DNA of 64,000 bases from an uncultured Lachnospiraceae bacterium (GTDB taxonomy: Bacteria; Bacillota; Clostridia; Lachnospirales; Lachnospiraceae): the NCBI GenBank assembly GCA_947165025.1, contig CAMUYQ010000013.1:1-64000 (forward strand). The letters are read 5' to 3'. The notes beneath the pieces were generated by a model. It was not told the DNA's origin. It did no database searches and saw only the letters and a program-made list of their open reading frames with translations. Every line of letters begins with the position of its first letter. The stretch's first letter is position 1. This document shows positions 1-64,000 of the stretch, in pieces. Both the position numbers and the translations under genes were made by a program.

Positions 1-38
1 TGCGTTTTGATCAAAAACCATCTTTTTCCACTTGACTT

Positions 39-479
39 CTAATAGTTAGTCTCCACTATTATCAGTTCTTCTTTTCTGACTGACCGCTCATCCTGCGCCC
101 CTTCCACATGGAACGCGTTAAGAACGGGAGCATCTTCCTTCTCAAGCGACAGTATCAGGTATGTCGCCCTCGGATCATTTGCAAGCCGCTTGTCCTCTTC
201 AGACGGACGCGACGGTGTCTCGGGATGCGAGTGCCAGTTGCCGAGCGGCACAAGCCCGTTTGCTCTCATATCCTTGACAGCGGCAAGCTGTTCTTTCGGA
301 TCGATCGAAAAATGCTCATTCGTATGATCCGTGTTTGTAAGCAGATAAACTTTCTCTATGCTTCTTGATCCGTCATCGGACTCTCTTCCGGCGATCAGAC
401 CGCACGCCTCATCGGGGCGTTGCGAAAGTGCATACTCAAGTATCCTGTCAAAATCGGAGCGTCTGATAGTTATTCTCAT
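39..479 (-). CDS. JAMM/MPN+ metallopeptidase (Mec/HcyD-like)
   Basis: Zinc peptidase of the JAMM (M67) family, 146 residues. The catalytic set is visible: Glu24 in DEACGLIAG, then His83-x-His85-Pro and Ser93-x2-Asp96 (the HxHP-x7-SxxD motif). Small bacterial members such as Mec of Mycobacterium and HcyD of Wolinella trim or cut the C-terminus of ubiquitin-like sulfur carriers. It is the last gene of the sulfur operon, 10 bases after the MoeB-like gene and close to the MoaD-like carrier whose C-terminus extends past Gly-Gly, so that carrier is the likely substrate (inference). I chose ATG at 479 (MRITIRR) over the in-frame codon at 512, because 512 would overlap the previous gene and 479 has an AGGG-type site upstream. 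Confidence 0.88.
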   Translation of the reverse strand: MRITIRRSDFDRILEYALSQRPDEACGLIAGRESDDGSRSIEKVYLLTNTDHTNEHFSIDPKEQLAAVKDMRANGLVPLGNWHSHPETPSRPSEEDKRLANDPRATYLILSLEKEDAPVLNAFHVEGAQDERSVRKEELIIVETNY

Positions 480-489
480 GATCTTCGCC

Positions 490-1299
490 CTATAAATGCA
501 TATCACATGCAATCTGTTCGTAGTCTATAAGTTCCGTGATCGTCGGAGTATCCGAACATACCGCACAACCCTTTCCTCTCGGCGGAAGCTTGATCTTATG
601 AAATTCCATTTTCAGTGCGTCGTATGTGAGAAGATATCCTGAAAGAAGTTCTCCGACACCGGTAATGTACTTGACCGCTTCCATAGCCTGGAGCGATCCT
701 ATAACGCCGCCCATTGCTCCGATGACGCCTGCCTGTTTACAGGTGGGAACCGCATCCTTTGGCGGAGGATTTTTGAAGATACAGCGGTAGCACGGACCTT
801 CTCCCGGAAGTATCGTCGTCAGCTGTCCCTTAAACCTTATGATCCCTGCATGTGAAAGAGGTTTCTTTGCCATCACGCATGCATCATTGATAAGGAACTT
901 GGCCGGGAAATTATCCGTTCCGTCCAGTATAAAATCATAGTCCTTAATAAGATCCATGATGTTCGCACTGCTCACAAAATCATAGTATGTGTTCACGGTC
1001 ACATCGGGATTGATCGCACGCATAGTCTCCGCTGCGGATTCAACCTTCTTTTTGCCGATATCGTTTGTCGTGTGAATGACCTGTCGCTGAAGATTTGACA
1101 GATCGACAACATCCGCATCAGCAATACCTATCGTCCCGACGCCTGCTGCCGCAAGATAAAGCGCAGCCGGGGCTCCTAGTCCTCCCGCACCGATTATGAG
1201 AACCTTTGCCGCAAGAAGCTTCTTCTGACCCTTTGCGCCGATCTCCTTTAAGATTATATGTCTCGAGTATCTCTCGAGCTGTTCGTTCGTAAACGGCAT
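490..1299 (-). CDS. MoeB/ThiF/HesA-type sulfur-carrier adenylyltransferase
   Basis: E1-like enzyme of 269 residues that adenylates the C-terminal glycine of a ThiS/MoaD-type carrier using ATP and supports thiocarboxylate formation. Visible features are the GAGGLG nucleotide loop (residues 37-42), the DADVVDLSNLQRQ segment, zinc-binding pairs C170-x2-C173 and C245-x2-C248, and the candidate catalytic cysteine C187 in VPTC. The length fits stand-alone MoeB/HesA proteins. Its ATG overlaps the stop of the MoaD-like carrier gene (TAATG), which implies translational coupling and a one-to-one partnership. A molybdopterin role is less likely because no other molybdenum cofactor genes are nearby. Confidence 0.9.
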   Translation of the reverse strand: MPFTNEQLERYSRHIILKEIGAKGQKKLLAAKVLIIGAGGLGAPAALYLAAAGVGTIGIADADVVDLSNLQRQVIHTTNDIGKKKVESAAETMRAINPDVTVNTYYDFVSSANIMDLIKDYDFILDGTDNFPAKFLINDACVMAKKPLSHAGIIRFKGQLTTILPGEGPCYRCIFKNPPPKDAVPTCKQAGVIGAMGGVIGSLQAMEAVKYITGVGELLSGYLLTYDALKMEFHKIKLPPRGKGCAVCSDTPTITELIDYEQIACDMHL

Positions 1300-1508
1300 T
1301 ACTGCGCGCCTCCTCCCATGAAATACAAGAACTCCACTTCGTCACCTTCGGATAATACATATGTTTCAAAAGCTCCCGAGTCGATGAACTCCTCGTTAAC
1401 CGATACCGTAACATACTGAGGTGTTTCAACGTTTTCCAACTCAATGAGAGCAGCAACGGTAAGCCCGTCCGCAACCTCTTTCTTTTCTCCAGCAACCGTG
1501 ATCTTCAT
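1299..1508 (-). CDS. MoaD/ThiS-type sulfur carrier with residues beyond Gly-Gly
   Basis: Small beta-grasp (ubiquitin-fold) protein of 69 residues. It starts like ThiS (MKITVAGEKKEV) and ends in FMGGGAQ. Carriers must end in Gly-Gly to be adenylated and thiocarboxylated; here Ala-Gln follow a GGG run at residues 65-67, so a peptidase has to remove the tail first. Two JAMM peptidases in the same operon could do this. The codons for the Gly run also supply the GGAGGAGG ribosome-binding site for the overlapping E1-like gene. A good site (AAAGGAG) precedes the start. A role in cysteine or methionine synthesis is inferred from the neighbours; a thiamine role is unlikely because no thi genes are present. 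Confidence 0.85.
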   Translation of the reverse strand: MKITVAGEKKEVADGLTVAALIELENVETPQYVTVSVNEEFIDSGAFETYVLSEGDEVEFLYFMGGGAQ

Positions 1509-1535
1509 AACACTCTGTCTCCTTTCGCAGTGATC

Positions 1536-2492
1536 CTAAATCACGTAAAACCAGTCTTCGCTCTGTTTGATCTCTTCCCTGACTATCTTGTCGTGAGTCC
1601 GGTATTCCATCTCCGGATTCTTGATGCTCACTCTTGTATTTGCCGGAACCGATGAGGTGATGAACGTATTACCTCCGATGATGCTGTTCTCACCGATCTC
1701 GGTATCACCGCCAAGAATGGACGCTCCGGCATATATCGTAACGTTGTCCTTTATGGTCGGATGTCTCTTTTTACCCGAAAGCTTCTGTCCGCCTCTTGTT
1801 GAAAGAGCACCTATCGTCACACCCTGGTATATCTTGACATTTTTGCCTATGACCGATGTCTCTCCGATAACTATCCCTGTTCCGTGATCGATGAAGAAAT
1901 ATTTGTCGATCGAAGCTCCGGGGTGAATGTCTATACCTGTTTCGGAATGCGCATACTCGGTCATGAGACGCGGTATGACAGGAACCTTCAAAAGATACAG
2001 TTCATGTGCCAGTCTGTACACTGTTATCGCCATCAGTCCCGGATAGGCAAGTATTATCTCCTCAAAACAGCCCGCCGCCGGATCCCCGTCATATGCTGCC
2101 AGAAGATCCGTTTCAATGTATTCCCTTATTACAGGGAGTTTGTAGAAAAACTCCCTGCATATCCTGTAGCTCTCCGCTTTACGTTCACTTTCGCTCATCG
2201 TTCCGCGGAGCCTGCAAAAATCAAGGGCCAGGTTTACCTGTTTATTCAGGTGATAAAAAATGTCCTCAATAGTTACCGCAAAAAAATTTCTCGGATTGTA
2301 TATCTTGAACGAACGGTCCCTGAAGTAGCCGGGGAACACGATACGGAACAGGTTTTTTACTATATCCCTGACTTCCGCCTTGTCGGGCTTGTTGAATATG
2401 TCGGCATCGTCTATGTTTTTCTGCTGCCTGAAATCGGCAAGCACTCTCTGAACGATACCGTCTATCTCTTCTTCCCTGATGATCTCTTCCAT
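1536..2492 (-). CDS. Serine O-acetyltransferase (EpsC/SrpH-like)
   Basis: Makes O-acetylserine from serine and acetyl-CoA, the acceptor for cysteine synthesis. About 318 residues: an alpha-helical N-terminal half followed by a left-handed beta-helix with hexapeptide repeats and the CysE-type segments SETGIDIHPGASID, FIDHGTGIVIGET and YQGVTIGALS. The long N-terminal part matches the EpsC type found with family 2A encapsulins rather than short CysE. I place the start at ATG 2492, which has AGGAG nine bases upstream; an in-frame TTG at 2519 would overlap the desulfurase stop. No cysteine synthase is present in the window, so the enzyme using its product here is unknown. Confidence 0.9.
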   Translation of the reverse strand: MEEIIREEEIDGIVQRVLADFRQQKNIDDADIFNKPDKAEVRDIVKNLFRIVFPGYFRDRSFKIYNPRNFFAVTIEDIFYHLNKQVNLALDFCRLRGTMSESERKAESYRICREFFYKLPVIREYIETDLLAAYDGDPAAGCFEEIILAYPGLMAITVYRLAHELYLLKVPVIPRLMTEYAHSETGIDIHPGASIDKYFFIDHGTGIVIGETSVIGKNVKIYQGVTIGALSTRGGQKLSGKKRHPTIKDNVTIYAGASILGGDTEIGENSIIGGNTFITSSVPANTRVSIKNPEMEYRTHDKIVREEIKQSEDWFYVI

Positions 2493-2511
2493 CGAGTCCA
2501 TCTCCTGTGCG

Positions 2512-4143
2512 TTAAGCAAATGTTCTGAGTACTTTCACAAGTGCATCAATATCATCCGGCGAGTTGTAAAGCGCCAGTGTCGGTCGAACGGACCCTTCAT
2601 AGCCGAAATGCCTGAGCACCGGCTGTGCGCAGTGGTGTCCCGTCCTTACAGCGATGCCATACGAATCAAGTCTTTTACCGACTTCCTCGTCCGAATATCC
2701 ATCCAGTTTGAACGAAAGAACGGATGCCTTGTTAAGTGCGGTTCCGATAAGAGTAAGTCCCGGGATCCTTGTCATTTCCTTCATCGCATACTGCAGAAGT
2801 TCATGCTCCCATCTGTACACACAGGGCATACCGATCTCGGTCAGGTACGAAAGCGCCGCACCGAGTCCGACCGCATCTGCGATACTTCCCGTTCCCGCCT
2901 CAAACTTATTCGGGATGTCGTTGTAGATGGTCCTTTCGAAGGTCACATCAGCGATCATATTTCCGCCGCCGTGGTACGGTTCTGCCGCTTCAAGAAGTTC
3001 TCTCTTTCCGTACACAACACCTATACCCGTAGGTGCAAATATCTTGTGTCCCGAGAAAACGAAGAAGTCTGCATCAAGTGCCGATACGTTCACGGGAATA
3101 TGTGCCACCGACTGTGCGCCGTCTATGAGTATCCTCACTCCGTGCCTGTGTGCAACGGCGATCAGTTCCTCTACAGGCGTCACGGTTCCGAGCACGTTTG
3201 ACACATGCGTTACTGCAACAAACTTTGTCTGCTTCGTGAACAGCTTTTCATATTCGGACATGATCAGCTGTCCCGTCTCATCACACGGAATGACCTTGAT
3301 CACTGCGCCTGTTTTCTGCGCTATAAGCTGCCAGGGTACTATGTTGGCATGATGCTCCAGTATCGAAACTATGATCTCATCCCCGCTCTGGAGCTGAGGT
3401 TTAACATATGCATTTGCAACAAGGTTGATAGCCTCTGTCGTTCCTCTTACGAAGATGATCTCTTCCGACGAAGATGCACCGATAAAGTCTCTTACGATAT
3501 CCCTTGCAGATTCATATGCATCCGTGGATCTTGCCGCAAGAGTGTGAGCACCTCTGTGGACATTTGAGTTCTCATGCTCGTAGTAATAAGACAGCCTGTC
3601 AATGACCTGTCTCGGTCTCTGTGTCGTGGCTCCGTTGTCAAGCCACACGAGTTTGTTTCCGTTGATCCTCTCCGATAATATCGGAAAATCATCCCTGATC
3701 TGAGCAAGTGTCTTGCTTCCGATACGGATGCTGTCGTCCCTTGACGTTCCCTTTTCACTTTTCTCATCGGCTGATGACACATCTGCACCCTGAAGAGACG
3801 TGGGAACATCGATCCTTCGGTCGGCCTCAGCTGCCTCGGTCTTGGACTGTACGGTCGGAGCGTATGATTTTGGCGGCTCAGCCGCACTCTGATACGCAAA
3901 CGGATGCTCCCAATCGAACTCGGATGTGAGGAGGGGCCCGCTTGCGGGAAGAGTCCTTACTTCACCGCGAGGGTCCATCGACGAAGTCGATTCTATTGCC
4001 CGAGCGTCCTCTTCTACCGCAGGTACCGCTGCGTCGGGAACATCACCCGAAGGGGAATATGTAAGATCCTCTGTCAGATCCGGAAACATTGAATTGGCAA
4101 GTGCCGTCAGTTCCGTTACGTCGTAGGGATCAGTCATAGTCAT
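2512..4143 (-). CDS. SufS-like cysteine desulfurase, putative encapsulin cargo
   Basis: PLP enzyme that takes sulfur from cysteine as a persulfide. About 543 residues, much longer than SufS (about 410). The first 135 or so residues are low-complexity, rich in Ser, Pro, Glu and Asp, and look disordered; the catalytic domain follows (QIRDDFPIL onward). The PLP lysine lies in FSGHKIFAP and the catalytic cysteine is C505 in RTGHHCAQP. Residues 12-21, LTALANSMFP, resemble the LARLANEFFS-type motif reported in the disordered N-terminus of desulfurases loaded into family 2A encapsulins. The start (4143, or 4137 two codons on) overlaps the end of the shell gene, as expected for co-assembled proteins. 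Cargo function is inferred from this motif and the gene order. Confidence 0.93.
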   Translation of the reverse strand: MTMTDPYDVTELTALANSMFPDLTEDLTYSPSGDVPDAAVPAVEEDARAIESTSSMDPRGEVRTLPASGPLLTSEFDWEHPFAYQSAAEPPKSYAPTVQSKTEAAEADRRIDVPTSLQGADVSSADEKSEKGTSRDDSIRIGSKTLAQIRDDFPILSERINGNKLVWLDNGATTQRPRQVIDRLSYYYEHENSNVHRGAHTLAARSTDAYESARDIVRDFIGASSSEEIIFVRGTTEAINLVANAYVKPQLQSGDEIIVSILEHHANIVPWQLIAQKTGAVIKVIPCDETGQLIMSEYEKLFTKQTKFVAVTHVSNVLGTVTPVEELIAVAHRHGVRILIDGAQSVAHIPVNVSALDADFFVFSGHKIFAPTGIGVVYGKRELLEAAEPYHGGGNMIADVTFERTIYNDIPNKFEAGTGSIADAVGLGAALSYLTEIGMPCVYRWEHELLQYAMKEMTRIPGLTLIGTALNKASVLSFKLDGYSDEEVGKRLDSYGIAVRTGHHCAQPVLRHFGYEGSVRPTLALYNSPDDIDALVKVLRTFA

Positions 4144-5086
4144 AGTATTCACCCACTTCCACGTCCTCAAGCACAGCTATGGCGTCATCTGCAAGGATGG
4201 CTACGGAGCAGTACAGTGACAACAGATAGGATGCAACTCCTTTATCATCTATTCCGCGGAAACGAACCGACAGACCTCTTGAATGTTCATTCTTCAGACC
4301 GGCCTGGAACAGACCGATGACTCCGCGCTTTGATTCACCTGTGCGGATAAGAAGAATGTTTGTCTTACCGCTCTGTGATGTCGGGTTCTTGAGTCCGTCA
4401 ACGAGAAGCTTGTCCGTAGGAATGATCGGAATACCTCTCCATGTAAGGAATGTTCCACCTGCGATGTTTACAACTACGGGCGGTACACCGCGTCTTGTGC
4501 ACTCTCTCTCGAATGCAGCGATAGCTCTGGGATGAGCAAGGAAGAACGAAGGCTCCTTCCATACCTTTGATATAAGCTCATCAAGATCATCGGGTGTGGG
4601 TGCTCCGTTGATCGTCTGGATACGCTGTGAATCCGGAACGTTCTTCAACAGACCGTAATCATCGTTATTTATCAGCTGGCTTTCCTGACGCTCGCGAAGT
4701 GACTCGATAGCAAGACCGAGCTGTTCCTGAACCTGATCGTATGGTGCGCTGTAAACATCCTCGATAGCCGTGTTTACGTTGATGATCGTAGAGATCGAAT
4801 TGAGAACGTACTCTCTCGGCTCTGTCTCATATTCAACAAAACCGGCGGGAATGATATCGCTCTTCTTTGTCTGTGAGCAAAGAACATCAAGAGGGGTCTC
4901 CCCTTCCACTACTTTGTTAACGCGGAAGATACCCGTCTCAAGCCCTTTGAACTCAAGGAATTTGGTAAGCCACTTAGGAGTGAGCGCTCCGTACTGGGGC
5001 TTTGTCTTTGTGACGTTCGCAAGATTATAAGCCGCTTTAGCCGAAAGCGCATTTATTCCTGCCTTGTTGTCTGCCTCTTTTGCCAT
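4130..5086 (-). CDS. Family 2A encapsulin shell protein (SrpI-like)
   Basis: HK97-fold shell protein of 318 residues, expected to self-assemble into a protein nanocompartment. The N-terminal arm (GALTPKWLTKFLEF then GIFRVNKV, around residues 38-60) and the AHPRAIAAFERECTRRG and RGVIGLFQAGLK stretches are typical of family 2 encapsulins. The length shows that the cyclic-nucleotide-binding insertion of family 2B is missing, so this is type 2A. It has the strongest ribosome-binding site of the operon (AAAGGAGG, eight bases before ATG), fitting a protein needed in many copies. A small inverted repeat (AACCT/AGGTT, 5106-5125) lies just upstream. The next gene is the cysteine desulfurase with a cargo-type N-terminus. 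Confidence 0.92.
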   Translation of the reverse strand: MAKEADNKAGINALSAKAAYNLANVTKTKPQYGALTPKWLTKFLEFKGLETGIFRVNKVVEGETPLDVLCSQTKKSDIIPAGFVEYETEPREYVLNSISTIINVNTAIEDVYSAPYDQVQEQLGLAIESLRERQESQLINNDDYGLLKNVPDSQRIQTINGAPTPDDLDELISKVWKEPSFFLAHPRAIAAFERECTRRGVPPVVVNIAGGTFLTWRGIPIIPTDKLLVDGLKNPTSQSGKTNILLIRTGESKRGVIGLFQAGLKNEHSRGLSVRFRGIDDKGVASYLLSLYCSVAILADDAIAVLEDVEVGEYYDYD

Positions 5087-5128
5087 TACTTGTTCCTCCT
5101 TTTTAAACCTGGTGCACTTTAGGTTGTT

Positions 5129-6589
5129 TTACAGACCGCCGCCTTCGTGCGAGAATATGATGTCCTTCATCGCATCCATTCCGCCTTTGAGGTTATACAA
5201 CGGTCCTTTATATCCTGCTTCGCGAAGCGTGTTGATCGCGAGGATACTCCTTTTACCTTCCTTACAGATGAATACCGTATCCACCTGAGGATCAAGTTCC
5301 TTCTGCCTTCTGGCAAGCTGTCCTATCGGGATCACAAGCGCATCCGGGAACTTGACTATCGCTCTTTCGTGAGGCTCCCTGACATCGATTATCGTCAGTT
5401 TCTCACTGTTCTCTATCCTGTGAGCAAGTTCTTCGGGGGTCAGTCCCTCGACACTCGACTCTTTTTCCTCTTCTCTCTTCAGTCCGCAGAAGTCTTCGTA
5501 ATCGATATCCTCCGGATGTGTGATCGAAGGACTGCTTCCGCACAGAGGACACTGATGCTTCTTACTGATATTCAACACGCTCGACCGGATCCCCATAGTA
5601 TCGATCGAAAGAAGTCTTCCCGATAGATGTTCACCGCATCCGATGATAAGCTTGAGAGCTTCATTTGCCTGTATGCTTCCCACTATCCCGGCAAGCGGGC
5701 TGATCGTGCCGCCCTCTGCACATGTCGGAACGAGCCCGGGCTCCGGCGGCTCGGGATACAGACATCGAAGACACGGGCCATCATCGTATCCGAATACCGC
5801 AACCTGTCCCTCGTACTGATAGATCGCCGCAAACACGAGCGGTATCCCCGAAAGGATACAGGCATCGTTTATCATGTATCTGGACTTGTAATTGTCCGTA
5901 CAGTCGATCACAAGATCGAAGCCTTCAATAAGTGACAGCACATTCTCGGAAGTCAGCATCTGATTTTCATCGATCACCGTTATGTTCCTGTCGATATTCC
6001 TGATCGTATCTCTTGCCGATGCAACCTTGGGACGTTTAACATCCCGCGATGAATGTATGACCTGGCTCTGAAGATTTCCGACAGAAACGACATCTGCGTC
6101 TATGACCTTGATAGTTCCGACACCCGCCGCAGCAAGGTACTGTATCACCGGAGATCCCAGAGCTCCGGCTCCCGCGACAACGACCTTAGCCGCCTTTATC
6201 CTCTTCTGTCCCTTTACACCTATCTCGCGAAGGAGAAGATGCTTGTTGAACCTGTCGATATCCTTGTCATCAAGGCTTATCTCTTTGATCCTCTCGTCGG
6301 ATATCAGTTTTTCTTCCGGAGCACCTCCGGCAACAAAAGGAAGGAGCAGTAATTCCGATACACCTTCAAGTGTCTTTTCATGTTCGGAAGCATCCGTTAC
6401 ATCCCTGCCGTCGGCAAATATCCTGATAAAACTTCTGAGATCCCCGTTCTGGTCATACAGTCCTTTTTTAGCATCCGGGAAACTATCCGTCAGTTCCGAA
6501 AGTATCTCAGAAACGGTGTTTTTATCTGTCTGAAATTCTGTTTTTCTTTCAAAAAACGATCGTAATGTCGCTGATATAACTACTCTCAT
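5129..6589 (-). CDS. MoaD/ThiS - ThiF/MoeB - rhodanese three-domain fusion
   Basis: 486-residue fusion of three sulfur-relay modules. Residues 1-89 form a MoaD-like beta-grasp carrier ending in LLLLPFVAGG (Gly88-Gly89). Residues about 108-365 are an E1-like adenylyltransferase with GAGALG (140-145), the zinc pairs CLRC and CPLC, and the candidate catalytic cysteine in VPTC. Residues about 390-486 are a rhodanese domain with active-site loop CKEGKRS (Cys near 442). Because the carrier's Gly-Gly is buried in a peptide bond to APEEK, the carrier could only be thiocarboxylated after cleavage, probably by the JAMM peptidase encoded one base upstream. In Wolinella the equivalent parts (HcyS, HcyF, HcyD) are separate proteins working with MetY. 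Confidence 0.9.
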   Translation of the reverse strand: MRVVISATLRSFFERKTEFQTDKNTVSEILSELTDSFPDAKKGLYDQNGDLRSFIRIFADGRDVTDASEHEKTLEGVSELLLLPFVAGGAPEEKLISDERIKEISLDDKDIDRFNKHLLLREIGVKGQKRIKAAKVVVAGAGALGSPVIQYLAAAGVGTIKVIDADVVSVGNLQSQVIHSSRDVKRPKVASARDTIRNIDRNITVIDENQMLTSENVLSLIEGFDLVIDCTDNYKSRYMINDACILSGIPLVFAAIYQYEGQVAVFGYDDGPCLRCLYPEPPEPGLVPTCAEGGTISPLAGIVGSIQANEALKLIIGCGEHLSGRLLSIDTMGIRSSVLNISKKHQCPLCGSSPSITHPEDIDYEDFCGLKREEEKESSVEGLTPEELAHRIENSEKLTIIDVREPHERAIVKFPDALVIPIGQLARRQKELDPQVDTVFICKEGKRSILAINTLREAGYKGPLYNLKGGMDAMKDIIFSHEGGGL

Positions 6590-6590
6590 C

Positions 6591-6980
6591 TCATGCTTCT
6601 TTCCGGCTGTCCATTATCCACAGCCTCATTCTTCCGCATCCTTCCTTCGTTACCGGTGCCAGCAGATATAGCATGGCAGGTATGACATTTTTCTCATCCT
6701 CTTCTGACATCACCGCAGGCGCATCAGGATGTGAATGGAAGAATCCCGTGATCTCGTAACCTTTCTTTCTGTAGGAAGATTCACATTCGTACAGTTCGAC
6801 AGGATCTATGCTGTATCGGTTATTGCTGCTGCTCGTGTTCGTAAGCTCGCAACACTCGTCTATCGAGCCGTCCGTCTTTGTAAATAACGCGGCACAGCAC
6901 TCACACGGATATGAGCTGTTTGCAAGATCGCAAAGTCTCTGTTTTATCTTTTTGTCTATCTTTACAACGTTACTGTTCAT
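6591..6980 (-). CDS. JAMM/MPN+ metallopeptidase (HcyD-like)
   Basis: 129-residue zinc peptidase of the JAMM family, with Glu27 in YPCECCA, His82-x-His84-Pro and Ser92-x2-Asp95. It differs from the JAMM protein at the far end of the operon and is cysteine-rich (six Cys in the first 44 residues). It overlaps metY by four bases (ATGA) and precedes the fusion gene by one base, so the trio MetY, JAMM and carrier/E1 copies the order of the Wolinella thiocarboxylate methionine pathway. Likely task: cut after Gly88-Gly89 of the fusion to release the carrier domain (inference). Confidence 0.88.
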   Translation of the reverse strand: MNSNVVKIDKKIKQRLCDLANSSYPCECCAALFTKTDGSIDECCELTNTSSSNNRYSIDPVELYECESSYRKKGYEITGFFHSHPDAPAVMSEEDEKNVIPAMLYLLAPVTKEGCGRMRLWIMDSRKEA

Positions 6981-8221
6981 TGTCTGCTTTCTCTTACCGC
7001 TTTGCGAAAATCATTTATCAGATCTTCTTTGTCTTCGATCCCGACACTGACCCGCACGGTGTCTTCGTAAACTCCGGCCGCTTCTGTCTCTGGAGCATCG
7101 GTATGTATATAGAGCGTTGACATCGGATGGATCACAAGTGTCCTGATGTCGCCTATGTTGCTGGCTATCCTGGCATATTTAAGTGAATTGATGATCCTGA
7201 AAGCTCTTTCCTTCGAACCTGCTCTGAATGAGAGTATCCCCCCGCCGTATCCTTTGAACTGCGTATCCACAAAAGAGTGATACGGATGATCTTCAAGTGT
7301 CAGGTAATTGACTGAGATATCATCTTCCCCGGAAAGTGCATGCGCAAGAGCATCTGCGTTTTCACATATCCTTTCCATTCTGAGCCCGAGCGTATCTACG
7401 CCGGTAAATGACAGATATGCGTTAACGGGAGCCATACACCCGCCGAGATTCTCCCACAGATCGGTCCGAAGCCTTAACAGGAATGCCATTTTTCCGTATT
7501 TTCTGTGACCGGAAAGCGCACTGTGTTTATTGAAATCCCAGCTGAACTTTCCGCCGTCCACTATGATCCCGCCGATAGCATTTCCGCCACCGTTGATGTA
7601 CTTGGACGTTGAATGTATTACTATGTCGGCACCGAACGAAAACGGTCTTACAAGATAAGGTGTTGCGGTTGTTGAATCCACAATGAGAGGGATCCCCGCA
7701 TTATGTGCAGCTTCGGAGGCTTCGTGTATATCAAGTACATTTAAGGAAGGATTACTGATCACCTCAGCGAAAACCGCTTTCGTTCGGTCCGTTACAAGCC
7801 TGTCTATATTTTCTTTGTTGATAACATCAGCAAACACCGTATGGATCCCGAGCTTCTCAAGATCGCGGAGCAGATCGAGCGTTCCGCCATACAGACCGGT
7901 TCCCGCTATGATCTCATCACCACTCTCACAAAGTGCAAGGAGTGTCGACGATATGGCAGCCATTCCGCTGCTTGTCGCTATCGCTCCGATCCCGCCTTCA
8001 AGTGCGTTTATCTTCTGTTCAAACGCAGCAACAGTTGGGTTTCCTATCCTCGTATACGCATATCCCATGCTTTTGTGAGCAAAAACTCTTTCGAGTTCTT
8101 CCATGCTCTCGTATTCAAAAGCCGTTACCTGCGATATCGGCGGAAGGATCTCCCGCTGGCCGAAACCATGCGCTTCTCCGGTATGAAGTAATCCTGTGTT
8201 GAATCCGCGGTCGTGTTGCAT
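6977..8221 (-). CDS. metY: O-acetylhomoserine sulfhydrylase (MetY type)
   Basis: PLP enzyme of the Cys/Met-metabolism family, 414 residues, making homocysteine from O-acetylhomoserine and a sulfur donor. Family features include FNTGLLHTGEAH at the start, the substrate-binding YTRIGNPTVAAFE segment and the PLP lysine in HSTSKYINGGG. The free-sulfide enzyme and the thiocarboxylate-using enzyme look alike in sequence, but adjacency to JAMM, carrier and E1 genes points to a protein-thiocarboxylate donor. It is the first gene of the nine-gene operon and has a perfect promoter 32 bases upstream. Only about 25 bases of leader are left, too short for an S-box or T-box. Confidence 0.93.
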   Translation of the reverse strand: MQHDRGFNTGLLHTGEAHGFGQREILPPISQVTAFEYESMEELERVFAHKSMGYAYTRIGNPTVAAFEQKINALEGGIGAIATSSGMAAISSTLLALCESGDEIIAGTGLYGGTLDLLRDLEKLGIHTVFADVINKENIDRLVTDRTKAVFAEVISNPSLNVLDIHEASEAAHNAGIPLIVDSTTATPYLVRPFSFGADIVIHSTSKYINGGGNAIGGIIVDGGKFSWDFNKHSALSGHRKYGKMAFLLRLRTDLWENLGGCMAPVNAYLSFTGVDTLGLRMERICENADALAHALSGEDDISVNYLTLEDHPYHSFVDTQFKGYGGGILSFRAGSKERAFRIINSLKYARIASNIGDIRTLVIHPMSTLYIHTDAPETEAAGVYEDTVRVSVGIEDKEDLINDFRKAVRESRQ

Positions 8222-8252
8222 TTGTGAGTGTCTCCCGATGTTAATTGAATGG

Positions 8253-8281
8253 ATTATATAACCATTTACCTACTATGTCAA
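8253..8281 (-). promoter_or_regulatory. Sigma-A promoter of the encapsulin/sulfur operon
   Basis: On the minus strand TTGACA (8276-8281) and TATAAT (8253-8258) match both consensus boxes, with a 17-base spacer. It is the only promoter-like sequence I noticed for the nine genes below it. Confidence 0.85.
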
Positions 8282-8287
8282 TAGGTA
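8267..8287. promoter_or_regulatory. Candidate operator over the -35 box
   Basis: Inverted repeat TACCTA-N9-TAGGTA centred on the -35 hexamer of the metY promoter. A repressor bound here would block polymerase. The regulator is unknown; an Rrf2/CymR-type or other sulfur-responsive factor is a guess. Confidence 0.45.
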
Positions 8288-8331
8288 TTATAAAAAATAA
8301 GACGAATGACTGGGGATACAATAAAGGATAG

Positions 8332-8479
8332 GGATTACTGCGAATCCAAGAAACAGACGCCGAAAATCTCAAGAGATTTCCGGCGCCGTTTCTTAGATTC
8401 CAATGAATTACAACAGACAAAAAGAGTTCCTCGGATAAATCCGGGAACTCTTTCCATCTGCCGTAATTCGCAGTAATCC
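8332..8479. repeat. Nested palindromic element between rpsI and metY
   Basis: A 14-base perfect inverted repeat (8332-8345 and 8466-8479) encloses two further hairpins: a long one at 8342-8400 (AAGAAAC/GTTTCTT, CGCCG/CGGCG, AAATCTC/GAGATTT arms) and the rpsI terminator at 8421-8453. Transcribed, the whole could fold as a multi-branched structure. Confidence 0.7.
8416..8453 (-). terminator. Intrinsic terminator after rpsI
   Basis: Read on the minus strand, an AAAGAGTTCC / GGAACTCTTT stem is followed by a T run (complement of 8416-8422), starting 27 bases past the rpsI stop. Confidence 0.85.
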
Positions 8480-8878
8480 TTATCTCTTCGAGAACTGGGG
8501 TGCTCTTCTTGCTGCCTTGAGACCGGGCTTCTTTCTTTCCTTCATACGAGGATCTCTTGTAAGGAAGCCTGCTGACTTAAGGGCGGGACGGAAGTCCTCA
8601 TCCACTTTAAGAAGTGCTCTTGCGATACCGTGACGGATGGCACCCGCCTGGCCTGTTGTACCGCCGCCTTTAACGTTAACCTTGATATCGTACTTCTTCT
8701 CTGTTTCTGTAGCAACAAGGGGCTGACGAACGATAGTCTTTAATGTCTCAAGTCCGAAGTACTCATCGATGTCTCTCTTGTTGACCGTGATATTTCCTTT
8801 GCCGGGTTTGATATAAACTCTGGCAACAGCTGATTTTCTTCTTCCTGTTCCGTAGAACTGTTCTTTTGCTTTAGCCAT
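8480..8878 (-). CDS. rpsI: 30S ribosomal protein S9
   Basis: 132 residues, the usual size. The start matches bacterial S9 ([14 protein letters not shown]), and the C-terminal tail [14 protein letters not shown], which reaches the P-site tRNA, is intact. It follows rplM by 22 bases in the conserved rplM-rpsI operon and ends at a terminator. Confidence 0.99.
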
Positions 8879-8900
8879 TTTTATCTCCTTTTACCTGCGA

Positions 8901-9329
8901 TCAAAACTTCAACTCTTCGGGCTTCTGTGCTGCATGAGGATGCTCGGCACCCGCATATACGAAAAGCTTCTTGTACATTCTGCGGCCCAGAGGTCCCTTG
9001 GGAAGCATTCCCTTGACTGCAAGTTCAACAACCTCCGTAGGAGCTTTTGCGAGCTTGTCGCGAAGTGTTGTCTCCTTCATTCCGCCGACATACTCCGAAT
9101 GATGGTAGTATATCTTCTGATCAAGCTTGCGGCCTGTAACCTTAACCTTCTCTGCATTAATGATGATCACACAATCGCCTGTATCAGCGTGAGGTGTGAA
9201 GATAGGCTTGTTCTTTCCTCTGAGGATCTTGGCAACTTCCGATGACAGACGACCCAGAGTACATCCTGTTGCATCAACGACATACCATTTACGTTCAATG
9301 GCAGCCTCGTTGGGCATATATGTATTCAT
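8901..9329 (-). CDS. rplM: 50S ribosomal protein L13
   Basis: 142 residues with typical L13 segments ([41 protein letters not shown]). The start is ATG 9329, seven bases after GGAGG; an in-frame extension to 9386 is not family-like and is rejected. About 100 bases of leader separate the promoter from the start and could hold an L13-type autoregulatory structure, which I cannot confirm by eye. Confidence 0.98.
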
Positions 9330-9439
9330 GACGATACCTCCAAAAAACTTACATCTGATTACCTTATATATATCGCGACCGCTCATCCTTTCTCAGCCGG
9401 GGCTATGGCTTCGTCGGGCATTTGCCGTCACATTGACAG

Positions 9440-9468
9440 ATTATATTACACGCTATCAGGCGTGTCAA
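9440..9468 (-). promoter_or_regulatory. Promoter of rplM-rpsI
   Basis: Minus-strand TTGACA (9463-9468) and TATAAT (9440-9445) with a 17-base spacer. The -35 box and spacer lie inside the last codons of the histidine kinase gene. Confidence 0.85.
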
Positions 9469-11662
9469 GGAGTTTTTCAGGCGGAAGATAACTCACTATC
9501 AGCTTCTCAAGCTTCTCTCCCTCAACAGGTTTTGAAATATAATCCCTAAACCCTGCATCAAGATACATCTCCCTTGCACCGGAAATTGCGTTTGCGGTAA
9601 GCGCAACGTACACCGGATGATTGTCGCCCTCGTTCTCCTTCATATGATGAAGGGTCTCAATTCCGTCCATGTCAGGCATGAGATGATCGATGAAGATCAT
9701 ATCGTATGCGTTCTCTGAAGCCATTTTGATTGCCTCCGGCCCTGAGCGCGCCGTATCCATGACAAGTTCCGTCTTGCGAAGAAGCTTTGTGATGACGGTC
9801 AGGTTCATCTTGATATCGTCAACGATCAGGATGCGGGCATCAGGTGCATGAAATAGTTCCTTGTATTCATGCTTTTTCGCGTCACCCGAATCATACTTCC
9901 TGTCGTATGCTCCCGATTCGCTGCGATCGAGCACTTCCTGCCGGATGGAGAACGAGAACACCGATCCGCGTCCGTATTCACTCTGAACCTTCAGTTCACT
10001 GTCCATAAGTTCCAGCAGACGTCTCGTGATACTGATACCTAGTCCCGTTCCTTCGATGCTTCGGTTCTTCTCTTCATCTATACGCACGAACGGCGTGAAC
10101 AGATTGTTCATGTCCTCTTTTCTGATGCCGGTACCTGTGTCCGATACCGTAAAATCAAGCCTCACATGATCACTGTCAATGGTTTCGAATCCGACCTTCA
10201 GGCCGATCCGGCCTTCCTTCGTATACTTAACGGCGTTCGTCAGAAGGTTTAATGCGCACTGCTTGATACGGATCTCATCACCTTTCAACAGGCGGGGGAT
10301 CTTCGCGTCAAACTCGACATTGATCGCCAGACCCTTCTGAGTTGCCCTGTCTCTTACCATGTTTACAAGATCGTTCATCATCGCTGCAGGCTCATACTGG
10401 ACAGGGATGATCTCCATCTTGCCTTCTTCGACCTTCGAGAAATCAAGTATGTCATTGATCAGTGCCAGGAGCGTTTTACCTGAAGAACGGATATCCTCGG
10501 CATAATCAAGTATCTCCTTTTCGGTGCTGTTTCTAAGCACCATCTCATCCATTCCGAGGATCGCATTGATGGGAGTTCTTATCTCGTGGGACATGTTCGC
10601 CAGAAACTGCGATTTTGCACGGTTCGCTTCATCGGCAAGCTCACGCTGCTTCCTAAGCTCGTTCATGTAATGGTACTGCTCCGTATCGTCGCCGAGCGCA
10701 TACAGGCGCCCCACTTCATTTCCTTCTATAACAAGTTTGTTGGATCTGGGAGTATATATCCTGTCATTCATCCTGATCGGCTCGCCGTTCCTGATGGAGT
10801 TTTCGATAGAATCAATGACACCCGACCCGTCATCCGTGATCAGACTTTTCTTGGAAAGGACCGGAAAGAGCCTCTGGGCAGGCTTGTTGAAGTACGATAT
10901 CTTATTTGTGTGATCAACGACTATGATACCCTCCGACAGTTCATCAATGACATAGTTGCGGGCAGCCGTTTTGGCATCAAGCATCCTGTACTTTATTATG
11001 GCGATCAGCATCAGTACATTACATATGGCGAAGCCGAAAATCATAACATCGAATTTACGCGCCAGCGGAACAAGTTTGAAGAAGTATATAACATATGATG
11101 TTCCGACGGAAAACAGCGCCACGGACATGAGAAGATATCTTCTTTTGGCGATACGGTTCTTCTCACGCAGATATGTCCTGATAACAAGCGTTACTCCGAG
11201 CACCGAATAGAACAGGTTTAACATGGTCTGGGTGTAATACAGGGGACCGCCCGTATGCGGAAGTGTCGGAAAACCGTCCGATACGACAAACTTCATGGAA
11301 CTGTAATAAAGAGTGTTGAACTCGAGTCCGATAATTGTCGTATAGATCACTGCATGCACCACGGCAAAGATCGTCTTGAGGATCACAGGAAAATAGATAT
11401 TGCACAGTTCCAATCCAAACAAAAAGAGTGCAAATCCGATCCAGACCCGCCCGAGATAACCTATCTTCAGTGCAGTAACATACGTCTGTTGATCCTTTGC
11501 GGTAATCTCAAAAAGACACGCAACATTATATATAAGGTTGGATACACCCGAAAAAAACAGATAAGCGTGAACCCTGCCGCTCCACTTTTTAAGAGAAAAC
11601 CAGCATACAGCAAACAGTCCTATTATGGTAAGGCAAAGCAGAATGATTACGAACTGATACAT
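9446..11662 (-). CDS. Hybrid sensor histidine kinase, seven-TM input and receiver
   Basis: 738-residue membrane kinase. About seven hydrophobic segments fill residues 1-215, the pattern of the N-terminal 7TM region of histidine kinases. A PAS-like part follows (NYVIDELSEGIIVVDHTNKI onward), then HisKA with SHEIRTPINAILGMDEM, an HATPase with the N box NLLTNAVKY and G boxes DTGTGI and GTGLGI, and a C-terminal receiver with the phospho-acceptor Asp in FIDHLMPDMDG. The signal is unknown. No response-regulator gene is adjacent, so output must pass through a distant partner. It lies two bases after the CapA-like gene. Confidence 0.93.
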   Translation of the reverse strand: MYQFVIILLCLTIIGLFAVCWFSLKKWSGRVHAYLFFSGVSNLIYNVACLFEITAKDQQTYVTALKIGYLGRVWIGFALFLFGLELCNIYFPVILKTIFAVVHAVIYTTIIGLEFNTLYYSSMKFVVSDGFPTLPHTGGPLYYTQTMLNLFYSVLGVTLVIRTYLREKNRIAKRRYLLMSVALFSVGTSYVIYFFKLVPLARKFDVMIFGFAICNVLMLIAIIKYRMLDAKTAARNYVIDELSEGIIVVDHTNKISYFNKPAQRLFPVLSKKSLITDDGSGVIDSIENSIRNGEPIRMNDRIYTPRSNKLVIEGNEVGRLYALGDDTEQYHYMNELRKQRELADEANRAKSQFLANMSHEIRTPINAILGMDEMVLRNSTEKEILDYAEDIRSSGKTLLALINDILDFSKVEEGKMEIIPVQYEPAAMMNDLVNMVRDRATQKGLAINVEFDAKIPRLLKGDEIRIKQCALNLLTNAVKYTKEGRIGLKVGFETIDSDHVRLDFTVSDTGTGIRKEDMNNLFTPFVRIDEEKNRSIEGTGLGISITRRLLELMDSELKVQSEYGRGSVFSFSIRQEVLDRSESGAYDRKYDSGDAKKHEYKELFHAPDARILIVDDIKMNLTVITKLLRKTELVMDTARSGPEAIKMASENAYDMIFIDHLMPDMDGIETLHHMKENEGDNHPVYVALTANAISGAREMYLDAGFRDYISKPVEGEKLEKLIVSYLPPEKLLDTPDSV

Positions 11663-11664
11663 GC

Positions 11665-12819
11665 TTACCTCCAGAGATCAGTATCGATTATGTCTTCGCA
11701 TAGCTTTTCACAATACTTATATGAAAAGTTTGCATCTCTCTTTCTTATCTCATTAAGAAACGATTTGGCCTGCGTATAATCTTTGAGGAAATATACACTC
11801 GAGCCGTTTATCGCAGACTCGACATGCGCTATCAGTGGCCGCACCCCGAAGTCCTTTACGACGGCTTTCCCCTTATCGTCTTTTGTCAGTGTAACATCCG
11901 CCATCGCGCCGAGCATCCTGTCGGCAACTCCTTTTCCTCTTCCGCTTGTCCAGTTGATGAAATTTCCGAGCGAATAGTAAACGGGTATCTTTCTGTTGTC
12001 GTCGGTCTCATAAACCTCAACCGGTTCGATGACATGAGGATGTGTTCCTATTATAAGGTCTGCTCCGTGATTGGCAAATACTTTTGTCCACTTTTTTTGC
12101 ATTTCGCTTATGCCGTGGTCATACTCAGTCCCCCAGTGTGGACATACTATCGTGAAATCCGCCTCTTTCTCAGCCCTGTCAAGATCATCGGCAACCTTGT
12201 CTTCATTCAGAAGGTTCACGGCATACGGTGCACCCTTCGGGAGCGGTATCCCATTTGTTCCGTAAGTGTAATTCAGAACAGCGATCCTGTATCCGTCCTT
12301 TTCAAATACAGTGATATGCTCGCTTTCTTCTTTTGTCTCATATATCCCGACAGGTTCGACCTCGGGATGATTTTCGCTCCAGTAGGAGCGGCAGTTATCT
12401 ATTCCCTTTTTGCCACGGTCGAGCGCGTGATTCGTCGCGTGACATGCGATGTCAAAACCGGTTTCGGCAAGCTCGTCGGCGATCTCGTAAGGTGCGTTAA
12501 AGCTCGGGTAGCCCGTGACTCTGAGCTCCTCTCCGCCGATTATGACCTCCTGGTTGACTATCGCAAGATCAGCCGCCTCTATGACATCCTTTGTATGTCT
12601 GAATATCTCGGAAAAATCATATGACCCGTCTTCCTGTCTTGCACATTTTTCTATGCCGTCGTGAAGAAGAATGTCACCGACCATGACGATAGTGAAATCA
12701 TCTTCTGCAGGATCAGGTTCAGACTTTACTGCTGCAATCGTAAAAGAACTAAAAGCTGCGGACATGACAGCCGCAGCCAGAGTGCATGTAATAAATTTCG
12801 ATAGTACTCTTCTGTTCAT
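11665..12819 (-). CDS. CapA-like polyglutamate-synthesis/metallophosphatase-fold protein
   Basis: About 384 residues with an N-terminal hydrophobic signal or anchor (MNRRVLSKFITCTLAAAV). The CapA/PgsA fold shows metal-site motifs VGDILLHDG, VNQEV, ACHATNHALDRG and IIGTHPHVIEP, then YSLGNFI. Members act outside the membrane in poly-gamma-glutamate synthesis or on other cell-surface substrates; no capB/capC genes lie nearby, so the substrate is open. ATG 12819 is chosen over the in-frame 12873 because it begins the signal-like segment and avoids overlap with the phosphatase gene. Confidence 0.85.
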   Translation of the reverse strand: MNRRVLSKFITCTLAAAVMSAAFSSFTIAAVKSEPDPAEDDFTIVMVGDILLHDGIEKCARQEDGSYDFSEIFRHTKDVIEAADLAIVNQEVIIGGEELRVTGYPSFNAPYEIADELAETGFDIACHATNHALDRGKKGIDNCRSYWSENHPEVEPVGIYETKEESEHITVFEKDGYRIAVLNYTYGTNGIPLPKGAPYAVNLLNEDKVADDLDRAEKEADFTIVCPHWGTEYDHGISEMQKKWTKVFANHGADLIIGTHPHVIEPVEVYETDDNRKIPVYYSLGNFINWTSGRGKGVADRMLGAMADVTLTKDDKGKAVVKDFGVRPLIAHVESAINGSSVYFLKDYTQAKSFLNEIRKRDANFSYKYCEKLCEDIIDTDLWR

Positions 12820-12841
12820 TATCGCGAACCCCTTGATGTGA

Positions 12842-13297
12842 TCACTTCCTGAGATCTTCCAGAAGCGCCTCACATCCCTTTTTGATCTGGCGGTATGCGA
12901 ACTCGAAGTCGCGCGTGTACCACGGATCGTCGATCAGCTCATTGGGACTGTCGGTGTACTCCATAAGTGTATGAACCTTGCCCTCGGGATCGCCGCCGAC
13001 TATCCTGTCGATGTAGTACATGTTCTCGCTGTCCATACCGATGATGAGATCATACTCATCGTACTCGCTTCTGACAAGCTGCCGCGCACGATGATCGCCT
13101 ATCGGAACATTATGCGCCACAAGTGCCTGTCGCATAGGCGGATACACCGGGTTTCCGATCTCCTCCCTGGACGTCGCCGCCGAGTCACACATGATCTCGT
13201 CTTCGAGTCCGTTCTCTCTTATCATCTCATCAAATATGTACTGCGCGCTCACGCTGCGGCAGATATTGCCGTGGCACACAAAGAGAATTTTTACCAT
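12842..13297 (-). CDS. Low-molecular-weight protein-tyrosine phosphatase
   Basis: 151 residues. The P-loop CHGNICRS begins at Cys9, fitting the CX5R(S/T) signature, and the general-acid Asp is in DDPWYTRDFE. Small phosphatases of this kind remove phosphate from tyrosine kinases controlling capsule export or from metabolites. The CapA-like gene downstream makes a cell-surface role plausible, but this is only context. Confidence 0.93.
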   Translation of the reverse strand: MVKILFVCHGNICRSVSAQYIFDEMIRENGLEDEIMCDSAATSREEIGNPVYPPMRQALVAHNVPIGDHRARQLVRSEYDEYDLIIGMDSENMYYIDRIVGGDPEGKVHTLMEYTDSPNELIDDPWYTRDFEFAYRQIKKGCEALLEDLRK

Positions 13298-13330
13298 TTT
13301 TCATATCTCCTCATATATGAACTGATTTTA

Positions 13331-13361
13331 TAACACATTTTTTGTGTTAAAAAATGTGTTA
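13331..13361. promoter_or_regulatory. Perfect 13-bp inverted repeat upstream of the phosphatase gene
   Basis: TAACACATTTTTT (13331-13343) and its exact complement (13349-13361) flank a 5-base loop. It sits 34 bases upstream of the phosphatase start. It could be a bidirectional terminator (each arm has an A/T run) or an operator. The rest of 13298-13562 is AT-rich with no gene that I can support. Confidence 0.5.
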
Positions 13362-13562
13362 TTTGTCATAGCCATAACACAAACCCTGTATTTATTCGTC
13401 ATCATCAGGTTTTTCCGACATTGAAAGACAAATAAACCAAATCTACTGCATTATAAAGCATTTTATTTTTAGTCGCTTGTGAACTTGCCTGAATAACTCC
13501 GATTCTCATTCTTCCCCCACAAATATCGATTTTTCAAGCTACGTTATATTCCAAAATTACGC

Positions 13563-14555
13563 TCACTCATTAAGTGAAGGCAATACTTTTTGCTCAATAA
13601 ATTCAACTCTGTCAAAGATTCTCGGCTTAAATGTACCTGTCATTCCAACCGATACATTTTCCTCTTTGTTTACATAGATAATATTTCCGCTGTCACCAAT
13701 TGCCGCATATACATCTTTGTCATCGTAAGGCTTATACCATAAGTATCCATAGTTCATGAAGCCAAAGCGCTCACCAAGCTTAATATGTGGTGTCAGCATG
13801 TCTTTTATATATTCTTCTGAGATAATTCTTTTCCCATTATATAGGCCACTGCCTAAAACCATCGCCCCTATCACAGCCATGTCTCTTGCCGACATGCATA
13901 ATCCCCAGCCTGCGGTGACACCGCCCTGTGGGTCAGCGTACCACTCATATTTTCTGGGTTTCTTATTCATAAAGAAATCAAATTGATCCTCTTTAGAACT
14001 GTCTCCGTGAGGTATTCGCTTGGGAAGCTCAAGTGGTTCAAACAGATTATTGTTAGCAAAATCAATGCATTTTTCGCCCGTTGCTCTCTCAATACTCCCC
14101 GCAAGAATCTGAATGCCAAGTGTTGCGTACCTGAATTCTCCGGTAATTCCGTTCCGACCACCAAGATAATCAAGGATTGCAAGCGTAAAGTCCGGGGAAG
14201 TACATACCTTCTTCCATGGCTCCGACTTACCCTTATACGGGGCTGTCATTGTGAGCATATGCCTTATTGTAACGTCATAGATAGTTTTCTCCCCACGTTT
14301 TACGGTGTAATCAGGGAAGAAATCCATAACCTTTTGATCCAGGTTTTTGATATATCCCCTGTCCAAAGCAATCCCTGCCAGTAATGCCATAATACCTTTC
14401 GTCACGGAATTGACATTCATCGCATCTAGAGTCTTGAACCCATGCCAACAATCATCAAGTGCCACCTCATTGTCTTTAATGGCATAAATCTGGCATATAT
14501 TGCCCTCATTCCCGATGCTCTCGGAAATGTACCTGTGTAGTTGTTCTTTAGTCAA
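13563..14555 (-). CDS. Serine hydrolase of the beta-lactamase/PBP-like family
   Basis: 330-residue cytoplasmic-looking protein with no signal peptide. The class C-type S-x-x-K motif is Ser50-Val-Thr-Lys53. The second motif reads YATLG, so the usual Asn of Y-x-N is replaced by Thr. A later GDSGNIIYVN stretch sits where the HxG-type third motif is expected. Such proteins include esterases and D-amino-acid peptidases; antibiotic resistance is not implied. Single gene, opposite no obvious partner. Confidence 0.82.
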   Translation of the reverse strand: MTKEQLHRYISESIGNEGNICQIYAIKDNEVALDDCWHGFKTLDAMNVNSVTKGIMALLAGIALDRGYIKNLDQKVMDFFPDYTVKRGEKTIYDVTIRHMLTMTAPYKGKSEPWKKVCTSPDFTLAILDYLGGRNGITGEFRYATLGIQILAGSIERATGEKCIDFANNNLFEPLELPKRIPHGDSSKEDQFDFFMNKKPRKYEWYADPQGGVTAGWGLCMSARDMAVIGAMVLGSGLYNGKRIISEEYIKDMLTPHIKLGERFGFMNYGYLWYKPYDDKDVYAAIGDSGNIIYVNKEENVSVGMTGTFKPRIFDRVEFIEQKVLPSLNE

Positions 14556-14779
14556 AATAAAAGCCTCCTCTTAGGAAAGATTCGGACGTCCTAAGAAAAG
14601 GCTAATCGAATTAAAAATCTTTTTCAAGAAAAATCTTAAAAATATGTAGTCAAAGATATAGCGAACAAAACTAATCCCGGGGATGCGGACGTTTTTTAGA
14701 CACCCACACCTATCCTCCTTGAAGAATCATACGACAGATCATTCGAAGTGTTCAGATCCGTAAGAACCGGAGATATAGT

Positions 14780-15283
14780 TCATCCGAGTTGATTTCCGAA
14801 CTTATGCATAAGCCAATGTGCAAATCTAAGATTGACCATCATTAATGCAATGCTGCCGGCCAAGATCAGGACTGTCGGCAAACTAAAAACCAAATATTCC
14901 GAACTCTTTATCAATATGACCACACTTATCGGAAGGCAAACAACGCTTGTGATCAGAGACGGAATATATTTCCTGATATAGATACTCTGTCCGATATGAA
15001 CGATAAAATGTGCTGTAAGGGAAATCAGTAATCCCAACCAAATGGTATTTAACACATCATTTTCAAAATAATATGCTATCAGACTGATCCCGAAAAAAGG
15101 AATAAACTCCTCATATACCGCAAGCGCCATTCCTGCAGTTGTAAAGTCCCTGTATAAAGCAGTGATCTTTGGAAATCTCTCAAATATCTCCGGGTTGTTT
15201 TTGAAAAACCATCCAAATCCTATGATTTCCTCCATATCATGGAATATGAACAAGATTGGAAGAAGTAATACATATTCTCGCAT
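14780..15283 (-). CDS. HXXEE-domain membrane protein
   Basis: 167 residues with four to five hydrophobic segments. The motif HDMEE near residue 15 and a second HFIVHIGQ stretch match the HXXEE family, whose conserved His and Glu suggest metal binding in the membrane. The function is not known. It stands alone, 45 bases downstream of larE in the same direction. Confidence 0.75.
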   Translation of the reverse strand: MREYVLLLPILFIFHDMEEIIGFGWFFKNNPEIFERFPKITALYRDFTTAGMALAVYEEFIPFFGISLIAYYFENDVLNTIWLGLLISLTAHFIVHIGQSIYIRKYIPSLITSVVCLPISVVILIKSSEYLVFSLPTVLILAGSIALMMVNLRFAHWLMHKFGNQLG

Positions 15284-15328
15284 TATTACCCTCGTCTGTT
15301 AACCTGTAAGATGCCGTTTTTCCTCGTT

Positions 15329-16168
15329 TTATGACTTATTTTCCAGTGTCTCATTCATGCTGCCCGTACGGTAACCAAGCAGATCGAGCGCCACATAAGA
15401 AAAACCTAATTCCTTGAAACGGGCATATACCTGCGTCCTTATGTCATCACGCAATAGTTTTTCAAACTCATCGGGGACGATCTCTATCCGTGCTACGTCA
15501 CCGTGGATCCTTACCCTGAACTGGCTAAACCCGAGATCCATCAAAAACTGCTCTGCCCTGTCCACCATACCAAGCTTTCCTTCCGTGATCTCCTCACCAT
15601 ACGGAAACCTGCTTGCAAGGCAGGCAAATGACGGTTTATCCCATGTCGGCAGTCCGAAATGCTTTGACAAAATGCGTATCTCTTCCTTTGAGAACCCCGT
15701 CTCTCTGAGGGGGCTTTTTATTCCAAGCTCGGCAACAGCCGTAAGTCCCGGTCTGTAGTCTCCGTTATCATCAAGGTTCGAGCCTTCAGCCACCTCCTTG
15801 AATCCTTCCCGGTCAGCCAGTGCACGTATCTTTTCGAATAGTTCCCGCTTACACAGATAGCAACGGTTCTTCGGATTATGCGAGAAACCCTCTATCTTGA
15901 GTTCTTCCGAAACCACGATCTCATGACGGATATTCTGCGCTCTGCAGTATTCCTTTGCCTCATCAAGTTCCCTTCCCGGAAACGAGCATGAAGAAGCCGT
16001 TACTGCCATCACTTTATCGCCGAGCGCTTCCTTTGCCGCATACAGCAGGAACGTCGAATCAACACCGCTTGAAAAAGCGATCACAACGCTCTCAAGTGAT
16101 CGAAGATATTCTTTGAGTTCTTCGTATTTTGTCAGTAATCTGTCATCAGGTCTGTCAGTATTATTCAT
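15329..16168 (-). CDS. larE: LarE-type ATP-dependent sulfur transferase
   Basis: 279 residues with the PP-loop AFSSGVDSTFLL near residue 33 and the family motif CLASRFPYGEEIT. LarE adenylates and thiolates the pyridinium carboxylate precursor of the nickel-pincer cofactor of lactate racemase. Cysteines in RCYLCK and in ACLASR are the candidates for sulfur donation or iron-sulfur binding. larB and larC are not in the window. It overlaps tcdA by four bases, so the two are co-translated. LarE-like proteins without Lar partners are common, so the exact substrate is uncertain. Confidence 0.85.
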   Translation of the reverse strand: MNNTDRPDDRLLTKYEELKEYLRSLESVVIAFSSGVDSTFLLYAAKEALGDKVMAVTASSCSFPGRELDEAKEYCRAQNIRHEIVVSEELKIEGFSHNPKNRCYLCKRELFEKIRALADREGFKEVAEGSNLDDNGDYRPGLTAVAELGIKSPLRETGFSKEEIRILSKHFGLPTWDKPSFACLASRFPYGEEITEGKLGMVDRAEQFLMDLGFSQFRVRIHGDVARIEIVPDEFEKLLRDDIRTQVYARFKELGFSYVALDLLGYRTGSMNETLENKS

Positions 16169-16860
16169 CCGTCTGTCTCCTTGCTCAGATCCTTTACCAC
16201 TTCACCCGCGATCAGAAGGCCGGCAACCGCAGGCACATATGCCGTACTTCCCGGGGTATCCCTGTCCTCTGAAGGTAACGGCGGCTCATCGGAATATACC
16301 ACCTTCAGGCTCTCAACCCCGCGCTTCTTCAGTTCACGGCGCATGACTCTTGCCAGCGGGCAAATGCTTGTATCGTATATGTCGGCAATCTTCAGTCTTC
16401 CCGCATCAAGCTTGTTTCCGGCACCCATTGCACTGATCACCGGAACACCTTCCTGTTGCGCACGCATGATAAGCTCGATCTTGGCCGTCACCGTATCGAC
16501 CGCATCAACTACATAATCGTACTCACTAAACGGAAAATCATCCGCGTTCTCCGGGAGAAAGAAACACTTATGTACCTCAACCTTTACATCCGGATTGATG
16601 TCAAGCATTCTCTCGCGCATCACATCCACTTTATTTTTGCCGACGGTCTGTCTCGTCGCGATGATCTGCCTGTTCAGATTCGTCAGACACACCTTGTCAT
16701 CATCGATCAGATCAAATGCTCCGATCCCGCTTCTGACAAGTGCCTCGCAGACATATCCTCCGACTCCGCCAATGCCGAAAACGGCAACTCTTTTTTTATG
16801 CAGCGACTCGATCGCCTCATCGCCCAGCAGCAGCCGGGTTCTGGAAAACTGGTCCAACAT
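16165..16860 (-). CDS. tcdA: tRNA threonylcarbamoyladenosine dehydratase
   Basis: 231-residue ThiF/E1-superfamily protein that cyclises t6A37 of ANN-decoding tRNAs to ct6A using ATP. The nucleotide loop GIGGVGGYVCEAL, LTNLNRQIIA and DAVDTVTAKIELI segments are typical of TcdA/CsdL, and it lacks the CxxC zinc pairs of MoeB. ATG 16860 has AAGGAG upstream and is preferred over 16878. Although it is the third E1-like gene in 17 kb, it belongs to tRNA modification rather than to the sulfur-carrier operon. Confidence 0.9.
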   Translation of the reverse strand: MLDQFSRTRLLLGDEAIESLHKKRVAVFGIGGVGGYVCEALVRSGIGAFDLIDDDKVCLTNLNRQIIATRQTVGKNKVDVMRERMLDINPDVKVEVHKCFFLPENADDFPFSEYDYVVDAVDTVTAKIELIMRAQQEGVPVISAMGAGNKLDAGRLKIADIYDTSICPLARVMRRELKKRGVESLKVVYSDEPPLPSEDRDTPGSTAYVPAVAGLLIAGEVVKDLSKETDG

Positions 16861-16888
16861 AATCGTCTCCTTAAACAAACAGGAAGAG

Positions 16889-17776
16889 TTATTTTGTCTG
16901 TATATCTATATCTCCGCTTGAAGTCTCCAGGCTGATCTTTCCGGCCCCTGCTTCCTTGGAAAAGTTTTTCTCATACTCCACTCCGTTAAGTACAATGTCA
17001 CCCGAACTTGTGTGAATATCATACGAATGATCAGCTTCGGCAGAGTTGAGTCCCATTGAGATCTCGCCGGATGAAGCTTTGCATGATATATCCCCGGCTT
17101 CGGAATTAAACAGACTGATGTCTCCCGAAGAAGTGATGCAGTTGATCGCATCCGTATTTACTCTGAGAAGTGCTATATCTCCCGAAGAGCTGGAAAAATC
17201 ACACTTTCCAACTTTTACTTTATCCCCGTAGATCTCGCCTGATGAGGTCTTGACCGTAAGATCATCACCTTCAACATCATTGAGCATTACGTCACCCGAA
17301 CTTGATGTGATGCTTCCGGAAATGCCCACGCGGTCAAATGTCAGATCACCTGATGATATGTGTGCGGTAAGGTCTGCCGTTTTGCCGTCGGGAATCGTGA
17401 TCACGTAATTGTCGAGTCCCTCTCCGAATCCGAAATCAAACATCACAAATCCCTTGGAGGGCTGCTTTACCGTAAGTGAACCGCTCTCCTGTGTAACAAC
17501 AGGCTCCTCACCTTCACGTGTCTTATATGATATCGTAAATGCGTCGCCGGTCGTTACTACAACATCAGCTGATGAAATCTCAAGCTGAAGCTTGTCAAAC
17601 TCATCAAGATCAACCTTCTTATCAACAACGTCTGTTCTTACTGTATTTCCGTTTCCGTTAAACGCCACACTCCAGCCCTTTGTTGCACCGGCACGAAGTC
17701 CCAGAAAAGTTATCAGGGCGCCGATCGGAATAAGGCATGCGGCTATGATCAGAATTATCTTTACCGTCTTGTTCAT
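16889..17776 (-). CDS. DUF4097 beta-helix envelope protein with SSGD repeats
   Basis: 295 residues: one N-terminal membrane segment (residues 5-28) and then a repetitive beta region. The motif T/S-S-S-G-D/E-I/V recurs about every 20 residues (ISSGDLTF, TSSGEIYG, TSSGDISL, ASSGEISM, TSSGDIVL, TSSGDIDI), typical of DUF4097 adhesin-like solenoids. In Firmicutes this protein follows PadR and DUF1700 genes in envelope-stress cassettes. It starts at the last base of the DUF1700 stop. The molecular role is unknown. Confidence 0.85.
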   Translation of the reverse strand: MNKTVKIILIIAACLIPIGALITFLGLRAGATKGWSVAFNGNGNTVRTDVVDKKVDLDEFDKLQLEISSADVVVTTGDAFTISYKTREGEEPVVTQESGSLTVKQPSKGFVMFDFGFGEGLDNYVITIPDGKTADLTAHISSGDLTFDRVGISGSITSSSGDVMLNDVEGDDLTVKTSSGEIYGDKVKVGKCDFSSSSGDIALLRVNTDAINCITSSGDISLFNSEAGDISCKASSGEISMGLNSAEADHSYDIHTSSGDIVLNGVEYEKNFSKEAGAGKISLETSSGDIDIQTK

Positions 17777-18354
17777 TATTCATTCTCCTTTGTATTATCT
17801 TTATTCCTGCGAAATATCTTACGTGTGATGAAACGGATCAGGTAGAAGAGGCCAAAGCCTAACAGTATACCGAGTCCGAGTGAAGATATTCCGCATCCGA
17901 AAACAACTGCCTTCTGCGCAACACCCGGTGCCATCCACATAAGTACCAGGCATGCGATACCCGACAGTACAAGCGCCACAGCCGTAACGGCAAATGAGAT
18001 GATAAGCGATATGCATACAACTATCAGTGTAAAGACAAGTGCCAGCACAACGATCGCAAGAGGGATCGATACCGGAAGCGAAAGTGCTCCGAGTATGGAC
18101 ATCCAAACAACAGTTGCATGTCCCTTAACGGTCTTGTTCTCCTCATATTCATCAACGTGCTTCTGTGTGCATTCGTCGATAATGTTCTTTGCTGCATCCT
18201 TTGGGCTTCCGAGCTTTTCCGTTACGTCTGCCGTATCGTCAATGCCCATGTCGCTCATCAGTTCCGTGTAATATTCGATAGCATCTTCTTTATCTTCCTT
18301 CGGTATGTATTTGAGACGCTTTCCGAGCTCTTTCAGGTATTCAGATTTATTCAT
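17776..18354 (-). CDS. DUF1700 membrane protein
   Basis: About 192 residues. The N-terminal 80 residues (MNKSEYLKELGKRLKYIPKED...) are the charged DUF1700 helical domain, followed by a HAAS-like KLGSPKDAAKNII segment and three to four membrane helices. Middle gene of the PadR-DUF1700-DUF4097 cassette; its start lies inside the PadR stop region. I reject the longer in-frame start at 18387 because it overlaps PadR deeply. Proposed members act as membrane anchors in envelope sensing, which is not proven here. Confidence 0.85.
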   Translation of the reverse strand: MNKSEYLKELGKRLKYIPKEDKEDAIEYYTELMSDMGIDDTADVTEKLGSPKDAAKNIIDECTQKHVDEYEENKTVKGHATVVWMSILGALSLPVSIPLAIVVLALVFTLIVVCISLIISFAVTAVALVLSGIACLVLMWMAPGVAQKAVVFGCGISSLGLGILLGFGLFYLIRFITRKIFRRNKDNTKENE

Positions 18355-18694
18355 CACTGTCTCCTCCCGTTTTGTCGCCGGCCGCACCTGAGGGGCCGAT
18401 CAGTTCGTCGATCTTTTCTTTGTAAATGTTCCACTCCGACGAATAGTGTTCGAGCAGAGCCCTGCCCTCGTCCGTTATCGCATAGTAGCGCCGGTTACGT
18501 CCTCCGAAAGGCTCGTCATAAGTTCTTAAATGCCCTGATTTCTGCAGGCGCCTGAGCACCGGGTAAAGTGTCGATTCCGAGATGTCCACGACCTGACGCA
18601 CCTTCTGGGTGAGCGTGTAGCCGTATGAATCTTCTTTATCGACGATCCCGAGAACGCATGCGTCCAGCAGCGGGGCCGTCAGTTGATATGTCAT
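18347..18694 (-). CDS. PadR-family transcriptional regulator
   Basis: 115-residue winged-helix repressor: LLDACVLGIVDKEDSYGYTL, STLYPVLRRLQKSGHL and RRYYAITDEGRALL are hallmark PadR segments, followed by a short dimerising helix. First gene of the cassette. A 13-bp palindrome overlaps its promoter, so it probably represses itself and the two membrane genes. Confidence 0.95.
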   Translation of the reverse strand: MTYQLTAPLLDACVLGIVDKEDSYGYTLTQKVRQVVDISESTLYPVLRRLQKSGHLRTYDEPFGGRNRRYYAITDEGRALLEHYSSEWNIYKEKIDELIGPSGAAGDKTGGDSDE

Positions 18695-18741
18695 ATGTAT
18701 TCCTCCTTTGAAAAATGGGCTTATATCATTTTCTGTATGAT

Positions 18742-18770
18742 ACTATACGTCGTATAATATTATTTGTCAA
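18742..18770 (-). promoter_or_regulatory. Promoter with overlapping palindromic operator for the PadR operon
   Basis: Minus-strand TTGACA (18765-18770) and TATAGT (18742-18747) with a 17-base spacer. TATACG-T-CGTATA (18744-18756) is a perfect palindrome covering the -10 box and part of the spacer, well placed for PadR autoregulation. Confidence 0.75.
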
Positions 18771-18854
18771 CACATATTTGATTTTTTTTCCGAAGTTCTT
18801 TTGTCACTTTGTTATGCTATAATGGAGAAAATCATCGAGGGAGAATACTATCTT

Positions 18855-19637
18855 ATGAAGATAACCATACTCGGCGCGCGCGGTTCTGTCCCGACAAGCG
18901 GTGCGAAAACGCAGGTTTTCGGCGGATCCACTTCTTGCGTGCTCATAGAGACCGATGATAATGCCATCTATCTTGATGCGGGATCCGGGATAATCCAGAC
19001 ACCCGATATCGGAGACAGGCAGATCTCGATACTCATCACACATCCTCATTTTGATCATCTTATAGGATTGCCGTTTTTTCCGTACAACACTGCTCCCGGA
19101 CGCCGGATAGATGTATACGGAAAAAGCCGCAGTGAAGGAACAATAAAAGAGCAGCTGGAAAGACTGATCTCTCCGCCTCTCTGGCCATGTACTCTTTCCG
19201 AATACAAGGCAGACTACTGTTTCCACGAAGCCGAAGCCCGGTTCAGTATAGGAAACATAGATGTTGAGACTGCAGAATCACGACATCCCGGCTCAAGTCT
19301 TATATACAGGATATCGTTTGACGGCAAAAGCATTGTATATGCTACGGATTACGAATACGCCGAGGATGAAAGCTCAAAGCTCAGTGATTTTGCAAAGGGC
19401 GCCAACCTTATCCTGCTTGATGCGCAGTATACGGATGAAGAGTTTGCGGCAAGGAAAGGGTTCGGACACTCAACGGTAAAACAGGGCCTTAGGATAATGC
19501 AGGATGCACAGGCGAAAATCATGCGCTTCGTGCATCATGATCCAAGACATACGGATGAAATGCTTAAGAAAATGGAAGACGAGGTAAAGAGCGACTCTGT
19601 TGCCTTTGCCAGGGAAGGCGAGGTGATCGTTCTGTGA
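18855..19637 (+). CDS. MBL-fold metal-dependent hydrolase
   Basis: About 260 residues of the metallo-beta-lactamase fold: THPHFDHLIGLP carries the HxHxDH zinc motif, with further ligands in GHSTVKQG and HHDPRH. Its opening, MKITILGARGSVPTSG, is typical of hydrolases related to cyclic nucleotide phosphodiesterases and RNase Z. It is first in an operon with an HD-GYP gene and a nucleotide cyclase gene. A TGC-TATAAT extended -10 (18818-18823) lies 31 bases upstream. The start is set at MKITILG because upstream codons lack homology and overlap the -10. Confidence 0.88.
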   Translation: MKITILGARGSVPTSGAKTQVFGGSTSCVLIETDDNAIYLDAGSGIIQTPDIGDRQISILITHPHFDHLIGLPFFPYNTAPGRRIDVYGKSRSEGTIKEQLERLISPPLWPCTLSEYKADYCFHEAEARFSIGNIDVETAESRHPGSSLIYRISFDGKSIVYATDYEYAEDESSKLSDFAKGANLILLDAQYTDEEFAARKGFGHSTVKQGLRIMQDAQAKIMRFVHHDPRHTDEMLKKMEDEVKSDSVAFAREGEVIVL

Positions 19638-21085
19638 ATACAAATACCGGATCAGCATACTCTCTTGAAAGAATGATAAAGATCGCGCTCGATCTGAGTG
19701 CCGAAAAGGATTTCGACAGACTGATGAAGAAGATCCTGACCGAGGCAATGGACACCTGCAAATGCGATGCGGGAACCGTTTATCTCCTTGAAGACGATCT
19801 TCTGCATTTCCATACGTTCTTCACAAAATCAAAGAACATAAGCTCTGACAAGAACAAACTTCCGCCGCCGGTACCGATGAAGCGCTCCCATGTGTGCGCA
19901 TGTGCAGCGATCGATAACAAGAAGATAAACCTCCCGGATATATACGAATCCGACGAGTATGATTTTCAGGGAGCCCAGAAGTATGACGCGCTCAACGACT
20001 ACCGCACGGGGTCGATGCTCGTGATACCAATGAGCGATGAAAAAGACAATGTCATAGGGGTTCTGCAGCTCATCAATGCGCTTGATGATGCGGGCAACAT
20101 GATCCCGTTTGACAAAGGTTATGAAGAGGTCGTTCAGGCACTTGCGAGTCTGGCTGCCGTTTCGATAAACAACCACCGTCTCGCTCAGGAAGTAAGCGAT
20201 CTGTTACAGTCATTCGTGCAGGTCATGGTCGGTGCGATCGATACGAGAACGCCTTACAATGCAAGTCATACGCGTTCCATGGTCAAATACGGCGACCGCT
20301 TTATCGACTGGCTGAACGAGAGCGGCAACGAATGGAAGTTTACCGATGAGCAGAAGGAAGCATTCCTTATGAGCGTATGGCTTCATGATATCGGAAAGCT
20401 GCTCGTGCCGCTTAACGTCCTTGACAAGGCTGACCGCTTGTCTGGTATCCGTGAACCGATCATAAACAGGATCGAGATCGGTTGCCTGAAGGATCAGATC
20501 ACGGCACTTACCGATCCGTCAAAGGCCGAAGAATGCAAGGCACATGAGCAGGCGCTTCGGACCGCATGGACAACGATGGAGGAAGCCAACGGTAAAGGAT
20601 TCCTTGACGATCTTATGCTTGACAGGCTGCGTGCATGCGCAAAGCTTACATGCAAAAACGCACAGGATGAGGACATTCCTCTTCTGACAAAAGACGAGCT
20701 GACAAAGCTCAGCGTCAGAAAAGGAACCCTTACGGATGCTGAAAAGAGCGAAGTTGAGAAGCATGTTGTCTATACAGCGGAAATGCTTGATAAGATGAAC
20801 TTTAAGGGTGTATACAAGGATGTACCTCACATGGCGGGATCCCATCATGAGTTCGTTGACGGGACAGGTTATCCGAACAAGATCTCAGGAGATGAGATAT
20901 CGGATGAGATACGACTCCTTACGGTACTTGATATATACGATGCGCTGACTGCCGAGGACAGGCCGTACAAGCCGCCTATTCCCGCAGAAAAGGCGTTTGC
21001 GATACTGAATGCAATGGTTAACGAAGGAAAGCTCGACAGGAGGATAGTCGATCTGTTTGAACAAAGCGGGGCATGGAGATCATGA
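19634..21085 (+). CDS. GAF - HD-GYP cyclic-di-GMP phosphodiesterase
   Basis: 483 residues. An N-terminal GAF-type sensor (about 10-180) is followed by an HD-GYP domain with HDIGKLLVP and the signature HHEFVDGTGYP. A long insertion of about 120 residues separates the two motifs. Such enzymes degrade cyclic-di-GMP to GMP or pGpG. The GTG start overlaps the TGA of the MBL gene (GTGA), with GAGG upstream. The following cyclase gene also overlaps its end, so all three proteins are co-translated. Confidence 0.9.
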   Translation: MNTNTGSAYSLERMIKIALDLSAEKDFDRLMKKILTEAMDTCKCDAGTVYLLEDDLLHFHTFFTKSKNISSDKNKLPPPVPMKRSHVCACAAIDNKKINLPDIYESDEYDFQGAQKYDALNDYRTGSMLVIPMSDEKDNVIGVLQLINALDDAGNMIPFDKGYEEVVQALASLAAVSINNHRLAQEVSDLLQSFVQVMVGAIDTRTPYNASHTRSMVKYGDRFIDWLNESGNEWKFTDEQKEAFLMSVWLHDIGKLLVPLNVLDKADRLSGIREPIINRIEIGCLKDQITALTDPSKAEECKAHEQALRTAWTTMEEANGKGFLDDLMLDRLRACAKLTCKNAQDEDIPLLTKDELTKLSVRKGTLTDAEKSEVEKHVVYTAEMLDKMNFKGVYKDVPHMAGSHHEFVDGTGYPNKISGDEISDEIRLLTVLDIYDALTAEDRPYKPPIPAEKAFAILNAMVNEGKLDRRIVDLFEQSGAWRS

Positions 21086-22890
21086 TCGGATTATTAAAGA
21101 AAAATAAGCTCGCACGTTCGCTTGCGATATCACTTGCGGGAGCAGTTCTCGTAACTGCGATAATCGGATATTTCGGACTTCTGGACAAGCTTGACGGGCT
21201 TGCACAGGATGCACTCTACCAGCAGCCGAACGCACTTTCCGGCGAGATCATCATGATCTGTATAGATGACAAGGCGCTCGAGCAGTTCGGCCCTTACAAT
21301 ACATGGGACAGAACGATAATGGCACGCGCCCTTGAGAAGCTGTCCGAAGATCCCGCGCATGTTCCGGCAGTTGTTGCCATCGATACGATCTATACGGGAC
21401 AGACTACGGAAGAAGCGGACAAAAGGCTTGCTGATGCAGCCTCAAAGCTTGATGTTGTCACCGCATCGTTTGCACAGATCGGATCCCAGGTTGTCGAAGA
21501 CGAAAACGGAAACATGTATTATGACAGGAATGCCGTTTCGGGATATTCTCTTCCCTATGAGGAGCTCAGGGATGTGACCACGCAGGGACACGTAAATGCC
21601 GTGTGCGATCCCGACGGGATACTCAGACACGCCCTTCTGTCAATAGATGTCAGCAGCGAAAAGGTTTACTCAATGGCATACACAACGGCAAAGAAATATG
21701 CCGAAAAGACCGGACTTGATATCACCGAACCCGAGACAACCGGTGGATATTACTACGTGTCTTATTCAGCGCTTCCGGAAGGATTCTACGACGGATACTC
21801 GCTTGCGGATCTGATAAACGGAGATATTCCCTCGGATGCTTTTGAAGACAGGATCGTCCTTATCGGACCTTATGCAGTCGGACTGCAGGATGAATACTTC
21901 ACGGCGATAGACCATTCACGCCATATGTACGGAATGGAATATCAGGCAAACGTGATACAGATGATACTTGACGGAAATTATAAGAGTGAGCTTGCCAAGT
22001 TCCCCCAGCAGCTTGTTCTGTTTATCATAAGCTTCCTGGCGTTCTTCGCATTCCTGATGACTGATTTTCGGATATCATCCGTTGTTATGGCAGGTGTTAT
22101 CGCGCTGTCTCTCGGTGCCACATATGCGATGTATTCGTCCGGCATCGTCATGCATCCGCTGTGGATACTGGTAGGTGTGTTTGCGCTCTATCTCGTGTCG
22201 ATAGTGATCAGGTATCTGTATTCCGCACTTGAGAAACAGCGAGTGACACGGACGTTTGAAAGATACGTTGCACCCGAGATCGTTGCCGAGATCCTTAAGG
22301 AAGGTACGGAGAACCTGTCGCTTGGCGGCAAGCTCTGCAACATCGCCGTACTGTTTGTTGATGTCAGGGGATTTACTACGATGTCGGAAAGACTGGATCC
22401 GGAAAAGGTCGTATATATCCTTAACAGATATCTGACAATGGCGAGCAGTTGTGTTGAACAGAATATGGGAACTCTGGACAAATTCGTGGGTGACGCGATG
22501 ATGGCGTTCTGGGGAGCGCCGATCCCGCAGGATGATGCGGTATATAATGCGGTAAAGACGGCCATGGACATAGTCGACGGAGCAGCAAGGGTTTCGCTTG
22601 AACTTAAGGATGAGATCGGTGAAGAACTGCGTGTCGGAGTCGGTGTTCATTACGGACCCGCAGTCGTCGGAAACATGGGCGCCGAACGCCATATGGACTA
22701 CACGGCGATCGGCGATACTGTAAATACCGCTGCAAGACTTGAAGCAAATGCTCCGGCCGGAACGGTATATATAAGCAGAAGTGTTGCGGATGTTCTCGGG
22801 GACAGGATCTCATACGAATCCCTCGGAAACACCGTTCCCCTCAAGGGAAAATCAGACTTCGAAGTACTTAAACTCAATATTCAATCCTGA
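21073..22890 (+). CDS. CHASE2 sensor - class III nucleotide cyclase
   Basis: 605 residues: an N-terminal membrane helix, an extracellular CHASE2 domain (about 40-310), three more membrane helices and a cytoplasmic class III cyclase. Metal-binding aspartates lie in FVDVRGF and FVGDAMMAFWG. A lysine before FVGD and the aspartate of IGDTVNTAARLE favour ATP over GTP, so cyclic AMP is the likely product. ATG 21082 (ATGA overlap with the previous stop) is an equally possible start. It converges on the opposite-strand HD-GYP gene, overlapping by 10 bases. Confidence 0.92.
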   Translation: MEIMIGLLKKNKLARSLAISLAGAVLVTAIIGYFGLLDKLDGLAQDALYQQPNALSGEIIMICIDDKALEQFGPYNTWDRTIMARALEKLSEDPAHVPAVVAIDTIYTGQTTEEADKRLADAASKLDVVTASFAQIGSQVVEDENGNMYYDRNAVSGYSLPYEELRDVTTQGHVNAVCDPDGILRHALLSIDVSSEKVYSMAYTTAKKYAEKTGLDITEPETTGGYYYVSYSALPEGFYDGYSLADLINGDIPSDAFEDRIVLIGPYAVGLQDEYFTAIDHSRHMYGMEYQANVIQMILDGNYKSELAKFPQQLVLFIISFLAFFAFLMTDFRISSVVMAGVIALSLGATYAMYSSGIVMHPLWILVGVFALYLVSIVIRYLYSALEKQRVTRTFERYVAPEIVAEILKEGTENLSLGGKLCNIAVLFVDVRGFTTMSERLDPEKVVYILNRYLTMASSCVEQNMGTLDKFVGDAMMAFWGAPIPQDDAVYNAVKTAMDIVDGAARVSLELKDEIGEELRVGVGVHYGPAVVGNMGAERHMDYTAIGDTVNTAARLEANAPAGTVYISRSVADVLGDRISYESLGNTVPLKGKSDFEVLKLNIQS

Positions 22891-25070
22891 TCTTCAAAAT
22901 TCCTGATACCCTGGCCGAGCATCAATTCATGTGCGGCCAGGATTTCTTTTACTTCATCCTGGGACTGTATGAAGATCGCTGCGATCTGCGGATCGAACTG
23001 CGTTCCCGCACCTTCTTCTATGATCTGCATAGCTTTATCAAACGGAAACGGCTCTTTGTAGCTTCGCTTTGAAACAAGCGCATCAAATACGTCGGCAACA
23101 GCCATTATCCTTGCAGACAGCGGGATATCCTCGCCGGCCTTTCCGCTCGGATAACCCTTGCCGTCCCATCTTTCGTGATGGTATGTCGCAAGGTTCTTGG
23201 CTTCCTTGAGATAACCGCTGTCGGATACGAGCGACATTGCGCTCTCTATCACCTTTTCACCTGCGGTCGTGTGACTCTTCATCTTCGCAAATTCTTCATC
23301 GGAAAGCTTTCCGGCCTTGTTCAGTATCGTGTCACTGACCATGATCTTTCCGACATCATGAAGCGGTGCGGAATTGGCAACGTCATTAATATACTCATCG
23401 GTAAGCACGTCTGCGTAGATACCCTTTTCCTTCATCTTTTTCATGATCAGACGGACATACGCTGCAGTTTTACGAACGTGATCGCCCGTATTCTTGTCAC
23501 GGCTCTCCACCATGTCGGCAAGAACGTATATCAGGCCGTTCTGCATGTGCGAAATCTCTTCACCCTTGGCTTCAACATCCTCAAGATATCCGACGGTCTC
23601 CGCGATCGTCTTTGAGAGCGATTCGTAGAGATTTTCTATCTCATCACCGGTTGCGATGTCAAGATGCTGCAGTCTGTCAACGCTCTTATCACGGCCTTCC
23701 TCGCTGTCATACGCAAACTTTCTGGCAGACATCGTCATGGCAGCGATCGGGTAGATCAGATGATAATCGACAAGCCAGATACACAACGCCAGAATGAATA
23801 TGTAAAATCCCATGAACAGTGAGAATACCTTCGTCATGTAATTAAGCGTGGCAAGCCTGATATTCTCGACAAGGATATCGGCTGCTGCATAGCATACGCA
23901 GTTGCCTGCGGAATCAAATACCGGTTCGAACACGGTCATAAGCTGTCCGTAATCCGTATCATCAAGAAGCGGTTCTATCTTGTTTCCCGCGAGAAGATCA
24001 TCTTTATATGGCAGCAGATACTCCTCTATCGGTATGACAGTTCCGGGAGCCACACCGGGGACTTCCGGCGTATCAAGATCGAACACGACTGTAACGCCGT
24101 CCTCGGAAAACTTATATACATACAGAAACTCGATATCGGGATCGCCCTTTCGGATCCCCTCAAGTCTTGCCTCGATCTTGCGGTATTCCGCACTGTCATC
24201 GCCACCCGTCAGGTATTCGTCCACCTTGTCGGGCTCGATCAGATTGGCAGCCAGTTTTGCGGCACTTGAACAGTTGTATGTGTACTGTTCCATCGCAAAG
24301 TTCCTGTAGATAATGTAGCTGATGAAAGTTGTGACGATAGCAACGCAGACCATGATCACAGTGATGATCGTGATGATCTTGCTCCTAAGCGAGAACGAAC
24401 GGGTCAGGTTATGCTTTGCATCATATATTCCCTCTTCTGACAGAGGTGCCTGACGCCATCCGGTCACCCACAGTCCCGGCTTTAACCTGTCCGGGATAAG
24501 TTTGATGATGATCACGACGAGTACAACTGTGATGCCTTTATCGATAAGGTCGATCACGATATCCGAGAGCATCTGGGCCCAGAATACACTGAGCTTCCCG
24601 CTTTCAAAGAGAGAGCGGGCAAACGATGCTGATATACCTTCACCGATACCGAAACCGTACAACAGATATGTAAGAACAGAACCCAAAGCCCCGCCTATAA
24701 ACGCAAAGATAGGAATGGTCAGTATAGCTTTTCCCCACTTGTCAAACCAGCCCTTTCTGCCAAGATATGTTCCTGTCGCGGCGATCATCGTTGACAGAAC
24801 GACATAGTATGCGTTGCCGGGATTGCCCTGCATATTGATGATGTTGTTGAGATAGCCGACGAGTATTCCGGGAAGATATCCGCCCAGAACAGCGGCAAGA
24901 AGCGTACCGACGTTATCGAGGTAAAGCGGGACGCCAAAATATGTCGCAGCGCGCGGTAATATGAAGTTTATGATCACCGCTCCCGCAAAAAACGCGATCT
25001 TAAGCGCACGGGATCTGTTGTCTTTACTGTCCGAAGTTTTTGCTGAATTCATGCCACTATAATATCGCAA
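22881..25070 (-). CDS. HD-GYP phosphodiesterase with ECF-S-like membrane domain
   Basis: About 729 residues. Residues 25-190 form a multi-helix membrane domain resembling substrate-binding S components of ECF vitamin transporters (PLYLDNVGTLLAAVLGGYLP, IINMQGNPGNAYYV). A second membrane helix near 230, an extracellular sensor region and another helix follow, then a HAMP-like part and a C-terminal HD-GYP domain with LHDVGKIMVSD and YHHERWDGKGYP. It probably cleaves cyclic-di-GMP in response to an external or small-molecule signal. The start may be TTG 25070 or ATG 25052; neither has a clear ribosome-binding site. Confidence 0.85.
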   Translation of the reverse strand: MRYYSGMNSAKTSDSKDNRSRALKIAFFAGAVIINFILPRAATYFGVPLYLDNVGTLLAAVLGGYLPGILVGYLNNIINMQGNPGNAYYVVLSTMIAATGTYLGRKGWFDKWGKAILTIPIFAFIGGALGSVLTYLLYGFGIGEGISASFARSLFESGKLSVFWAQMLSDIVIDLIDKGITVVLVVIIIKLIPDRLKPGLWVTGWRQAPLSEEGIYDAKHNLTRSFSLRSKIITIITVIMVCVAIVTTFISYIIYRNFAMEQYTYNCSSAAKLAANLIEPDKVDEYLTGGDDSAEYRKIEARLEGIRKGDPDIEFLYVYKFSEDGVTVVFDLDTPEVPGVAPGTVIPIEEYLLPYKDDLLAGNKIEPLLDDTDYGQLMTVFEPVFDSAGNCVCYAAADILVENIRLATLNYMTKVFSLFMGFYIFILALCIWLVDYHLIYPIAAMTMSARKFAYDSEEGRDKSVDRLQHLDIATGDEIENLYESLSKTIAETVGYLEDVEAKGEEISHMQNGLIYVLADMVESRDKNTGDHVRKTAAYVRLIMKKMKEKGIYADVLTDEYINDVANSAPLHDVGKIMVSDTILNKAGKLSDEEFAKMKSHTTAGEKVIESAMSLVSDSGYLKEAKNLATYHHERWDGKGYPSGKAGEDIPLSARIMAVADVFDALVSKRSYKEPFPFDKAMQIIEEGAGTQFDPQIAAIFIQSQDEVKEILAAHELMLGQGIRNFEDQD

Positions 25071-25110
25071 AAATCATACAATATCAATTGATTGCGCGTT
25101 TTTTCATCAG

Positions 25111-26571
25111 TCATTCTTTCCTTTCCGCCTTCATCGCAACCTTGCGCTCGTACATGGCTTTATCGGCCTTCTTGAACACATCATCAACGGTCTTGTCGAC
25201 CTTCTTGTCAAACTTGTAATAACCTATCGCAGCCGATATCTGTTCCCACGGCTGAAGCGTATCGTCAGCCTGAACCTGTTCGAGACGGTTGTTAAAATCA
25301 TCTATCAGGGCATCCACATTCCTGTAGTCGCGATTTTTGAGCACAACTATGAACTCGTCACCGCCAACCCTGAATACCGGGGAATGTTCAAATACTTCAC
25401 AGACAAGCATACAGAGTCTTCTGATCGAAATGTTGCCCTTTTCGTGTCCGTATGTATCGTTTGTCCTCTTCAGGAAGTTGAGGTCGACCATGGCCAGTCC
25501 GAACTCGTTAAATCCGTCGTCCAGGTCCTTCTCCAGCTTCTCAGCCTCATAATCATATGCGGTCTTGTTACGGATACCGGTAAGAGCATCCTTAACCGCA
25601 AGCTCTTTCAGCGACTGCGCCTGCTCTTCCGTCTTCTGAAGAGCAACCTTCGTGTCAATGAGCGTGTTGATGTTCGTGTTCATGTCGGTTTCCATCTGTT
25701 TCATGGAAGACAATAGCTGTGATATCTCGTCATGCGTGTTGATCGACAGCTTTTCAAAATCATGATGCACGACATCGTTGTTCTCGGAGCAGTAGTTCTT
25801 GGCCGTATCCGAAAGCGTCAGAATCGGCTTTGTAACGTTCCTGATGACATACCACAGACTTAATCCGAGCATAACGAGCATCACACCAAACATCGCGATG
25901 GCGATCGTAATAACATAGCGCTGCTCCTTGGCCTTGATCTCATTCATCGAAATATCAACACAAAGATGACCGATCCAATCGTCACCGCACTTGATCGGAT
26001 ATGCAGCGGTAGCAAGCCATCCGTAAACATCCTCATTTGTTATTGTTGCGGGAACGATCTCTCCGTCATCGGGCCAGATGCCGTTCTCAAACGAATCCAC
26101 ACATCCGGGCGGACATTCATCCTCGCCGTACGCACCGTCAATAACATACAGCGCATGCATGTTTTCCTTTTTGTAACAGGTGACATATATGCAGTCGACC
26201 TTGTAGATATCCTGATATTTTCTGAAGTGCTCCTGCAGTTTGTGATAAACCGGAAGCTCCCTTAAGCTTGCATAATGTGCCATATACTCGTTCCACTCAT
26301 CCGAACCCCACTCGGTACTGGGAACGACCTTATCTTCCACATCCTTGTACACATCAAGAACAGCATCACGCATCTCAAGGACATCCTTGGGGTCGAGCGT
26401 CGTTACCACCGCTTCCGTGATCTGCTCAGCCTTGTCCGTGTATTCCCTGTCGATTATTGCCGTTGCGATCCTTGTTACCGCAAATACCGCCAGCAGTCCG
26501 ATAAGGAGACACATAATGATAACTCCTATAGACAATTTTGTTTTAAGCGAAACAAAATGTTCCTTCTTCAT
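25111..26571 (-). CDS. Membrane diguanylate cyclase (GGDEF)
   Basis: 486 residues: a membrane helix (12-33), an extracellular sensor (about 35-215), a second helix (218-245), a HAMP linker, a coiled coil and a GGDEF domain with the intact signature FRVGGDEFIVVL. It makes cyclic-di-GMP from GTP. AAAGGGA precedes the ATG. It sits next to the HD-GYP gene in the same direction, so synthesis and breakdown of the same messenger are encoded side by side. Confidence 0.93.
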   Translation of the reverse strand: MKKEHFVSLKTKLSIGVIIMCLLIGLLAVFAVTRIATAIIDREYTDKAEQITEAVVTTLDPKDVLEMRDAVLDVYKDVEDKVVPSTEWGSDEWNEYMAHYASLRELPVYHKLQEHFRKYQDIYKVDCIYVTCYKKENMHALYVIDGAYGEDECPPGCVDSFENGIWPDDGEIVPATITNEDVYGWLATAAYPIKCGDDWIGHLCVDISMNEIKAKEQRYVITIAIAMFGVMLVMLGLSLWYVIRNVTKPILTLSDTAKNYCSENNDVVHHDFEKLSINTHDEISQLLSSMKQMETDMNTNINTLIDTKVALQKTEEQAQSLKELAVKDALTGIRNKTAYDYEAEKLEKDLDDGFNEFGLAMVDLNFLKRTNDTYGHEKGNISIRRLCMLVCEVFEHSPVFRVGGDEFIVVLKNRDYRNVDALIDDFNNRLEQVQADDTLQPWEQISAAIGYYKFDKKVDKTVDDVFKKADKAMYERKVAMKAERKE

Positions 26572-26614
26572 ACACCGTTCCCTTTCGTAAGAAACCCCTT
26601 TTTCCCCGTCATTC

Positions 26615-27457
26615 CTATTTTACTTTTTTTTGTTCCAACTTGGAACATAATTCCCAAAATGCTACAGCCGACGATGCCGCCACATTGAGCGAATCAACCC
26701 CGTTGTGCATCGGGATGATCGCGATATGGTCACTTTTATTCAGAATATCGGCCTTTATCCCGTCTCCTTCGGAGCCGAAAATCAAGGCTCTCTTATCTTC
26801 CTTTTTCAGGACAGGATCCGTAAGCGGGACCGCTTCATCAGAAAGTGCCATCGAGATTACCGAAAAGTATTCATCATGAAGCGCTTCTATAAAATCATAC
26901 CCCTCCGGTATATACGTCCACGGAACCTGAAAGACCGTTCCCATGGACACTCTTGCGGATCGTCTGTAAAACGGATCAGTCGAATCTGACGTCACAAGGA
27001 TCGCATCAACTCCGAGCGCTGCGCCCGATCGGAATATCGCCCCGACATTCGTGGGATTGACTATTCCTTCAAGAACAGCGATACGCTTTGATGACTTTAT
27101 CAGATCACTCACCTCAGGAAGGGCGGGGCGCTCAAAGACTGCCAGAAGACCCCTTGTCAGATTGAAACCCGTGATCCTGTTAATTACATCAAGTTCCGCT
27201 TCAAATATATCTGCACCGGGGCCCCGGTCGATGACCTTTTGTACAGCCTCGGTTTCCGAAGCGCCTTTCTCAACAAAAAATGAGACAGGATCCAGTCCGA
27301 GATCCAGCGCCCTCTCTATCACCATAGGTGTCTCGGCTATGAACACTCCCCGTCCGGGCTCATTGTAATGAAAAAGCTGAGGCTCATTATACTTTGTATA
27401 AAGCGCCACCCTGTCATCATCAATATCTTCGATATGAACGATCCTGTCTTTGTTCAT
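26615..27457 (-). CDS. TrmH/SpoU-family RNA 2'-O-methyltransferase
   Basis: 280 residues with the three SPOUT-knot motifs: NPTNVGAIFRSGAALG, IFGSEGDGI and IPMHNGVDSLNVAASSAVA. Methylates a ribose 2'-OH in rRNA or tRNA with SAM. The N-terminal part (about 90 residues) resembles the substrate-binding domain of 23S rRNA methylases. The exact target cannot be read from sequence. ATG 27457 has GGAG five bases upstream. Confidence 0.92.
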   Translation of the reverse strand: MNKDRIVHIEDIDDDRVALYTKYNEPQLFHYNEPGRGVFIAETPMVIERALDLGLDPVSFFVEKGASETEAVQKVIDRGPGADIFEAELDVINRITGFNLTRGLLAVFERPALPEVSDLIKSSKRIAVLEGIVNPTNVGAIFRSGAALGVDAILVTSDSTDPFYRRSARVSMGTVFQVPWTYIPEGYDFIEALHDEYFSVISMALSDEAVPLTDPVLKKEDKRALIFGSEGDGIKADILNKSDHIAIIPMHNGVDSLNVAASSAVAFWELCSKLEQKKVK

Positions 27458-27503
27458 CACGTCTCCGATCTGATCTTACGCCTGATGTTTATGTTTATAT
27501 AAT

Positions 27504-27536
27504 AATACAAGAATGTAGAATCCGCATTCTTGTATT
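27504..27536. terminator. Bidirectional hairpin upstream of the TrmH gene
   Basis: 12-bp arms AATACAAGAATG / CATTCTTGTATT around a 9-base loop, with a T run on the plus side (27535-27538). It may end transcription from the remnants on either side. Confidence 0.55.
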
Positions 27537-27543
27537 TTGATTC

Positions 27544-27714
27544 ATGGAGTTATTGGTATACTGCTATGTGAAGCAAAAACCTTCTAGACTTGACAGTATT
27601 CTTCAATTTCTCAACACTTCTGACAGCCTTACGCCATCGGATGTCGTCAAATATGTCATGGATCAGCCCGATTTTCACGAATTTGGTCTGAATGTAAAAG
27701 AAATGGTTGGTTAA
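27544..27714 (+). CDS. Small open reading frame or gene remnant
   Basis: A 56-codon frame starting MELLVYCYVKQKPSRLDS and ending NVKEMVG, with protein-like composition. I do not recognise it. It has no ribosome-binding site and lies next to a broken phosphoesterase, so a decayed gene end is more likely than a functional small protein. Confidence 0.35.
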   Translation: MELLVYCYVKQKPSRLDSILQFLNTSDSLTPSDVVKYVMDQPDFHEFGLNVKEMVG

Positions 27715-27736
27715 TCAAATCACTTCTATAAGCACT

Positions 27737-27990
27737 TTATGATCTCATCCGATCCAGTATCCCGTCTATATCGATTCCGGGATGCGTCGTATATATCTGC
27801 AGTATCTCCTCAACCAGGGATTATCGGCATTTCCTCTGACAAAATAAGAAGGCGCGATACCGGCTATCTTTTCATAAGTCTCGCGGCATGCTATATCTCC
27901 CCCGTGAAGGATATAGTCACAACTTCTCAACAGCTCTTCAACCTCTGTGCGCAGCAGCGAATGCGTATCGGATATTATCGCTATCTTCAT
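27737..27990 (-). pseudogene. Truncated YfcE/MJ0936-type phosphoesterase fused to a foreign 3' end
   Basis: The first 60 or so codons are a good calcineurin-like phosphoesterase start: MKIAIISDTHSLL, then ILHGGDIA and FVRGNAD, with metal ligands Asp, His and Asp. Full-length proteins have about 160 residues, but here homology stops at Asn-Ala-Asp. The original frame runs out at 27766; a different frame continues as EEILQIYTTHPG to a TAA at 27737, looking like the C-terminus of another protein. This suggests a deletion that joined two genes out of frame. Confidence 0.7.
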
Positions 27991-28008
27991 TCTCATGACC
28001 TCACACCA

Positions 28009-28770
28009 TTAGGGCTCTTTTCCGATAAGCTTTGTTATAGCGCTATCATCTGCGCCCGGAAATACTTCCCGTATTCGTTTCACTATGCGTTCGCGGCTCT
28101 TTAGCGGGATTTCCTTATAAGCCGCCGTAACCTTCTCATATCCCCAAACAGCCTCGGGTGGCAGCATGACCGATACAGGCATACCGTATTCTTCGCCACG
28201 CTTATTCACCCTTCTGTGAAAATCAGTTATCACCAGATATGTCTGCATCTGAAGGCCTGTTACGATACCGGGGTAATTCTTCTCCCCGCCCTTCCCGAAT
28301 CCGGCCTTTTTCTTAAGCTCCGTGGACAGTATCTGATCGGTCGGAAATGTCACTTCCCCGTCTTCATCCCTGCCCGTGAGCATATCCATGATCTTTTTCT
28401 CCCTGCGGTTCGCAAGTCCGTCTTCCCATCGGGAATCAAAATCATAACCGTTTCGTCTGTAATTCACAAAATATGGAAGCCACTCAAGGCTGATAAATCC
28501 AGCTTTCTGGTCAAAGAACTTCCCGTATGCGACCTGATGCAACGCCGCGATTATCTCACGCCACGCCCACGGATCCTCATCCGGATCGCCCGTCCACCAA
28601 AAATCGGGCGACACATGCTCCTCCGCGGAAAATCCCTCCACTTCGTTCGCAAAGAGCGGAAGAAATCCCACTTCATTTATCCAGTTGATAAGTTCCTGCC
28701 ATGTGCGGATACGATAAGGATCGTCCCATTCAAGTCCGCGCATGATCCAAACGCCGTCTTCTACTGACAT
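28009..28770 (-). CDS. AlkZ-related protein
   Basis: 253 residues resembling a group of Clostridia proteins related to the winged-helix DNA glycosylase AlkZ: PDFWWTGDPDEDPWAWRE, VAYGKFFDQKAGFIS and FPTDQILSTELKKKAGFG. The usual catalytic QxQ motif of AlkZ is not evident, although GLQMQTYLVI contains Q-x-Q. A DNA-repair role is inferred from family membership only. Confidence 0.6.
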   Translation of the reverse strand: MSVEDGVWIMRGLEWDDPYRIRTWQELINWINEVGFLPLFANEVEGFSAEEHVSPDFWWTGDPDEDPWAWREIIAALHQVAYGKFFDQKAGFISLEWLPYFVNYRRNGYDFDSRWEDGLANRREKKIMDMLTGRDEDGEVTFPTDQILSTELKKKAGFGKGGEKNYPGIVTGLQMQTYLVITDFHRRVNKRGEEYGMPVSVMLPPEAVWGYEKVTAAYKEIPLKSRERIVKRIREVFPGADDSAITKLIGKEP

Positions 28771-28782
28771 AACACCTTTACC

Positions 28783-29451
28783 TTATTTGATCGCCCAGAA
28801 TCCTGCCTGCAGATATGATGACCACAGCAGGTTAACCGAACTGAATCCACTCTTTTTCAACAGTTCAATATGTTCCTCTATTGTTATCGGAAAGACCTCC
28901 GTACCACGCCTTTCAATCTGCATCTGTACATCTTCAGCGGAATTACCGTGCTCTTCAAGAAACCTTACCCAGCGCTTTAATGCAATGGCATCGCTTTCAT
29001 CAGTAGACATTCTGATGTTCTCAAAAGTCACAAATAAGCCTCCGCTCTTTAATGCCCGGTAACAGTTACTTACTGCAAGTTCTCTTCCTTCTTTATCAAA
29101 GTAGTGATGACTCTGTATTGCAGTCACCACATCAAATTCATTATCAAATTCCAGCCTGTCAGAGGGCACGTTCAGAAAAGATATATAGTTGTCTTTAAGC
29201 TTATCCTTTGCAATAGCCAGCATCTTCTCCGACGGATCGCACAACGTAAACCGGGCATCCGGGATCGTTTCAAGAGCCTTTACAGCAAGGGTACCTGTTC
29301 CGCATCCTGTATCAAGCCACTTGGGCGCATCGTTACCCATGGACCGTACAACATCAATAACCTGGTGATGGTATTCTCTGTAGTATGGCAGCACATTTAC
29401 GATATGCTCATCATATATATCTGAATTATAAGCAGACTTATTATCCTTCAT
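28783..29451 (-). CDS. SAM-dependent class I methyltransferase
   Basis: About 222 residues. Motif I is WLDTGCGTGTLAVKAL, motif II region FTLCDPSEKML and the post-core VVTAIQSHHYFDKEGR are clear. The substrate is unknown. ATG 29451 has GAGG at nine bases; ATG 29460 would have no spacing. A TATAAT -10 lies about 45 bases upstream, and a REP-like repeat sits in the leader. Confidence 0.85.
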   Translation of the reverse strand: MKDNKSAYNSDIYDEHIVNVLPYYREYHHQVIDVVRSMGNDAPKWLDTGCGTGTLAVKALETIPDARFTLCDPSEKMLAIAKDKLKDNYISFLNVPSDRLEFDNEFDVVTAIQSHHYFDKEGRELAVSNCYRALKSGGLFVTFENIRMSTDESDAIALKRWVRFLEEHGNSAEDVQMQIERRGTEVFPITIEEHIELLKKSGFSSVNLLWSSYLQAGFWAIK

Positions 29452-29477
29452 CGGTTTCATCCTCAATACATTTCTCT

Positions 29478-29497
29478 CGCCTTACGGCGAAAATCAT
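29478..29497. repeat. REP-like short repeat, copy 1
   Basis: CGCCTTACGGCGAAAATCAT in the leader of the methyltransferase gene. Same sequence as 31931-31950, with variants at 32159 and 37031. Confidence 0.65.
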
Positions 29498-29643
29498 TTT
29501 TTTAACATTATACACCCTGTGCAAAATCGACCATGATCAGCGTGTGACACTTTTGTGATTGTTAGCGGTGTATAACATAGTTAGAAATAAAGAAAAGCTT
29601 CCGGACCGGTAATAGCCCGGAGAAGGAAAGTAGGCGAATTATC

Positions 29644-29853
29644 ATGACGAAGACATTATCACTTAAGGAAATGGAAAGAGTCAACGGCGGATGGACAATG
29701 TCAGGTTGGAGGCAGTTCGTATTGGCATGTAGTACAATTTACGGAGCAATGCATGGCCTCTCACTGCAGCAGATCCAGGATGGTATCTGCAAAACTGATG
29801 AAGAAAGAAAATTCGTTAAAGAGGTTTATGAGGAATTCATGCACGGCAGGTAA
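29644..29853 (+). CDS. Double-glycine-leader peptide (bacteriocin/RiPP precursor-like)
   Basis: 69 residues. The N-terminus LSLKEMERVNGG fits the double-glycine leader consensus (LSxxEMxxVxGG) cut by peptidase-containing ABC exporters; the predicted mature part is 53 residues starting WTMSGW. It contains two cysteines but no obvious lanthipeptide pattern. It has its own terminator downstream (29884-29921). No exporter, immunity or modification gene is adjacent except a generic methyltransferase upstream on the other strand, so the peptide appears orphaned. Confidence 0.7.
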   Translation: MTKTLSLKEMERVNGGWTMSGWRQFVLACSTIYGAMHGLSLQQIQDGICKTDEERKFVKEVYEEFMHGR

Positions 29854-29883
29854 ACCCAATACAATTTCAATTATCAAAAAAAT

Positions 29884-29921
29884 AAACGGTGTCACAACAA
29901 ATGCTGTGGCACCGTTTTTTT
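29884..29921. terminator. Bidirectional intrinsic terminator
   Basis: AAACGGTGTCACA / TGTGGCACCGTTT stem followed by seven T on the plus strand, and an A run (T run on the minus strand) on the other side. It separates the convergent double-glycine peptide genes. Confidence 0.85.
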
Positions 29922-29932
29922 CGTTTTTCTTA

Positions 29933-30358
29933 TTACCTTCTTGTACCCGGCCAGCGACGGGTACCTCCGTGAACCTGCTGCGATTTATATCCTCTATCAG
30001 CATGACATGCCGCACAGCGTCTTTCCTCACCTAATCCTATAATACAGAAAAAATATCTTACCTCGGTTTTTGTATCATTTCCGCATTTTTTACAATATTG
30101 GGGATATATGTCCATTTCCTGCCATTTGCCCCACTTAAAGAAACCGGTATCACTGCCAAACATCTTAAACCCACCGGTGATCTCTTCCAATTCTTCATCA
30201 CTGAGCTCATTAAAGTGCTTTCCGGCATCCATAGCCTCCTTGAAATCCTCAAAGCTCATTCCCGCAAATTCATTATCTTTCAACTCTTCATACATTTCTT
30301 CCAAGCTGTTCGCGTTTTCATATATCTCTCTCATTCTTTTGAGATCCACTTCTGTCAT
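29933..30358 (-). CDS. Nif11-like precursor peptide with double-glycine leader and cysteine core
   Basis: 141 residues. Residues 1-64 look like a Nif11-type leader (MSFEDFKEAMDAGKHF, then LSDEELEEITGG). The core of about 77 residues has cysteines in CKKC and CAAC pairs, suggesting either zinc binding or a substrate for modification. A strong AAGGAGG site precedes the start. No maturation enzymes (LanM, YcaO, radical SAM) are near it. It converges on the other double-glycine peptide gene. Confidence 0.75.
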   Translation of the reverse strand: MTEVDLKRMREIYENANSLEEMYEELKDNEFAGMSFEDFKEAMDAGKHFNELSDEELEEITGGFKMFGSDTGFFKWGKWQEMDIYPQYCKKCGNDTKTEVRYFFCIIGLGEERRCAACHADRGYKSQQVHGGTRRWPGTRR

Positions 30359-30613
30359 AAATACCGCCTCCTTTCGTCTTCATTATACACTATTCACAAA
30401 AAAAATAGCGATTCCCTTTGCCAAATACCCCGGATTTTATGTACTATTCACAATTATTAATTTATCACTCAAATCCTCTTCCGCTATCACCATTCTGATG
30501 CTATACTAACCACACAATTCAAACGGCTTCTCTGACCACTTCAATCTGTCAGATCCAACAATTATCCCGCTTGAAAGAACAATCTCATAATTCTATAATA
30601 AAAGGAGAGTTAC

Positions 30614-31450
30614 ATGAAAAAGATTGACTGGCACTCAGGATTTGTGTCCGCCATGAAGCTCGAACTTGTCGAAAACGAAAATGATCTGATATTCGACGAA
30701 GAGCACCCTCTTGCAAACCGTGCCCAAAGAATTGATCTTCTGGTTATCAAAAACATAACTGACGCGGTCATACGTAATCCGATAGGCAGAATGTTTGCCC
30801 GGTACAACATCTGTGAATACAAAAGTCCGGATGACTCACTAACGTATGGTGATTTCTTTAAAGTGCTTGCATATACCGGGTTATATATTTACGAAACACA
30901 AAAGGATGGATTCCTTGCCAAAGAATATACCATGACATTCATAAGGGAGTCACATCCAAGCAAGTTACTGAAGCAACTAATAAACACTGGTATTGCGATT
31001 AACAGAATCCGCCCTGGGATATATGCATTATCCGGTAACCTGCCCTTTAGGACACAGTTGATCATTACAAAAGAAATCCCTGACGATCAGCGATCATGGC
31101 TCAAGTGCCTTACAAAGCATGGTACCGCAAATGACCTTAGAAACATTGTGACAACAACACCTCTTCTTCCACCACATCATAAGGCGCACGCTGACAACGT
31201 AATGAGCGTTTTTACGTCAGCCAACAAAGCACTGGTTGCAGAAGAGATCAAGGAGAAACCTATTATGTGTAAAGCCGTAGATGAGTTATTTGCAGAAGTT
31301 TTTGCAGATCAAATTAAAGAAAAAGATGACAAGATTGCCACCATGAAATCGCAGCTTGCCGATAAAGATTCACTGCTTGCCGACAAAGATGCCATCATAG
31401 CCAAACTTCAGGCACAGCTCGAAGCCTATGCCAAAAAAGAACTCAGCTGA
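30614..31450 (+). CDS. PD-(D/E)XK nuclease-like protein with C-terminal coiled coil
   Basis: 278 residues. An early QRIDLLVIK...NICEYKSPDD arrangement gives the Asp-(x)n-Glu-x-Lys core of PD-(D/E)XK nucleases (about residues 40-72), as in Rpn/transposase-like proteins. The last 50 residues are a heptad-like coiled coil with repeats of LADKDSLLADKDA. The middle part is not recognised. AAAGGAGAG lies upstream, and TTGAAA-N17-TATAAT (30571-30599) fits a promoter but is very close to the start. Function is unknown. Confidence 0.7.
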   Translation: MKKIDWHSGFVSAMKLELVENENDLIFDEEHPLANRAQRIDLLVIKNITDAVIRNPIGRMFARYNICEYKSPDDSLTYGDFFKVLAYTGLYIYETQKDGFLAKEYTMTFIRESHPSKLLKQLINTGIAINRIRPGIYALSGNLPFRTQLIITKEIPDDQRSWLKCLTKHGTANDLRNIVTTTPLLPPHHKAHADNVMSVFTSANKALVAEEIKEKPIMCKAVDELFAEVFADQIKEKDDKIATMKSQLADKDSLLADKDAIIAKLQAQLEAYAKKELS

Positions 31451-31907
31451 TCCCAAGTTCATCCTTCAGCTTCGCATACCGCGCAGTTTCCTTTTCCTTG
31501 ACCTCTTTTGACAGATCGTTATAGACATGATGCATCACATCCGCATCCTTTAATATCTCATCCATCGGAGAATCCACAGCCGCCTTATCATCATGATGAA
31601 AAATCGCAGAGCATATGACATCGGTCTCCTCCGGAGTCGTTATATCAAGCTTTCCAAGCACTTCCCTAGCAAGGTCCGCGCCCTTATGTGCATGATCATC
31701 ATATGATCCGCTCTCATAGGCATAAAGGTCATGAAGCAGTCCTGCCATACCCGCAAGTTCCGCATTCTCGCCCCTCTTCTGAGCCAGAAGCTGTGCCGCC
31801 ATTGACACCCCGTAAAGATGTCCCGCTGCTTTCAGCGAATCATCCTTATCTTCCATCTTCGCAAGCTGCTTATTAACATATTTCCTGAGTTCTTTCAGTC
31901 TTCCCAT
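31443..31907 (-). CDS. HD-domain phosphohydrolase
   Basis: 154 residues. The HD signature MAGLLHDLYAY, upstream His in AAGHLYGVSMAAQLL and downstream Asp residues form the metal site. Such stand-alone HD proteins are often nucleotidases or metal-dependent phosphatases; the substrate is unknown. It converges with and overlaps the nuclease-like gene by eight bases. A REP-like repeat lies 24 bases upstream of its start. Confidence 0.85.
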   Translation of the reverse strand: MGRLKELRKYVNKQLAKMEDKDDSLKAAGHLYGVSMAAQLLAQKRGENAELAGMAGLLHDLYAYESGSYDDHAHKGADLAREVLGKLDITTPEETDVICSAIFHHDDKAAVDSPMDEILKDADVMHHVYNDLSKEVKEKETARYAKLKDELGIS

Positions 31908-31930
31908 AGTCTTTTCCCTTGCTTTTCTTC

Positions 31931-31950
31931 CGCCTTACGGCGAAAATCAT
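31931..31950. repeat. REP-like short repeat, copy 2
   Basis: Identical 20-base copy of CGCCTTACGGCGAAAATCAT, again in the leader of a minus-strand gene. Confidence 0.65.
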
Positions 31951-32000
31951 TTGAAGCACATATCACAGACACAAAAATAACCGCCCATTGTCAAATATAT

Positions 32001-32105
32001 ACCCCCTTTACCGGACAAACCAGAAAGGGGGTACATATCATGTCCTTAAATGTTGTGAGCGGTTATCAAACAACTTTAAGTCTAGGACTAACCGTCTATC
32101 GGTAG
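32001..32105 (+). other. Hairpin covering the ribosome-binding site of a 21-codon frame
   Basis: ACCCCCTTT (32001-32009) and AAAGGGGGT (32024-32032) can pair. The second arm is an ideal ribosome-binding site, eight bases before ATG 32040, which opens a 21-codon frame (MSLNVVSGYQ... to TAG 32105). The layout looks like a translational switch, but the product is not recognised. The rest of 31908-32172 holds only repeats. Confidence 0.4.
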
Positions 32106-32158
32106 CACCTATGATTATACTATCACCACAACCTCATTTAGTCAAAGCGTTTCTCCCA

Positions 32159-32176
32159 CCTTCCGGCGAAAATCAT
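32159..32176. repeat. REP-like short repeat, copy 3 (variant)
   Basis: CCTTCCGGCGAAAATCAT, overlapping the Nudix gene stop codon. Confidence 0.5.
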
Positions 32177-32565
32177 TCCCGAAGTGCCTGTTTTATATCC
32201 TTGATCAGTTCGCGATCCGCAGGCAACCATTTTACGCTGTCGATATCATCTAAGGTGAGCCACCTTGCTTCTTCTGCTTCTTTCAATTCCAATTCACCTG
32301 ATTTAATCGCTGCCCAAAAACAATCCATTGAAAGATGAAACTTCGGGTAATCATATTCTACCGTTTTAATCAAATCTCCCACTTCAATTTCAGCCGTCAG
32401 TTCCTCACGAATTTCACGTACCAACGCCTCTTGCGGAGTTTCCCCTTCTTCTATTTTGCCTCCGGGGAATTCCCACCATCCTTTATACTCTCCGTACCCT
32501 CTGGCGGTAGAATAAACCTTATCATCCTTTCTGATTATAGCTGCTACTACTCTTATATTATTCAT
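32173..32565 (-). CDS. Nudix hydrolase, MutT/8-oxo-dGTP diphosphatase-like
   Basis: 130 residues with the Nudix box GGKIEEGETPQEALVREI ending REEL, preceded by WWEFPGG as in MutT. Probably clears oxidised nucleoside triphosphates. Its start overlaps the stop of the nuclease-helicase gene by four bases, so it belongs to that transcription unit with the MazG-like gene, another nucleotide-pool enzyme. Confidence 0.92.
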   Translation of the reverse strand: MNNIRVVAAIIRKDDKVYSTARGYGEYKGWWEFPGGKIEEGETPQEALVREIREELTAEIEVGDLIKTVEYDYPKFHLSMDCFWAAIKSGELELKEAEEARWLTLDDIDSVKWLPADRELIKDIKQALRE

Positions 32566-34697
32566 ACCTCATCGAGTCCGATTTGTTTCAAATACTGATA
32601 TGTTCCATTATAGTATTCCGGAAGACGTGTACTGTCTTCCCAAAATCCACTGGGCGTTTTGTGTGCATTACCTTCAGGTACACATATAATCATTCCTGCA
32701 CGCGCACGTGTAAGCAAAACTCTATATGCATTAAGCATATATTTCATTTGCTCATGCTTACTCTCACTATTATCTGTTATCTCTTTCCAGCCGGTCTGAT
32801 TGAACTTAAAGTAATGCCATTTACCATTTTCATATCGCAGATCTGCATCCCATAACAAACAGGTATAATCCAATTCCAGACCCTGAACCTGTATTTCAGT
32901 TGCGGCATCTTCTAGGTAATTTGATGATCTAGTATCTGTTTTATCTTCCAGAAACCAGTGAACTGCATTCTCATCTCCCGATTGAAGAACATGCACCCCC
33001 AAAGGTTTATATCTGGCCGATTCTTTTGTAATCAGCACACCCGTTCTTTCGGAGCCTCTTACTTTTTCATGAAGCCACCTTCTAGCCTTTTCCATATCTC
33101 TGGTAAGAATGATCGGATATTTATCCTTTATCTCTGTATAGATTGAAGATGCAGTATTATCAACAGCAAGCAATGAGTGAACAAATGCAGACAGCTTTTC
33201 AGCCCTATAAGATCTCAACGAAACACCCAGATGAAGGCTATCTGAAAAGACAACGTTCCTATTATCTGCTAACAGTTCGTTTACCCTTCCCTCAGCATAT
33301 TCCGGTTCTGTCAATTGAGGAGATATATAAACCTTCCAATGCGTAAACATTTCATTTAAGGACTTAATCCATTCAGATATTCCTGCCTCTCCTGTGTTAA
33401 TTTCCTGTCCTCCGCCCACAAGACAGACAATTGTTGCCCAGTCTTCTCTCTGATCAAGAGACCAAATAAGAAATGAAGCTTCTGACATCGGAAAGTTAGG
33501 TACCTTAAGTTTATTGCCGTAGGTTCCTCCTCTTTTTAAGTAATCAGCCAGTCTTTTATGCGTCCAGGATCTTTGAGCCTCATCAAAAATAGCAACGTGT
33601 TCCACTTCGCCAAATCCTGCATCGGTTTGTTTTACTGCTTTTTCCGGGTCAATTTCAAGAACTCCATTCTCGACAGGATTCTTAATCTTTGCCAACATAT
33701 TATCTCTGTAACGATGAATGATCTGGATAAACTTTCCTACTTCTCTTCTCGAATCGGAAAGTTTTTTATTTTCCCCTCTTTCCCTGCATTTTGCATAATT
33801 ATCTTTTGCAAGAGCCTCGTTTAGAACTGCAACTAATGGCCCATTACCGGACAAATAAACAGCGCTCTCATCTGCAACAGGATTTTCCGAATCCTGGTAT
33901 GTCTGCTTTACGGCCACATCCAATCCCACCAGTGTTTTCCCCGCGCCGGGAACGCCCGTTACAAAGCATATGCTTTTCTCGCTGTTGTCTTTACTTTTCC
34001 TGATTACATTAAGAATAAAATCAATAGTTCTATCCGTTGATACTTTATCAGCTTCATGTCTGGTTATATCCTCAACGGTATGACTCTGATACAAAGTTCT
34101 GGCTGCCTCAATAATAGTCGGTGTGGGTGCATAAGGGCTAATGACCCAATTGAGATTTATCGATTTCTCATCCGGAAAACGTCTAATAACTTCTGATATA
34201 AGATCAGCTATACCCTCTTCCCCCGTTACCAGCGGGTTAACCACCCTGTCATCATATACGGATTCCTGTATAAGCGATGTCATACCTTTGTGTTTTGTGG
34301 CTATAAGAACGGGTACAATCAAGCAATCACTACTAAATTTATGGAAATACTTCAAATCAAGCGCATAGTCAAGCACCTGGTCAACATCGCTTTCCATAAT
34401 CTTAGATTCTCCAACTTTGAATTCAAGACAAAAGACTATTCCCTTTAAAAGAACAACAGTATCTATTCTTTTACCTAATCTCGGAATATCGTATTCAAAT
34501 ACAATTCGCCCGTCTGAATTTATCCACGGAATAAGAGTCTCCTGTAGAATCTCAATTTCCCGCGTCCAGGCTTCTCTTGTTGTTGTTAGCGCATCACCAT
34601 GATATTGTTCACACATAAGACCAAAAATATATTCCTTATCTTTGGTCAAAAATGAATGAATATCACTTTCAAACAGACATCTCGGGCTTTTACCCAT
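32562..34697 (-). CDS. PD-(D/E)XK nuclease - DUF2075 helicase-like protein A
   Basis: 711 residues. The N-terminal domain carries GKRIDTVVLL and CLEFKVG, a nuclease-type Asp...Glu-x-Lys core. The rest is a DUF2075 superfamily 1-like ATPase: Walker A VTGVPGAGKTLV, Walker B IFDEAQRSW and a C-terminal motif LLTRARAGM. ATG 34697 has AGGAG eight bases upstream. It is separated from a second protein of the same plan by a MazG-like gene. A defence or DNA-processing role is inferred, not shown. Confidence 0.82.
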   Translation of the reverse strand: MGKSPRCLFESDIHSFLTKDKEYIFGLMCEQYHGDALTTTREAWTREIEILQETLIPWINSDGRIVFEYDIPRLGKRIDTVVLLKGIVFCLEFKVGESKIMESDVDQVLDYALDLKYFHKFSSDCLIVPVLIATKHKGMTSLIQESVYDDRVVNPLVTGEEGIADLISEVIRRFPDEKSINLNWVISPYAPTPTIIEAARTLYQSHTVEDITRHEADKVSTDRTIDFILNVIRKSKDNSEKSICFVTGVPGAGKTLVGLDVAVKQTYQDSENPVADESAVYLSGNGPLVAVLNEALAKDNYAKCRERGENKKLSDSRREVGKFIQIIHRYRDNMLAKIKNPVENGVLEIDPEKAVKQTDAGFGEVEHVAIFDEAQRSWTHKRLADYLKRGGTYGNKLKVPNFPMSEASFLIWSLDQREDWATIVCLVGGGQEINTGEAGISEWIKSLNEMFTHWKVYISPQLTEPEYAEGRVNELLADNRNVVFSDSLHLGVSLRSYRAEKLSAFVHSLLAVDNTASSIYTEIKDKYPIILTRDMEKARRWLHEKVRGSERTGVLITKESARYKPLGVHVLQSGDENAVHWFLEDKTDTRSSNYLEDAATEIQVQGLELDYTCLLWDADLRYENGKWHYFKFNQTGWKEITDNSESKHEQMKYMLNAYRVLLTRARAGMIICVPEGNAHKTPSGFWEDSTRLPEYYNGTYQYLKQIGLDEV

Positions 34698-34708
34698 CAC
34701 GGTCACTC

Positions 34709-35029
34709 CTACAGTTGATCGTACTTTGCAGCACTCCCCTTTGCTTTTTCCACAGGATACTTTGCCTCATTCTGAGACATTTTCATGTTTACGATCTCAT
34801 CAGCATCCAGCTCAAGCTTATCTAAAAGATTCTGGCAGTAGACGATAACATCAGCCAGTTCTTCTTTTATATGATCCACATCATATTTGTTTTCTTCCCA
34901 TTGAAAACATTCCAGCAACTCCGCAGCCTCTATAACTATGGATTTTGCCAGATTCGCTGGGGAATGGAATTGATCCCAGTCTCTGTCTTCAGAGAACTTT
35001 CTGATTCTATCAATTGTTTCCTGTTTCAT
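34709..35029 (-). CDS. MazG-like nucleotide pyrophosphohydrolase
   Basis: 106 residues of the all-alpha NTP-PPase fold: LAKSIVIEAAELLECFQW provides the ExxE part and EELADVIVYCQNLLDKL the ExxD part of the metal site. Hydrolyses nucleoside triphosphates to monophosphates. The start overlaps the end of nuclease-helicase B by 20 bases and the stop lies just before nuclease-helicase A, so all are co-transcribed. Confidence 0.9.
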   Translation of the reverse strand: MKQETIDRIRKFSEDRDWDQFHSPANLAKSIVIEAAELLECFQWEENKYDVDHIKEELADVIVYCQNLLDKLELDADEIVNMKMSQNEAKYPVEKAKGSAAKYDQL

Positions 35030-36902
35030 TTTTTACACACTCCAACCTTTTCTTTAGATACGCCGTCATACCCGGATCCGTACAGTAGATATAACATCCT
35101 TTCATTCCCCTTGAAAGAAGGGTACGATATGTGTTCTTTATTATTTCCTCTGATCTTTTTCTTGCCAGTTCCGGTGATTCCTTATAAAGTTTTTTGATTC
35201 CCTTCAATGACTGGTCCGTTTTTGCCCGTTTTGTAAAATCCGTTGTTACATGACCATTCTCATATCTGATATCATCTCCGATTATCACTCCGACATAATC
35301 AAATTCAAGCCCCTGTGAAGTGTGAATACATCCTGCTTCATTTATCGATGTTTCACTGACTGCAAATGGCTCTCCGTTTCCAAGATTCCAGCTCATTTCA
35401 AAATCACCGATCTTAATATCGTGATAATCCGTGTTATTCTGTTCTTTTTTGAACCACTCCCAACAATATCCGGCAAGAACTCTTGATCTGTTTGTAAAAC
35501 GATTTCGCTCAATTACAAGGTTCCTCATTTCATCCGGTGTATCACAAACGCGTATATCATAATCTATCCCTTCAAGATCATAGTTTGCCGTTTTACGTAT
35601 TTCCAAAACATCATCAAGCCATGCAAGATATCCATCCGAGCCATTACAACGGAACTGCGATTCCAGTTCAAGATAATGTAGTTCCGAGCCCTCCAGTTTT
35701 GCCCACTTCTCGATCTCTTCTACAGAACCGATATCATCCATTGTGACTCGCTGGCTTTCATCTATAAAGAAAACACTGCAGTACGTTGCGTTAATAATCT
35801 CCTTGATCTGATTCTCACCCAGGTTATGGAACATCCCTGATTTTTCATTAAGTCTATGTGCCTCATCACATAACAGCGTATGGACAACATTGCAACCCGT
35901 TTCCGTATAGGCGCCGGAACCTTTAAACATATTATCCACACTGCTCTTCTTCATCTGGCCCTTTAGCTTTTTTAAATAGACCTGTCTTGGAGCACTGTTC
36001 TTTGAAACATATTGAACAACCTGATCTCTCTGCGTCAACTCAGCAAGGAGGTTTACGGCTATAACCGTCTTTCCGGTGCCTGGTCCCCCCTTAACAATGA
36101 TCGTGCGTTTTTTCATATCCTTTTGACTTTGTAGAGAATGTCTTAAAATCTCTTCATACGCAACCTTCTGTTCATCTATCATAACAAACTCTCGATTTCC
36201 TTTAAGCATAGATCCTATGCAATTCTGAAGGCTCTTGGATGGACGAATCTTTCCACGATCGACAACATATAATATTTCTTTTTTATCACCCTTTTTTATG
36301 GACTTCTTTATAAACTCTCTTAATTGATCCAGTTGTCCCTTTGTATACGCCGGAGCCTCATCCAAATAATCACTATATTGTTCAGCATCCAGCGGATCTT
36401 TCGTATGTCGGATATAATTGTGTAAGCATGCGCATGGAGATAGTTCAATATGCCTGTCCTGAACCTCCTTGTTGTAATCTCTGATCAACTGCGCATATGA
36501 CCAGGCCTGATAAGATGGATGAACCACTAAATGATTTCCTCCACCAACGTATGTCTCAACAATGGCATCCGAGCCCTTAATCTCCCTAAGAGAATCCCAC
36601 TGTTTTAATTCTACAATTACCATTCCCGGTTCATCTTCTTTATCGTATCCCGTGATCATAAAATCGATTCGCTTTGATGTCTGTGGAATGGTATACTCGA
36701 TCGCAACTCCTGCATCAGAAGGAATTTCTTCGTCATTCATTACTTTATACATATAGTTAAGCGAGTTTTCCCAAGCACGAAATTCTGCTTTGGGTGTACG
36801 TCTTCCAAGCTTTGAAAGAATGTTTTCCTCAATTTCCATTGCTATGGAGTCACGCTCACAACTATATAGAAAATCCTTCTTTAATCCTTCATAAACGATC
36901 AT
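35010..36902 (-). CDS. PD-(D/E)XK nuclease - DUF2075 helicase-like protein B
   Basis: 630 residues. The N-terminal nuclease-like part has TSKRIDFMITGYD and VIVELKQWDS. The ATPase part has Walker A VKGGPGTGKTVIAV, Walker B LLCDEAHRLNEK and the late motif TYRTLLSRGMKG. Same domain plan as protein A but clearly diverged. First gene of the unit B-mazG-A-nudix. Such DUF2075 proteins are found in defence-rich regions, which supports but does not prove an anti-phage role. Confidence 0.82.
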   Translation of the reverse strand: MIVYEGLKKDFLYSCERDSIAMEIEENILSKLGRRTPKAEFRAWENSLNYMYKVMNDEEIPSDAGVAIEYTIPQTSKRIDFMITGYDKEDEPGMVIVELKQWDSLREIKGSDAIVETYVGGGNHLVVHPSYQAWSYAQLIRDYNKEVQDRHIELSPCACLHNYIRHTKDPLDAEQYSDYLDEAPAYTKGQLDQLREFIKKSIKKGDKKEILYVVDRGKIRPSKSLQNCIGSMLKGNREFVMIDEQKVAYEEILRHSLQSQKDMKKRTIIVKGGPGTGKTVIAVNLLAELTQRDQVVQYVSKNSAPRQVYLKKLKGQMKKSSVDNMFKGSGAYTETGCNVVHTLLCDEAHRLNEKSGMFHNLGENQIKEIINATYCSVFFIDESQRVTMDDIGSVEEIEKWAKLEGSELHYLELESQFRCNGSDGYLAWLDDVLEIRKTANYDLEGIDYDIRVCDTPDEMRNLVIERNRFTNRSRVLAGYCWEWFKKEQNNTDYHDIKIGDFEMSWNLGNGEPFAVSETSINEAGCIHTSQGLEFDYVGVIIGDDIRYENGHVTTDFTKRAKTDQSLKGIKKLYKESPELARKRSEEIIKNTYRTLLSRGMKGCYIYCTDPGMTAYLKKRLECVKNETGNN

Positions 36903-37012
36903 CTTATCCGAATCCTTTGGTTATTCATCATCTGTTTTCCAGATGTCTCACCAGATCATTGTATCACAATTATCCATTCCATGATTTTCTGCTTGAACCG
37001 CCGTAGGCAGGG

Positions 37013-37294
37013 CTATGCGACCCCGCGCTTATGATTTTCGCCGTAGGCGTCCATGTCGTGGTTTGCCTTGTCAAGGATGCGGTTGCGGTCGCGATCGGGA
37101 AGGATGAGTGCCTTCTCGTAGAGGACGTCCATGCAGTCCTCGAGGAAGTATGCCGCTTCCCTGCCGGCGTCGTCCTTGGCCGAGTCGAAGATCGTATTCC
37201 ATCTTGTCAGAAGATCCTCCGCCCTGTAGTCCTTAAGTGCCCAGAAATCCATTTCCATGTTGAATCTGTAACTGTTGTTCGCAACTATTGTCAT
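37013..37294 (-). CDS. Hypothetical small protein
   Basis: 93 residues from ATG 37294, which has AGGAGG eight bases upstream. Not recognised. Contains EMDFWALKDYRAEDLLTRW and a helical, charged remainder. The C-terminal codons (AYGENH) are encoded by a copy of the REP-like repeat at 37031-37049, so the natural end may once have been different. Confidence 0.55.
   Translation of the reverse strand: MTIVANNSYRFNMEMDFWALKDYRAEDLLTRWNTIFDSAKDDAGREAAYFLEDCMDVLYEKALILPDRDRNRILDKANHDMDAYGENHKRGVA
37031..37049. repeat. REP-like short repeat, copy 4 (inverted, variant)
   Basis: ATGATTTTCGCCGTAGGCG, reverse orientation of the other copies, inside the 3' end of the small hypothetical gene. Confidence 0.55.
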
Positions 37295-37456
37295 ATCCAT
37301 ACCCTCCTCTGTAGTACCTCTGAGAACCTCTATGAACCAATTATGCAACAGGATGCTGTCCGATAAAAACCTCACGAACAGACGTTTGCCAGAGATCGTA
37401 TTGTGGTATAATAGGAGCATACGTTCCTGTAAAACAGAACACATAGGAGGACCATC

Positions 37457-38221
37457 ATGGCTATTCTTCAGGTAAATTATCAGTCCAAGGCATTGTTCAG
37501 GACCGTTCCGATGAACGTTATCCTGCCTGCCGACAGATTCGATCCCGATTCAAACACATATATCAACGATCCTGACCGCAAATACAAGACACTCTATCTT
37601 CTGCACGGACTTCTCGGAAATTACACAGACTGGATCACCAAGACAAGGATACTGGATTGGGCCGCGGAGAAAAATCTTGCGGTCGTGATGCCTTCGGGAG
37701 ATAACTCATTTTACTTCAGGTCCCGGACTCCGTGGAATGATTATCAGACGTTTATAGGAGAAGAGCTTGTTGAAATGACGCGGCGTATGTTCCCGCTTTC
37801 AGACAGGCGCGAAGACACCTTTATTGCAGGACTGTCGATGGGCGGATACGGAGCCCTGAGAAACGGTATCATATATTCGGAAACATTCAGCCATGTCATC
37901 GGGCTGTCTTCCGCAATACATCTCTTTGAAGATCTGTCGGCGGAAAATGATATCGGGCTTTTTGACGATCTCAAAGAAGCCGCAAAGACCGATCTTAATC
38001 CGAAGATCACCGTCAGCGATATGCTTAAGGCCGGCCGGAGCGTTCCGAAGTTCTATCTGTCATGCGGTCTTCAGGACGATCTGCTTGGTGTAAACGTAAA
38101 CTTCAGGGATTTTCTGAAAGAAAACGGTATCGACGTTACCTGGGATGAAGAAGATTACGGACATGAATGGGATTTCTGGGACAGTCAGATCCGGAAGGTT
38201 CTTGACTGGCTTCCTCTTTAG
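37457..38221 (+). CDS. Esterase of the S-formylglutathione hydrolase/antigen 85-like family
   Basis: 254 residues, alpha/beta-hydrolase. The oxyanion loop YLLHGLLGNYTDW, nucleophile motif GLSMGGYGAL (Ser in G-x-S-x-G) and a C-terminal His in DYGHEWDFWD complete the triad. Often annotated as tributyrin or acetyl esterase. AGGAGG precedes the ATG, and an intrinsic terminator lies downstream. Confidence 0.9.
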   Translation: MAILQVNYQSKALFRTVPMNVILPADRFDPDSNTYINDPDRKYKTLYLLHGLLGNYTDWITKTRILDWAAEKNLAVVMPSGDNSFYFRSRTPWNDYQTFIGEELVEMTRRMFPLSDRREDTFIAGLSMGGYGALRNGIIYSETFSHVIGLSSAIHLFEDLSAENDIGLFDDLKEAAKTDLNPKITVSDMLKAGRSVPKFYLSCGLQDDLLGVNVNFRDFLKENGIDVTWDEEDYGHEWDFWDSQIRKVLDWLPL

Positions 38222-38290
38222 TATGATCTGCCAAGTTATTGATTTTTACAGTTGAAAATGCTAACATTATTTCACATGAGACATGGAAAC

Positions 38291-38328
38291 AAAGGCGTTT
38301 CGTCCATATCGGATGAAGCGCCTTTTTG
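38291..38328 (+). terminator. Intrinsic terminator after the esterase gene
   Basis: AAAGGCGTTTCGTCC / GGATGAAGCGCCTTT stem with a T run, 70 bases after the stop. The remaining 38329-38487 holds an AT-rich promoter area with a TATAAT just before the chemoreceptor gene. Confidence 0.8.
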
Positions 38329-38487
38329 TATGCCATGAAGGCTTTGACAGGATCCTGGGCGGGATCGTACTACGGGAACAAATATTTACATGTTAAAACA
38401 GAGCATACTGACACGGAAAGTATTTTTATTTTTCCGGTTAAGGTAGTATAATTTTTTTATTCCATTTACACAAAGGAGGCATCCATT

Positions 38488-40482
38488 ATGAAACTCGGTT
38501 CGATCAAAGGACGGCTGACCCTGGCGGTAGTGATAATCGTTACGCTTGCGATTTTCGCTTCAGCGGTCATTATCATCTCCCTTATGGGCAGCAGCCTTAC
38601 AAGCGAAGAAATGAGCTCGCTTCAGCTCCAGGCAGACAAATACGCCAACTCGATCAACAGCTGGATCGAGATGGAAAAGGGTCTTAATGACGGTACAGGA
38701 AAAAGCATCGAAGCCCTGTCCGACAGCGAGATGAACGCTGCACATCTTCAGCCGATCATCACTTCACACGCAAGCGGACGCAGCGAACTGCTGAATCTCT
38801 ACTACGGCACTGCAGACAAGCTTTTCATTCAGCAGGACCCCAACGCAGAGACGCCGGAAGGATATGATCCGACTGCCCGCGGCTGGTACAAAGCAGCTGA
38901 AAGCGCCAAGACAACTGTTGTGACCGACCCGTACATGGACGTCCTTATAGGCGGAATGTGTATCACCATCGCCACTCCCGTTTACAGAAACGGTCAGCTT
39001 CTCGGCGTTGTCGGCGCGGACTTTACGCTTGATACGATCTCGGGGATCGTTAACAGCATACCTTATGCGGATGGCGAATACGGTTTCCTTGTCGATGCAT
39101 CCGGAAACTATGTAATGCATCAGAATCAGTCATACATGCCGGGCGAGGACACTGCTACTTCCGTCGCTTCGGCAATGCCTTCCCTCAGTTCACTTATATC
39201 TTCACCGGGTAAGGAAGTACTCAAAACAGGCGACTATGACAAGAGCAGCAAATACTTCGCGACCTCGGTTGTCAGCGGATGCAACTGGATCCTCGGTCTG
39301 GCAATGCCCAAATCAAATATAACCTCAGGAATTACGAGAACAATAGTCGTTGCGGCCATACTCGTGATCGTGGCTCTTGCGCTCTCCACATTTGTCATGA
39401 CGACACTTGTCGGAAAGCAGCTCAAGCCTCTTGAAGGCATGAAGACATTCATACGTGAAAACATCGTCGGCAGCGATGCAGTGGAAAAACATTCATCGGA
39501 GGTGGAAGAGATCAACTATCTGATGGAGGAGCTGGAGACGCAGCTTATCGATACCATTCACAAGACGCGTGAGGAATCCGGCAACATCAAGACCAAGATG
39601 ACCGATACGAGCGGACGTATTTCCGATATCAACGAAAACATTGCCGATATCACTCTCGCAATGCAGGATACGGGTGATAACATCGATTCACAGACAAAGA
39701 ATATCAAAAGTATTGACGGCACATGTGAAGTGCTTACGACAGCCGTTGATGAACTGACACAGAATACAGAGGCGATGAACAGCCGCGCGAAAGAGATAAC
39801 CGAGCGTGTTGAGGCCATGGTACCCGAAATCCTCGCCAATAAAAATCATGCCGTTACGGTTACGAACGACTCCAAGGCAAGACTTGAAAAGGCCATCGAA
39901 GGTGCCAAGGTCATCGAGCAGATCGTTGATGTTTCAAATGCGATCAGTAACATTGCCGGACAGACAAACCTCCTTGCGCTGAACGCATCGATCGAAGCAG
40001 CAAGAGCAGGTGAGGCAGGCCGCGGATTTGCGGTTGTCGCAAACGAGATCAATAACCTCAGTAACACAACGGCAAGCGAGATCACAAAGGTCAACGAGCT
40101 CACGAGCAAGGTTACCGAGAGCGTTCGCGATCTGTCCAACGCGAGCAACGAGATCATCTCATTCCTTACGGACGTCGTATTAAAGGATTATGACAATCTT
40201 GAGACTCTTGCCAACAACTACATGGAAGACGCCGCTTATTACGGCAGCGTAAGTGATGCTCTCGGCGGCAGCGCAAAGGATCTTGATACTTCTGTAAGCG
40301 AGATCACCGGAGTGCTCGATTCGATCAGCAATTCCCAGGATGTATTGAACAACGCCATCCACTCGATAAACGACAATCTGCATAACATCACGATCACAAG
40401 TGATAACGTATCGACAGAGACAAAGGATGTGCTTGACAGTATCGAAACACTTCAGGATACGATCGGAAACTTCAAGATCTGA
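38488..40482 (+). CDS. Methyl-accepting chemotaxis protein with dCache sensor
   Basis: 664 residues: membrane helix (12-32), a large extracellular dCache_1 sensor (about 35-280) containing ARGWYKAA and VTDPYMD, a second helix (about 285-308), a HAMP-like region and the signalling domain with the hairpin tip [20 protein letters not shown] and [10 protein letters not shown]. Senses a small molecule outside the cell and controls CheA. GGAGG lies upstream of the ATG. Confidence 0.95.
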
Positions 40483-40508
40483 TCTGTCAGGATCAGGTTC
40501 AGACATAA

Positions 40509-41492
40509 ATGGCAGGACTGTACCTTGCTCCAATGGAGGAGATTACGGGATATGCGTTCAGAAATACGCTGAACAGGCATTTCGGCAGTGTCGACAAATA
40601 CTTTACGCCGTTCATATCCCCCGACAACAGGATAATGAAGACCCGCTGCCGCAGGGAAATAATACCTTCCAACAACGAAGGCTTAAATGTAGTCCCTCAG
40701 CTTCTGACAAACGATGCTGCGCAGTTTAACGAGGCAGCGGCGCTCTTTGCAGATTTCGGGTATGAGGAGATCAATATCAATTTCGGCTGTCCTTCAAATA
40801 CGGTCGCAGGCAAGTTCAAGGGAAGCGGGATCCTCCGCGCTCCCGATCAGATGGACCGGCTCCTTGACGGAATATTTAACGGAACGGACAGTGTGCTGAG
40901 AAGTAATCCTGCAATGAAGATCTCTGTCAAGACAAGGGTCGGCTACAATGATACGTCCGATTTTGAGAAGGTCATCGACGTTCTGAAAAGGTATCCTGTC
41001 TGCGAGATCACCGTCCATCCGCGCCTTAAAAAGGATCTGTACAAAGGAACCATCCGGATGGAAATGTTTGACATGGCGCTTGAATGCCTGAATGCGGATA
41101 TCGTCTACAACGGGGATATAAATACTGTTGCTGACTATGAGGCTGTCTCTGCCCGTTCTGATGCAGGAGACCGGGCCGTTAAGGCCGTGATGATAGGCCG
41201 CGGCGCCGTCAGAAATCCCGGGATATTCCGGCAGATACGCAAAGGATGTGGGACGACAAAACGTGAACTGAATGATTTTCTCTGCGATCTGTATGAGACA
41301 TATAACGCCGACTGCGGCGAAGTGAACGCGATATGCAAGATGAAAGAGGTCTGGTCGTACACAACATCTCTCATTGAAGACGATTCCGAACGCTCGGATA
41401 TACTCAAAACGATCATAAAATCAAAGAGCGCGCATGCGTACAAGGATGCCACGCTGCTCGCTCTTTCAAAACTTCCGGATATTATCGAATGA
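40509..41492 (+). CDS. tRNA-dihydrouridine synthase family protein
   Basis: 327-residue flavoenzyme of the Dus family that reduces uridines in the tRNA D-loop. Typical segments: YLAPMEEITGYAFRN, INFGCPSNTVAGKFKGSG, KISVKTRVGY, EITVHPR, YNGDI and MIGRGAVRNPG. The cysteine in FGCPS matches the catalytic Cys. It follows the chemoreceptor by 26 bases, perhaps by read-through. Confidence 0.93.
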   Translation: MAGLYLAPMEEITGYAFRNTLNRHFGSVDKYFTPFISPDNRIMKTRCRREIIPSNNEGLNVVPQLLTNDAAQFNEAAALFADFGYEEININFGCPSNTVAGKFKGSGILRAPDQMDRLLDGIFNGTDSVLRSNPAMKISVKTRVGYNDTSDFEKVIDVLKRYPVCEITVHPRLKKDLYKGTIRMEMFDMALECLNADIVYNGDINTVADYEAVSARSDAGDRAVKAVMIGRGAVRNPGIFRQIRKGCGTTKRELNDFLCDLYETYNADCGEVNAICKMKEVWSYTTSLIEDDSERSDILKTIIKSKSAHAYKDATLLALSKLPDIIE

Positions 41493-41494
41493 TA

Positions 41495-42076
41495 TCAGAA
41501 ATTCTCGTTTTCCGGGTTGTACATCTGCTCTGCGACCGACTGGATATCAAATCCGTCCAGATCCTTCGCAGTAACCGTAAGTGAATATGCGATACCGATC
41601 TCAATGTCATACCACGTGATCAGGTCGGTATAGCCCTCATCATTAAGCTCACGGTATGATTTTGCTTCCATCTTGCCGCCACCCCAGTTTGCCATTTCTG
41701 TCGTAAACGGTCCGTCATCCCATGTAGCATATATTCCGGTGATATCATCATTCTCACCCGCACCATGCTGCGCTCTCGCGCAAAAATCATTCCCGTCATA
41801 TTTAAAGTTCAGCTGAATAAGCGGTCCGACACCTTTATCGGGATTGCCGAGGCTTTCGCACTTCATCCAGTGTATGTCCGATGCGCCGTCCGGTGCCTTG
41901 AACAGTCTCACGCACAGTGATTTTGCCTCATCTTCCGTGATGTCGACCCAGGGATTGGCCATTCCGACATTTTCCTCAGGCTTTGCTTCTGTCTTGGTTT
42001 TTGCGCCCGCACATCCCGCAAAGCAAACTGCTGTCATCGCGATAGCGCATAACAGTGAAATAACTCTTCTGTTCAT
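41495..42076 (-). CDS. Hypothetical lipoprotein
   Basis: 193 residues with a signal peptide ending in a lipobox (CFAGC, Cys at residue 21). The remainder (ITEDEAKSLCVRLFKAPDGA, then a beta-rich part) is not recognised. Expected to sit on the outer face of the membrane. The signal peptide begins MNRRVISLLC, like that of the CapA-like protein. Confidence 0.75.
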   Translation of the reverse strand: MNRRVISLLCAIAMTAVCFAGCAGAKTKTEAKPEENVGMANPWVDITEDEAKSLCVRLFKAPDGASDIHWMKCESLGNPDKGVGPLIQLNFKYDGNDFCARAQHGAGENDDITGIYATWDDGPFTTEMANWGGGKMEAKSYRELNDEGYTDLITWYDIEIGIAYSLTVTAKDLDGFDIQSVAEQMYNPENENF

Positions 42077-42097
42077 AGGTTCGTCCCCTCTTCTATC

Positions 42098-42274
42098 CTA
42101 CATCAGCTTTTCGGTTCCACATTCCTCGCAGACGGCTCTTCCGCCGGAACCGAGCTTGAACATCGTTTCCTTTTCGCATCTTGCGCAGAATGATTTCTTC
42201 TCATCCGAGTTGGTTTTAACTGTCTGTACTCCGCCGGAAACCGCTCCGAGATTTTCATCATCGATCTTCTTCAT
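42098..42274 (-). CDS. Short double-glycine peptide with zinc ribbon
   Basis: 58 residues from ATG 42274, with GGAGG eight bases upstream; the in-frame 42316 is rejected. MKKIDDENLGAVSGG looks like a short double-glycine leader. The rest contains CARC and CEEC pairs 19 residues apart, a zinc-ribbon pattern. It may be a secreted peptide or simply a small zinc protein with a leader-like start. No export genes are nearby. Confidence 0.65.
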   Translation of the reverse strand: MKKIDDENLGAVSGGVQTVKTNSDEKKSFCARCEKETMFKLGSGGRAVCEECGTEKLM

Positions 42275-42312
42275 GTTATCATCCTCCGTTTGGATCATTG
42301 TCGTGTCCGTGA

Positions 42313-43017
42313 TCACAGCTTGAAGCCTTTCAGAAGGTCTCCGAGCGATGTTCCGATACCTTCCGCTTCGGGGATATCGATCTTTTCATCTTCCGATGTC
42401 TGTACTTCTTCAGGATTATCAAGAAGTGCCTTTATCGACAGTGAGATCTTGCCGTCCTTGATGTCGATGACCTTTACATCGACCTCATCACCTTCGTTAA
42501 GGACAACGCCCGGATGCTTGATCCTTGTATGTGAGATCTGCGAGATATGAACAAGTCCCGACAGACCGTCATCAAGATCTATGAATGCACCGTATTCCTT
42601 GATCGTTGCGACCTTGCCCTTGAACACCTGACCGACCTTGACGTCGGATAGTTTCTTCTTCCTGGAAAGTTCCTGCTGCTCCTTTAATATCTCCTTGGCC
42701 GACAGGATCAGCTTGTCCTCGTCCATGTTTGCCTCAAATACCCTGACCTGAAGCTCCCTGCCAAGGAACGGATTGCAGTCATCTATTCTGTCAAGAGACA
42801 GCTTGGATATCGGAATGAATGCCCTGATGCCCTCAAAGTCCGCAACAACGCCGCCCTTTACGATCCCGCTGACTGTTACCGTGATGATCTCCTTCGACTC
42901 CTTCAGCTCCTGAGCCTTCTTCCACGCCAGCAGCGCATCCGTATCATGCACGCCGTCTCCCATCAGGCTGTATGACTCCTCAAGCATTTCCTCGTAGTCC
43001 TTCATTGTCTCTTCCAT
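42313..43017 (-). CDS. S1 RNA-binding protein (S1/RpsA-like)
   Basis: 234 residues with two S1 OB-folds: about 50-115 (VSGIVKGGVVADFEGIRAFIP) and about 128-200 (GQVFKGKVATIKEYGAFIDL, GLVHISQISHTRI). Shorter than ribosomal S1, typical of two-domain S1-like proteins of Clostridia involved in translation or RNA metabolism. AAGGAG precedes the ATG. Confidence 0.9.
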   Translation of the reverse strand: MEETMKDYEEMLEESYSLMGDGVHDTDALLAWKKAQELKESKEIITVTVSGIVKGGVVADFEGIRAFIPISKLSLDRIDDCNPFLGRELQVRVFEANMDEDKLILSAKEILKEQQELSRKKKLSDVKVGQVFKGKVATIKEYGAFIDLDDGLSGLVHISQISHTRIKHPGVVLNEGDEVDVKVIDIKDGKISLSIKALLDNPEEVQTSEDEKIDIPEAEGIGTSLGDLLKGFKL

Positions 43018-43064
43018 TTTGTGATCTCCTTAATCAAAATGATCTTTATTACCGGTACATTTTA

Positions 43065-43883
43065 TCATATTTTGACCTGATAGCCTACTTTCATCTGATT
43101 CACGATATCTCCGAGTTCTTCTTTGAGTATCCCGTATGCGCGGTCTTTCGTGCAGTGACCGGTGCAGACATATTCTATACCGGTATCACGGATCTGTGCC
43201 GCAACATTCCTGATCTCCTCTTCCGACTTATTAAACAGATGAAGGCCTCCGATAAGACCGTAGACATTTTTTTCGGGAAATGTTTCCTTCACCTCGTTTA
43301 TGATGTTCTGGGCTCCGCCGTGCGAACATGAATTCAGTATTACAAGGCCCTTATCGGTATCAAGAACAAGACTCTGCTCATGTGAAAAATCATCCGGGAT
43401 CCAGCCTCTTGGCGTTTTACGGTACATCAGTTCTCTCTTTCCGATACTCTCAAGCCCCTGTGTCTTGTGGGGTATCAGCCATACACCGTCCATGATCTTA
43501 TAGTCGCCCGATACCATTTCGATCCTGTCAGCATACTTTGCCAGCATCTTTCGCGGGATGCCGATGTACTTCCGGAATATGATTTTCTTCGCATAACAGT
43601 CGGCAGACGTATTATCCCTGATATAAACCTTTGCCTTGCTGTTGTTCTCCATAAATGCCGGCAGGCCGTTTGCGTGATCGTAATGTGCATGACTGAGCGT
43701 CGCATAGTCTATATCCTCTACGTTGATCGCCAGCTTCGTCATGTTCTCAAGGAACAGGTTCGTAGCACCCGCATCCAGAAGTATCTTTTTTCCGGCGTAT
43801 TCCACGAGAACGGACAATCCCCATTCTCCGCATATACCGTTATCTGCTTTATTATCGACTATGACCGTTATGTTCGTTTCCAC
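43065..43883 (-). CDS. MBL-fold hydrolase related to RFA-P synthase-like proteins
   Basis: 272 residues. Zinc motif LSHAHYDHANGLP (HxHxDH), later ligands in NSCSHGGAQNI and CTGHC. The order matches the family annotated as 7,8-dihydropterin-6-methyl-4-(beta-D-ribofuranosyl)aminobenzene-5'-phosphate synthase, a name that rarely fits bacteria. It begins one base after the MarR-type gene, so it is part of the peroxide operon; a detoxifying or sensing role is inferred. Confidence 0.88.
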   Translation of the reverse strand: METNITVIVDNKADNGICGEWGLSVLVEYAGKKILLDAGATNLFLENMTKLAINVEDIDYATLSHAHYDHANGLPAFMENNSKAKVYIRDNTSADCYAKKIIFRKYIGIPRKMLAKYADRIEMVSGDYKIMDGVWLIPHKTQGLESIGKRELMYRKTPRGWIPDDFSHEQSLVLDTDKGLVILNSCSHGGAQNIINEVKETFPEKNVYGLIGGLHLFNKSEEEIRNVAAQIRDTGIEYVCTGHCTKDRAYGILKEELGDIVNQMKVGYQVKI

Positions 43884-43884
43884 T

Positions 43885-44316
43885 TTAACCCTCGAGATAT
43901 TTGTACAGTAATGTATACAGCTGTGCGGTTTCTTTTTTGTTTAAGGGCGATCCTTTTCCGGCCAGTTCAAGTGGAATGTCCTTGCACTTTTTCTTCAGAT
44001 CGTTCCCCTTCTTCGTAACAGTTATCATTGTAACACGCTCATCGTCTTTTGACCGCTCTCTCGTGACATACCCCTCTTTCTCGAGATTCTTTAAGAGGGG
44101 AGTAAGCGTTCCGGCATCCAGGTGAAGTATGCTGCCGAGCTGTCCGACTGTAACTCTCTCCTTCTCCCACAGAACCATAAACACCACATACTGCGTGTAG
44201 GTGAGTCCCAGCGGTTTCAGATACGGTGTGTATGCCGCGACGATCTTTCTTCCGCAGGCGTACATCGGAAAGCATAATTGATTTTTTAGTAACAGCTGCT
44301 CGTATTCCTGTGCCAT
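43885..44316 (-). CDS. OhrR-like MarR-family peroxide regulator
   Basis: 143 residues, winged helix. The N-terminal LLLKNQLCFPMYA keeps the reactive cysteine position of OhrR-type sensors, where organic peroxide oxidation releases DNA. The core GLTYTQYVVFMVLWEKERV and KDDERVTMITVTKKG wing are typical. It lies 12 bases after the glutathione peroxidase gene and probably represses the promoter at 44920-44948. Confidence 0.9.
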   Translation of the reverse strand: MAQEYEQLLLKNQLCFPMYACGRKIVAAYTPYLKPLGLTYTQYVVFMVLWEKERVTVGQLGSILHLDAGTLTPLLKNLEKEGYVTRERSKDDERVTMITVTKKGNDLKKKCKDIPLELAGKGSPLNKKETAQLYTLLYKYLEG

Positions 44317-44328
44317 CTCACTTGCCCT

Positions 44329-44871
44329 CTACAAAAGTCCTTCCACACATTCAGCCACGCGATCCATCTTGGCTGTCGGCTCAAATCTTGCCACTACATT
44401 GCCGCTCCTGTCAATAACAAACTTTGTGAAGTTCCACTTGATCTCAGGATTGTTCTTATAATCCCTGTCTATCTTCTTAAGCATAGCACTCATGGCAAGC
44501 GCTGCCGGTCCTTTGCCGAAACCTTCAAAAGCCTTCTGCTCTTTCAGGTACTTAAACAGCGGGATCGCGGTCTCCCCATTCACATCCGACTTCTTCATCT
44601 GCGGAAACTTTGTGTTGTACTTAAGCTGGCAGAACTCATGGATCTCATCATCGGTTCCCGGAGTCTGGCCCGCGAACTGGTTACAAGGAACGTCGATGAC
44701 CTCGAACCCTCTGTCATGAAACTTTTCATACATAGCCTCGATATCCTTGTAGTGAGGTGTAAAGCCGCATCCCGTTGCGGTATTGACTACGAGCACAACC
44801 TTCCCTTCATAGTCCTTCATTGATATCTCTTCACCGTTTGCTGCTGTTACGCTCTGATCATAAAATCCCAT
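44329..44871 (-). CDS. Glutathione peroxidase
   Basis: 180 residues from ATG 44871, eight bases after AAGGAGG; a 41-codon upstream extension is not family-like. The peroxidatic residue is Cys in ATGCGFTPHY, with the Gln in NQFAGQTPG and Trp in IKWNFTKF. Bacterial members usually use thioredoxin. First gene of an operon with its OhrR-like regulator. Confidence 0.95.
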   Translation of the reverse strand: MGFYDQSVTAANGEEISMKDYEGKVVLVVNTATGCGFTPHYKDIEAMYEKFHDRGFEVIDVPCNQFAGQTPGTDDEIHEFCQLKYNTKFPQMKKSDVNGETAIPLFKYLKEQKAFEGFGKGPAALAMSAMLKKIDRDYKNNPEIKWNFTKFVIDRSGNVVARFEPTAKMDRVAECVEGLL

Positions 44872-44919
44872 AATGTTTACCTCCTTAGTGTGTTTGGTTG
44901 ATGTGTTATGTTTGGTCAT

Positions 44920-44948
44920 ATTATATTTTATCAAATATGTTTTGTCAA
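44920..44948 (-). promoter_or_regulatory. Promoter and likely OhrR operator of the glutathione peroxidase operon
   Basis: Minus-strand TTGACA (44943-44948) and TATAAT (44920-44925), spacer 17. A near-perfect 16-bp palindrome (44923-44938, ATATTTTATCAAATAT on plus) fills the space between the boxes, where a MarR-type dimer would bind. Confidence 0.75.
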
Positions 44949-45041
44949 ATATATTTTTCATGATAGCAGGGAGTTGACATTTATCCGTTGACATTTATCG
45001 AGAAAATGACGATATTATATACGGAAAGGAAGGTAAGAGTC

Positions 45042-45212
45042 ATGGTAGAAAAGAACCTTAAGAAACTCAAAGCCAAGAAACGGCGTGTCATGAACGGTTT
45101 CAACACAGGAACCCGTGACATGAAGCTCAAAACTGCATACCGGCGTAATAAGAAATGGTCGGCAGAAGATGCCGACCATTTTCATTTATTCAATTCGCAA
45201 ATATATTCTTAA
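45042..45212 (+). CDS. Tiny basic protein, copy 1
   Basis: 56 residues from ATG 45042, with AGGAAGG eight bases upstream. Very basic start (MVEKNLKKLKAKKRR) and a conserved NGFNTGTRDMK stretch. A near-copy lies at 51162. Between the copies most differences in the first 31 codons are synonymous, which argues that the protein is under selection. The last third of the frame is written by a perfect hairpin (45153-45181). Function not recognised; nucleic-acid binding is plausible from charge. Confidence 0.6.
   Translation: MVEKNLKKLKAKKRRVMNGFNTGTRDMKLKTAYRRNKKWSAEDADHFHLFNSQIYS
45153..45181 (+). terminator. Hairpin inside the 3' end of the tiny gene
   Basis: 12-bp arms AAATGGTCGGCA / TGCCGACCATTT around GAAGA, followed by a short T-rich run. 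It looks like a terminator but codes for WSAEDADHF. The same hairpin recurs at 51273-51301. Confidence 0.65.
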
Positions 45213-45760
45213 TTTAGATTACTAATAGCCTCATTTATAATTGTTTCTGAGACTGCTCCGATCATATCAAGGCCGGTTGCTTTGATCAGCTCTATATCCG
45301 CAATTCCGTAGAAGTTCTGCGCAAGAGCCTTTATATAACCAAATCCATACTCCTCCGGAACATAGTTCCCGCCCGCTGTCATGACATAATACAATTTTGT
45401 GGCTTTGCATAGACCTTTGGGAAGTCCCTCAGGTGTATATTCAAAAGTGATCCCCCTTACGTTTATGGCCTCGATATACTGTTTCAACATCGCAGGAAAA
45501 GACAGATCCCAGTATGGTGCCGCTATCACAATGGTATCTGCTTGGGAAAATTGTCGGGCCAGGGCAAACATGTCATCATCATAATCCCCTTTTGCGATCA
45601 GACTATCCCTCTTTTTAAGATATGCCTCATCCGTAACATCAAAAGAAATCTCCTCAAGGGAAACACAGATTGCCTCTTCATTGAGTTTTTCCAAAAGAGC
45701 CTCTGCAAGTTTCTTTGTTCTCGAGTCTTCTCTAACGCAAGCATCCACAAATAAGATCAT
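45209..45760 (-). CDS. Flavodoxin-fold NAD(P)H oxidoreductase (azoreductase-like)
   Basis: 183 residues. The start ILFVDACVREDSRTKKLAEAL gives the FMN-phosphate loop of the NQO/AcpD family, and IVIAAPYWDLSFPAMLKQYI and TAGGNYVPEEYG are hallmark segments. Reduces quinones or azo compounds with two electrons. Lies near other redox genes (46-48 kb). Confidence 0.9.
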   Translation of the reverse strand: MILFVDACVREDSRTKKLAEALLEKLNEEAICVSLEEISFDVTDEAYLKKRDSLIAKGDYDDDMFALARQFSQADTIVIAAPYWDLSFPAMLKQYIEAINVRGITFEYTPEGLPKGLCKATKLYYVMTAGGNYVPEEYGFGYIKALAQNFYGIADIELIKATGLDMIGAVSETIINEAISNLN

Positions 45761-45797
45761 TTTTCACACCTCAAGTAGTCAATTATGCTGGAAGTTA

Positions 45798-46118
45798 TTA
45801 TCTTCTTATGTATTTCTCATCCGATTCATATTCGTCGCTAACAAATCGTTCCACGTTCATGTGAAGATCATATTTATTGCGAATCTCGGTTAGTTGCTTC
45901 ATCATTGGAGAAGCATGATGTGCATCTATAGCCTCCTGATCTGACCACGAATCAATGAGCAACACGGTCTCGGGATCATTGAGAGGTTGAAAATATTCAT
46001 ACCGCAGATTCCCTTCTTCTGCTCGAATAGCCTCCGCGATACCTGATGATTCCATTTCGTCCGCAAACGCATGTGCATTTCCGTTTATTCCTTTATAATA
46101 CAAGTTTACTGTTATCAT
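45798..46118 (-). CDS. Antibiotic-biosynthesis-monooxygenase-fold protein (quinol monooxygenase-like)
   Basis: 106 residues with the ABM dimeric ferredoxin-like fold: NLRYEYFQPLNDPETVLLID, then WSDQEAIDAHHAS. Small cofactor-free monooxygenases of this kind act on quinols. AAGGAG precedes the ATG. It follows the aldo-keto reductase in the same direction. Confidence 0.88.
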   Translation of the reverse strand: MITVNLYYKGINGNAHAFADEMESSGIAEAIRAEEGNLRYEYFQPLNDPETVLLIDSWSDQEAIDAHHASPMMKQLTEIRNKYDLHMNVERFVSDEYESDEKYIRR

Positions 46119-46188
46119 GAAATCTCCTTAGTAAGATATACTTCAGGTTTATCGTTCTATTGATTAACCGGTGATCACATTTGTAATA

Positions 46189-47331
46189 TCACTCAAATTG
46201 CGAAGCTACCAGTTTAAGATTGTTTCTTATCGGCAGATGCTGAGGACAGATTCTCTCGCACTTTCCACATCCTATGCAGTCACCCGGCTTGCCATATACC
46301 TGAGTAAGCCTGTCATAGTATTCGCCCTGAGGAGTAAATGGTTTACCTTTATATTCCTGCATCTCAGCATTATAAACAGAAAAATACTTTGGTATCGGTA
46401 TATTTTTAGGGCATCCGTCCACGCAGTATGCACACCCTGTACAAGGTATAGCTATGCTTGAATTTATCAAATCCGTTACTTTCTTTATGATGTCCATCTC
46501 TTCATCGTTAAGCGGAGTAAAATCCTTCATATAACCGGTATTATCCTTCAACATATCCATGTTTCCCATACCGGACAGAACCATCTTTACATTTGGCTGA
46601 CTCGCTGCAAATCTGATGGCCCATGATGCGATTGACATATCAGGCGCATGATCCTTAAACAGCTTTTCAACCTCCGGCACTACGTTAGACAGTGTTCCAC
46701 CTTTGACAGGCTCCATAACGATCACCGGCTTACCGTGTTTTTCGCACACTTCATAACATTTTCTTGACTGTATTACCTCACTCTCCCAGTCAAGGTAATT
46801 GATCTGGAGCTGAACAAATTCCACTTCAGGATGATCTGTAAGTATCCTGTCCAAAAGATCTGCCCTGTCATGATATGAAAAGCCCATATGTCTGACATAT
46901 CCTGCTTTCTTCTTGTCAGCCAGCCATTCAAAGCATCCAAATTTCTGATACTTCTTATAATGGTCCTCTCCGAGGTCATGAAGAAGGTAGTAGTCAAAAT
47001 AATCCACCCTTGTTTTCTCAAGCTGGGTATTAAATACTTTCTCTCTTTCTTCCTCACTGTTAAAGAATCCTGAGTGAAGCTTGGTGGCCAGCGTAAATTC
47101 GTTTCTGTTATGTCTGCTTACCAGTGCTTCACCGGCAGCATCCTCACTCTTGAACCCACAATACATCCAGGCAGTATCAAAGTAAGTAAAGCCTTCGGAT
47201 ATAAAGTAATCCACCATCTTCTTGGTAAGCTCGATATCGATGTTTCCAAACTTTCCGGATGTAGCAAGTTCAGGAAGTCTCATCATTCCGAAACCAAGTT
47301 TCTTCGTGTTTTCACCAAAAACATTCTCCAT
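46189..47331 (-). CDS. Aldo-keto reductase with two C-terminal 4Fe-4S motifs
   Basis: 380 residues: an N-terminal aldo-keto reductase barrel (GFGMMRLPEL, YFDTAWMYCG, LATKL, DYYLLHDLG) and a ferredoxin-like C-terminus with CTGCAYCVDGCPKN and CIGCGKCERICPQH. Couples NADPH or ferredoxin-type electron transfer to reduction of an unknown carbonyl substrate. GGAGGAG precedes the ATG. Confidence 0.93.
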   Translation of the reverse strand: MENVFGENTKKLGFGMMRLPELATSGKFGNIDIELTKKMVDYFISEGFTYFDTAWMYCGFKSEDAAGEALVSRHNRNEFTLATKLHSGFFNSEEEREKVFNTQLEKTRVDYFDYYLLHDLGEDHYKKYQKFGCFEWLADKKKAGYVRHMGFSYHDRADLLDRILTDHPEVEFVQLQINYLDWESEVIQSRKCYEVCEKHGKPVIVMEPVKGGTLSNVVPEVEKLFKDHAPDMSIASWAIRFAASQPNVKMVLSGMGNMDMLKDNTGYMKDFTPLNDEEMDIIKKVTDLINSSIAIPCTGCAYCVDGCPKNIPIPKYFSVYNAEMQEYKGKPFTPQGEYYDRLTQVYGKPGDCIGCGKCERICPQHLPIRNNLKLVASQFE

Positions 47332-47355
47332 GTCTCCTCCGCCTCTCTTTTTTAT

Positions 47356-47535
47356 TTACAGAAATTTCTCTGCATCCAGCATCTTTACTACTCTTGCAGG
47401 ATTACCAACCACAACAGTCATCCTCTATCGTGATCCCGCCTCTTGCCATTGCAAGCATATTGGAATTGATCACTACATTTTTGCCTATCTTTATATGATC
47501 AAAGCAAACACCCAAAATAGGAGCAGTCACATAAG
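47356..47535 (-). pseudogene. Remnant of a hexapeptide-repeat acetyltransferase
   Basis: The minus strand encodes HIKIGKNVVINSNMLAM, then ARGGITIEDD, typical of LacA/Maa-type acetyltransferases. After a frame break it ends VVGNPARVVKMLDAEKFL with a stop at 47356. The central repeat domain between these parts is missing and the N-terminus is gone, so the gene is dead. The whole stretch 47332-47681 has no intact gene. Confidence 0.75.
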
Positions 47536-47681
47536 ACTGGAATACAAAATCTTACACTTTAACATATCTTTGATTTTTGCTATTAGGTTTATCAGGTATT
47601 GTCATACGTATCATTCCTAATTCAATCGCAGGATTAATATAGTTCTTTCGAAGTGTTTCTTTAGACTTTATTTTGTTTTCT

Positions 47682-48245
47682 TTATTTAAGTTTAGCTCCG
47701 TCCTTAAATGCCTCTCCGACTCTGCCGCCTACTTTATAGTATCCATGGGTGTACGGATCAAATGCGATAGCTTCAAGTGAATCAACATCCACCTTCCCAT
47801 CCTTCATGTTAGCTTCTTCAACGGATGTTCTTAAAACCTTCCCGATAACTCCAAGTCCGGTATCATCGCTCTGATACTCGATAAACTCACACTCCATAGC
47901 AATTGGGAACTCATTGATGACCGGTGCATCTACAAGATCGGATTTGGTATATGTCATGCCGCTCTTTGCAAACTTCTCTTTTTCGGTATTTCCGCTTGCA
48001 ATGCCAAAATAATCAGCCTCTACAACATGCTTTACATCAGCGATATGAACTACGAAGCCTTTTCTCGCCTTGATGTTCTGAACGGTCTTATGCGTCTCCG
48101 TCAGGTTAAGTGCCACGCGATCACGCTCCAACATGGTTCCCCATGCCGCATTCATCACGTCCACGCTTCCGTCCTCGTTGAATGTCGATATCATAAGTAC
48201 CGGCATCGGGAAGATTGCTTCTGTTGTCTTGATCTCCTGTTTCAT
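47682..48245 (-). CDS. Flavin reductase-like FMN-binding protein
   Basis: 187 residues of the split-barrel flavin reductase fold: FPMPVLMISTFNEDGSVDVM, DRVALNLTETHKTVQNI and FVVHIADV. Binds FMN and supplies reduced flavin or acts as an oxidoreductase. GGAGG precedes the start. No dedicated monooxygenase partner is obvious beside the ABM-fold protein 1.5 kb away. Confidence 0.9.
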   Translation of the reverse strand: MKQEIKTTEAIFPMPVLMISTFNEDGSVDVMNAAWGTMLERDRVALNLTETHKTVQNIKARKGFVVHIADVKHVVEADYFGIASGNTEKEKFAKSGMTYTKSDLVDAPVINEFPIAMECEFIEYQSDDTGLGVIGKVLRTSVEEANMKDGKVDVDSLEAIAFDPYTHGYYKVGGRVGEAFKDGAKLK

Positions 48246-48320
48246 TGCTTTAGTTCCTCCTGTCTTTTTACCCTATGGCAAGGTTTACTGCTCTGCCACT
48301 TACATTATAGTAATTTTCTG

Positions 48321-48902
48321 TCAGTTCAAAGCCGAAGCTGTTTGTGCTCCGACACTTAAACTGATCGTAACGTCACCGTTTCCGAAAGTATCTTCAAGTT
48401 CTTTTTCATCAAGTCCCGTGATCTTTCCCAGCCTCGTATATGCCCAGGAATTTGAACCGTAAAAGATGACTATCTGGTTTCCTGAATAAAGTACAATGTC
48501 ACCCGGACTCGTAGTCGTCTGACTGTCATTTCGAGGAAGAGAAGTACCAATACTTCCGACCTGTTCGAATCCCCCATACATGGACATTTTGATATTCATT
48601 CCGGATCCGGCAAGATCTTTGAGCGCATCCACGCTCTCGTTATCTTCCCATTCAACAGATAATCTTTTGTCTCCGACCGAAAGGAATAACTCATCCATAA
48701 CTGCTACCTCTTCTTTTGATCCTTCTTGTTCCGGCATTTTATCGCTGCTATTCTCTGGTGCAGCAGTCAAAGTCACTTCTTCTTTGGAAATCTCTTCCTG
48801 CCCGCTCATTGAAACCGCACTATCGTTTGACGTTCTCCCTGCGCACGCTGAGATCATAAACATCATCATGATCGTGCAAATAACACTCTTTGATCTTTTC
48901 AT
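48321..48902 (-). CDS. Hypothetical lipoprotein with cyclophilin-like domain
   Basis: 193 residues: a signal peptide with lipobox MISAC (Cys at 20), a Ser/Glu-rich spacer, then a domain with SVGDKRLSVEWEDNESVDAL, GTSLPRNDSQTTTSPGDIVLY and SNSWAYTRLGKI. This pattern fits the cyclophilin-like domain proteins (DUF4863/DUF369 type) often placed near flavin enzymes. It lies 10 bases upstream of nothing else; it follows the alpha/beta hydrolase by 10 bases and is likely co-transcribed with it. Confidence 0.75.
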   Translation of the reverse strand: MKRSKSVICTIMMMFMISACAGRTSNDSAVSMSGQEEISKEEVTLTAAPENSSDKMPEQEGSKEEVAVMDELFLSVGDKRLSVEWEDNESVDALKDLAGSGMNIKMSMYGGFEQVGSIGTSLPRNDSQTTTSPGDIVLYSGNQIVIFYGSNSWAYTRLGKITGLDEKELEDTFGNGDVTISLSVGAQTASALN

Positions 48903-48912
48903 TCATCCACCT

Positions 48913-49917
48913 TTATTTAAGATGCTCGCTCATGAAACTCTCTATTTTATCGAACGGAATATAATCCTTGCCTCCGCCGTCATACAGATCTGTGTGTACA
49001 GCATCAGGAATGATCATGAGCTCCTTGTTGTCATCATATTTACTGTCTGTTGTCATTTCCTTATAAGCATCTTTAGAAAAATAGCATGAATGAGCTTTCT
49101 CTCCATGGATCAGAAGAACTGCACTGCGAATCTCGTTTGAATACTTAAGTATCGGCTGATTCACAAACGATTCACACCCGATAACATTCCAACCTCCATT
49201 GGAATTAAGGCTTCTTGCGTGATACCCCCTGTATGTCTTGTAATATTCATAGTAATCCTTAACAAAGAAAGGAGCATCTTCAGGAAGCGGATCAACCACA
49301 CCTCCGCCAAGCTTATATTCACCCTTCTTCAGATCCTCCAGCCTCTGAGCGCACATGGCTTTCTTCTTCTCATAGCGTGCTTCTTCACTGTCCTCACTGT
49401 CGAAGTAACCTTTTGCATTCACCCTGGTCATATCGTACATGGTAGATGCTACAGTAGCCTTTATTCTGGTATCAAGCGCAGCAGTGTTTACTGCCATGCC
49501 TCCCCATCCGCAGATGCCTATGATCCCAATCCTGTCAGGATCCACTCTGTCATTCAGGGAAAGAAAATCAACCGCCGCCATAAAATCCTCTGTATTGATA
49601 TCCGGAGAAGCCATATATCTGACGTTACCGCCACTCTCTCCGGTAAAAGAAGGATCAAACGCAATTGTAAGAAAACCTCTTTCCGCCATTGTCTGCGCAT
49701 ATAACCCGCTGCACTGCTCCTTTACTGCTCCGAAAGGTCCGCTTACCGCTATCGCAGGGAGCTTACCATCTGCATTCTTTGGAACGTACATATCAGCCGC
49801 AAGAGTGATACCGTAACGATTCACGAAAGTTACTTTACTATGCTCTACCTTTTTGCTCTTTGAAAAAGTCTTATCCCATTCAGTTACCAGTGCCAGTTCT
49901 TCTTTTTTGATCATCAT
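48913..49917 (-). CDS. Alpha/beta hydrolase (dienelactone hydrolase/xylan esterase-like)
   Basis: 334 residues. GICGWGGMAVNTAALD carries the nucleophile motif but with Cys-Gly-Trp-Gly rather than G-x-S-x-G: the nucleophile would be Cys, as in dienelactone hydrolase. Asp and His candidates lie in HGEKAHSCYF and DAVHTDLYD. The N-terminal ADMYVPKNADGKLPAIAVSG is typical of DLH-like hydrolases. GGAGGAGG precedes the start. Confidence 0.85.
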   Translation of the reverse strand: MMIKKEELALVTEWDKTFSKSKKVEHSKVTFVNRYGITLAADMYVPKNADGKLPAIAVSGPFGAVKEQCSGLYAQTMAERGFLTIAFDPSFTGESGGNVRYMASPDINTEDFMAAVDFLSLNDRVDPDRIGIIGICGWGGMAVNTAALDTRIKATVASTMYDMTRVNAKGYFDSEDSEEARYEKKKAMCAQRLEDLKKGEYKLGGGVVDPLPEDAPFFVKDYYEYYKTYRGYHARSLNSNGGWNVIGCESFVNQPILKYSNEIRSAVLLIHGEKAHSCYFSKDAYKEMTTDSKYDDNKELMIIPDAVHTDLYDGGGKDYIPFDKIESFMSEHLK

Positions 49918-49938
49918 CTGCCTCCTCCGTTTTTTTGA

Positions 49939-50160
49939 TTACCGTTTACCTTCTTTTTGTGCCTGCCGTATCAGATAGTCCATCCGATCAACCTTCCTCT
50001 GACTGTCATGCATCTCCTCCACCAGATTGCATCGGCATCTGCGAAGATACTTTATGAGTCCGTCGATGTCTCCGGCTTCATAAAGAGCCTTTGCTCTCAA
50101 AGTTCCTTCTCTGCTGCATCCATTGTCTGTAAGATTTTCTATCAGTGCCTTTATTTCCAT
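49939..50160 (-). CDS. Hypothetical small helical protein
   Basis: 73 residues, helical and charged (ALIENLTDNGCSREGTLRAKALYEAGD, then YLRRCRCNLVEEMHD). Not firmly recognised; the pattern is common beside LysR-regulated oxidoreductase genes in Clostridia. It is first in the run 50160 to 48321 and divergent from the LysR gene, so it shares the regulated intergenic region. Confidence 0.65.
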   Translation of the reverse strand: MEIKALIENLTDNGCSREGTLRAKALYEAGDIDGLIKYLRRCRCNLVEEMHDSQRKVDRMDYLIRQAQKEGKR

Positions 50161-50264
50161 CTGCCTTACCTCGTACCCTCATTATATTTGCTTGACGTGT
50201 TCTTCGCCAATGAATAAAATGAATATCATGATATTCCAAAAGCGAATATCAGAAAGAGGTGCCT

Positions 50265-51140
50265 ATGGAGATCAAACACTTACGATACTTCCTTGCCGTC
50301 GCAAGAGAAGAAAATATGACAAAAGCTGCGGACATGCTTCATGTCACGCAGCCTACGCTTTCGAAAACATTAAAAACACTTGAAGATGAGCTTGGGAAGA
50401 AGTTGTTCGCACGCCACAGCTTCAGCATTTCTCTGACAGATGAGGGAATGCTTCTTCGCGACCGTGCTGAGGATCTTATTGCAATGGCCGACCGGATCGA
50501 GCAGGAATTCATCACCCTTGACGACATCACCGGCGGTGATATCTACTTCGGACTAGCCGAAAGCTATCAGATAAAATACCTTGCACGGGAAATCCGCATA
50601 TTAAAAAGCAGATATCCCGGATTTACCTATCACATCACCAGCGGCGATACAGAACAGGTTACGGAAAAACTGGATAAAGGGCTTCTTGATTTTGCAGTTT
50701 TATGCGAAAAGCCAAATACGGCAAAATACGATTATGTCAAATTTCCGGAAGCTGATATATGGGGTGCCGTCATGCCATCAGACCATCCTCTTGCCATGAA
50801 GAAATCCATTAAGGTAAAAGATCTCATCGGGCAGCCTCTCTTCTGTTCCGAGCAGAGCTGGAACAATGAAATACCTGCCTGGGCCGGTGATGATTTTGAA
50901 AGACTGCATCTTGAAGGTTCATTCCGCCTGTCTTATAACGGATCTCTTTTTGCACGGGAAGGTCTCGGAATCCTCCTGACTTTTAAGCATTTGGTCGAAT
51001 GCTCGAATGAGAATGGTCTGGTATTTCGTCCATTATCTCCGAAGCAGACATCCGAACTATACCTGATCTGGCATAAATACCCATCCTTTACACCTATAGC
51101 CGATATATTTCTTGCTCAGATCAAGACATCGTTCCACTAA
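50265..51140 (+). CDS. LysR-family transcriptional regulator
   Basis: 291 residues. N-terminal helix-turn-helix MEIKHLRYFLAVAREENMTKAAD with TQPTLSKTLKTLEDELG, followed by the periplasmic-binding-like effector domain. ATG 50265 has AGAGG upstream; GTG 50259 is the alternative. Divergent from the small protein and hydrolase genes, the usual place for a LysR target. Confidence 0.95.
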   Translation: MEIKHLRYFLAVAREENMTKAADMLHVTQPTLSKTLKTLEDELGKKLFARHSFSISLTDEGMLLRDRAEDLIAMADRIEQEFITLDDITGGDIYFGLAESYQIKYLAREIRILKSRYPGFTYHITSGDTEQVTEKLDKGLLDFAVLCEKPNTAKYDYVKFPEADIWGAVMPSDHPLAMKKSIKVKDLIGQPLFCSEQSWNNEIPAWAGDDFERLHLEGSFRLSYNGSLFAREGLGILLTFKHLVECSNENGLVFRPLSPKQTSELYLIWHKYPSFTPIADIFLAQIKTSFH

Positions 51141-51161
51141 CCATGGAAAAACAGTCTTCTC

Positions 51162-51323
51162 ATGGTAGAAAAGAATCTAAAGAAACTTAAAGCCAAGAAA
51201 CGGCGTGTCATGAACGGCTTCAACACCGGAACACGCGACATTAAACTCAAAACTGCATACCAGATAAAAAAGAAATGGTCGGCAGAAGATGCCGACCATT
51301 TCGCATACAGGAATAAGCCATGA
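51162..51323 (+). CDS. Tiny basic protein, copy 2
   Basis: 53 residues, matching copy 1 (45042) through the hairpin and then diverging. This copy lacks a ribosome-binding site and keeps the 51273-51301 hairpin. It may be a decaying duplicate, or translated by coupling to the LysR gene 21 bases before. Confidence 0.45.
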   Translation: MVEKNLKKLKAKKRRVMNGFNTGTRDIKLKTAYQIKKKWSAEDADHFAYRNKP

Positions 51324-51349
51324 ATAATTATCAAAGAGCGATTCGCATA

Positions 51350-51540
51350 TTAACAAAGCATCTTTTGAAAATCCGTTATTATTGAGCCACGCAAAAGGCT
51401 TAAGATAACTACATAGATAAGATGAAGTGCGATCCACGGCGTGAGACCAAAAGCATTCAGATAATGATATACCTTTTTCTTCTTCTCATTCGTAATGTAA
51501 TCCTGTGCTGCAAACAGCGCTGATCCATAAAGGACGATTC
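51350..51540 (-). pseudogene. C-terminal remnant of a membrane protein
   Basis: The minus strand reads GIVLYGSALFAAQDYI, then YHYLNAFGLTPWIALHLIY and LSLLRGSIITDF to a stop at 51350: two hydrophobic helices with no start. It is cut exactly where the AraC remnant begins on the other strand. Confidence 0.55.
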
Positions 51541-51813
51541 CCGGAAAGGCTTTTCAAGGAGGCTACCGGTTACTCGCTCCAGGAGTATCTGCTTACTTAC
51601 AGAATGAAGATGGCGATCAAGCTGCTGTCTGAGAACAAGCTCAGTGTATCCGAGATAGCCGAGGCTGTTGGCTACACTGATACTTTTACATTCTCAAAAG
51701 CATTTAAGAGGCATTTTCACCAATCTCCCTCTTCATGCAAAGGGATCGACTACAGTATAGCAACAGGAATGCTCGGGGTCGCAAGAGCCAATATACTTTC
51801 TCCGAAATCATAA
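51541..51813 (+). pseudogene. AraC-family regulator, 3' fragment
   Basis: RLFKEATGYSLQEYLLTYRM and LSVSEIAEAVGYTDTFTFSK are the second half of an AraC-type DNA-binding domain. The ligand domain and first helix-turn-helix are missing; the joint is at about 51541. Confidence 0.8.
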
Positions 51814-53481
51814 CTCGCATACTACAAGATCATATCCGCTTAGATGTATTTCATAATTATCATAAACAACATCCTTACTATTTGATAGAAGAATCTTTTT
51901 TAAAGGGGCATCAAGCGGTAAAACGATATCTTTTGCCTGATGATTGGCATAAACTATGATCGTCTTATCAGCGCTTTTCTTGTAGCATGCAAGATTATCA
52001 ATGTCCATATGCATGGGAGTAAATGAGCCGTATACAAGAGTCTCAGTATATGCCGGATCTTTTCTTAAAGCGGTCATTTTTTTGTAGAAGTTATATATGG
52101 AATCGCTGTCGCTAATCTGTGATTTAAGATTGATTCTCTTATAATTTGGGTTCACCAACAGCCAGGGCTTGGTACTGCTAAAGCCTGCGTACTCTTCATC
52201 AGACCACTGGAAAGGTGTTCTTGCATTGTCTCTTGAGTGCTTTCTTAATACTTCGAGAGCCTCTTTTTCTGATAGACAAGCAGCTATGGATGTCTCATAT
52301 ATATTTGCGTTTGCGCAGTCATCTAGCTGATCCATGTTGTCTATATGTTCAAGGTTTTCCATTCCGATTTCCTGTCCCTGATAGATAAAGGGAATTCCGG
52401 GAAGGAAGAAATACAGACCTGCAAGCATTTTTTTACTATGATCATTAAGATCCTCAGCCTTAATATATCTTGATACGCCTCTTGGTTCATCATGATTTTC
52501 GATGATATTAGACAAAAAGCCTATTCCATCAACTCTTTGGTGATTGGCAAAAATGGCATCTCTGTATTCGTTTGCGGTGATTTCTCCGGCAGCGTGCCAG
52601 CCTTCACTACTTTGGCCAAGATTCGTTGTCGAGAAATCAAACATAGAAGAGAAATAGCCGTTTTGCCCAATGAAAAGAGGAAGCTCAGAATCTTTTTCGT
52701 TAAAGACTTCCCCAACGGAAAAGGCATCATATTTTCTGAAGGTCTCATCAGCCATCTCATTAAGAAATTCGCCTATTCCCGTAGCTTCTTTTAGCATGTT
52801 ATCCATGGATGTAAGTCCATCATCTCTGTCTGCGGGATAATTGGAAAAGGGCAGCTTTTTCTTTATATTGATGATTGCATCGATTCTAAAGCCGGCTATG
52901 CCTTTGTTTAGCCACCAGTTTATCATTTTGTATATTTCTTTTCTAAGAAGAGGGTTCTCCCAGTTAAGATCCGGCTGTTTTTTGTGGAAAACATGGAGAT
53001 ATACTTTGTCGTCATGCCCCGGGAGCTTTTCCCAGCATGAACCGCCAAAGTAGCTGCGCCAGTTGGTTGGAAGCGTCTTTCCGTCCTTGCAGTCTTCGAT
53101 ATAAAAGAATTTGCCAAAAGGTCCATCAGGGTCCTCGCAGGCTTTTTTAAACCACTCATGCTCATCTGAGCAGTGATTTACAACAAGGTCCATAACGATG
53201 CCTATTCCGCGTCTTTTAGCCTTGGCGATAAGCTCATCGAGATCTTCCATAGTACCAAAGCGAGGGTCTATATCATAGTAATCGGAAATATCATAGCCCT
53301 GATCTGCCAAAGGAGATTTGTAGATGGGAGAGAGCCATAGAATATCTATTCCAAGGTCTTTCAGATAATCAAGTTTCCCGATGATTCCTCTGATATCACC
53401 GATACCGTCTCCGTTGGAATCCATAAAACTTTTGGGATAAATCTGATATGCCGTTTTGCCATGCCACCACTTATGTTCCAT
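51808..53481 (-). CDS. GH13 alpha-glucosidase (oligo-1,6-glucosidase type)
   Basis: 557 residues, GH13 subfamily 31-like. Conserved regions: DLVVNHCSDEH (region I), GFRIDAIINI (nucleophile Asp, region II), VGEVFNEKD (acid Glu, region III) and IENHDEPRG (region IV). Cleaves terminal alpha-1,6 or alpha-1,4 bonds in malto-oligosaccharides. No signal peptide, so it acts on imported sugars. Divergent from a LacI-type regulator with an operator between them, so it is probably repressed without its sugar. It overlaps the AraC remnant by six bases. Confidence 0.95.
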   Translation of the reverse strand: MEHKWWHGKTAYQIYPKSFMDSNGDGIGDIRGIIGKLDYLKDLGIDILWLSPIYKSPLADQGYDISDYYDIDPRFGTMEDLDELIAKAKRRGIGIVMDLVVNHCSDEHEWFKKACEDPDGPFGKFFYIEDCKDGKTLPTNWRSYFGGSCWEKLPGHDDKVYLHVFHKKQPDLNWENPLLRKEIYKMINWWLNKGIAGFRIDAIINIKKKLPFSNYPADRDDGLTSMDNMLKEATGIGEFLNEMADETFRKYDAFSVGEVFNEKDSELPLFIGQNGYFSSMFDFSTTNLGQSSEGWHAAGEITANEYRDAIFANHQRVDGIGFLSNIIENHDEPRGVSRYIKAEDLNDHSKKMLAGLYFFLPGIPFIYQGQEIGMENLEHIDNMDQLDDCANANIYETSIAACLSEKEALEVLRKHSRDNARTPFQWSDEEYAGFSSTKPWLLVNPNYKRINLKSQISDSDSIYNFYKKMTALRKDPAYTETLVYGSFTPMHMDIDNLACYKKSADKTIIVYANHQAKDIVLPLDAPLKKILLSNSKDVVYDNYEIHLSGYDLVVCEL

Positions 53482-53537
53482 TTTGGTTAAACCCCCGTTT
53501 TGTTTTTATTATTTAAATCGAAAGTATCATAGAAATC

Positions 53538-53566
53538 TTGACAGGTAAACAGGTTATACGTATAAC
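53538..53566 (+). promoter_or_regulatory. LacI-gene promoter with operator O1
   Basis: TTGACA (53538-53543), 17-base spacer, TATAAC (53561-53566). The perfect palindrome GTTATACGTATAAC (53553-53566) covers the -10 box, so the regulator likely represses itself and the divergent glucosidase. Confidence 0.8.
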
Positions 53567-53624
53567 TAATTTAAGCGTCAAACTATCTGACGTTTATTAT
53601 GGATAATAATGAGGATTTCGGGTT

Positions 53625-54632
53625 ATGGTTAGGATCAAGGATATAGCAGAAAAGTGCGGTGTCAGTACCGCGGCGGTTTCCTATGTCATTCATGGAAGGA
53701 CTAATAAGGTTTCTCCTGCAGTTAGAGAGAAGATAGAAAAAGAGATAGCTGAGAGCGGTTATGTTTCAAACCAATCCGCCATGTCTCTTGTCAGCAGGAG
53801 CTCAGGTCTTATAGGCGTCGCAGTTGCCAATGTTCAGGATAAAAAGAATATTCTGTCAGATCCATACTTTGGAGCCTTTTTTGCATACCTTGAGAGGGAA
53901 TTTAGGAAGAACGATAAGTATATTCTGATCATATTAAACCAGAAATCCGATGAGATATTGAAGGATGCCATGCGTTGGAATCTTGATGGTCTTATCCTTT
54001 GTAATCATCAAAAAGATATTATGGTTGATATTTCAAGTCAGTATCTTAAACCTGTTGTTACTATCGATGCTTCTTTTGTCTACGAATACAATAAGCTGGT
54101 TCAGATATTTGTAGACGATTACAATGGCGGCTATATCACCGGTAAGTATATGGCAGGTTTAGGTCACAGAAATGTGGCTATGATAGATGATACTGAGTTT
54201 GAAGCAGACAGACACAGGTGGAGAGGATTCAGAGATGCCTATAAGGATGCAGGTATTCCCATAGATGAGAGCTCACACTTTATTATTGATATCCAAAAAG
54301 AGGAGATGATAGAGAGACTTAACAGAATGTATCCGGCAATGCTTGAAAAGACGGCTATATTCTGCGTTTCTGATTTCTATGCCCTTCAGGTAATTAACTT
54401 TTTACAGAGTAAAGGAATCAAAGTGCCTGATGATATCTCGGTTTCAGGCTATGACAATCTTAATTATTCCACTATATGTGCTCCCAAGATCACTACAGTA
54501 AGTCAGGATATACACAGAAAAGCCAAGCTTGCTGTTGATAGTATGCTTAGAATGATCGCCGGCAAGGAAGTAGAACATAATATTAAAATACCGGTTGAAT
54601 TAGTGATAAGAGAATCAACACGTTCATTGTGA
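53625..54632 (+). CDS. LacI-family sugar-responsive regulator
   Basis: 335 residues. N-terminal HTH MVRIKDIAEKCGVSTAAVSY with hinge helix, then a periplasmic-binding-like effector domain (GKYMAGLGHRNVAMIDD, ISVSGYDNLNYSTI). Belongs to the maltose/oligosaccharide-type repressors by context with the GH13 gene. Three copies of one operator sequence flank it (53553, 54675, 54731). Confidence 0.95.
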   Translation: MVRIKDIAEKCGVSTAAVSYVIHGRTNKVSPAVREKIEKEIAESGYVSNQSAMSLVSRSSGLIGVAVANVQDKKNILSDPYFGAFFAYLEREFRKNDKYILIILNQKSDEILKDAMRWNLDGLILCNHQKDIMVDISSQYLKPVVTIDASFVYEYNKLVQIFVDDYNGGYITGKYMAGLGHRNVAMIDDTEFEADRHRWRGFRDAYKDAGIPIDESSHFIIDIQKEEMIERLNRMYPAMLEKTAIFCVSDFYALQVINFLQSKGIKVPDDISVSGYDNLNYSTICAPKITTVSQDIHRKAKLAVDSMLRMIAGKEVEHNIKIPVELVIRESTRSL

Positions 54633-54674
54633 AAAATCACCAAAGCAACTCCATAAACCATGTTTGTTTTAATA

Positions 54675-54688
54675 GTTATTCGCATAAC
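54675..54688. promoter_or_regulatory. LacI operator O2
   Basis: GTTATTCGCATAAC, same pattern as O1. Lies just upstream of TTGACA (54691-54696). Confidence 0.75.
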
Positions 54689-54730
54689 CTTTGACATGGT
54701 TCTTTATGTAGGATAACTATTTTTGTATAA

Positions 54731-54744
54731 GTTATTCGCGTAAC
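54731..54744. promoter_or_regulatory. LacI operator O3
   Basis: GTTATTCGCGTAAC, 56 bases from O2 (centre to centre) on the far side of the same promoter, suited to looping or double blocking. Confidence 0.75.
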
Positions 54745-54770
54745 TAAACAAATAGTATTTGGAGGGAAAA

Positions 54771-54857
54771 ATGGATAAGAAGGGAAGGAAAGCCCATGGT
54801 TTTGTTTTGGATTTCATCATTCTCATAACAGTTCACTCTCCTCACGAGTGTGGTTAA
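54771..54857 (+). pseudogene. Truncated first gene of the LacI-regulated sugar operon
   Basis: GGAGG and ATG 54771 open a frame MDKKGRKAHGFVLDFI that stops after 28 codons (54857). The first 15 or so codons look like the start of a larger protein; the rest reads into unrelated DNA. I take this as the left junction of the inserted AT-rich island. Confidence 0.55.
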
Positions 54858-55131
54858 TTAGCGCTAACCCATTGACAAAAGTTTTCACGACCGTACACGC
54901 ATTCTTGATAAATTCTATGTCATCCAAGATTTCTTTATTGAGAAGAACAGTTACATCATTAATGCGATATACAGCACCAGCCGCCTCAGCAAGATCTCTT
55001 AGTTTACGATGTGAAATGCTGTAGATTAGGGAGCGCCCTAACAAGTATATTTTGTCAGACAAAATACGTATCTTGCAATAATTATAATAAATAGATACAA
55101 AAGCTGTTACACTGCTATTATAGGCGCTCAA
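54823..55131 (-). CDS. Hypothetical four-helix-like protein
   Basis: 102 residues, mostly helical (ISHRKLRDLAEAAGAVYRIN, then LNKEILDDIEFIKNACTVVK). I do not recognise it. It sits at the edge of the restriction island. No clear ribosome-binding site, so it may be a remnant. Confidence 0.4.
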   Translation of the reverse strand: MSAYNSSVTAFVSIYYNYCKIRILSDKIYLLGRSLIYSISHRKLRDLAEAAGAVYRINDVTVLLNKEILDDIEFIKNACTVVKTFVNGLALINHTREESELL

Positions 55132-55712
55132 AGCCTTAATAATATTGATGTTACAGGTGTTTCAACAATTTATTAGAAAAAATGAAATGAAACACCTATG
55201 TTACACCGCTCGTTGTAACAGTTGTAATTTTAAAAAAAGCTTCTGGCCAGGTGGGCAGCCCCTTTGTCTAAATCTTGGTATTTTTCGAAGCTTCGCATAT
55301 ACCGAATCCCTTGTAAAATCAGCCTTTCGCAGCAATTCAACGACCTTGTCCACCATGTGGCGACAATAATCTTCAATGCATTATTTTACGATTAACTCAC
55401 AATACCCCTTCACGGACGTTCCGAACGAAGCTTCGTAACCCTGGAGCCCCCATAAATACTGCATTCTGTAGAAAAACTGCGAATTGCCAACAATGTGCGG
55501 ATAATCCGATGCTTCACTTAAAAAGTAAGTAACAGGATACGCATAAAGGTGCATACTTTCCTTTACGCAAATTTCCGTGCTCCTATGTCGCGCGCTTTAG
55601 GCAAATCCTAAAACCTTAAATTCCACTTGTGGTCAGATTGACCACAAGCTATTCTGAAAGACAACTTGTGCTCCACTGGAGCACAAGTCATGAAATCTCC
55701 CCAGCAAAAAAA
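55132..55712. other. Gene-poor stretch with inverted repeats
   Basis: No intact gene. A minus-strand fragment at about 55206-55358 (MVDKVVELLRKADF...) reads like protein but lacks signals. Two tight hairpins with 10-bp arms and 3-base loops lie at 55626-55648 (CTTGTGGTCA arms) and 55665-55687 (CTTGTGCTCC arms), relatives of the terminators at 55713 and 57019. Confidence 0.5.
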
Positions 55713-55735
55713 CTTCTGGTCCATTGGACCAGAAG
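55708..55735 (-). terminator. Terminator of the restriction-island operon
   Basis: Minus-strand CTTCTGGTCC-aat-GGACCAGAAG followed by seven T, 12 bases after the last small gene. Confidence 0.8.
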
Positions 55736-55747
55736 CCAAAAAAAATA

Positions 55748-55933
55748 CTAATCGTCCTCGTCATCATTTACCAAAGACGAAGAACCATTGTCTGTAATAT
55801 GCATCTCGCCAGATTCCATATCTATTGCCATGCCAGAACCCATATCCTGCATCATATGGCCTTCAGAATCCATCATCATTCCACCACCAAGATTATGAAG
55901 AAAATCTCCGTCTGTAAAATCGAACTTATCCAT
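55748..55933 (-). CDS. Small acidic, methionine-rich protein
   Basis: 61 residues: GGGMMMDSEGHMMQDMGSGM with Met and Asp/Glu alternating, and an acidic C-terminal tail (NDDEDD). AGGAG lies eight bases before ATG, inside the last codons of the XRE-type gene, so it is translationally coupled. Not recognised; an antirestriction-like DNA mimic or metal-binding peptide are mere possibilities. Confidence 0.6.
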   Translation of the reverse strand: MDKFDFTDGDFLHNLGGGMMMDSEGHMMQDMGSGMAIDMESGEMHITDNGSSSLVNDDEDD

Positions 55934-55935
55934 AC

Positions 55936-56811
55936 CTACTTCTCCTCGTTCTCTTCAATCCACTGAATCATTTGTTTCCCACGCTCTGTTAAGCGAAGCA
56001 TTTGCGCTGTCGGTTTTTCTTGCAAATTATCCTCTTCCAAATAAATATATCCTTCATAACGTCCTAATCTTCTTTCTCCCGGCATGTAATTACTCTGAAG
56101 AAGCTGATTCAACTCTCCCTCTCTTTCCATCCTAATTTTCATATTAGCGGCGTTATAAGGGATTCCAATAAATTCAACCGTTTTCAACGTATCATATATA
56201 TATTCAATTTCTTTTCCAAGATCTTTTCTTCCAATAAACTGACCTATTTTATCAATAATCTCATTTGAGTTAAATGTGGCTAACTTATAATCAAACCCTG
56301 GATTTTTTTCTGCATACTCCAATGCATCAAGCCATAAACTTCCCAGTCGTGACTTCACGTCGGATAGTTTTTTCATTGTAGTATTAAAACCGCCATATCT
56401 CTCAAAAAAGGAAAATTCCAATGGATATCTATTTTCCGCACGCATCTCCCGTTTAGCATACTTACCTCTATAATTCGTTACGTACTGTTCGTACCCTAAC
56501 ATGTCCAGTTCTTCGCCCGTTGCAGAGCAAGCTTTTATTTTTTCAATTTGTATAGAACCCTCTTCAAACAGAAAATATGGAATATTATCTACATCATCTA
56601 CCTCTCCAATATAGGATGCAGCTGCTATTTTTGCCATATCTGCATGATCAGTAACACCAAGTTCTCGTAGATAACGTTTAAGATTATCACCCTTAGGTGT
56701 TATTTTTCCGCCTTCCCAATTTTGAATCGTATTCTCAGATACACCTACCTTCTCCGCTAATTCTGATTGTGTTAATCCAATCTTATTTCTTAATTCCTTA
56801 AAATCTGCCAT
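55936..56811 (-). CDS. XRE-type DNA-binding regulator with large C-terminal domain
   Basis: 291 residues. The N-terminal HTH is RNKIGLTQSELAEKVGVSE with TIQNWEGGK. The remaining 220 residues are not recognised but end in a winged-helix-like segment (MLRLTERGKQMIQWIEEN). ATG 56811 has GAGGAGG eight bases upstream. It is separated from hsdR by one gene and probably regulates the island through the palindromes at 56957-57000. Confidence 0.8.
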   Translation of the reverse strand: MADFKELRNKIGLTQSELAEKVGVSENTIQNWEGGKITPKGDNLKRYLRELGVTDHADMAKIAAASYIGEVDDVDNIPYFLFEEGSIQIEKIKACSATGEELDMLGYEQYVTNYRGKYAKREMRAENRYPLEFSFFERYGGFNTTMKKLSDVKSRLGSLWLDALEYAEKNPGFDYKLATFNSNEIIDKIGQFIGRKDLGKEIEYIYDTLKTVEFIGIPYNAANMKIRMEREGELNQLLQSNYMPGERRLGRYEGYIYLEEDNLQEKPTAQMLRLTERGKQMIQWIEENEEK

Positions 56812-56951
56812 GTATCCGGCCTCCTCTCTAGTTCTGTCCACAATATAGCAAGTGACATCCCTTTAAACCACCAATTTACGCTAATTTATGGCTCACATTT
56901 TTATTGTTGCTCACTTCAAAACGAACCGATTTTTTCTTATTTTTCAACATT

Positions 56952-56994
56952 ATTATACCAAATGTCGTTTGGTGTTTCACCCAATATCATTTGG
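56952..56994 (-). promoter_or_regulatory. Promoter and operators of the XRE gene
   Basis: Minus-strand TATAAT (56952-56957). ACCAAA-N5-TTTGGT (56957-56973) abuts it and a second CCAA-N6-TTGG (about 56981-56994) follows, the layout of an autoregulated XRE repressor. No consensus -35 is present. Confidence 0.55.
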
Positions 56995-57014
56995 CTGTAT
57001 TAAACATCCATAAT

Positions 57015-57047
57015 AAAAAGACTTCTGGTCCACTGGACCAAAAGTCT
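57015..57047 (-). terminator. Terminator after the membrane-protein gene
   Basis: Minus-strand AGACTTTTGGTCC-agt-GGACCAGAAGTCT followed by a T run; core sequence shared with the terminator at 55708. Confidence 0.8.
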
Positions 57048-57067
57048 AATCACAATGTTATATTCCT

Positions 57068-57928
57068 TTATTTATTATCAAGAACCTGCTTTTCCTCATA
57101 AAGTATTGAAATCACAGGAGAACTATGCTCGTCTGAATAATCCAAATTAATATCATGCTGCTGGGAATACTCATTTCCATAAATATCTTTATAATGCATA
57201 TCAAGTACATAGTCGCCCAAATTTGGACTATTCTTTCCACAATCTTCAGAAAAAATATGAACCATAATCTTTTCTCCAACCTTTATCGGGATGGCATATG
57301 CATATTTTCTGTCTTTTTCCGGTGTATCTTTTCGATTAAATCCTATTCTAAAAGATATAGCTGCACCGTTTCCTACATTCTCAATTTCCAATGGCTGGCA
57401 AATATGATCTGATGCTACGCACATCATAACTCCGCCATTTTTAATCCATTTGAAGCCGGCATTATCTAACACCTTCTGTTGCGCATTGGTAAGTCCGTTA
57501 TATATTACAATTTTCCCATCCTCTAAGGCAAAATTATAATCTGTGATTTTATATTCTCTGTATCCCTGTGTTTCAATCTTTTTCGGTGTTTCCTCGTTAT
57601 CCATAATTGAATTTAACCAATTATTACTTGCCTTCGTTTTCAAACTGTTTACGGCAAAAAACGGGAGCACTTGATTTCGCAAATCATCCCTATAATTTCT
57701 ATTTGAATAATCTATACTTAAATACACTCCATAAACAGCTAAAAATGCAGCTAAAAGCACACCATAAAAGGACAACGCATCTCCCGCATCCCACTCTGCT
57801 CTTAAGAATTCAATTTCAAAATCTATTTTGAAAACAACATTAATCAAAACCGGTATTACAATTAATCCAATAATGCCAAATGCCAGAATTATCTTCCACT
57901 TATTCTTGATCCATTCCTGCATGACCAC
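57068..57928 (-). CDS. Membrane protein of the restriction island
   Basis: 286 residues: two N-terminal membrane helices (about 13-32 and 50-70) and a cytoplasmic or external domain of 210 residues that I do not recognise (FFAVNSLKTKASNNW, then GNGAAISFRIGFNR). It starts 20 bases after hsdR, so it is probably co-transcribed. Membrane proteins of this form accompany several defence loci, but its role here is unknown. GTG 57928 or ATG 57922 may be the start. Confidence 0.7.
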   Translation of the reverse strand: MVMQEWIKNKWKIILAFGIIGLIVIPVLINVVFKIDFEIEFLRAEWDAGDALSFYGVLLAAFLAVYGVYLSIDYSNRNYRDDLRNQVLPFFAVNSLKTKASNNWLNSIMDNEETPKKIETQGYREYKITDYNFALEDGKIVIYNGLTNAQQKVLDNAGFKWIKNGGVMMCVASDHICQPLEIENVGNGAAISFRIGFNRKDTPEKDRKYAYAIPIKVGEKIMVHIFSEDCGKNSPNLGDYVLDMHYKDIYGNEYSQQHDINLDYSDEHSSPVISILYEEKQVLDNK

Positions 57929-57948
57929 TTATCTCTCCTATGTATAGT

Positions 57949-60933
57949 TTATACTCTCGTCACTTCCTCCGGATGATAATTTACTGTAAATACGAGATCC
58001 AAGAGCCATTTGCTAAAGGACTGATTATTGCTGTTTCGCTTGTCGTCCATAAATGCCTCATATAATTCCATCGCACTTGTAACGTCTCTAAAAATAGCAT
58101 CCTTAGCAGCTCTGTCACTTTCATCTCTAGCATTTTGTGCATCGGAATGTTTCATTGCATTCTGATATGCTTCATCCTGTGCAACTGTCTGTACCAATGC
58201 TTCCACTTGTGTCTTAATCTTATCTTCATCCGTCCAATCGCAATTTCCCCATATATCATGGAATGTTGCCAGGATATTTGTAAGTGTATCCATTTCTGGA
58301 ACCGGAATACCGACATCTGTTTTAACCGGAACAGCATCAATTTCAGAGTCTTCGTCTTCAAGCTTTATACTCATAGTTTCCTGTGCTACAAGTCGATAAC
58401 TTTCCAATTCAACATCTTCTAAGATTTCTTCAATGTGGTCATCATTTCCCGGTTTCGGCAACTTACTTACCAAAAAAGTAAGGAAGATAGATAGTTTTTC
58501 CCACTCCATCGACCCATACGGCAAGATAGAAGATAAGAAATTATATGTACGGATAAAGGTCTTTGCAGAACTCTTAAACTCAATCTGGTCATCCAAATCA
58601 AGCGCCTTATATCGTTCCACACATATGTCAATTTTCTGATCCAAGCCATCTTCTCTGTTTGCACCGGAAAGATATAATTCTGCCACATAGTCCACTTCAC
58701 TCTCGTCGTAAACCTCCATTGGTTCCATACTATCAACGAGATCATTTAACTTGTTTGCATCTGTTTCTCCGGATAAAACTGTTGTCTTGTAATACTTATC
58801 GAACGCAGCCTTGATAACTGATGCATCATTTACAAAATCCAACACAAATACATCATTTTTATCAGGATAGCATCGGTTCAGTCGTGACAATGTTTGTACA
58901 GCCTTTATATCCGAAAGCCCCTTGTCCACATACATTGTCTGAAGAAGCGGTTCATCATATCCAGTCTGAAATTTATTCGCAACGACAAGAATTCTATACG
59001 GATCCTCTTTAAATTTCTTTTCTATCTGGCCACTTGGAAAGCCGTTTAACTTAGCCTCGTTATATGTCTGGCCTTCATATTCCGCGTCACCGGAAAAAGC
59101 AACAACCGCCTTGTATGGACTCTTTCTCTCTTCCAAAAGCTTGCTGATGGCAAAATAATATTCAATGGCACGTTTAATACTTGCCGTTACAACCATAGCT
59201 CTTCCATGGCCTTTAATTTTTCGACAAACCTCTTGATGAAAATGTTCTACAATAATGCCTGACTTTTCCTTTACGGCAATTTTCTGTGTTTCCACATAAT
59301 AACGAAGTAGTCTCTGTGCTCGCTTTGTATCAAAAAGAGGATCATTTTCTACTGTTTTTACCAAATGATAAAAGCTATCATACGTCGTGTAATAACGCAA
59401 AACATCAAGTATGAATTTCTCCTCAATTGCCTGCTTCATGGTATACACATAATGAGGTTTTGATTTCTGCGTACCATCCTCATTTAAGATTGGCTTCCCG
59501 TTTGCATCGAACATCTTCTCGCCAAACATTTCCAACGTTTTATTCTTAGGCGTTGCTGTAAAGGCAAAATAGCTGGCGTTCTTCGCCATCTTCTTACCCT
59601 CAATCAATGCATTTAATTTATCTTCGAATGAATCATCATCGTCATATGTATTACCGGACACGACGATATTCATCTTCGCTGCCAAGCTACCATTTTGACT
59701 AGAGTGCGCCTCATCAATAATAATCGCAAAATTCTTGTTCTTATAATCATCTGAAATAGCATCTAAAATGAATTGGAATTTATGAACAATGGTAATGATA
59801 ATCTTCTTTCCTTCATCCATTAAATCCTTAAGCGTAGATGCATCTTTCGCCCACCCAACGGTATTGGAAACCTGCATGAACTGCTTAATAGTATTACGTA
59901 TCTGCTTATCAAGGTTAATACGGTCTGTAACTACAATAACCGTATCAAACACATCGCCACTATCATTCTTTAAAGTGACAAGCTGGTGAGCTAACCAAGC
60001 AATCGAATTAGATTTCCCGGAACCGGCACTATGCTGAATCAAATAAGAATGGCCGGCACCATCTCGTTTTGCATCAGCAAGAAGTGACACAACCACCTGT
60101 AGTTGATGATACCTCGGGAATATCTGCTTATAACTCTTCTTTCCGGTATCTTCATCCTTTTCTTCAATGATTTGGACGTAATTTTCTAATATATTGGATA
60201 ATACCGGCTTTGAGAATATTTCTTTCCACAAATAATCTGTTTTAATTCCATCTGGATTTGGAGGATTTCCGGCGCCATTATTAAAGCCTTTGTTGAACGG
60301 CAAAAAGAAAGACTTATCTCCACAAATATTTGTACACATATGTACTTCGTTATCATCAACAGCAAAATGAACGATGCAACGCTTGAAGCTAAACAGCAAA
60401 TCTCCATGTGAACGATCTGTCTTATACTGTTTAATTGCATCATTGTATGTCTGCTTTGTATACTGGTTTTTTAGCTCAATCGTAATGATTGGTAACCCAT
60501 TTAAAAACAAACACAAATCAAGCGCCATGCGACCATATTCTTCGCTATAACGCAATTGTCTTGTTACACTGAAGATGTTATTCTCATATGCTTCTTTTGC
60601 TTCCGCATTTCCCTCACTTGGGCGCACCATATAAAAATCCAATGTATGGTTCTTATATTTAAAGCCGCTTCGAATAATCGTAATGACACCATTATCAGAA
60701 ATCTTCTTTGATAAACGGTCTAAGATTTTTTTCTTCTCAATCTCTGATTCTAAAATGCGTAGTTCATCCATCTTCTGTTTCTGAGTTTCGTTTAAAAATC
60801 GAAACAGACGAGTTTCATCTATGGCATATGTTTTGTTGTAATCCTCATTCGAGCCTTCTTCATATCCGTTCTTTGAAACAAGATAATCCACAATCAATGT
60901 CTCGAATCCATTTTCCTTTATATTTGTTGGCAT
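57949..60933 (-). CDS. hsdR: Type I restriction enzyme, R subunit
   Basis: 994 residues. N-terminal PD-(D/E)XK nuclease with the Glu-x-Lys of ITIELKNQYT and an Asp upstream, then a DEAD-like translocase: Walker A HSAGSGKSNSIAWL, DEAH box IIDEAHSSQNG, motif III FAFTATPKN and motif VI QTLSRLNRCYP. Cuts unmodified DNA after ATP-driven translocation together with HsdM and HsdS. It is separated from hsdS by a two-gene insert. Confidence 0.97.
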   Translation of the reverse strand: MPTNIKENGFETLIVDYLVSKNGYEEGSNEDYNKTYAIDETRLFRFLNETQKQKMDELRILESEIEKKKILDRLSKKISDNGVITIIRSGFKYKNHTLDFYMVRPSEGNAEAKEAYENNIFSVTRQLRYSEEYGRMALDLCLFLNGLPIITIELKNQYTKQTYNDAIKQYKTDRSHGDLLFSFKRCIVHFAVDDNEVHMCTNICGDKSFFLPFNKGFNNGAGNPPNPDGIKTDYLWKEIFSKPVLSNILENYVQIIEEKDEDTGKKSYKQIFPRYHQLQVVVSLLADAKRDGAGHSYLIQHSAGSGKSNSIAWLAHQLVTLKNDSGDVFDTVIVVTDRINLDKQIRNTIKQFMQVSNTVGWAKDASTLKDLMDEGKKIIITIVHKFQFILDAISDDYKNKNFAIIIDEAHSSQNGSLAAKMNIVVSGNTYDDDDSFEDKLNALIEGKKMAKNASYFAFTATPKNKTLEMFGEKMFDANGKPILNEDGTQKSKPHYVYTMKQAIEEKFILDVLRYYTTYDSFYHLVKTVENDPLFDTKRAQRLLRYYVETQKIAVKEKSGIIVEHFHQEVCRKIKGHGRAMVVTASIKRAIEYYFAISKLLEERKSPYKAVVAFSGDAEYEGQTYNEAKLNGFPSGQIEKKFKEDPYRILVVANKFQTGYDEPLLQTMYVDKGLSDIKAVQTLSRLNRCYPDKNDVFVLDFVNDASVIKAAFDKYYKTTVLSGETDANKLNDLVDSMEPMEVYDESEVDYVAELYLSGANREDGLDQKIDICVERYKALDLDDQIEFKSSAKTFIRTYNFLSSILPYGSMEWEKLSIFLTFLVSKLPKPGNDDHIEEILEDVELESYRLVAQETMSIKLEDEDSEIDAVPVKTDVGIPVPEMDTLTNILATFHDIWGNCDWTDEDKIKTQVEALVQTVAQDEAYQNAMKHSDAQNARDESDRAAKDAIFRDVTSAMELYEAFMDDKRNSNNQSFSKWLLDLVFTVNYHPEEVTRV

Positions 60934-60953
60934 GTAATGCCCCCTCCAATCCT

Positions 60954-61424
60954 TTAGAACCCACCTGCTTGATAAGCTCTTGCAATAACATATGATGGCT
61001 CATAAAATGCGCTACAATTGTAATTATCAATCACATCACAAAGTTCGTTGTTATATACTCGAAGAATTCCATCAGCATAATCTTCCTTGGAATTCATCGT
61101 ATCAACAATCAGCCTCTGATACACGTTCCCCATCTCAAGAGCAGTAGGTATTTTTCCCGCTAAATCTTTATCAACATTTGTAATATCAAAATCACTAGTT
61201 TCAAGGTTGTATTCTTTAATCCAATCATCTTCTACTTTCAAAGGATTTTCGGCATGCAATACATTAGCAACACTCAATAAATGGGATAAGCCTTCCTTCC
61301 CAATTGCATTTACCACATAGCGATTTCTTTGATGAAGATGTCGAGCCACGCGCTCTATCATGTAGCAAACAAAATAAAGATCATTCTTTTCTATATCTTC
61401 TTCCGGGAAATATTTATTTTTCAT
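60954..61424 (-). CDS. Partner protein of the DUF3990 gene
   Basis: 156 residues, helical. DLYFVCYMIERVARHLHQRN resembles DUF3791-type partners, which often precede or follow DUF3990 genes; the rest is not recognised. The start overlaps the DUF3990 stop by four bases, typical of toxin-antitoxin pairs, so it is a candidate antitoxin. Confidence 0.6.
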   Translation of the reverse strand: MKNKYFPEEDIEKNDLYFVCYMIERVARHLHQRNRYVVNAIGKEGLSHLLSVANVLHAENPLKVEDDWIKEYNLETSDFDITNVDKDLAGKIPTALEMGNVYQRLIVDTMNSKEDYADGILRVYNNELCDVIDNYNCSAFYEPSYVIARAYQAGGF

Positions 61425-61882
61425 AACGTATCACTCCCTTCGAATGTAAGTGTCTTTAATGCGGCTTCTGTACAATAAACAATCTGATGTGTCGGATGAT
61501 TAAATTTAACAATCTCCCAAAACGCTTCTCTGGTAATACGTCCTTCAATATAATCTTCTACGAAGTTCCAAATCTGATCGTCTGCCATAGGACCTTCCAC
61601 AATATCATAGTCATGGAGTGTTCCCCGCCTGCACTCAGCTACAAAATCAAGCCATTCATCCGTCATCTCAGAAAATGTTTTGATCTTTAATCCTGTATTT
61701 TCAGTATAACTATATCTGTTAACAACAGATTCACCTTTTCGGGTTAATGCCCATCGTTTTGCTTGTTTGTCATATTTGGTGCAATAGAATCCATATCCGA
61801 AGTCCTTGTAAAAACCATTTTGGAGAATACGAGGTTCTGCTACTTCTACATTACTACCATGATATACAATAATCTTCTCCAT
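61421..61882 (-). CDS. DUF3990 protein, ADP-ribosyltransferase-like
   Basis: 153 residues. VYHGSNVEVAEPRIL, FGYGFYCTKYDKQAKRWA and a later Glu-rich IVEGPMADDQIW follow the layout of small ART-fold proteins with an H-Y-E type active site. A toxin or nucleic-acid/protein modifier function is inferred. It lies 11 bases after hsdS. Confidence 0.8.
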   Translation of the reverse strand: MEKIIVYHGSNVEVAEPRILQNGFYKDFGYGFYCTKYDKQAKRWALTRKGESVVNRYSYTENTGLKIKTFSEMTDEWLDFVAECRRGTLHDYDIVEGPMADDQIWNFVEDYIEGRITREAFWEIVKFNHPTHQIVYCTEAALKTLTFEGSDTL

Positions 61883-61893
61883 TATTTCACCCC

Positions 61894-63258
61894 CTAATCT
61901 TCAGATTCTTCTATTTCTTCTTCGTCATCTTCAATGTCATCAGAATCAGTATCTTCATCACGAGAATATTCCGGTACCACCACATCACGGACATCAATCT
62001 GGCCTGTGACTACATCCACAATGATTTTGGTGCGAAGTTCCTGTAAGAGTTCTATCTCTGTTTCAATAGATTTTATTTGTTCTTCAATCCTCTCGCTCTT
62101 CTCTTTCAAGAATTCTACAATCTCTGCTTGTTCGTTTTCCGGAGGAACTAAAAATGGAATCGTCTTTAACTTTTCTTTTGACAAATCCCACTGTCCCACG
62201 CGAATACCATCCGAGTATTGTGCAAAAAAATTGACGTAAATCTTACTTCTTATCGCCCAATGGAAAAACTCTTTATTTTTAAATTTTAAATCAAACACAT
62301 AATAGGCTGGGCTAACAATTCCATCATAAACAGATAATCCATATGATCCCTGCCATGCCTTCATCTTGTTAATTACAAACTGACCGTTTTTTACTCGCTT
62401 ATAATTTGACAAATCATCAGGAATATAATTATGATTTGATTCATAATCTTCAACATCTCTTACAATAACACCCAATTCTCTAGTTACTGATAGTAGCTGA
62501 CACTCTGGATGATTTTTATCGGACACCTCCGTCAAAAAATTTCTAAGTTTTTTCAGATCCCAGTGACTTGGCATAGATGGCAACCAATCAATACCCGTCT
62601 CCTTACAATCTACACAGTTATTAATTCCTCTCGTCACAGCTTTATTGATTGTCTGAATACGTAAATCTTTTAGTCGCTTTATCTGTTTCTTTTTCTGATG
62701 AACAAATCGATCAATCTCAGCTGTCTTCCAATCCAAATAGCGAACAATCTGATTTTGTTCTTCTTTCGGAGGTAAAATCGAATATAACGATTTAAATATA
62801 TTAGGATAAAGTCGTAATCTACTGTCAATTATACCTGTTGAATACGCTTTATAGTAAATGCACATCGGCTCAATTCTAAACAGATAATGTAAATACATCG
62901 GCAAAGCATCCTCATTATGCACTTTAAAAACAGCATATGCAGGACTAATAACACCTTCATAATTTGAGCACGCCGTACTTCCGTTCCAAGCAAGCATTAT
63001 ATTCATGACAATATTATTAGGCTTTACAATCTTATAACCAATTAAAGAATCCGAGAAAGTCATGCCAATCTTGTTTTCAAAATCCTTTAAAGTTATTCCT
63101 GTGTATTGAGATAAACTAAGCAAAACCGCATTATCATCTGTATTGTAATTAACAATTTCTGTCATTAAACTTCTATTTGGTATTTCTTGCCAGTGCGATG
63201 GAATGCGAAAATGATATCCTTTGCTTGTTTCTTTATAACTACTGTAGGGTTTAAGCAT
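61894..63258 (-). CDS. hsdS: Type I restriction enzyme, S subunit
   Basis: 454 residues with two target-recognition domains (about 15-200 and 230-410), each followed by a conserved helix (QNQIVRYLDWKTAEIDRFVHQ and NEQAEIVEFLKEKSERIEEQ). These helices set the spacing of the bipartite site. The C-terminal 30 residues are strongly acidic (DSDDIEDDEEEIEESED), unusual for HsdS. Overlaps the hsdM stop by one base. Confidence 0.96.
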   Translation of the reverse strand: MLKPYSSYKETSKGYHFRIPSHWQEIPNRSLMTEIVNYNTDDNAVLLSLSQYTGITLKDFENKIGMTFSDSLIGYKIVKPNNIVMNIMLAWNGSTACSNYEGVISPAYAVFKVHNEDALPMYLHYLFRIEPMCIYYKAYSTGIIDSRLRLYPNIFKSLYSILPPKEEQNQIVRYLDWKTAEIDRFVHQKKKQIKRLKDLRIQTINKAVTRGINNCVDCKETGIDWLPSMPSHWDLKKLRNFLTEVSDKNHPECQLLSVTRELGVIVRDVEDYESNHNYIPDDLSNYKRVKNGQFVINKMKAWQGSYGLSVYDGIVSPAYYVFDLKFKNKEFFHWAIRSKIYVNFFAQYSDGIRVGQWDLSKEKLKTIPFLVPPENEQAEIVEFLKEKSERIEEQIKSIETEIELLQELRTKIIVDVVTGQIDVRDVVVPEYSRDEDTDSDDIEDDEEEIEESED

Positions 63259-64000
63259 TAGACTTCACCTCCAATAATTGAAGCAAGAAGTCCATCCGTA
63301 CTTTCTTCAATCGCTCTGATATCGGCTACAATCTCTTCTACACTACGCAACTGTACCGGCTTATAAAAGTATTTGGTAAAACTAAGCTCATAACCAATAA
63401 TTGCATTTTCAGAATCGACAACTGCATCATTCACATATGGAGTAATCTCATTTTTATAAAATGCATCGATTCCACCTTCATAAAGAATCGGCACCTGCTC
63501 ACTGTCTTTTAAATTGGGATCAAATTCAATGTTACCCTTTTTATCTAATACAACTTCTGCGTTTTCATCTGTTTCAGCGAAGAATTTCTTTAGAGCATTT
63601 GCTCTCTTTGCCGGCCATCTTAAACCGGCTGATTTAGCAGCCTTCTCGATATCTGAGGCGAAAACATTGTAATTCATAGATTCTTTCGTAGATACAGCAT
63701 GTTCCTTTAAGAAATCATACATCTCAGCATCTTTTCCTTCTTCCCTAAAAACACTAAGATGATTCTCGTCAATAATTCCTCTTAAACGTAGTGGACGGTT
63801 TACATCCACCTGGTAATAACCAAATTCCTCATTAGGGAATACTTTACTATATTCAGGATCAGCATCCTCAAATGCCATATATAATTCCATTACTTTTCTA
63901 CGAAGCGGTTCTGTCATTTCACAGTTCTTATCACCTAAGTTCTTTCTAAGGGTAGACTTCATGGATGTAGCATCAATAAGCTGAACCTTGCCCTTGCGCT
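63258..64000 (-). CDS. hsdM: Type I DNA methyltransferase, M subunit (C-terminal part)
   Basis: The frame stays open to the window end: upstream of the ATG at 63962 it reads RKGKVQLIDATS, a classic HsdM segment, so that ATG is internal. The part seen is the C-terminal region (MKSTLRKNLGDKNCEM onward, about 247 residues). The catalytic N-PPF/Y motif lies outside. Partial gene. Confidence 0.93.
   Translation of the reverse strand, partial: RKGKVQLIDATSMKSTLRKNLGDKNCEMTEPLRRKVMELYMAFEDADPEYSKVFPNEEFGYYQVDVNRPLRLRGIIDENHLSVFREEGKDAEMYDFLKEHAVSTKESMNYNVFASDIEKAAKSAGLRWPAKRANALKKFFAETDENAEVVLDKKGNIEFDPNLKDSEQVPILYEGGIDAFYKNEITPYVNDAVVDSENAIIGYELSFTKYFYKPVQLRSVEEIVADIRAIEESTDGLLASIIGGEV

Follow-up and report, generated by a model that had tools for sequence, protein, structure and literature searches.

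A family 2A encapsulin operon interleaved with two carrier-E1-JAMM sets in a Lachnospiraceae bacterium: a possible sulfur unit

Encapsulins are virus-derived protein shells, and sulfur carriers are ancestors of ubiquitin. In the genome of an uncultured Lachnospiraceae bacterium, genes for both lie side by side at the start of a 64,000-nucleotide stretch of DNA (the whole of which is referred to here as the window), which raises the question of whether shell and carriers work as one sulfur-handling unit. The ORF list and profile searches placed nine genes between positions 39 and 8221, all on the minus strand and in agreement with the preliminary description of this DNA. Read from the promoter, their order is MetY, JAMM1, MoaD-E1-rhodanese fusion, family 2A encapsulin, cysteine desulfurase, serine O-acetyltransferase (SAT), ThiS, E1 and JAMM2. 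The features are as follows:

8253..8286, minus strand: promoter TTGACA-17-TATAAT with an overlapping operator-like site, ACCTATTGACATAGTAGGT, at 8268-8286 (consensus match 12/12)
6977..8221, minus strand: MetY-type O-acetylhomoserine sulfhydrylase, module B (PF01053, 358.5 bits)
6591..6980, minus strand: JAMM1 metalloprotease, module A (PF14464, 53.4 bits, cut-off 25)
5129..6589, minus strand: MoaD-like carrier (residues 1-89, ending in AGG) with MoeB/ThiF-type E1 and C-terminal rhodanese, module A (PF02597, PF00899, PF00581)
4130..5086, minus strand: family 2A encapsulin shell protein (NF041162, 488.6 bits, cut-off 380)
2512..4143, minus strand: SufS-type cysteine desulfurase with a disordered-looking N-terminal extension, the presumed cargo (SufS model TIGR01979, 545 bits, cut-off 475.1)
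1536..2501, minus strand: SAT, EpsC-like (EpsC model NF041874, 154.5 bits, cut-off 150)
1299..1508, minus strand: ThiS-type carrier ending in GGGAQ, module B (TIGR01683, 66.4 bits, cut-off 37.45)
490..1299, minus strand: E1-like adenylyltransferase without rhodanese, module B (PF00899, 291.9 bits)
39..479, minus strand: JAMM2 metalloprotease, module B, the last gene before the contig end (PF14464, 87 bits, cut-off 25)

Coordinates and spacing confirmed that these same-strand genes are joined by overlaps or tiny gaps: MetY and JAMM1 overlap by 4 nt, 1 nt separates JAMM1 from the fusion and 42 nt separate the fusion from the encapsulin, which overlaps the desulfurase by 14 nt provided that the latter is read from its ATG at 4143 and not from the less likely TTG listed at 4170. 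SAT follows after 10 nt and ThiS after a further 27 nt; ThiS and E1 share 1 nt, and JAMM2 lies 10 nt beyond E1, the ATG codons of SAT (2501) and JAMM2 (479) having been picked by reading the sequence. Base 1 of the window is base 1 of the contig, which ends 38 bases past JAMM2, so that the region beyond this gene is missing; TusA usually comes after JAMM2 in relatives, and the contig edge hides that position here. No Rfam match was obtained within the window. The gene order recurs in relatives, which argues against a chance arrangement, and an assembly artefact was ruled out by the identical order in named cultured strains and in several phyla.

The promoter (8281-8253, upstream of MetY) matches the consensus at 12 of 12 positions, while the two other minus-strand promoter-like sites in 1-9000 score 9/12 each; overall, seven promoter-like sites were observed against 10.2 expected from shuffles. 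A check for a separate promoter of the operon's second half, made by scanning for promoter-like sites and for the operator motif, revealed none. Judged from these scans, the nine genes appear to form an operon behind one evident promoter, and the interleaving of a 2A encapsulin, desulfurase and SAT with two carrier-E1-JAMM sets, as proposed earlier, was upheld. The operator-like site is an exact and sole copy in the window (0.09 expected). Its motif occurs in 59 of 86 related loci, with 79 sites against three in one shuffle, counted in the same regions from which the motif was derived; none was seen within the fusion-shell-desulfurase span of the related loci scanned.

A cNMP-binding domain in a shell protein would mean family 2B. 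The protein encoded here has none: SrpI-like is the sole Pfam domain in its 318 residues at E 0.01, and the 2B model gives 376 bits, below its cut-off of 400. An HK97 fold is predicted from homology to the solved shells 8t6r (384 bits) and SrpI, 6x8m (366 bits). A phage capsid was ruled out, since the 2A model scores far above its cut-off; a phage collection held two records under one name (56.5% identity, with a desulfurase neighbor) and one further weak match. The adjacent desulfurase carries, at residue 12, the segment LTALANSMF, which resembles the published cargo motif LARLANEFFS, and it reaches 783 bits with the cargo model NF041166, just below the cut-off of 800. An adjacent cysteine desulfurase with an N-terminal cargo-like segment, as expected of a family 2A system, is present, and its GHHC active-site loop is kept in 91 of 91 complete homologs. 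SAT scored 166.2 bits with the cysE model, below the cut-off of 210.65.

The profiles bore out the parts of the modules listed in the preliminary description, but that list lacked the joint by which MoaD, E1 and rhodanese form a single protein. The Gly-Gly at this joint was found in 79 of 79 complete homologs, and 85 of 86 have the CxxxxR loop of the rhodanese; the HxHx7SxxD motif of JAMM1 is kept in 73 of 73 complete homologs of that protease. Seven rows were set aside in the fusion counts: L018, L072, L087 and L109 show Gly-Gly by eye, whereas L013 is truncated, the parts are separate in L104, and the L110 row is a rhodanese unrelated to the fusion. A87, G88 and G89 as well as both CXXC pairs (C273/C276 and C347/C350) are invariant in an alignment of 34 proteins (33 of 75 fusion references and the window's own). 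Thiocarboxylate chemistry demands that the joint be cut at Gly-Gly, and its invariance implies that a protease, probably a JAMM, frees the carrier. Of the 73 loci that carry the E1 and extend 4 kb or more upstream, 72 contain at least one JAMM; the remaining one, L090, is the second locus of its genome, which has three JAMMs. Likewise, 10 of 11 fusion genomes searched had a JAMM above the cut-off, and none was detected in the fusion-bearing G658 genome, which is fragmented and 85% complete. The Mycobacterium tuberculosis MoaD-MoaE fusion MoaX similarly contains a carrier with Gly-Gly at the joint, and cutting after it is required for activity (PMC4326299); there, however, the partner is MoaE rather than E1, and that paper names no protease.

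MetY, which adjoins JAMM1 here, had been grouped with it. This grouping did not hold, since gene order in relatives assigns MetY to ThiS-E1-JAMM2: it adjoins ThiS-E1 away from JAMM1 in 10 of 86 main-set loci (L015, L016, L038, L048, L056, L063, L067, L074, L077 and L080), and likewise in L109, L124 and L126, while 7 of 43 well-covered loci have the encapsulin with JAMM1 or the fusion alone and neither MetY nor ThiS-E1. The encapsulin set is therefore JAMM1-[MoaD-E1-Rhd]-shell-desulfurase-SAT, and MetY with ThiS-E1-JAMM2 is of the Wolinella-like homocysteine type. MetY gave 412.6 bits with the O-acetylhomoserine (OAH) sulfhydrylase model TIGR01326 (cut-off 495.1), below this cut-off and above that of PF01053; GGG with at least one further residue ends ThiS in 62 of 63 complete homologs, and the JAMM2 motif was found in 56 of 56. 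The Wolinella module is known to make homocysteine by way of a protein thiocarboxylate. After the regrouping, a ThiS-type carrier with residues after GG, a rhodanese-free E1, a JAMM and an OAH sulfhydrylase are linked, as in class 4e of Iyer 2006, and TusA and sulfite reductase accompany them in relatives of this operon; the difference is that the module is here split or wrapped around the encapsulin set. The protein thiocarboxylate pathway is also mentioned in PMC5764234.

For the encapsulin half, the product is probably cysteine, since a CysM-like cysteine synthase joins it in three genomes of another family and on an Aliarcobacter plasmid (loci L104, L122, L123 and L128). The mycobacterial CysO-MoeZR-CysM-Mec pathway (chemistry in PMC3227635; classes 4c and 4d of Iyer 2006) similarly comprises a MoaD-like carrier, an E1 with rhodanese and a JAMM. 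Here, however, (i) the carrier is fused to its own E1, (ii) SAT and a presumably encapsulated desulfurase are added, (iii) both CXXC pairs are present, whereas the MoeZR serving CysO is of a type mostly without them (PMC3227635), and (iv) the ORF list and Pfam revealed no cysteine synthase linked in 39-8221. On the last ground, the set would work like a CysO-type module (class 4c) and is not filed as a member. Only two ThiS-family carriers were detected in the genome, both in the operon; sharing of these two with the synthesis of thiamine or molybdopterin is thus not obvious, and an identity as thiamine or molybdopterin genes was rejected. The genome also encodes one ordinary CysK above the cut-off and three further full-length PF01053 enzymes; the operon's routes to cysteine and homocysteine are therefore not the sole ones.

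A search of other genomes for 2A encapsulins near JAMM and carrier genes, suggested earlier as a check, found the arrangement repeated. In 85 of the 94 loci whose sequence reaches 500 bp or more beyond the start of the shell gene, the fusion gene (in L104, a separate rhodanese piece) ends less than 400 bp upstream of the encapsulin. These 85 encapsulins are 73% or more identical to the window's; the nine loci without the fusion (linkage 0/9) have more distant ones, with 45-71% identity. Fusion, shell and desulfurase stay together in 43 of 43 well-covered loci; SAT is kept in 39 and both MetY and ThiS-E1 in 32, module B and SAT shifting place or going missing among loci.

These data are consistent with a sulfur unit in which a desulfurase-holding 2A encapsulin is coupled to two protein-thiocarboxylate pathways, a reading to which we assign a probability of about 0.55. 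At the level of sequence, the parts, their order and conservation, the uncleaved Gly-Gly joint, the intact catalytic motifs and the one evident promoter are observed. The N-terminal LxxLANxxF segment would load the desulfurase into the shell, where it would convert cysteine to alanine and persulfide or stored sulfur. JAMM1 (or JAMM2) would cut the fusion after Gly-Gly, releasing the MoaD-like carrier from E1-rhodanese; the rhodanese domain would accept sulfane sulfur from the shell system, and E1 would adenylate the carrier and form its thiocarboxylate. A cysteine synthase, unlinked here and linked in relatives, may then combine carrier sulfur with O-acetylserine from the operon's SAT to give cysteine, while in a parallel branch ThiS-E1-JAMM2 (with TusA in relatives) would supply MetY for homocysteine. 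The shell would thus act as a sulfur bank from which a ubiquitin-like carrier makes withdrawals. Passage of sulfur from shell to rhodanese is itself inferred, and sulfide could serve as donor in place of shell persulfide. At slightly worse than even odds, shell and ubiquitin-like cascade make up a single pathway: the encapsulated desulfurase is the dedicated donor to the E1-fused, JAMM-freed carrier, and protein thiocarboxylate is the sole form in which stored sulfur exits the shell.

Alternatively, the genes may form a sulfur-assimilation island that is merely switched jointly, the carriers being fed by sulfide or other enzymes and receiving nothing from the shell. Neighbors in relatives include sulfite reductase, TusA, CysK, sulfate transport, CysD and IscU-type genes, and the operator-like motif also precedes MetY, Rrf2, CysK and a rhodanese-TusA-DsrE gene in related loci. 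Moreover, the distant SrpI-type loci L105-L108 lack carrier, E1 and JAMM (tblastn and JAMM HMM), although SrpI/CyD of Synechococcus elongatus shares the shell family, the adjacent desulfurase with an LxxLANxxF-type segment and SAT. Uniqueness of the fusion to shell loci was likewise rejected: carrier-E1 fusions without encapsulin occur in other families (three best candidates scored per genome), some beside cysteine synthases, so the fusion needs no shell. A ubiquitin-like domain N-terminal to E1 is also found in the Ubl-ThiF fusions of Campylobacter jejuni and Pelobacter propionicus (Iyer 2006), and six Bacillota carrier-E1 fusions (L130-L135) have a cysteine synthase beside four and a JAMM near three, in genomes without encapsulin at the sensitivity of the search used. 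Against joint switching as the whole explanation, it is the fusion, not just any sulfur gene, that directly precedes the shell in 85 of 94 loci; the full fusion occurred in exactly five of 200 host-family genomes (up to seven candidates scored in each), the same five that hold the encapsulin, whereas module B and SAT are variable or absent; and the E1 domains of fusions from shell loci group in a single clade (support 100/99), with five of the E1 domains from L130-L135 in a separate one (99/94; L074, L133 and L136 left out of the tree by pattern). We therefore regard this explanation as unlikely, though it carries appreciable weight.

Conjugation resembling Urm1-Uba4, in which tags placed by way of the fusion on shell, cargo or other proteins would be taken off by JAMM1, is improbable: the MoaD-like carrier, E1-rhodanese and JAMM do form a Urm1-Uba4/SAMP-like set with Gly-Gly in both carriers, and archaeal SAMP1-HvJAMM1 protein modification is published (PMC4443979), but what is linked to the set in relatives is cysteine synthases and further enzymes of sulfur metabolism rather than ligases or proteasome parts, and no E2-like gene was seen among recurrent neighbors (clusters in at least four loci). 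Elsewhere, E1-rhodanese proteins work together with MoaD-like carriers in tRNA thiolation and for Moco, and the CXXC pairs are as in MoeB-type E1; nevertheless, another acceptor for carrier A (tRNA thiolation or a cofactor), with the desulfurase shell as its sulfur source, is marginally less probable still, as the retention of SAT and the linked cysteine synthases point to cysteine and the same recurrent neighbors showed no gene for tRNA thiolation or a cofactor.

The combination was presented earlier as one not known from before, and a limited search likewise found no paper naming an encapsulin with a carrier/E1/JAMM operon; the linkage may nonetheless already be listed in the supplementary neighborhood tables of the two encapsulin surveys. 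The acceptor suggested for 2A-encapsulin sulfur in published surveys is "a rhodanese", and SAT and rhodaneses are the most enriched accessories in the survey (PMC8346489). Unlike in the SrpI-type loci examined, the rhodanese is here part of a carrier-E1 fusion next to the shell, so that an acceptor and likely products can be put forward for testing. The composition of the operon suggests cysteine and homocysteine as possible destinations of sulfur from such shells, and, if the dedicated-donor reading is true, the sulfur store of an encapsulin would, to our knowledge, be assigned an outlet for the first time. The operon also brings together compartments derived from capsids and the sulfur carriers from which ubiquitin arose, two evolutionary threads. 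Finally, since the operon is present in cultured strains (e.g., XBB2008, AB2028, KH1P17 and G41) and the 528 related encapsulin stretches (one genome per species) are mostly rumen-derived where record titles tell, it may matter for the sulfur economy of the rumen.

Positions and spacing of the nine genes claimed in the preliminary description confirmed that they are real, lie on the minus strand and are packed in an operon-like manner. They are transcribed in the order MetY (O-acetylhomoserine sulfhydrylase type), JAMM1, a MoaD-E1-rhodanese fusion, a family 2A encapsulin shell, a SufS-type desulfurase, serine O-acetyltransferase (SAT), a ThiS-type carrier, an E1 and JAMM2. Upstream of MetY, at 8281-8253, lies a promoter with 12 of 12 consensus positions; the remaining two minus-strand promoter-like sites in 1-9000 reached 9 of 12, and the overall number of sites was below the shuffled mean. 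The window starts at contig base 1, and the end of the operon falls outside the sequence. The operon and the other features of the window are as follows:

39-8221, minus strand, nine-gene operon
39-479, minus strand, JAMM2 metalloprotease
4130-5086, minus strand, family 2A encapsulin shell
5129-6589, minus strand, carrier-E1-rhodanese fusion, its rhodanese cysteine lying in a CKEGKR loop
6591-6980, minus strand, JAMM1 metalloprotease
18801-25070, metallo-beta-lactamase-fold, GAF-HD, CHASE2-cyclase and HD-domain genes together (Pfam); the CHASE2 protein carries an adenylate/guanylate cyclase domain (Pfam)
32562-34706, protein with a Schlafen group 3 helicase domain (Pfam)
57949-63258, type I restriction genes for HsdR-like and specificity-subunit-like proteins (Pfam)

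A scan of genome contigs revealed 528 stretches related to the shell protein, the best 80 of which were kept; in these, the shell is 87-98% identical to that of the window. Judged by title, 76 of the best 80 are Lachnospiraceae or other Clostridia-type records, the other 4 being two Fibrobacter succinogenes MAGs, one Treponema zioleckii isolate and one Ruminobacter MAG, and 10 of the 80 are strains rather than MAGs. Cultivable Lachnospiraceae such as strains XBB2008 and AB2028 also carry the operon. The Fibrobacter, Treponema and Ruminobacter shells (L048, L080, L072 and L087) are 88-90% identical to the window's, a pattern that suggests transfer between phyla.

With further genomes and plasmids added to the scan loci, 97 loci were compared, at least 500 bp of upstream sequence being available in 94; these counts do not equal independent events, as certain loci share one genome. 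In 85 of the 94, a carrier-E1-rhodanese gene (in plasmid locus L104, a separate rhodanese piece) ends 400 bp or less ahead of the shell gene; the shells at these loci are at least 73% identical to the window's. The remaining nine, with shells 45-71% identical, have no carrier-E1-rhodanese gene upstream. Among 43 well-covered loci (flanks of 6.5 kb or more upstream and 6 kb or more downstream) out of the 86 main-set loci, fusion, shell and desulfurase were kept in all 43 and SAT in 39, while ThiS-E1 was found in 34, MetY in 34, both in 32 and neither in 7. Genome G135 has the encapsulin twice: L089 is a complete operon, and L090 is reduced to fusion, shell and desulfurase and lacks a JAMM.

In the host family, the shell was present in 5 of 200 genomes (35 of the 200 miss 90% completeness and 5% contamination), and a full-length fusion, searched for at E 1e-60 with at most seven candidates scored per genome, was found in exactly these five and no other. 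The odds of such a random placement are 1 in C(200,5), or about 4e-10, a figure weakened by shared ancestry. In G193, a genome of the same genus as the window, the genome search found neither shell, ThiS-family carrier nor JAMM, and its DNA match with the window (L137) covers rpsI and ends at window base 8473, just short of the operon. Since the match includes rpsI and breaks off at the operon, the latter would have been gained or lost as a whole unit, the pattern being as expected from such an event.

A search of 398 genomes from the phylum ruled out that the fusion is unique to the shell: it uncovered carrier-E1 fusions, with 36-41% identity, in genomes where no shell was detected. Six such loci were read (L130-L135, other Bacillota families), and such self-fused sulfur carriers form a broader class; a cysteine synthase lies beside four and a JAMM near three, and the Gly-Gly joint was visible in all five whose joint sequence was examined. 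In the E1-domain tree, 29 shell-linked fusions formed one group (100/99) and five shell-less fusions another (99/94), with the unfused Aliarcobacter E1 placed between them. By this grouping, the association of this E1 type with the shell goes back to one traceable origin within the sample; taken together, the carrier-E1 fusions point to a role in cysteine synthesis.

The preliminary description had proposed that known modules were joined, which stands, while its grouping of them was replaced by one based on gene order in relatives, which splits the operon into two modules:

Module A: JAMM1, fusion, shell, desulfurase and SAT
Module B: MetY, ThiS, E1 and JAMM2, plus TusA and frequently sulfite reductase

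Module B is located downstream, upstream or is absent, depending on the locus, and Pseudobutyrivibrio loci (e.g. L060 and L062) have module A without B within the flanks examined. In L109 and L124, from another family of the same phylum, module B runs ThiS-E1-JAMM2-sulfite reductase-TusA-MetY, the same composition as operon class 4e of Iyer 2006. Three genomes of this other family (G772, G773 and G658) have a cysteine synthase gene whose end lies about 50 bp ahead of the fusion; it was absent upstream in the other loci of the family read on that side (G537, G744 and G712). Plasmid pACIB of Aliarcobacter cibarius (L104) carries, in order, cysteine synthase, JAMM, an IS110 transposase, a free MoaD ending in AGGI, E1, an IS5 transposase, rhodanese, shell (73%), desulfurase, CysE, a small ORF and CysK. 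Its carrier set is thus plasmid-borne and split by IS110- and IS5-family transposase genes, and because of these interruptions it may be decaying. For both linked synthases the best-scoring model was CysM, yet under its cut-off, and the best-scoring solved structures were cysteine synthase B chains. From this linkage, cysteine is the probable product of module A; the window's genome encodes a CysK of its own. The mycobacterial CysO-MoeZR-CysM-Mec pathway, as described in PMC3227635, is a biochemical parallel to module A with cysteine synthase; however, the fusion retains both CXXC pairs, which most MoeZR-type proteins lack according to the same paper, and this counts against the parallel.

As the C terminus of the carrier is buried in a longer chain, its adenylation is impossible, and the fusion must therefore be cut. 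All 79 fusions whose N-terminus is complete have Gly-Gly; the residue after it is A in 60, S in 13, V in 5 and K in 1, and the spacing between Gly-Gly and the next fixed E1 motif varied from 35 to 48 residues. In the window's fusion the predicted cut would fall after Gly89. A cut after Gly-Gly, of the kind proposed here, is likewise required in MoaX, the MoaD-MoaE fusion of Mycobacterium tuberculosis (PMC4326299). ThiS carriers have residues beyond GGG in 62 of 63 cases. We infer that the protease cutting the fusion is a JAMM: active-site motifs are intact in 73/73 JAMM1 and 56/56 JAMM2 proteins, a JAMM occurs in 72 of 73 E1-bearing loci (at least 4 kb upstream, within the stretch examined), and one scored over the cut-off in 10 of 11 fusion genomes searched. 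The lone locus without it is L090, the second shell locus of G135, a genome with three JAMMs.

Benisch and colleagues reportedly described, in 2024, elemental sulfur stored by a 2A shell. The presumed cargo, the desulfurase, has GHHC in all 91 complete sequences (in L021 the wider motif starts with a different residue). An LxxLANxxF-like segment in its N-terminal extension matched a strict pattern in 67 of 91 proteins versus 0 of 4550 shuffles, and a looser one in 78 of 80 main-set proteins and in 4 of the 11 others. PMC8049743 gives LARLANEFFS as the cargo motif and reports that encapsulation increased desulfurase activity about sevenfold.

An exact copy of the motif ACCTATTGACNNAGTAGGT covers 8268-8286 and overlaps the -35 box, where chance would give 0.09 copies in the window. 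Of 86 loci, 59 contain it, with 79 sites versus 3 in one mononucleotide shuffle, the motif having been derived from the same regions. A close MetY follows 32 of the sites at a distance of at most 600 bp; an Rrf2 regulator gene follows 16, CysK four and a rhodanese-TusA-DsrE gene four, and none of the 79 lies inside the fusion-shell-desulfurase span. The Rrf2 protein is similar to IscR and CymR, below their cut-offs; our guess is that it binds ACCTATTGACNNAGTAGGT, and the motif common to these genes perhaps marks an Rrf2-family sulfur regulon.

The link of the shell with the carrier pathways has strong genetic support but is chemically unproven. As judged from sequence, this conserved unit unites a known organelle family with two known carrier pathways.
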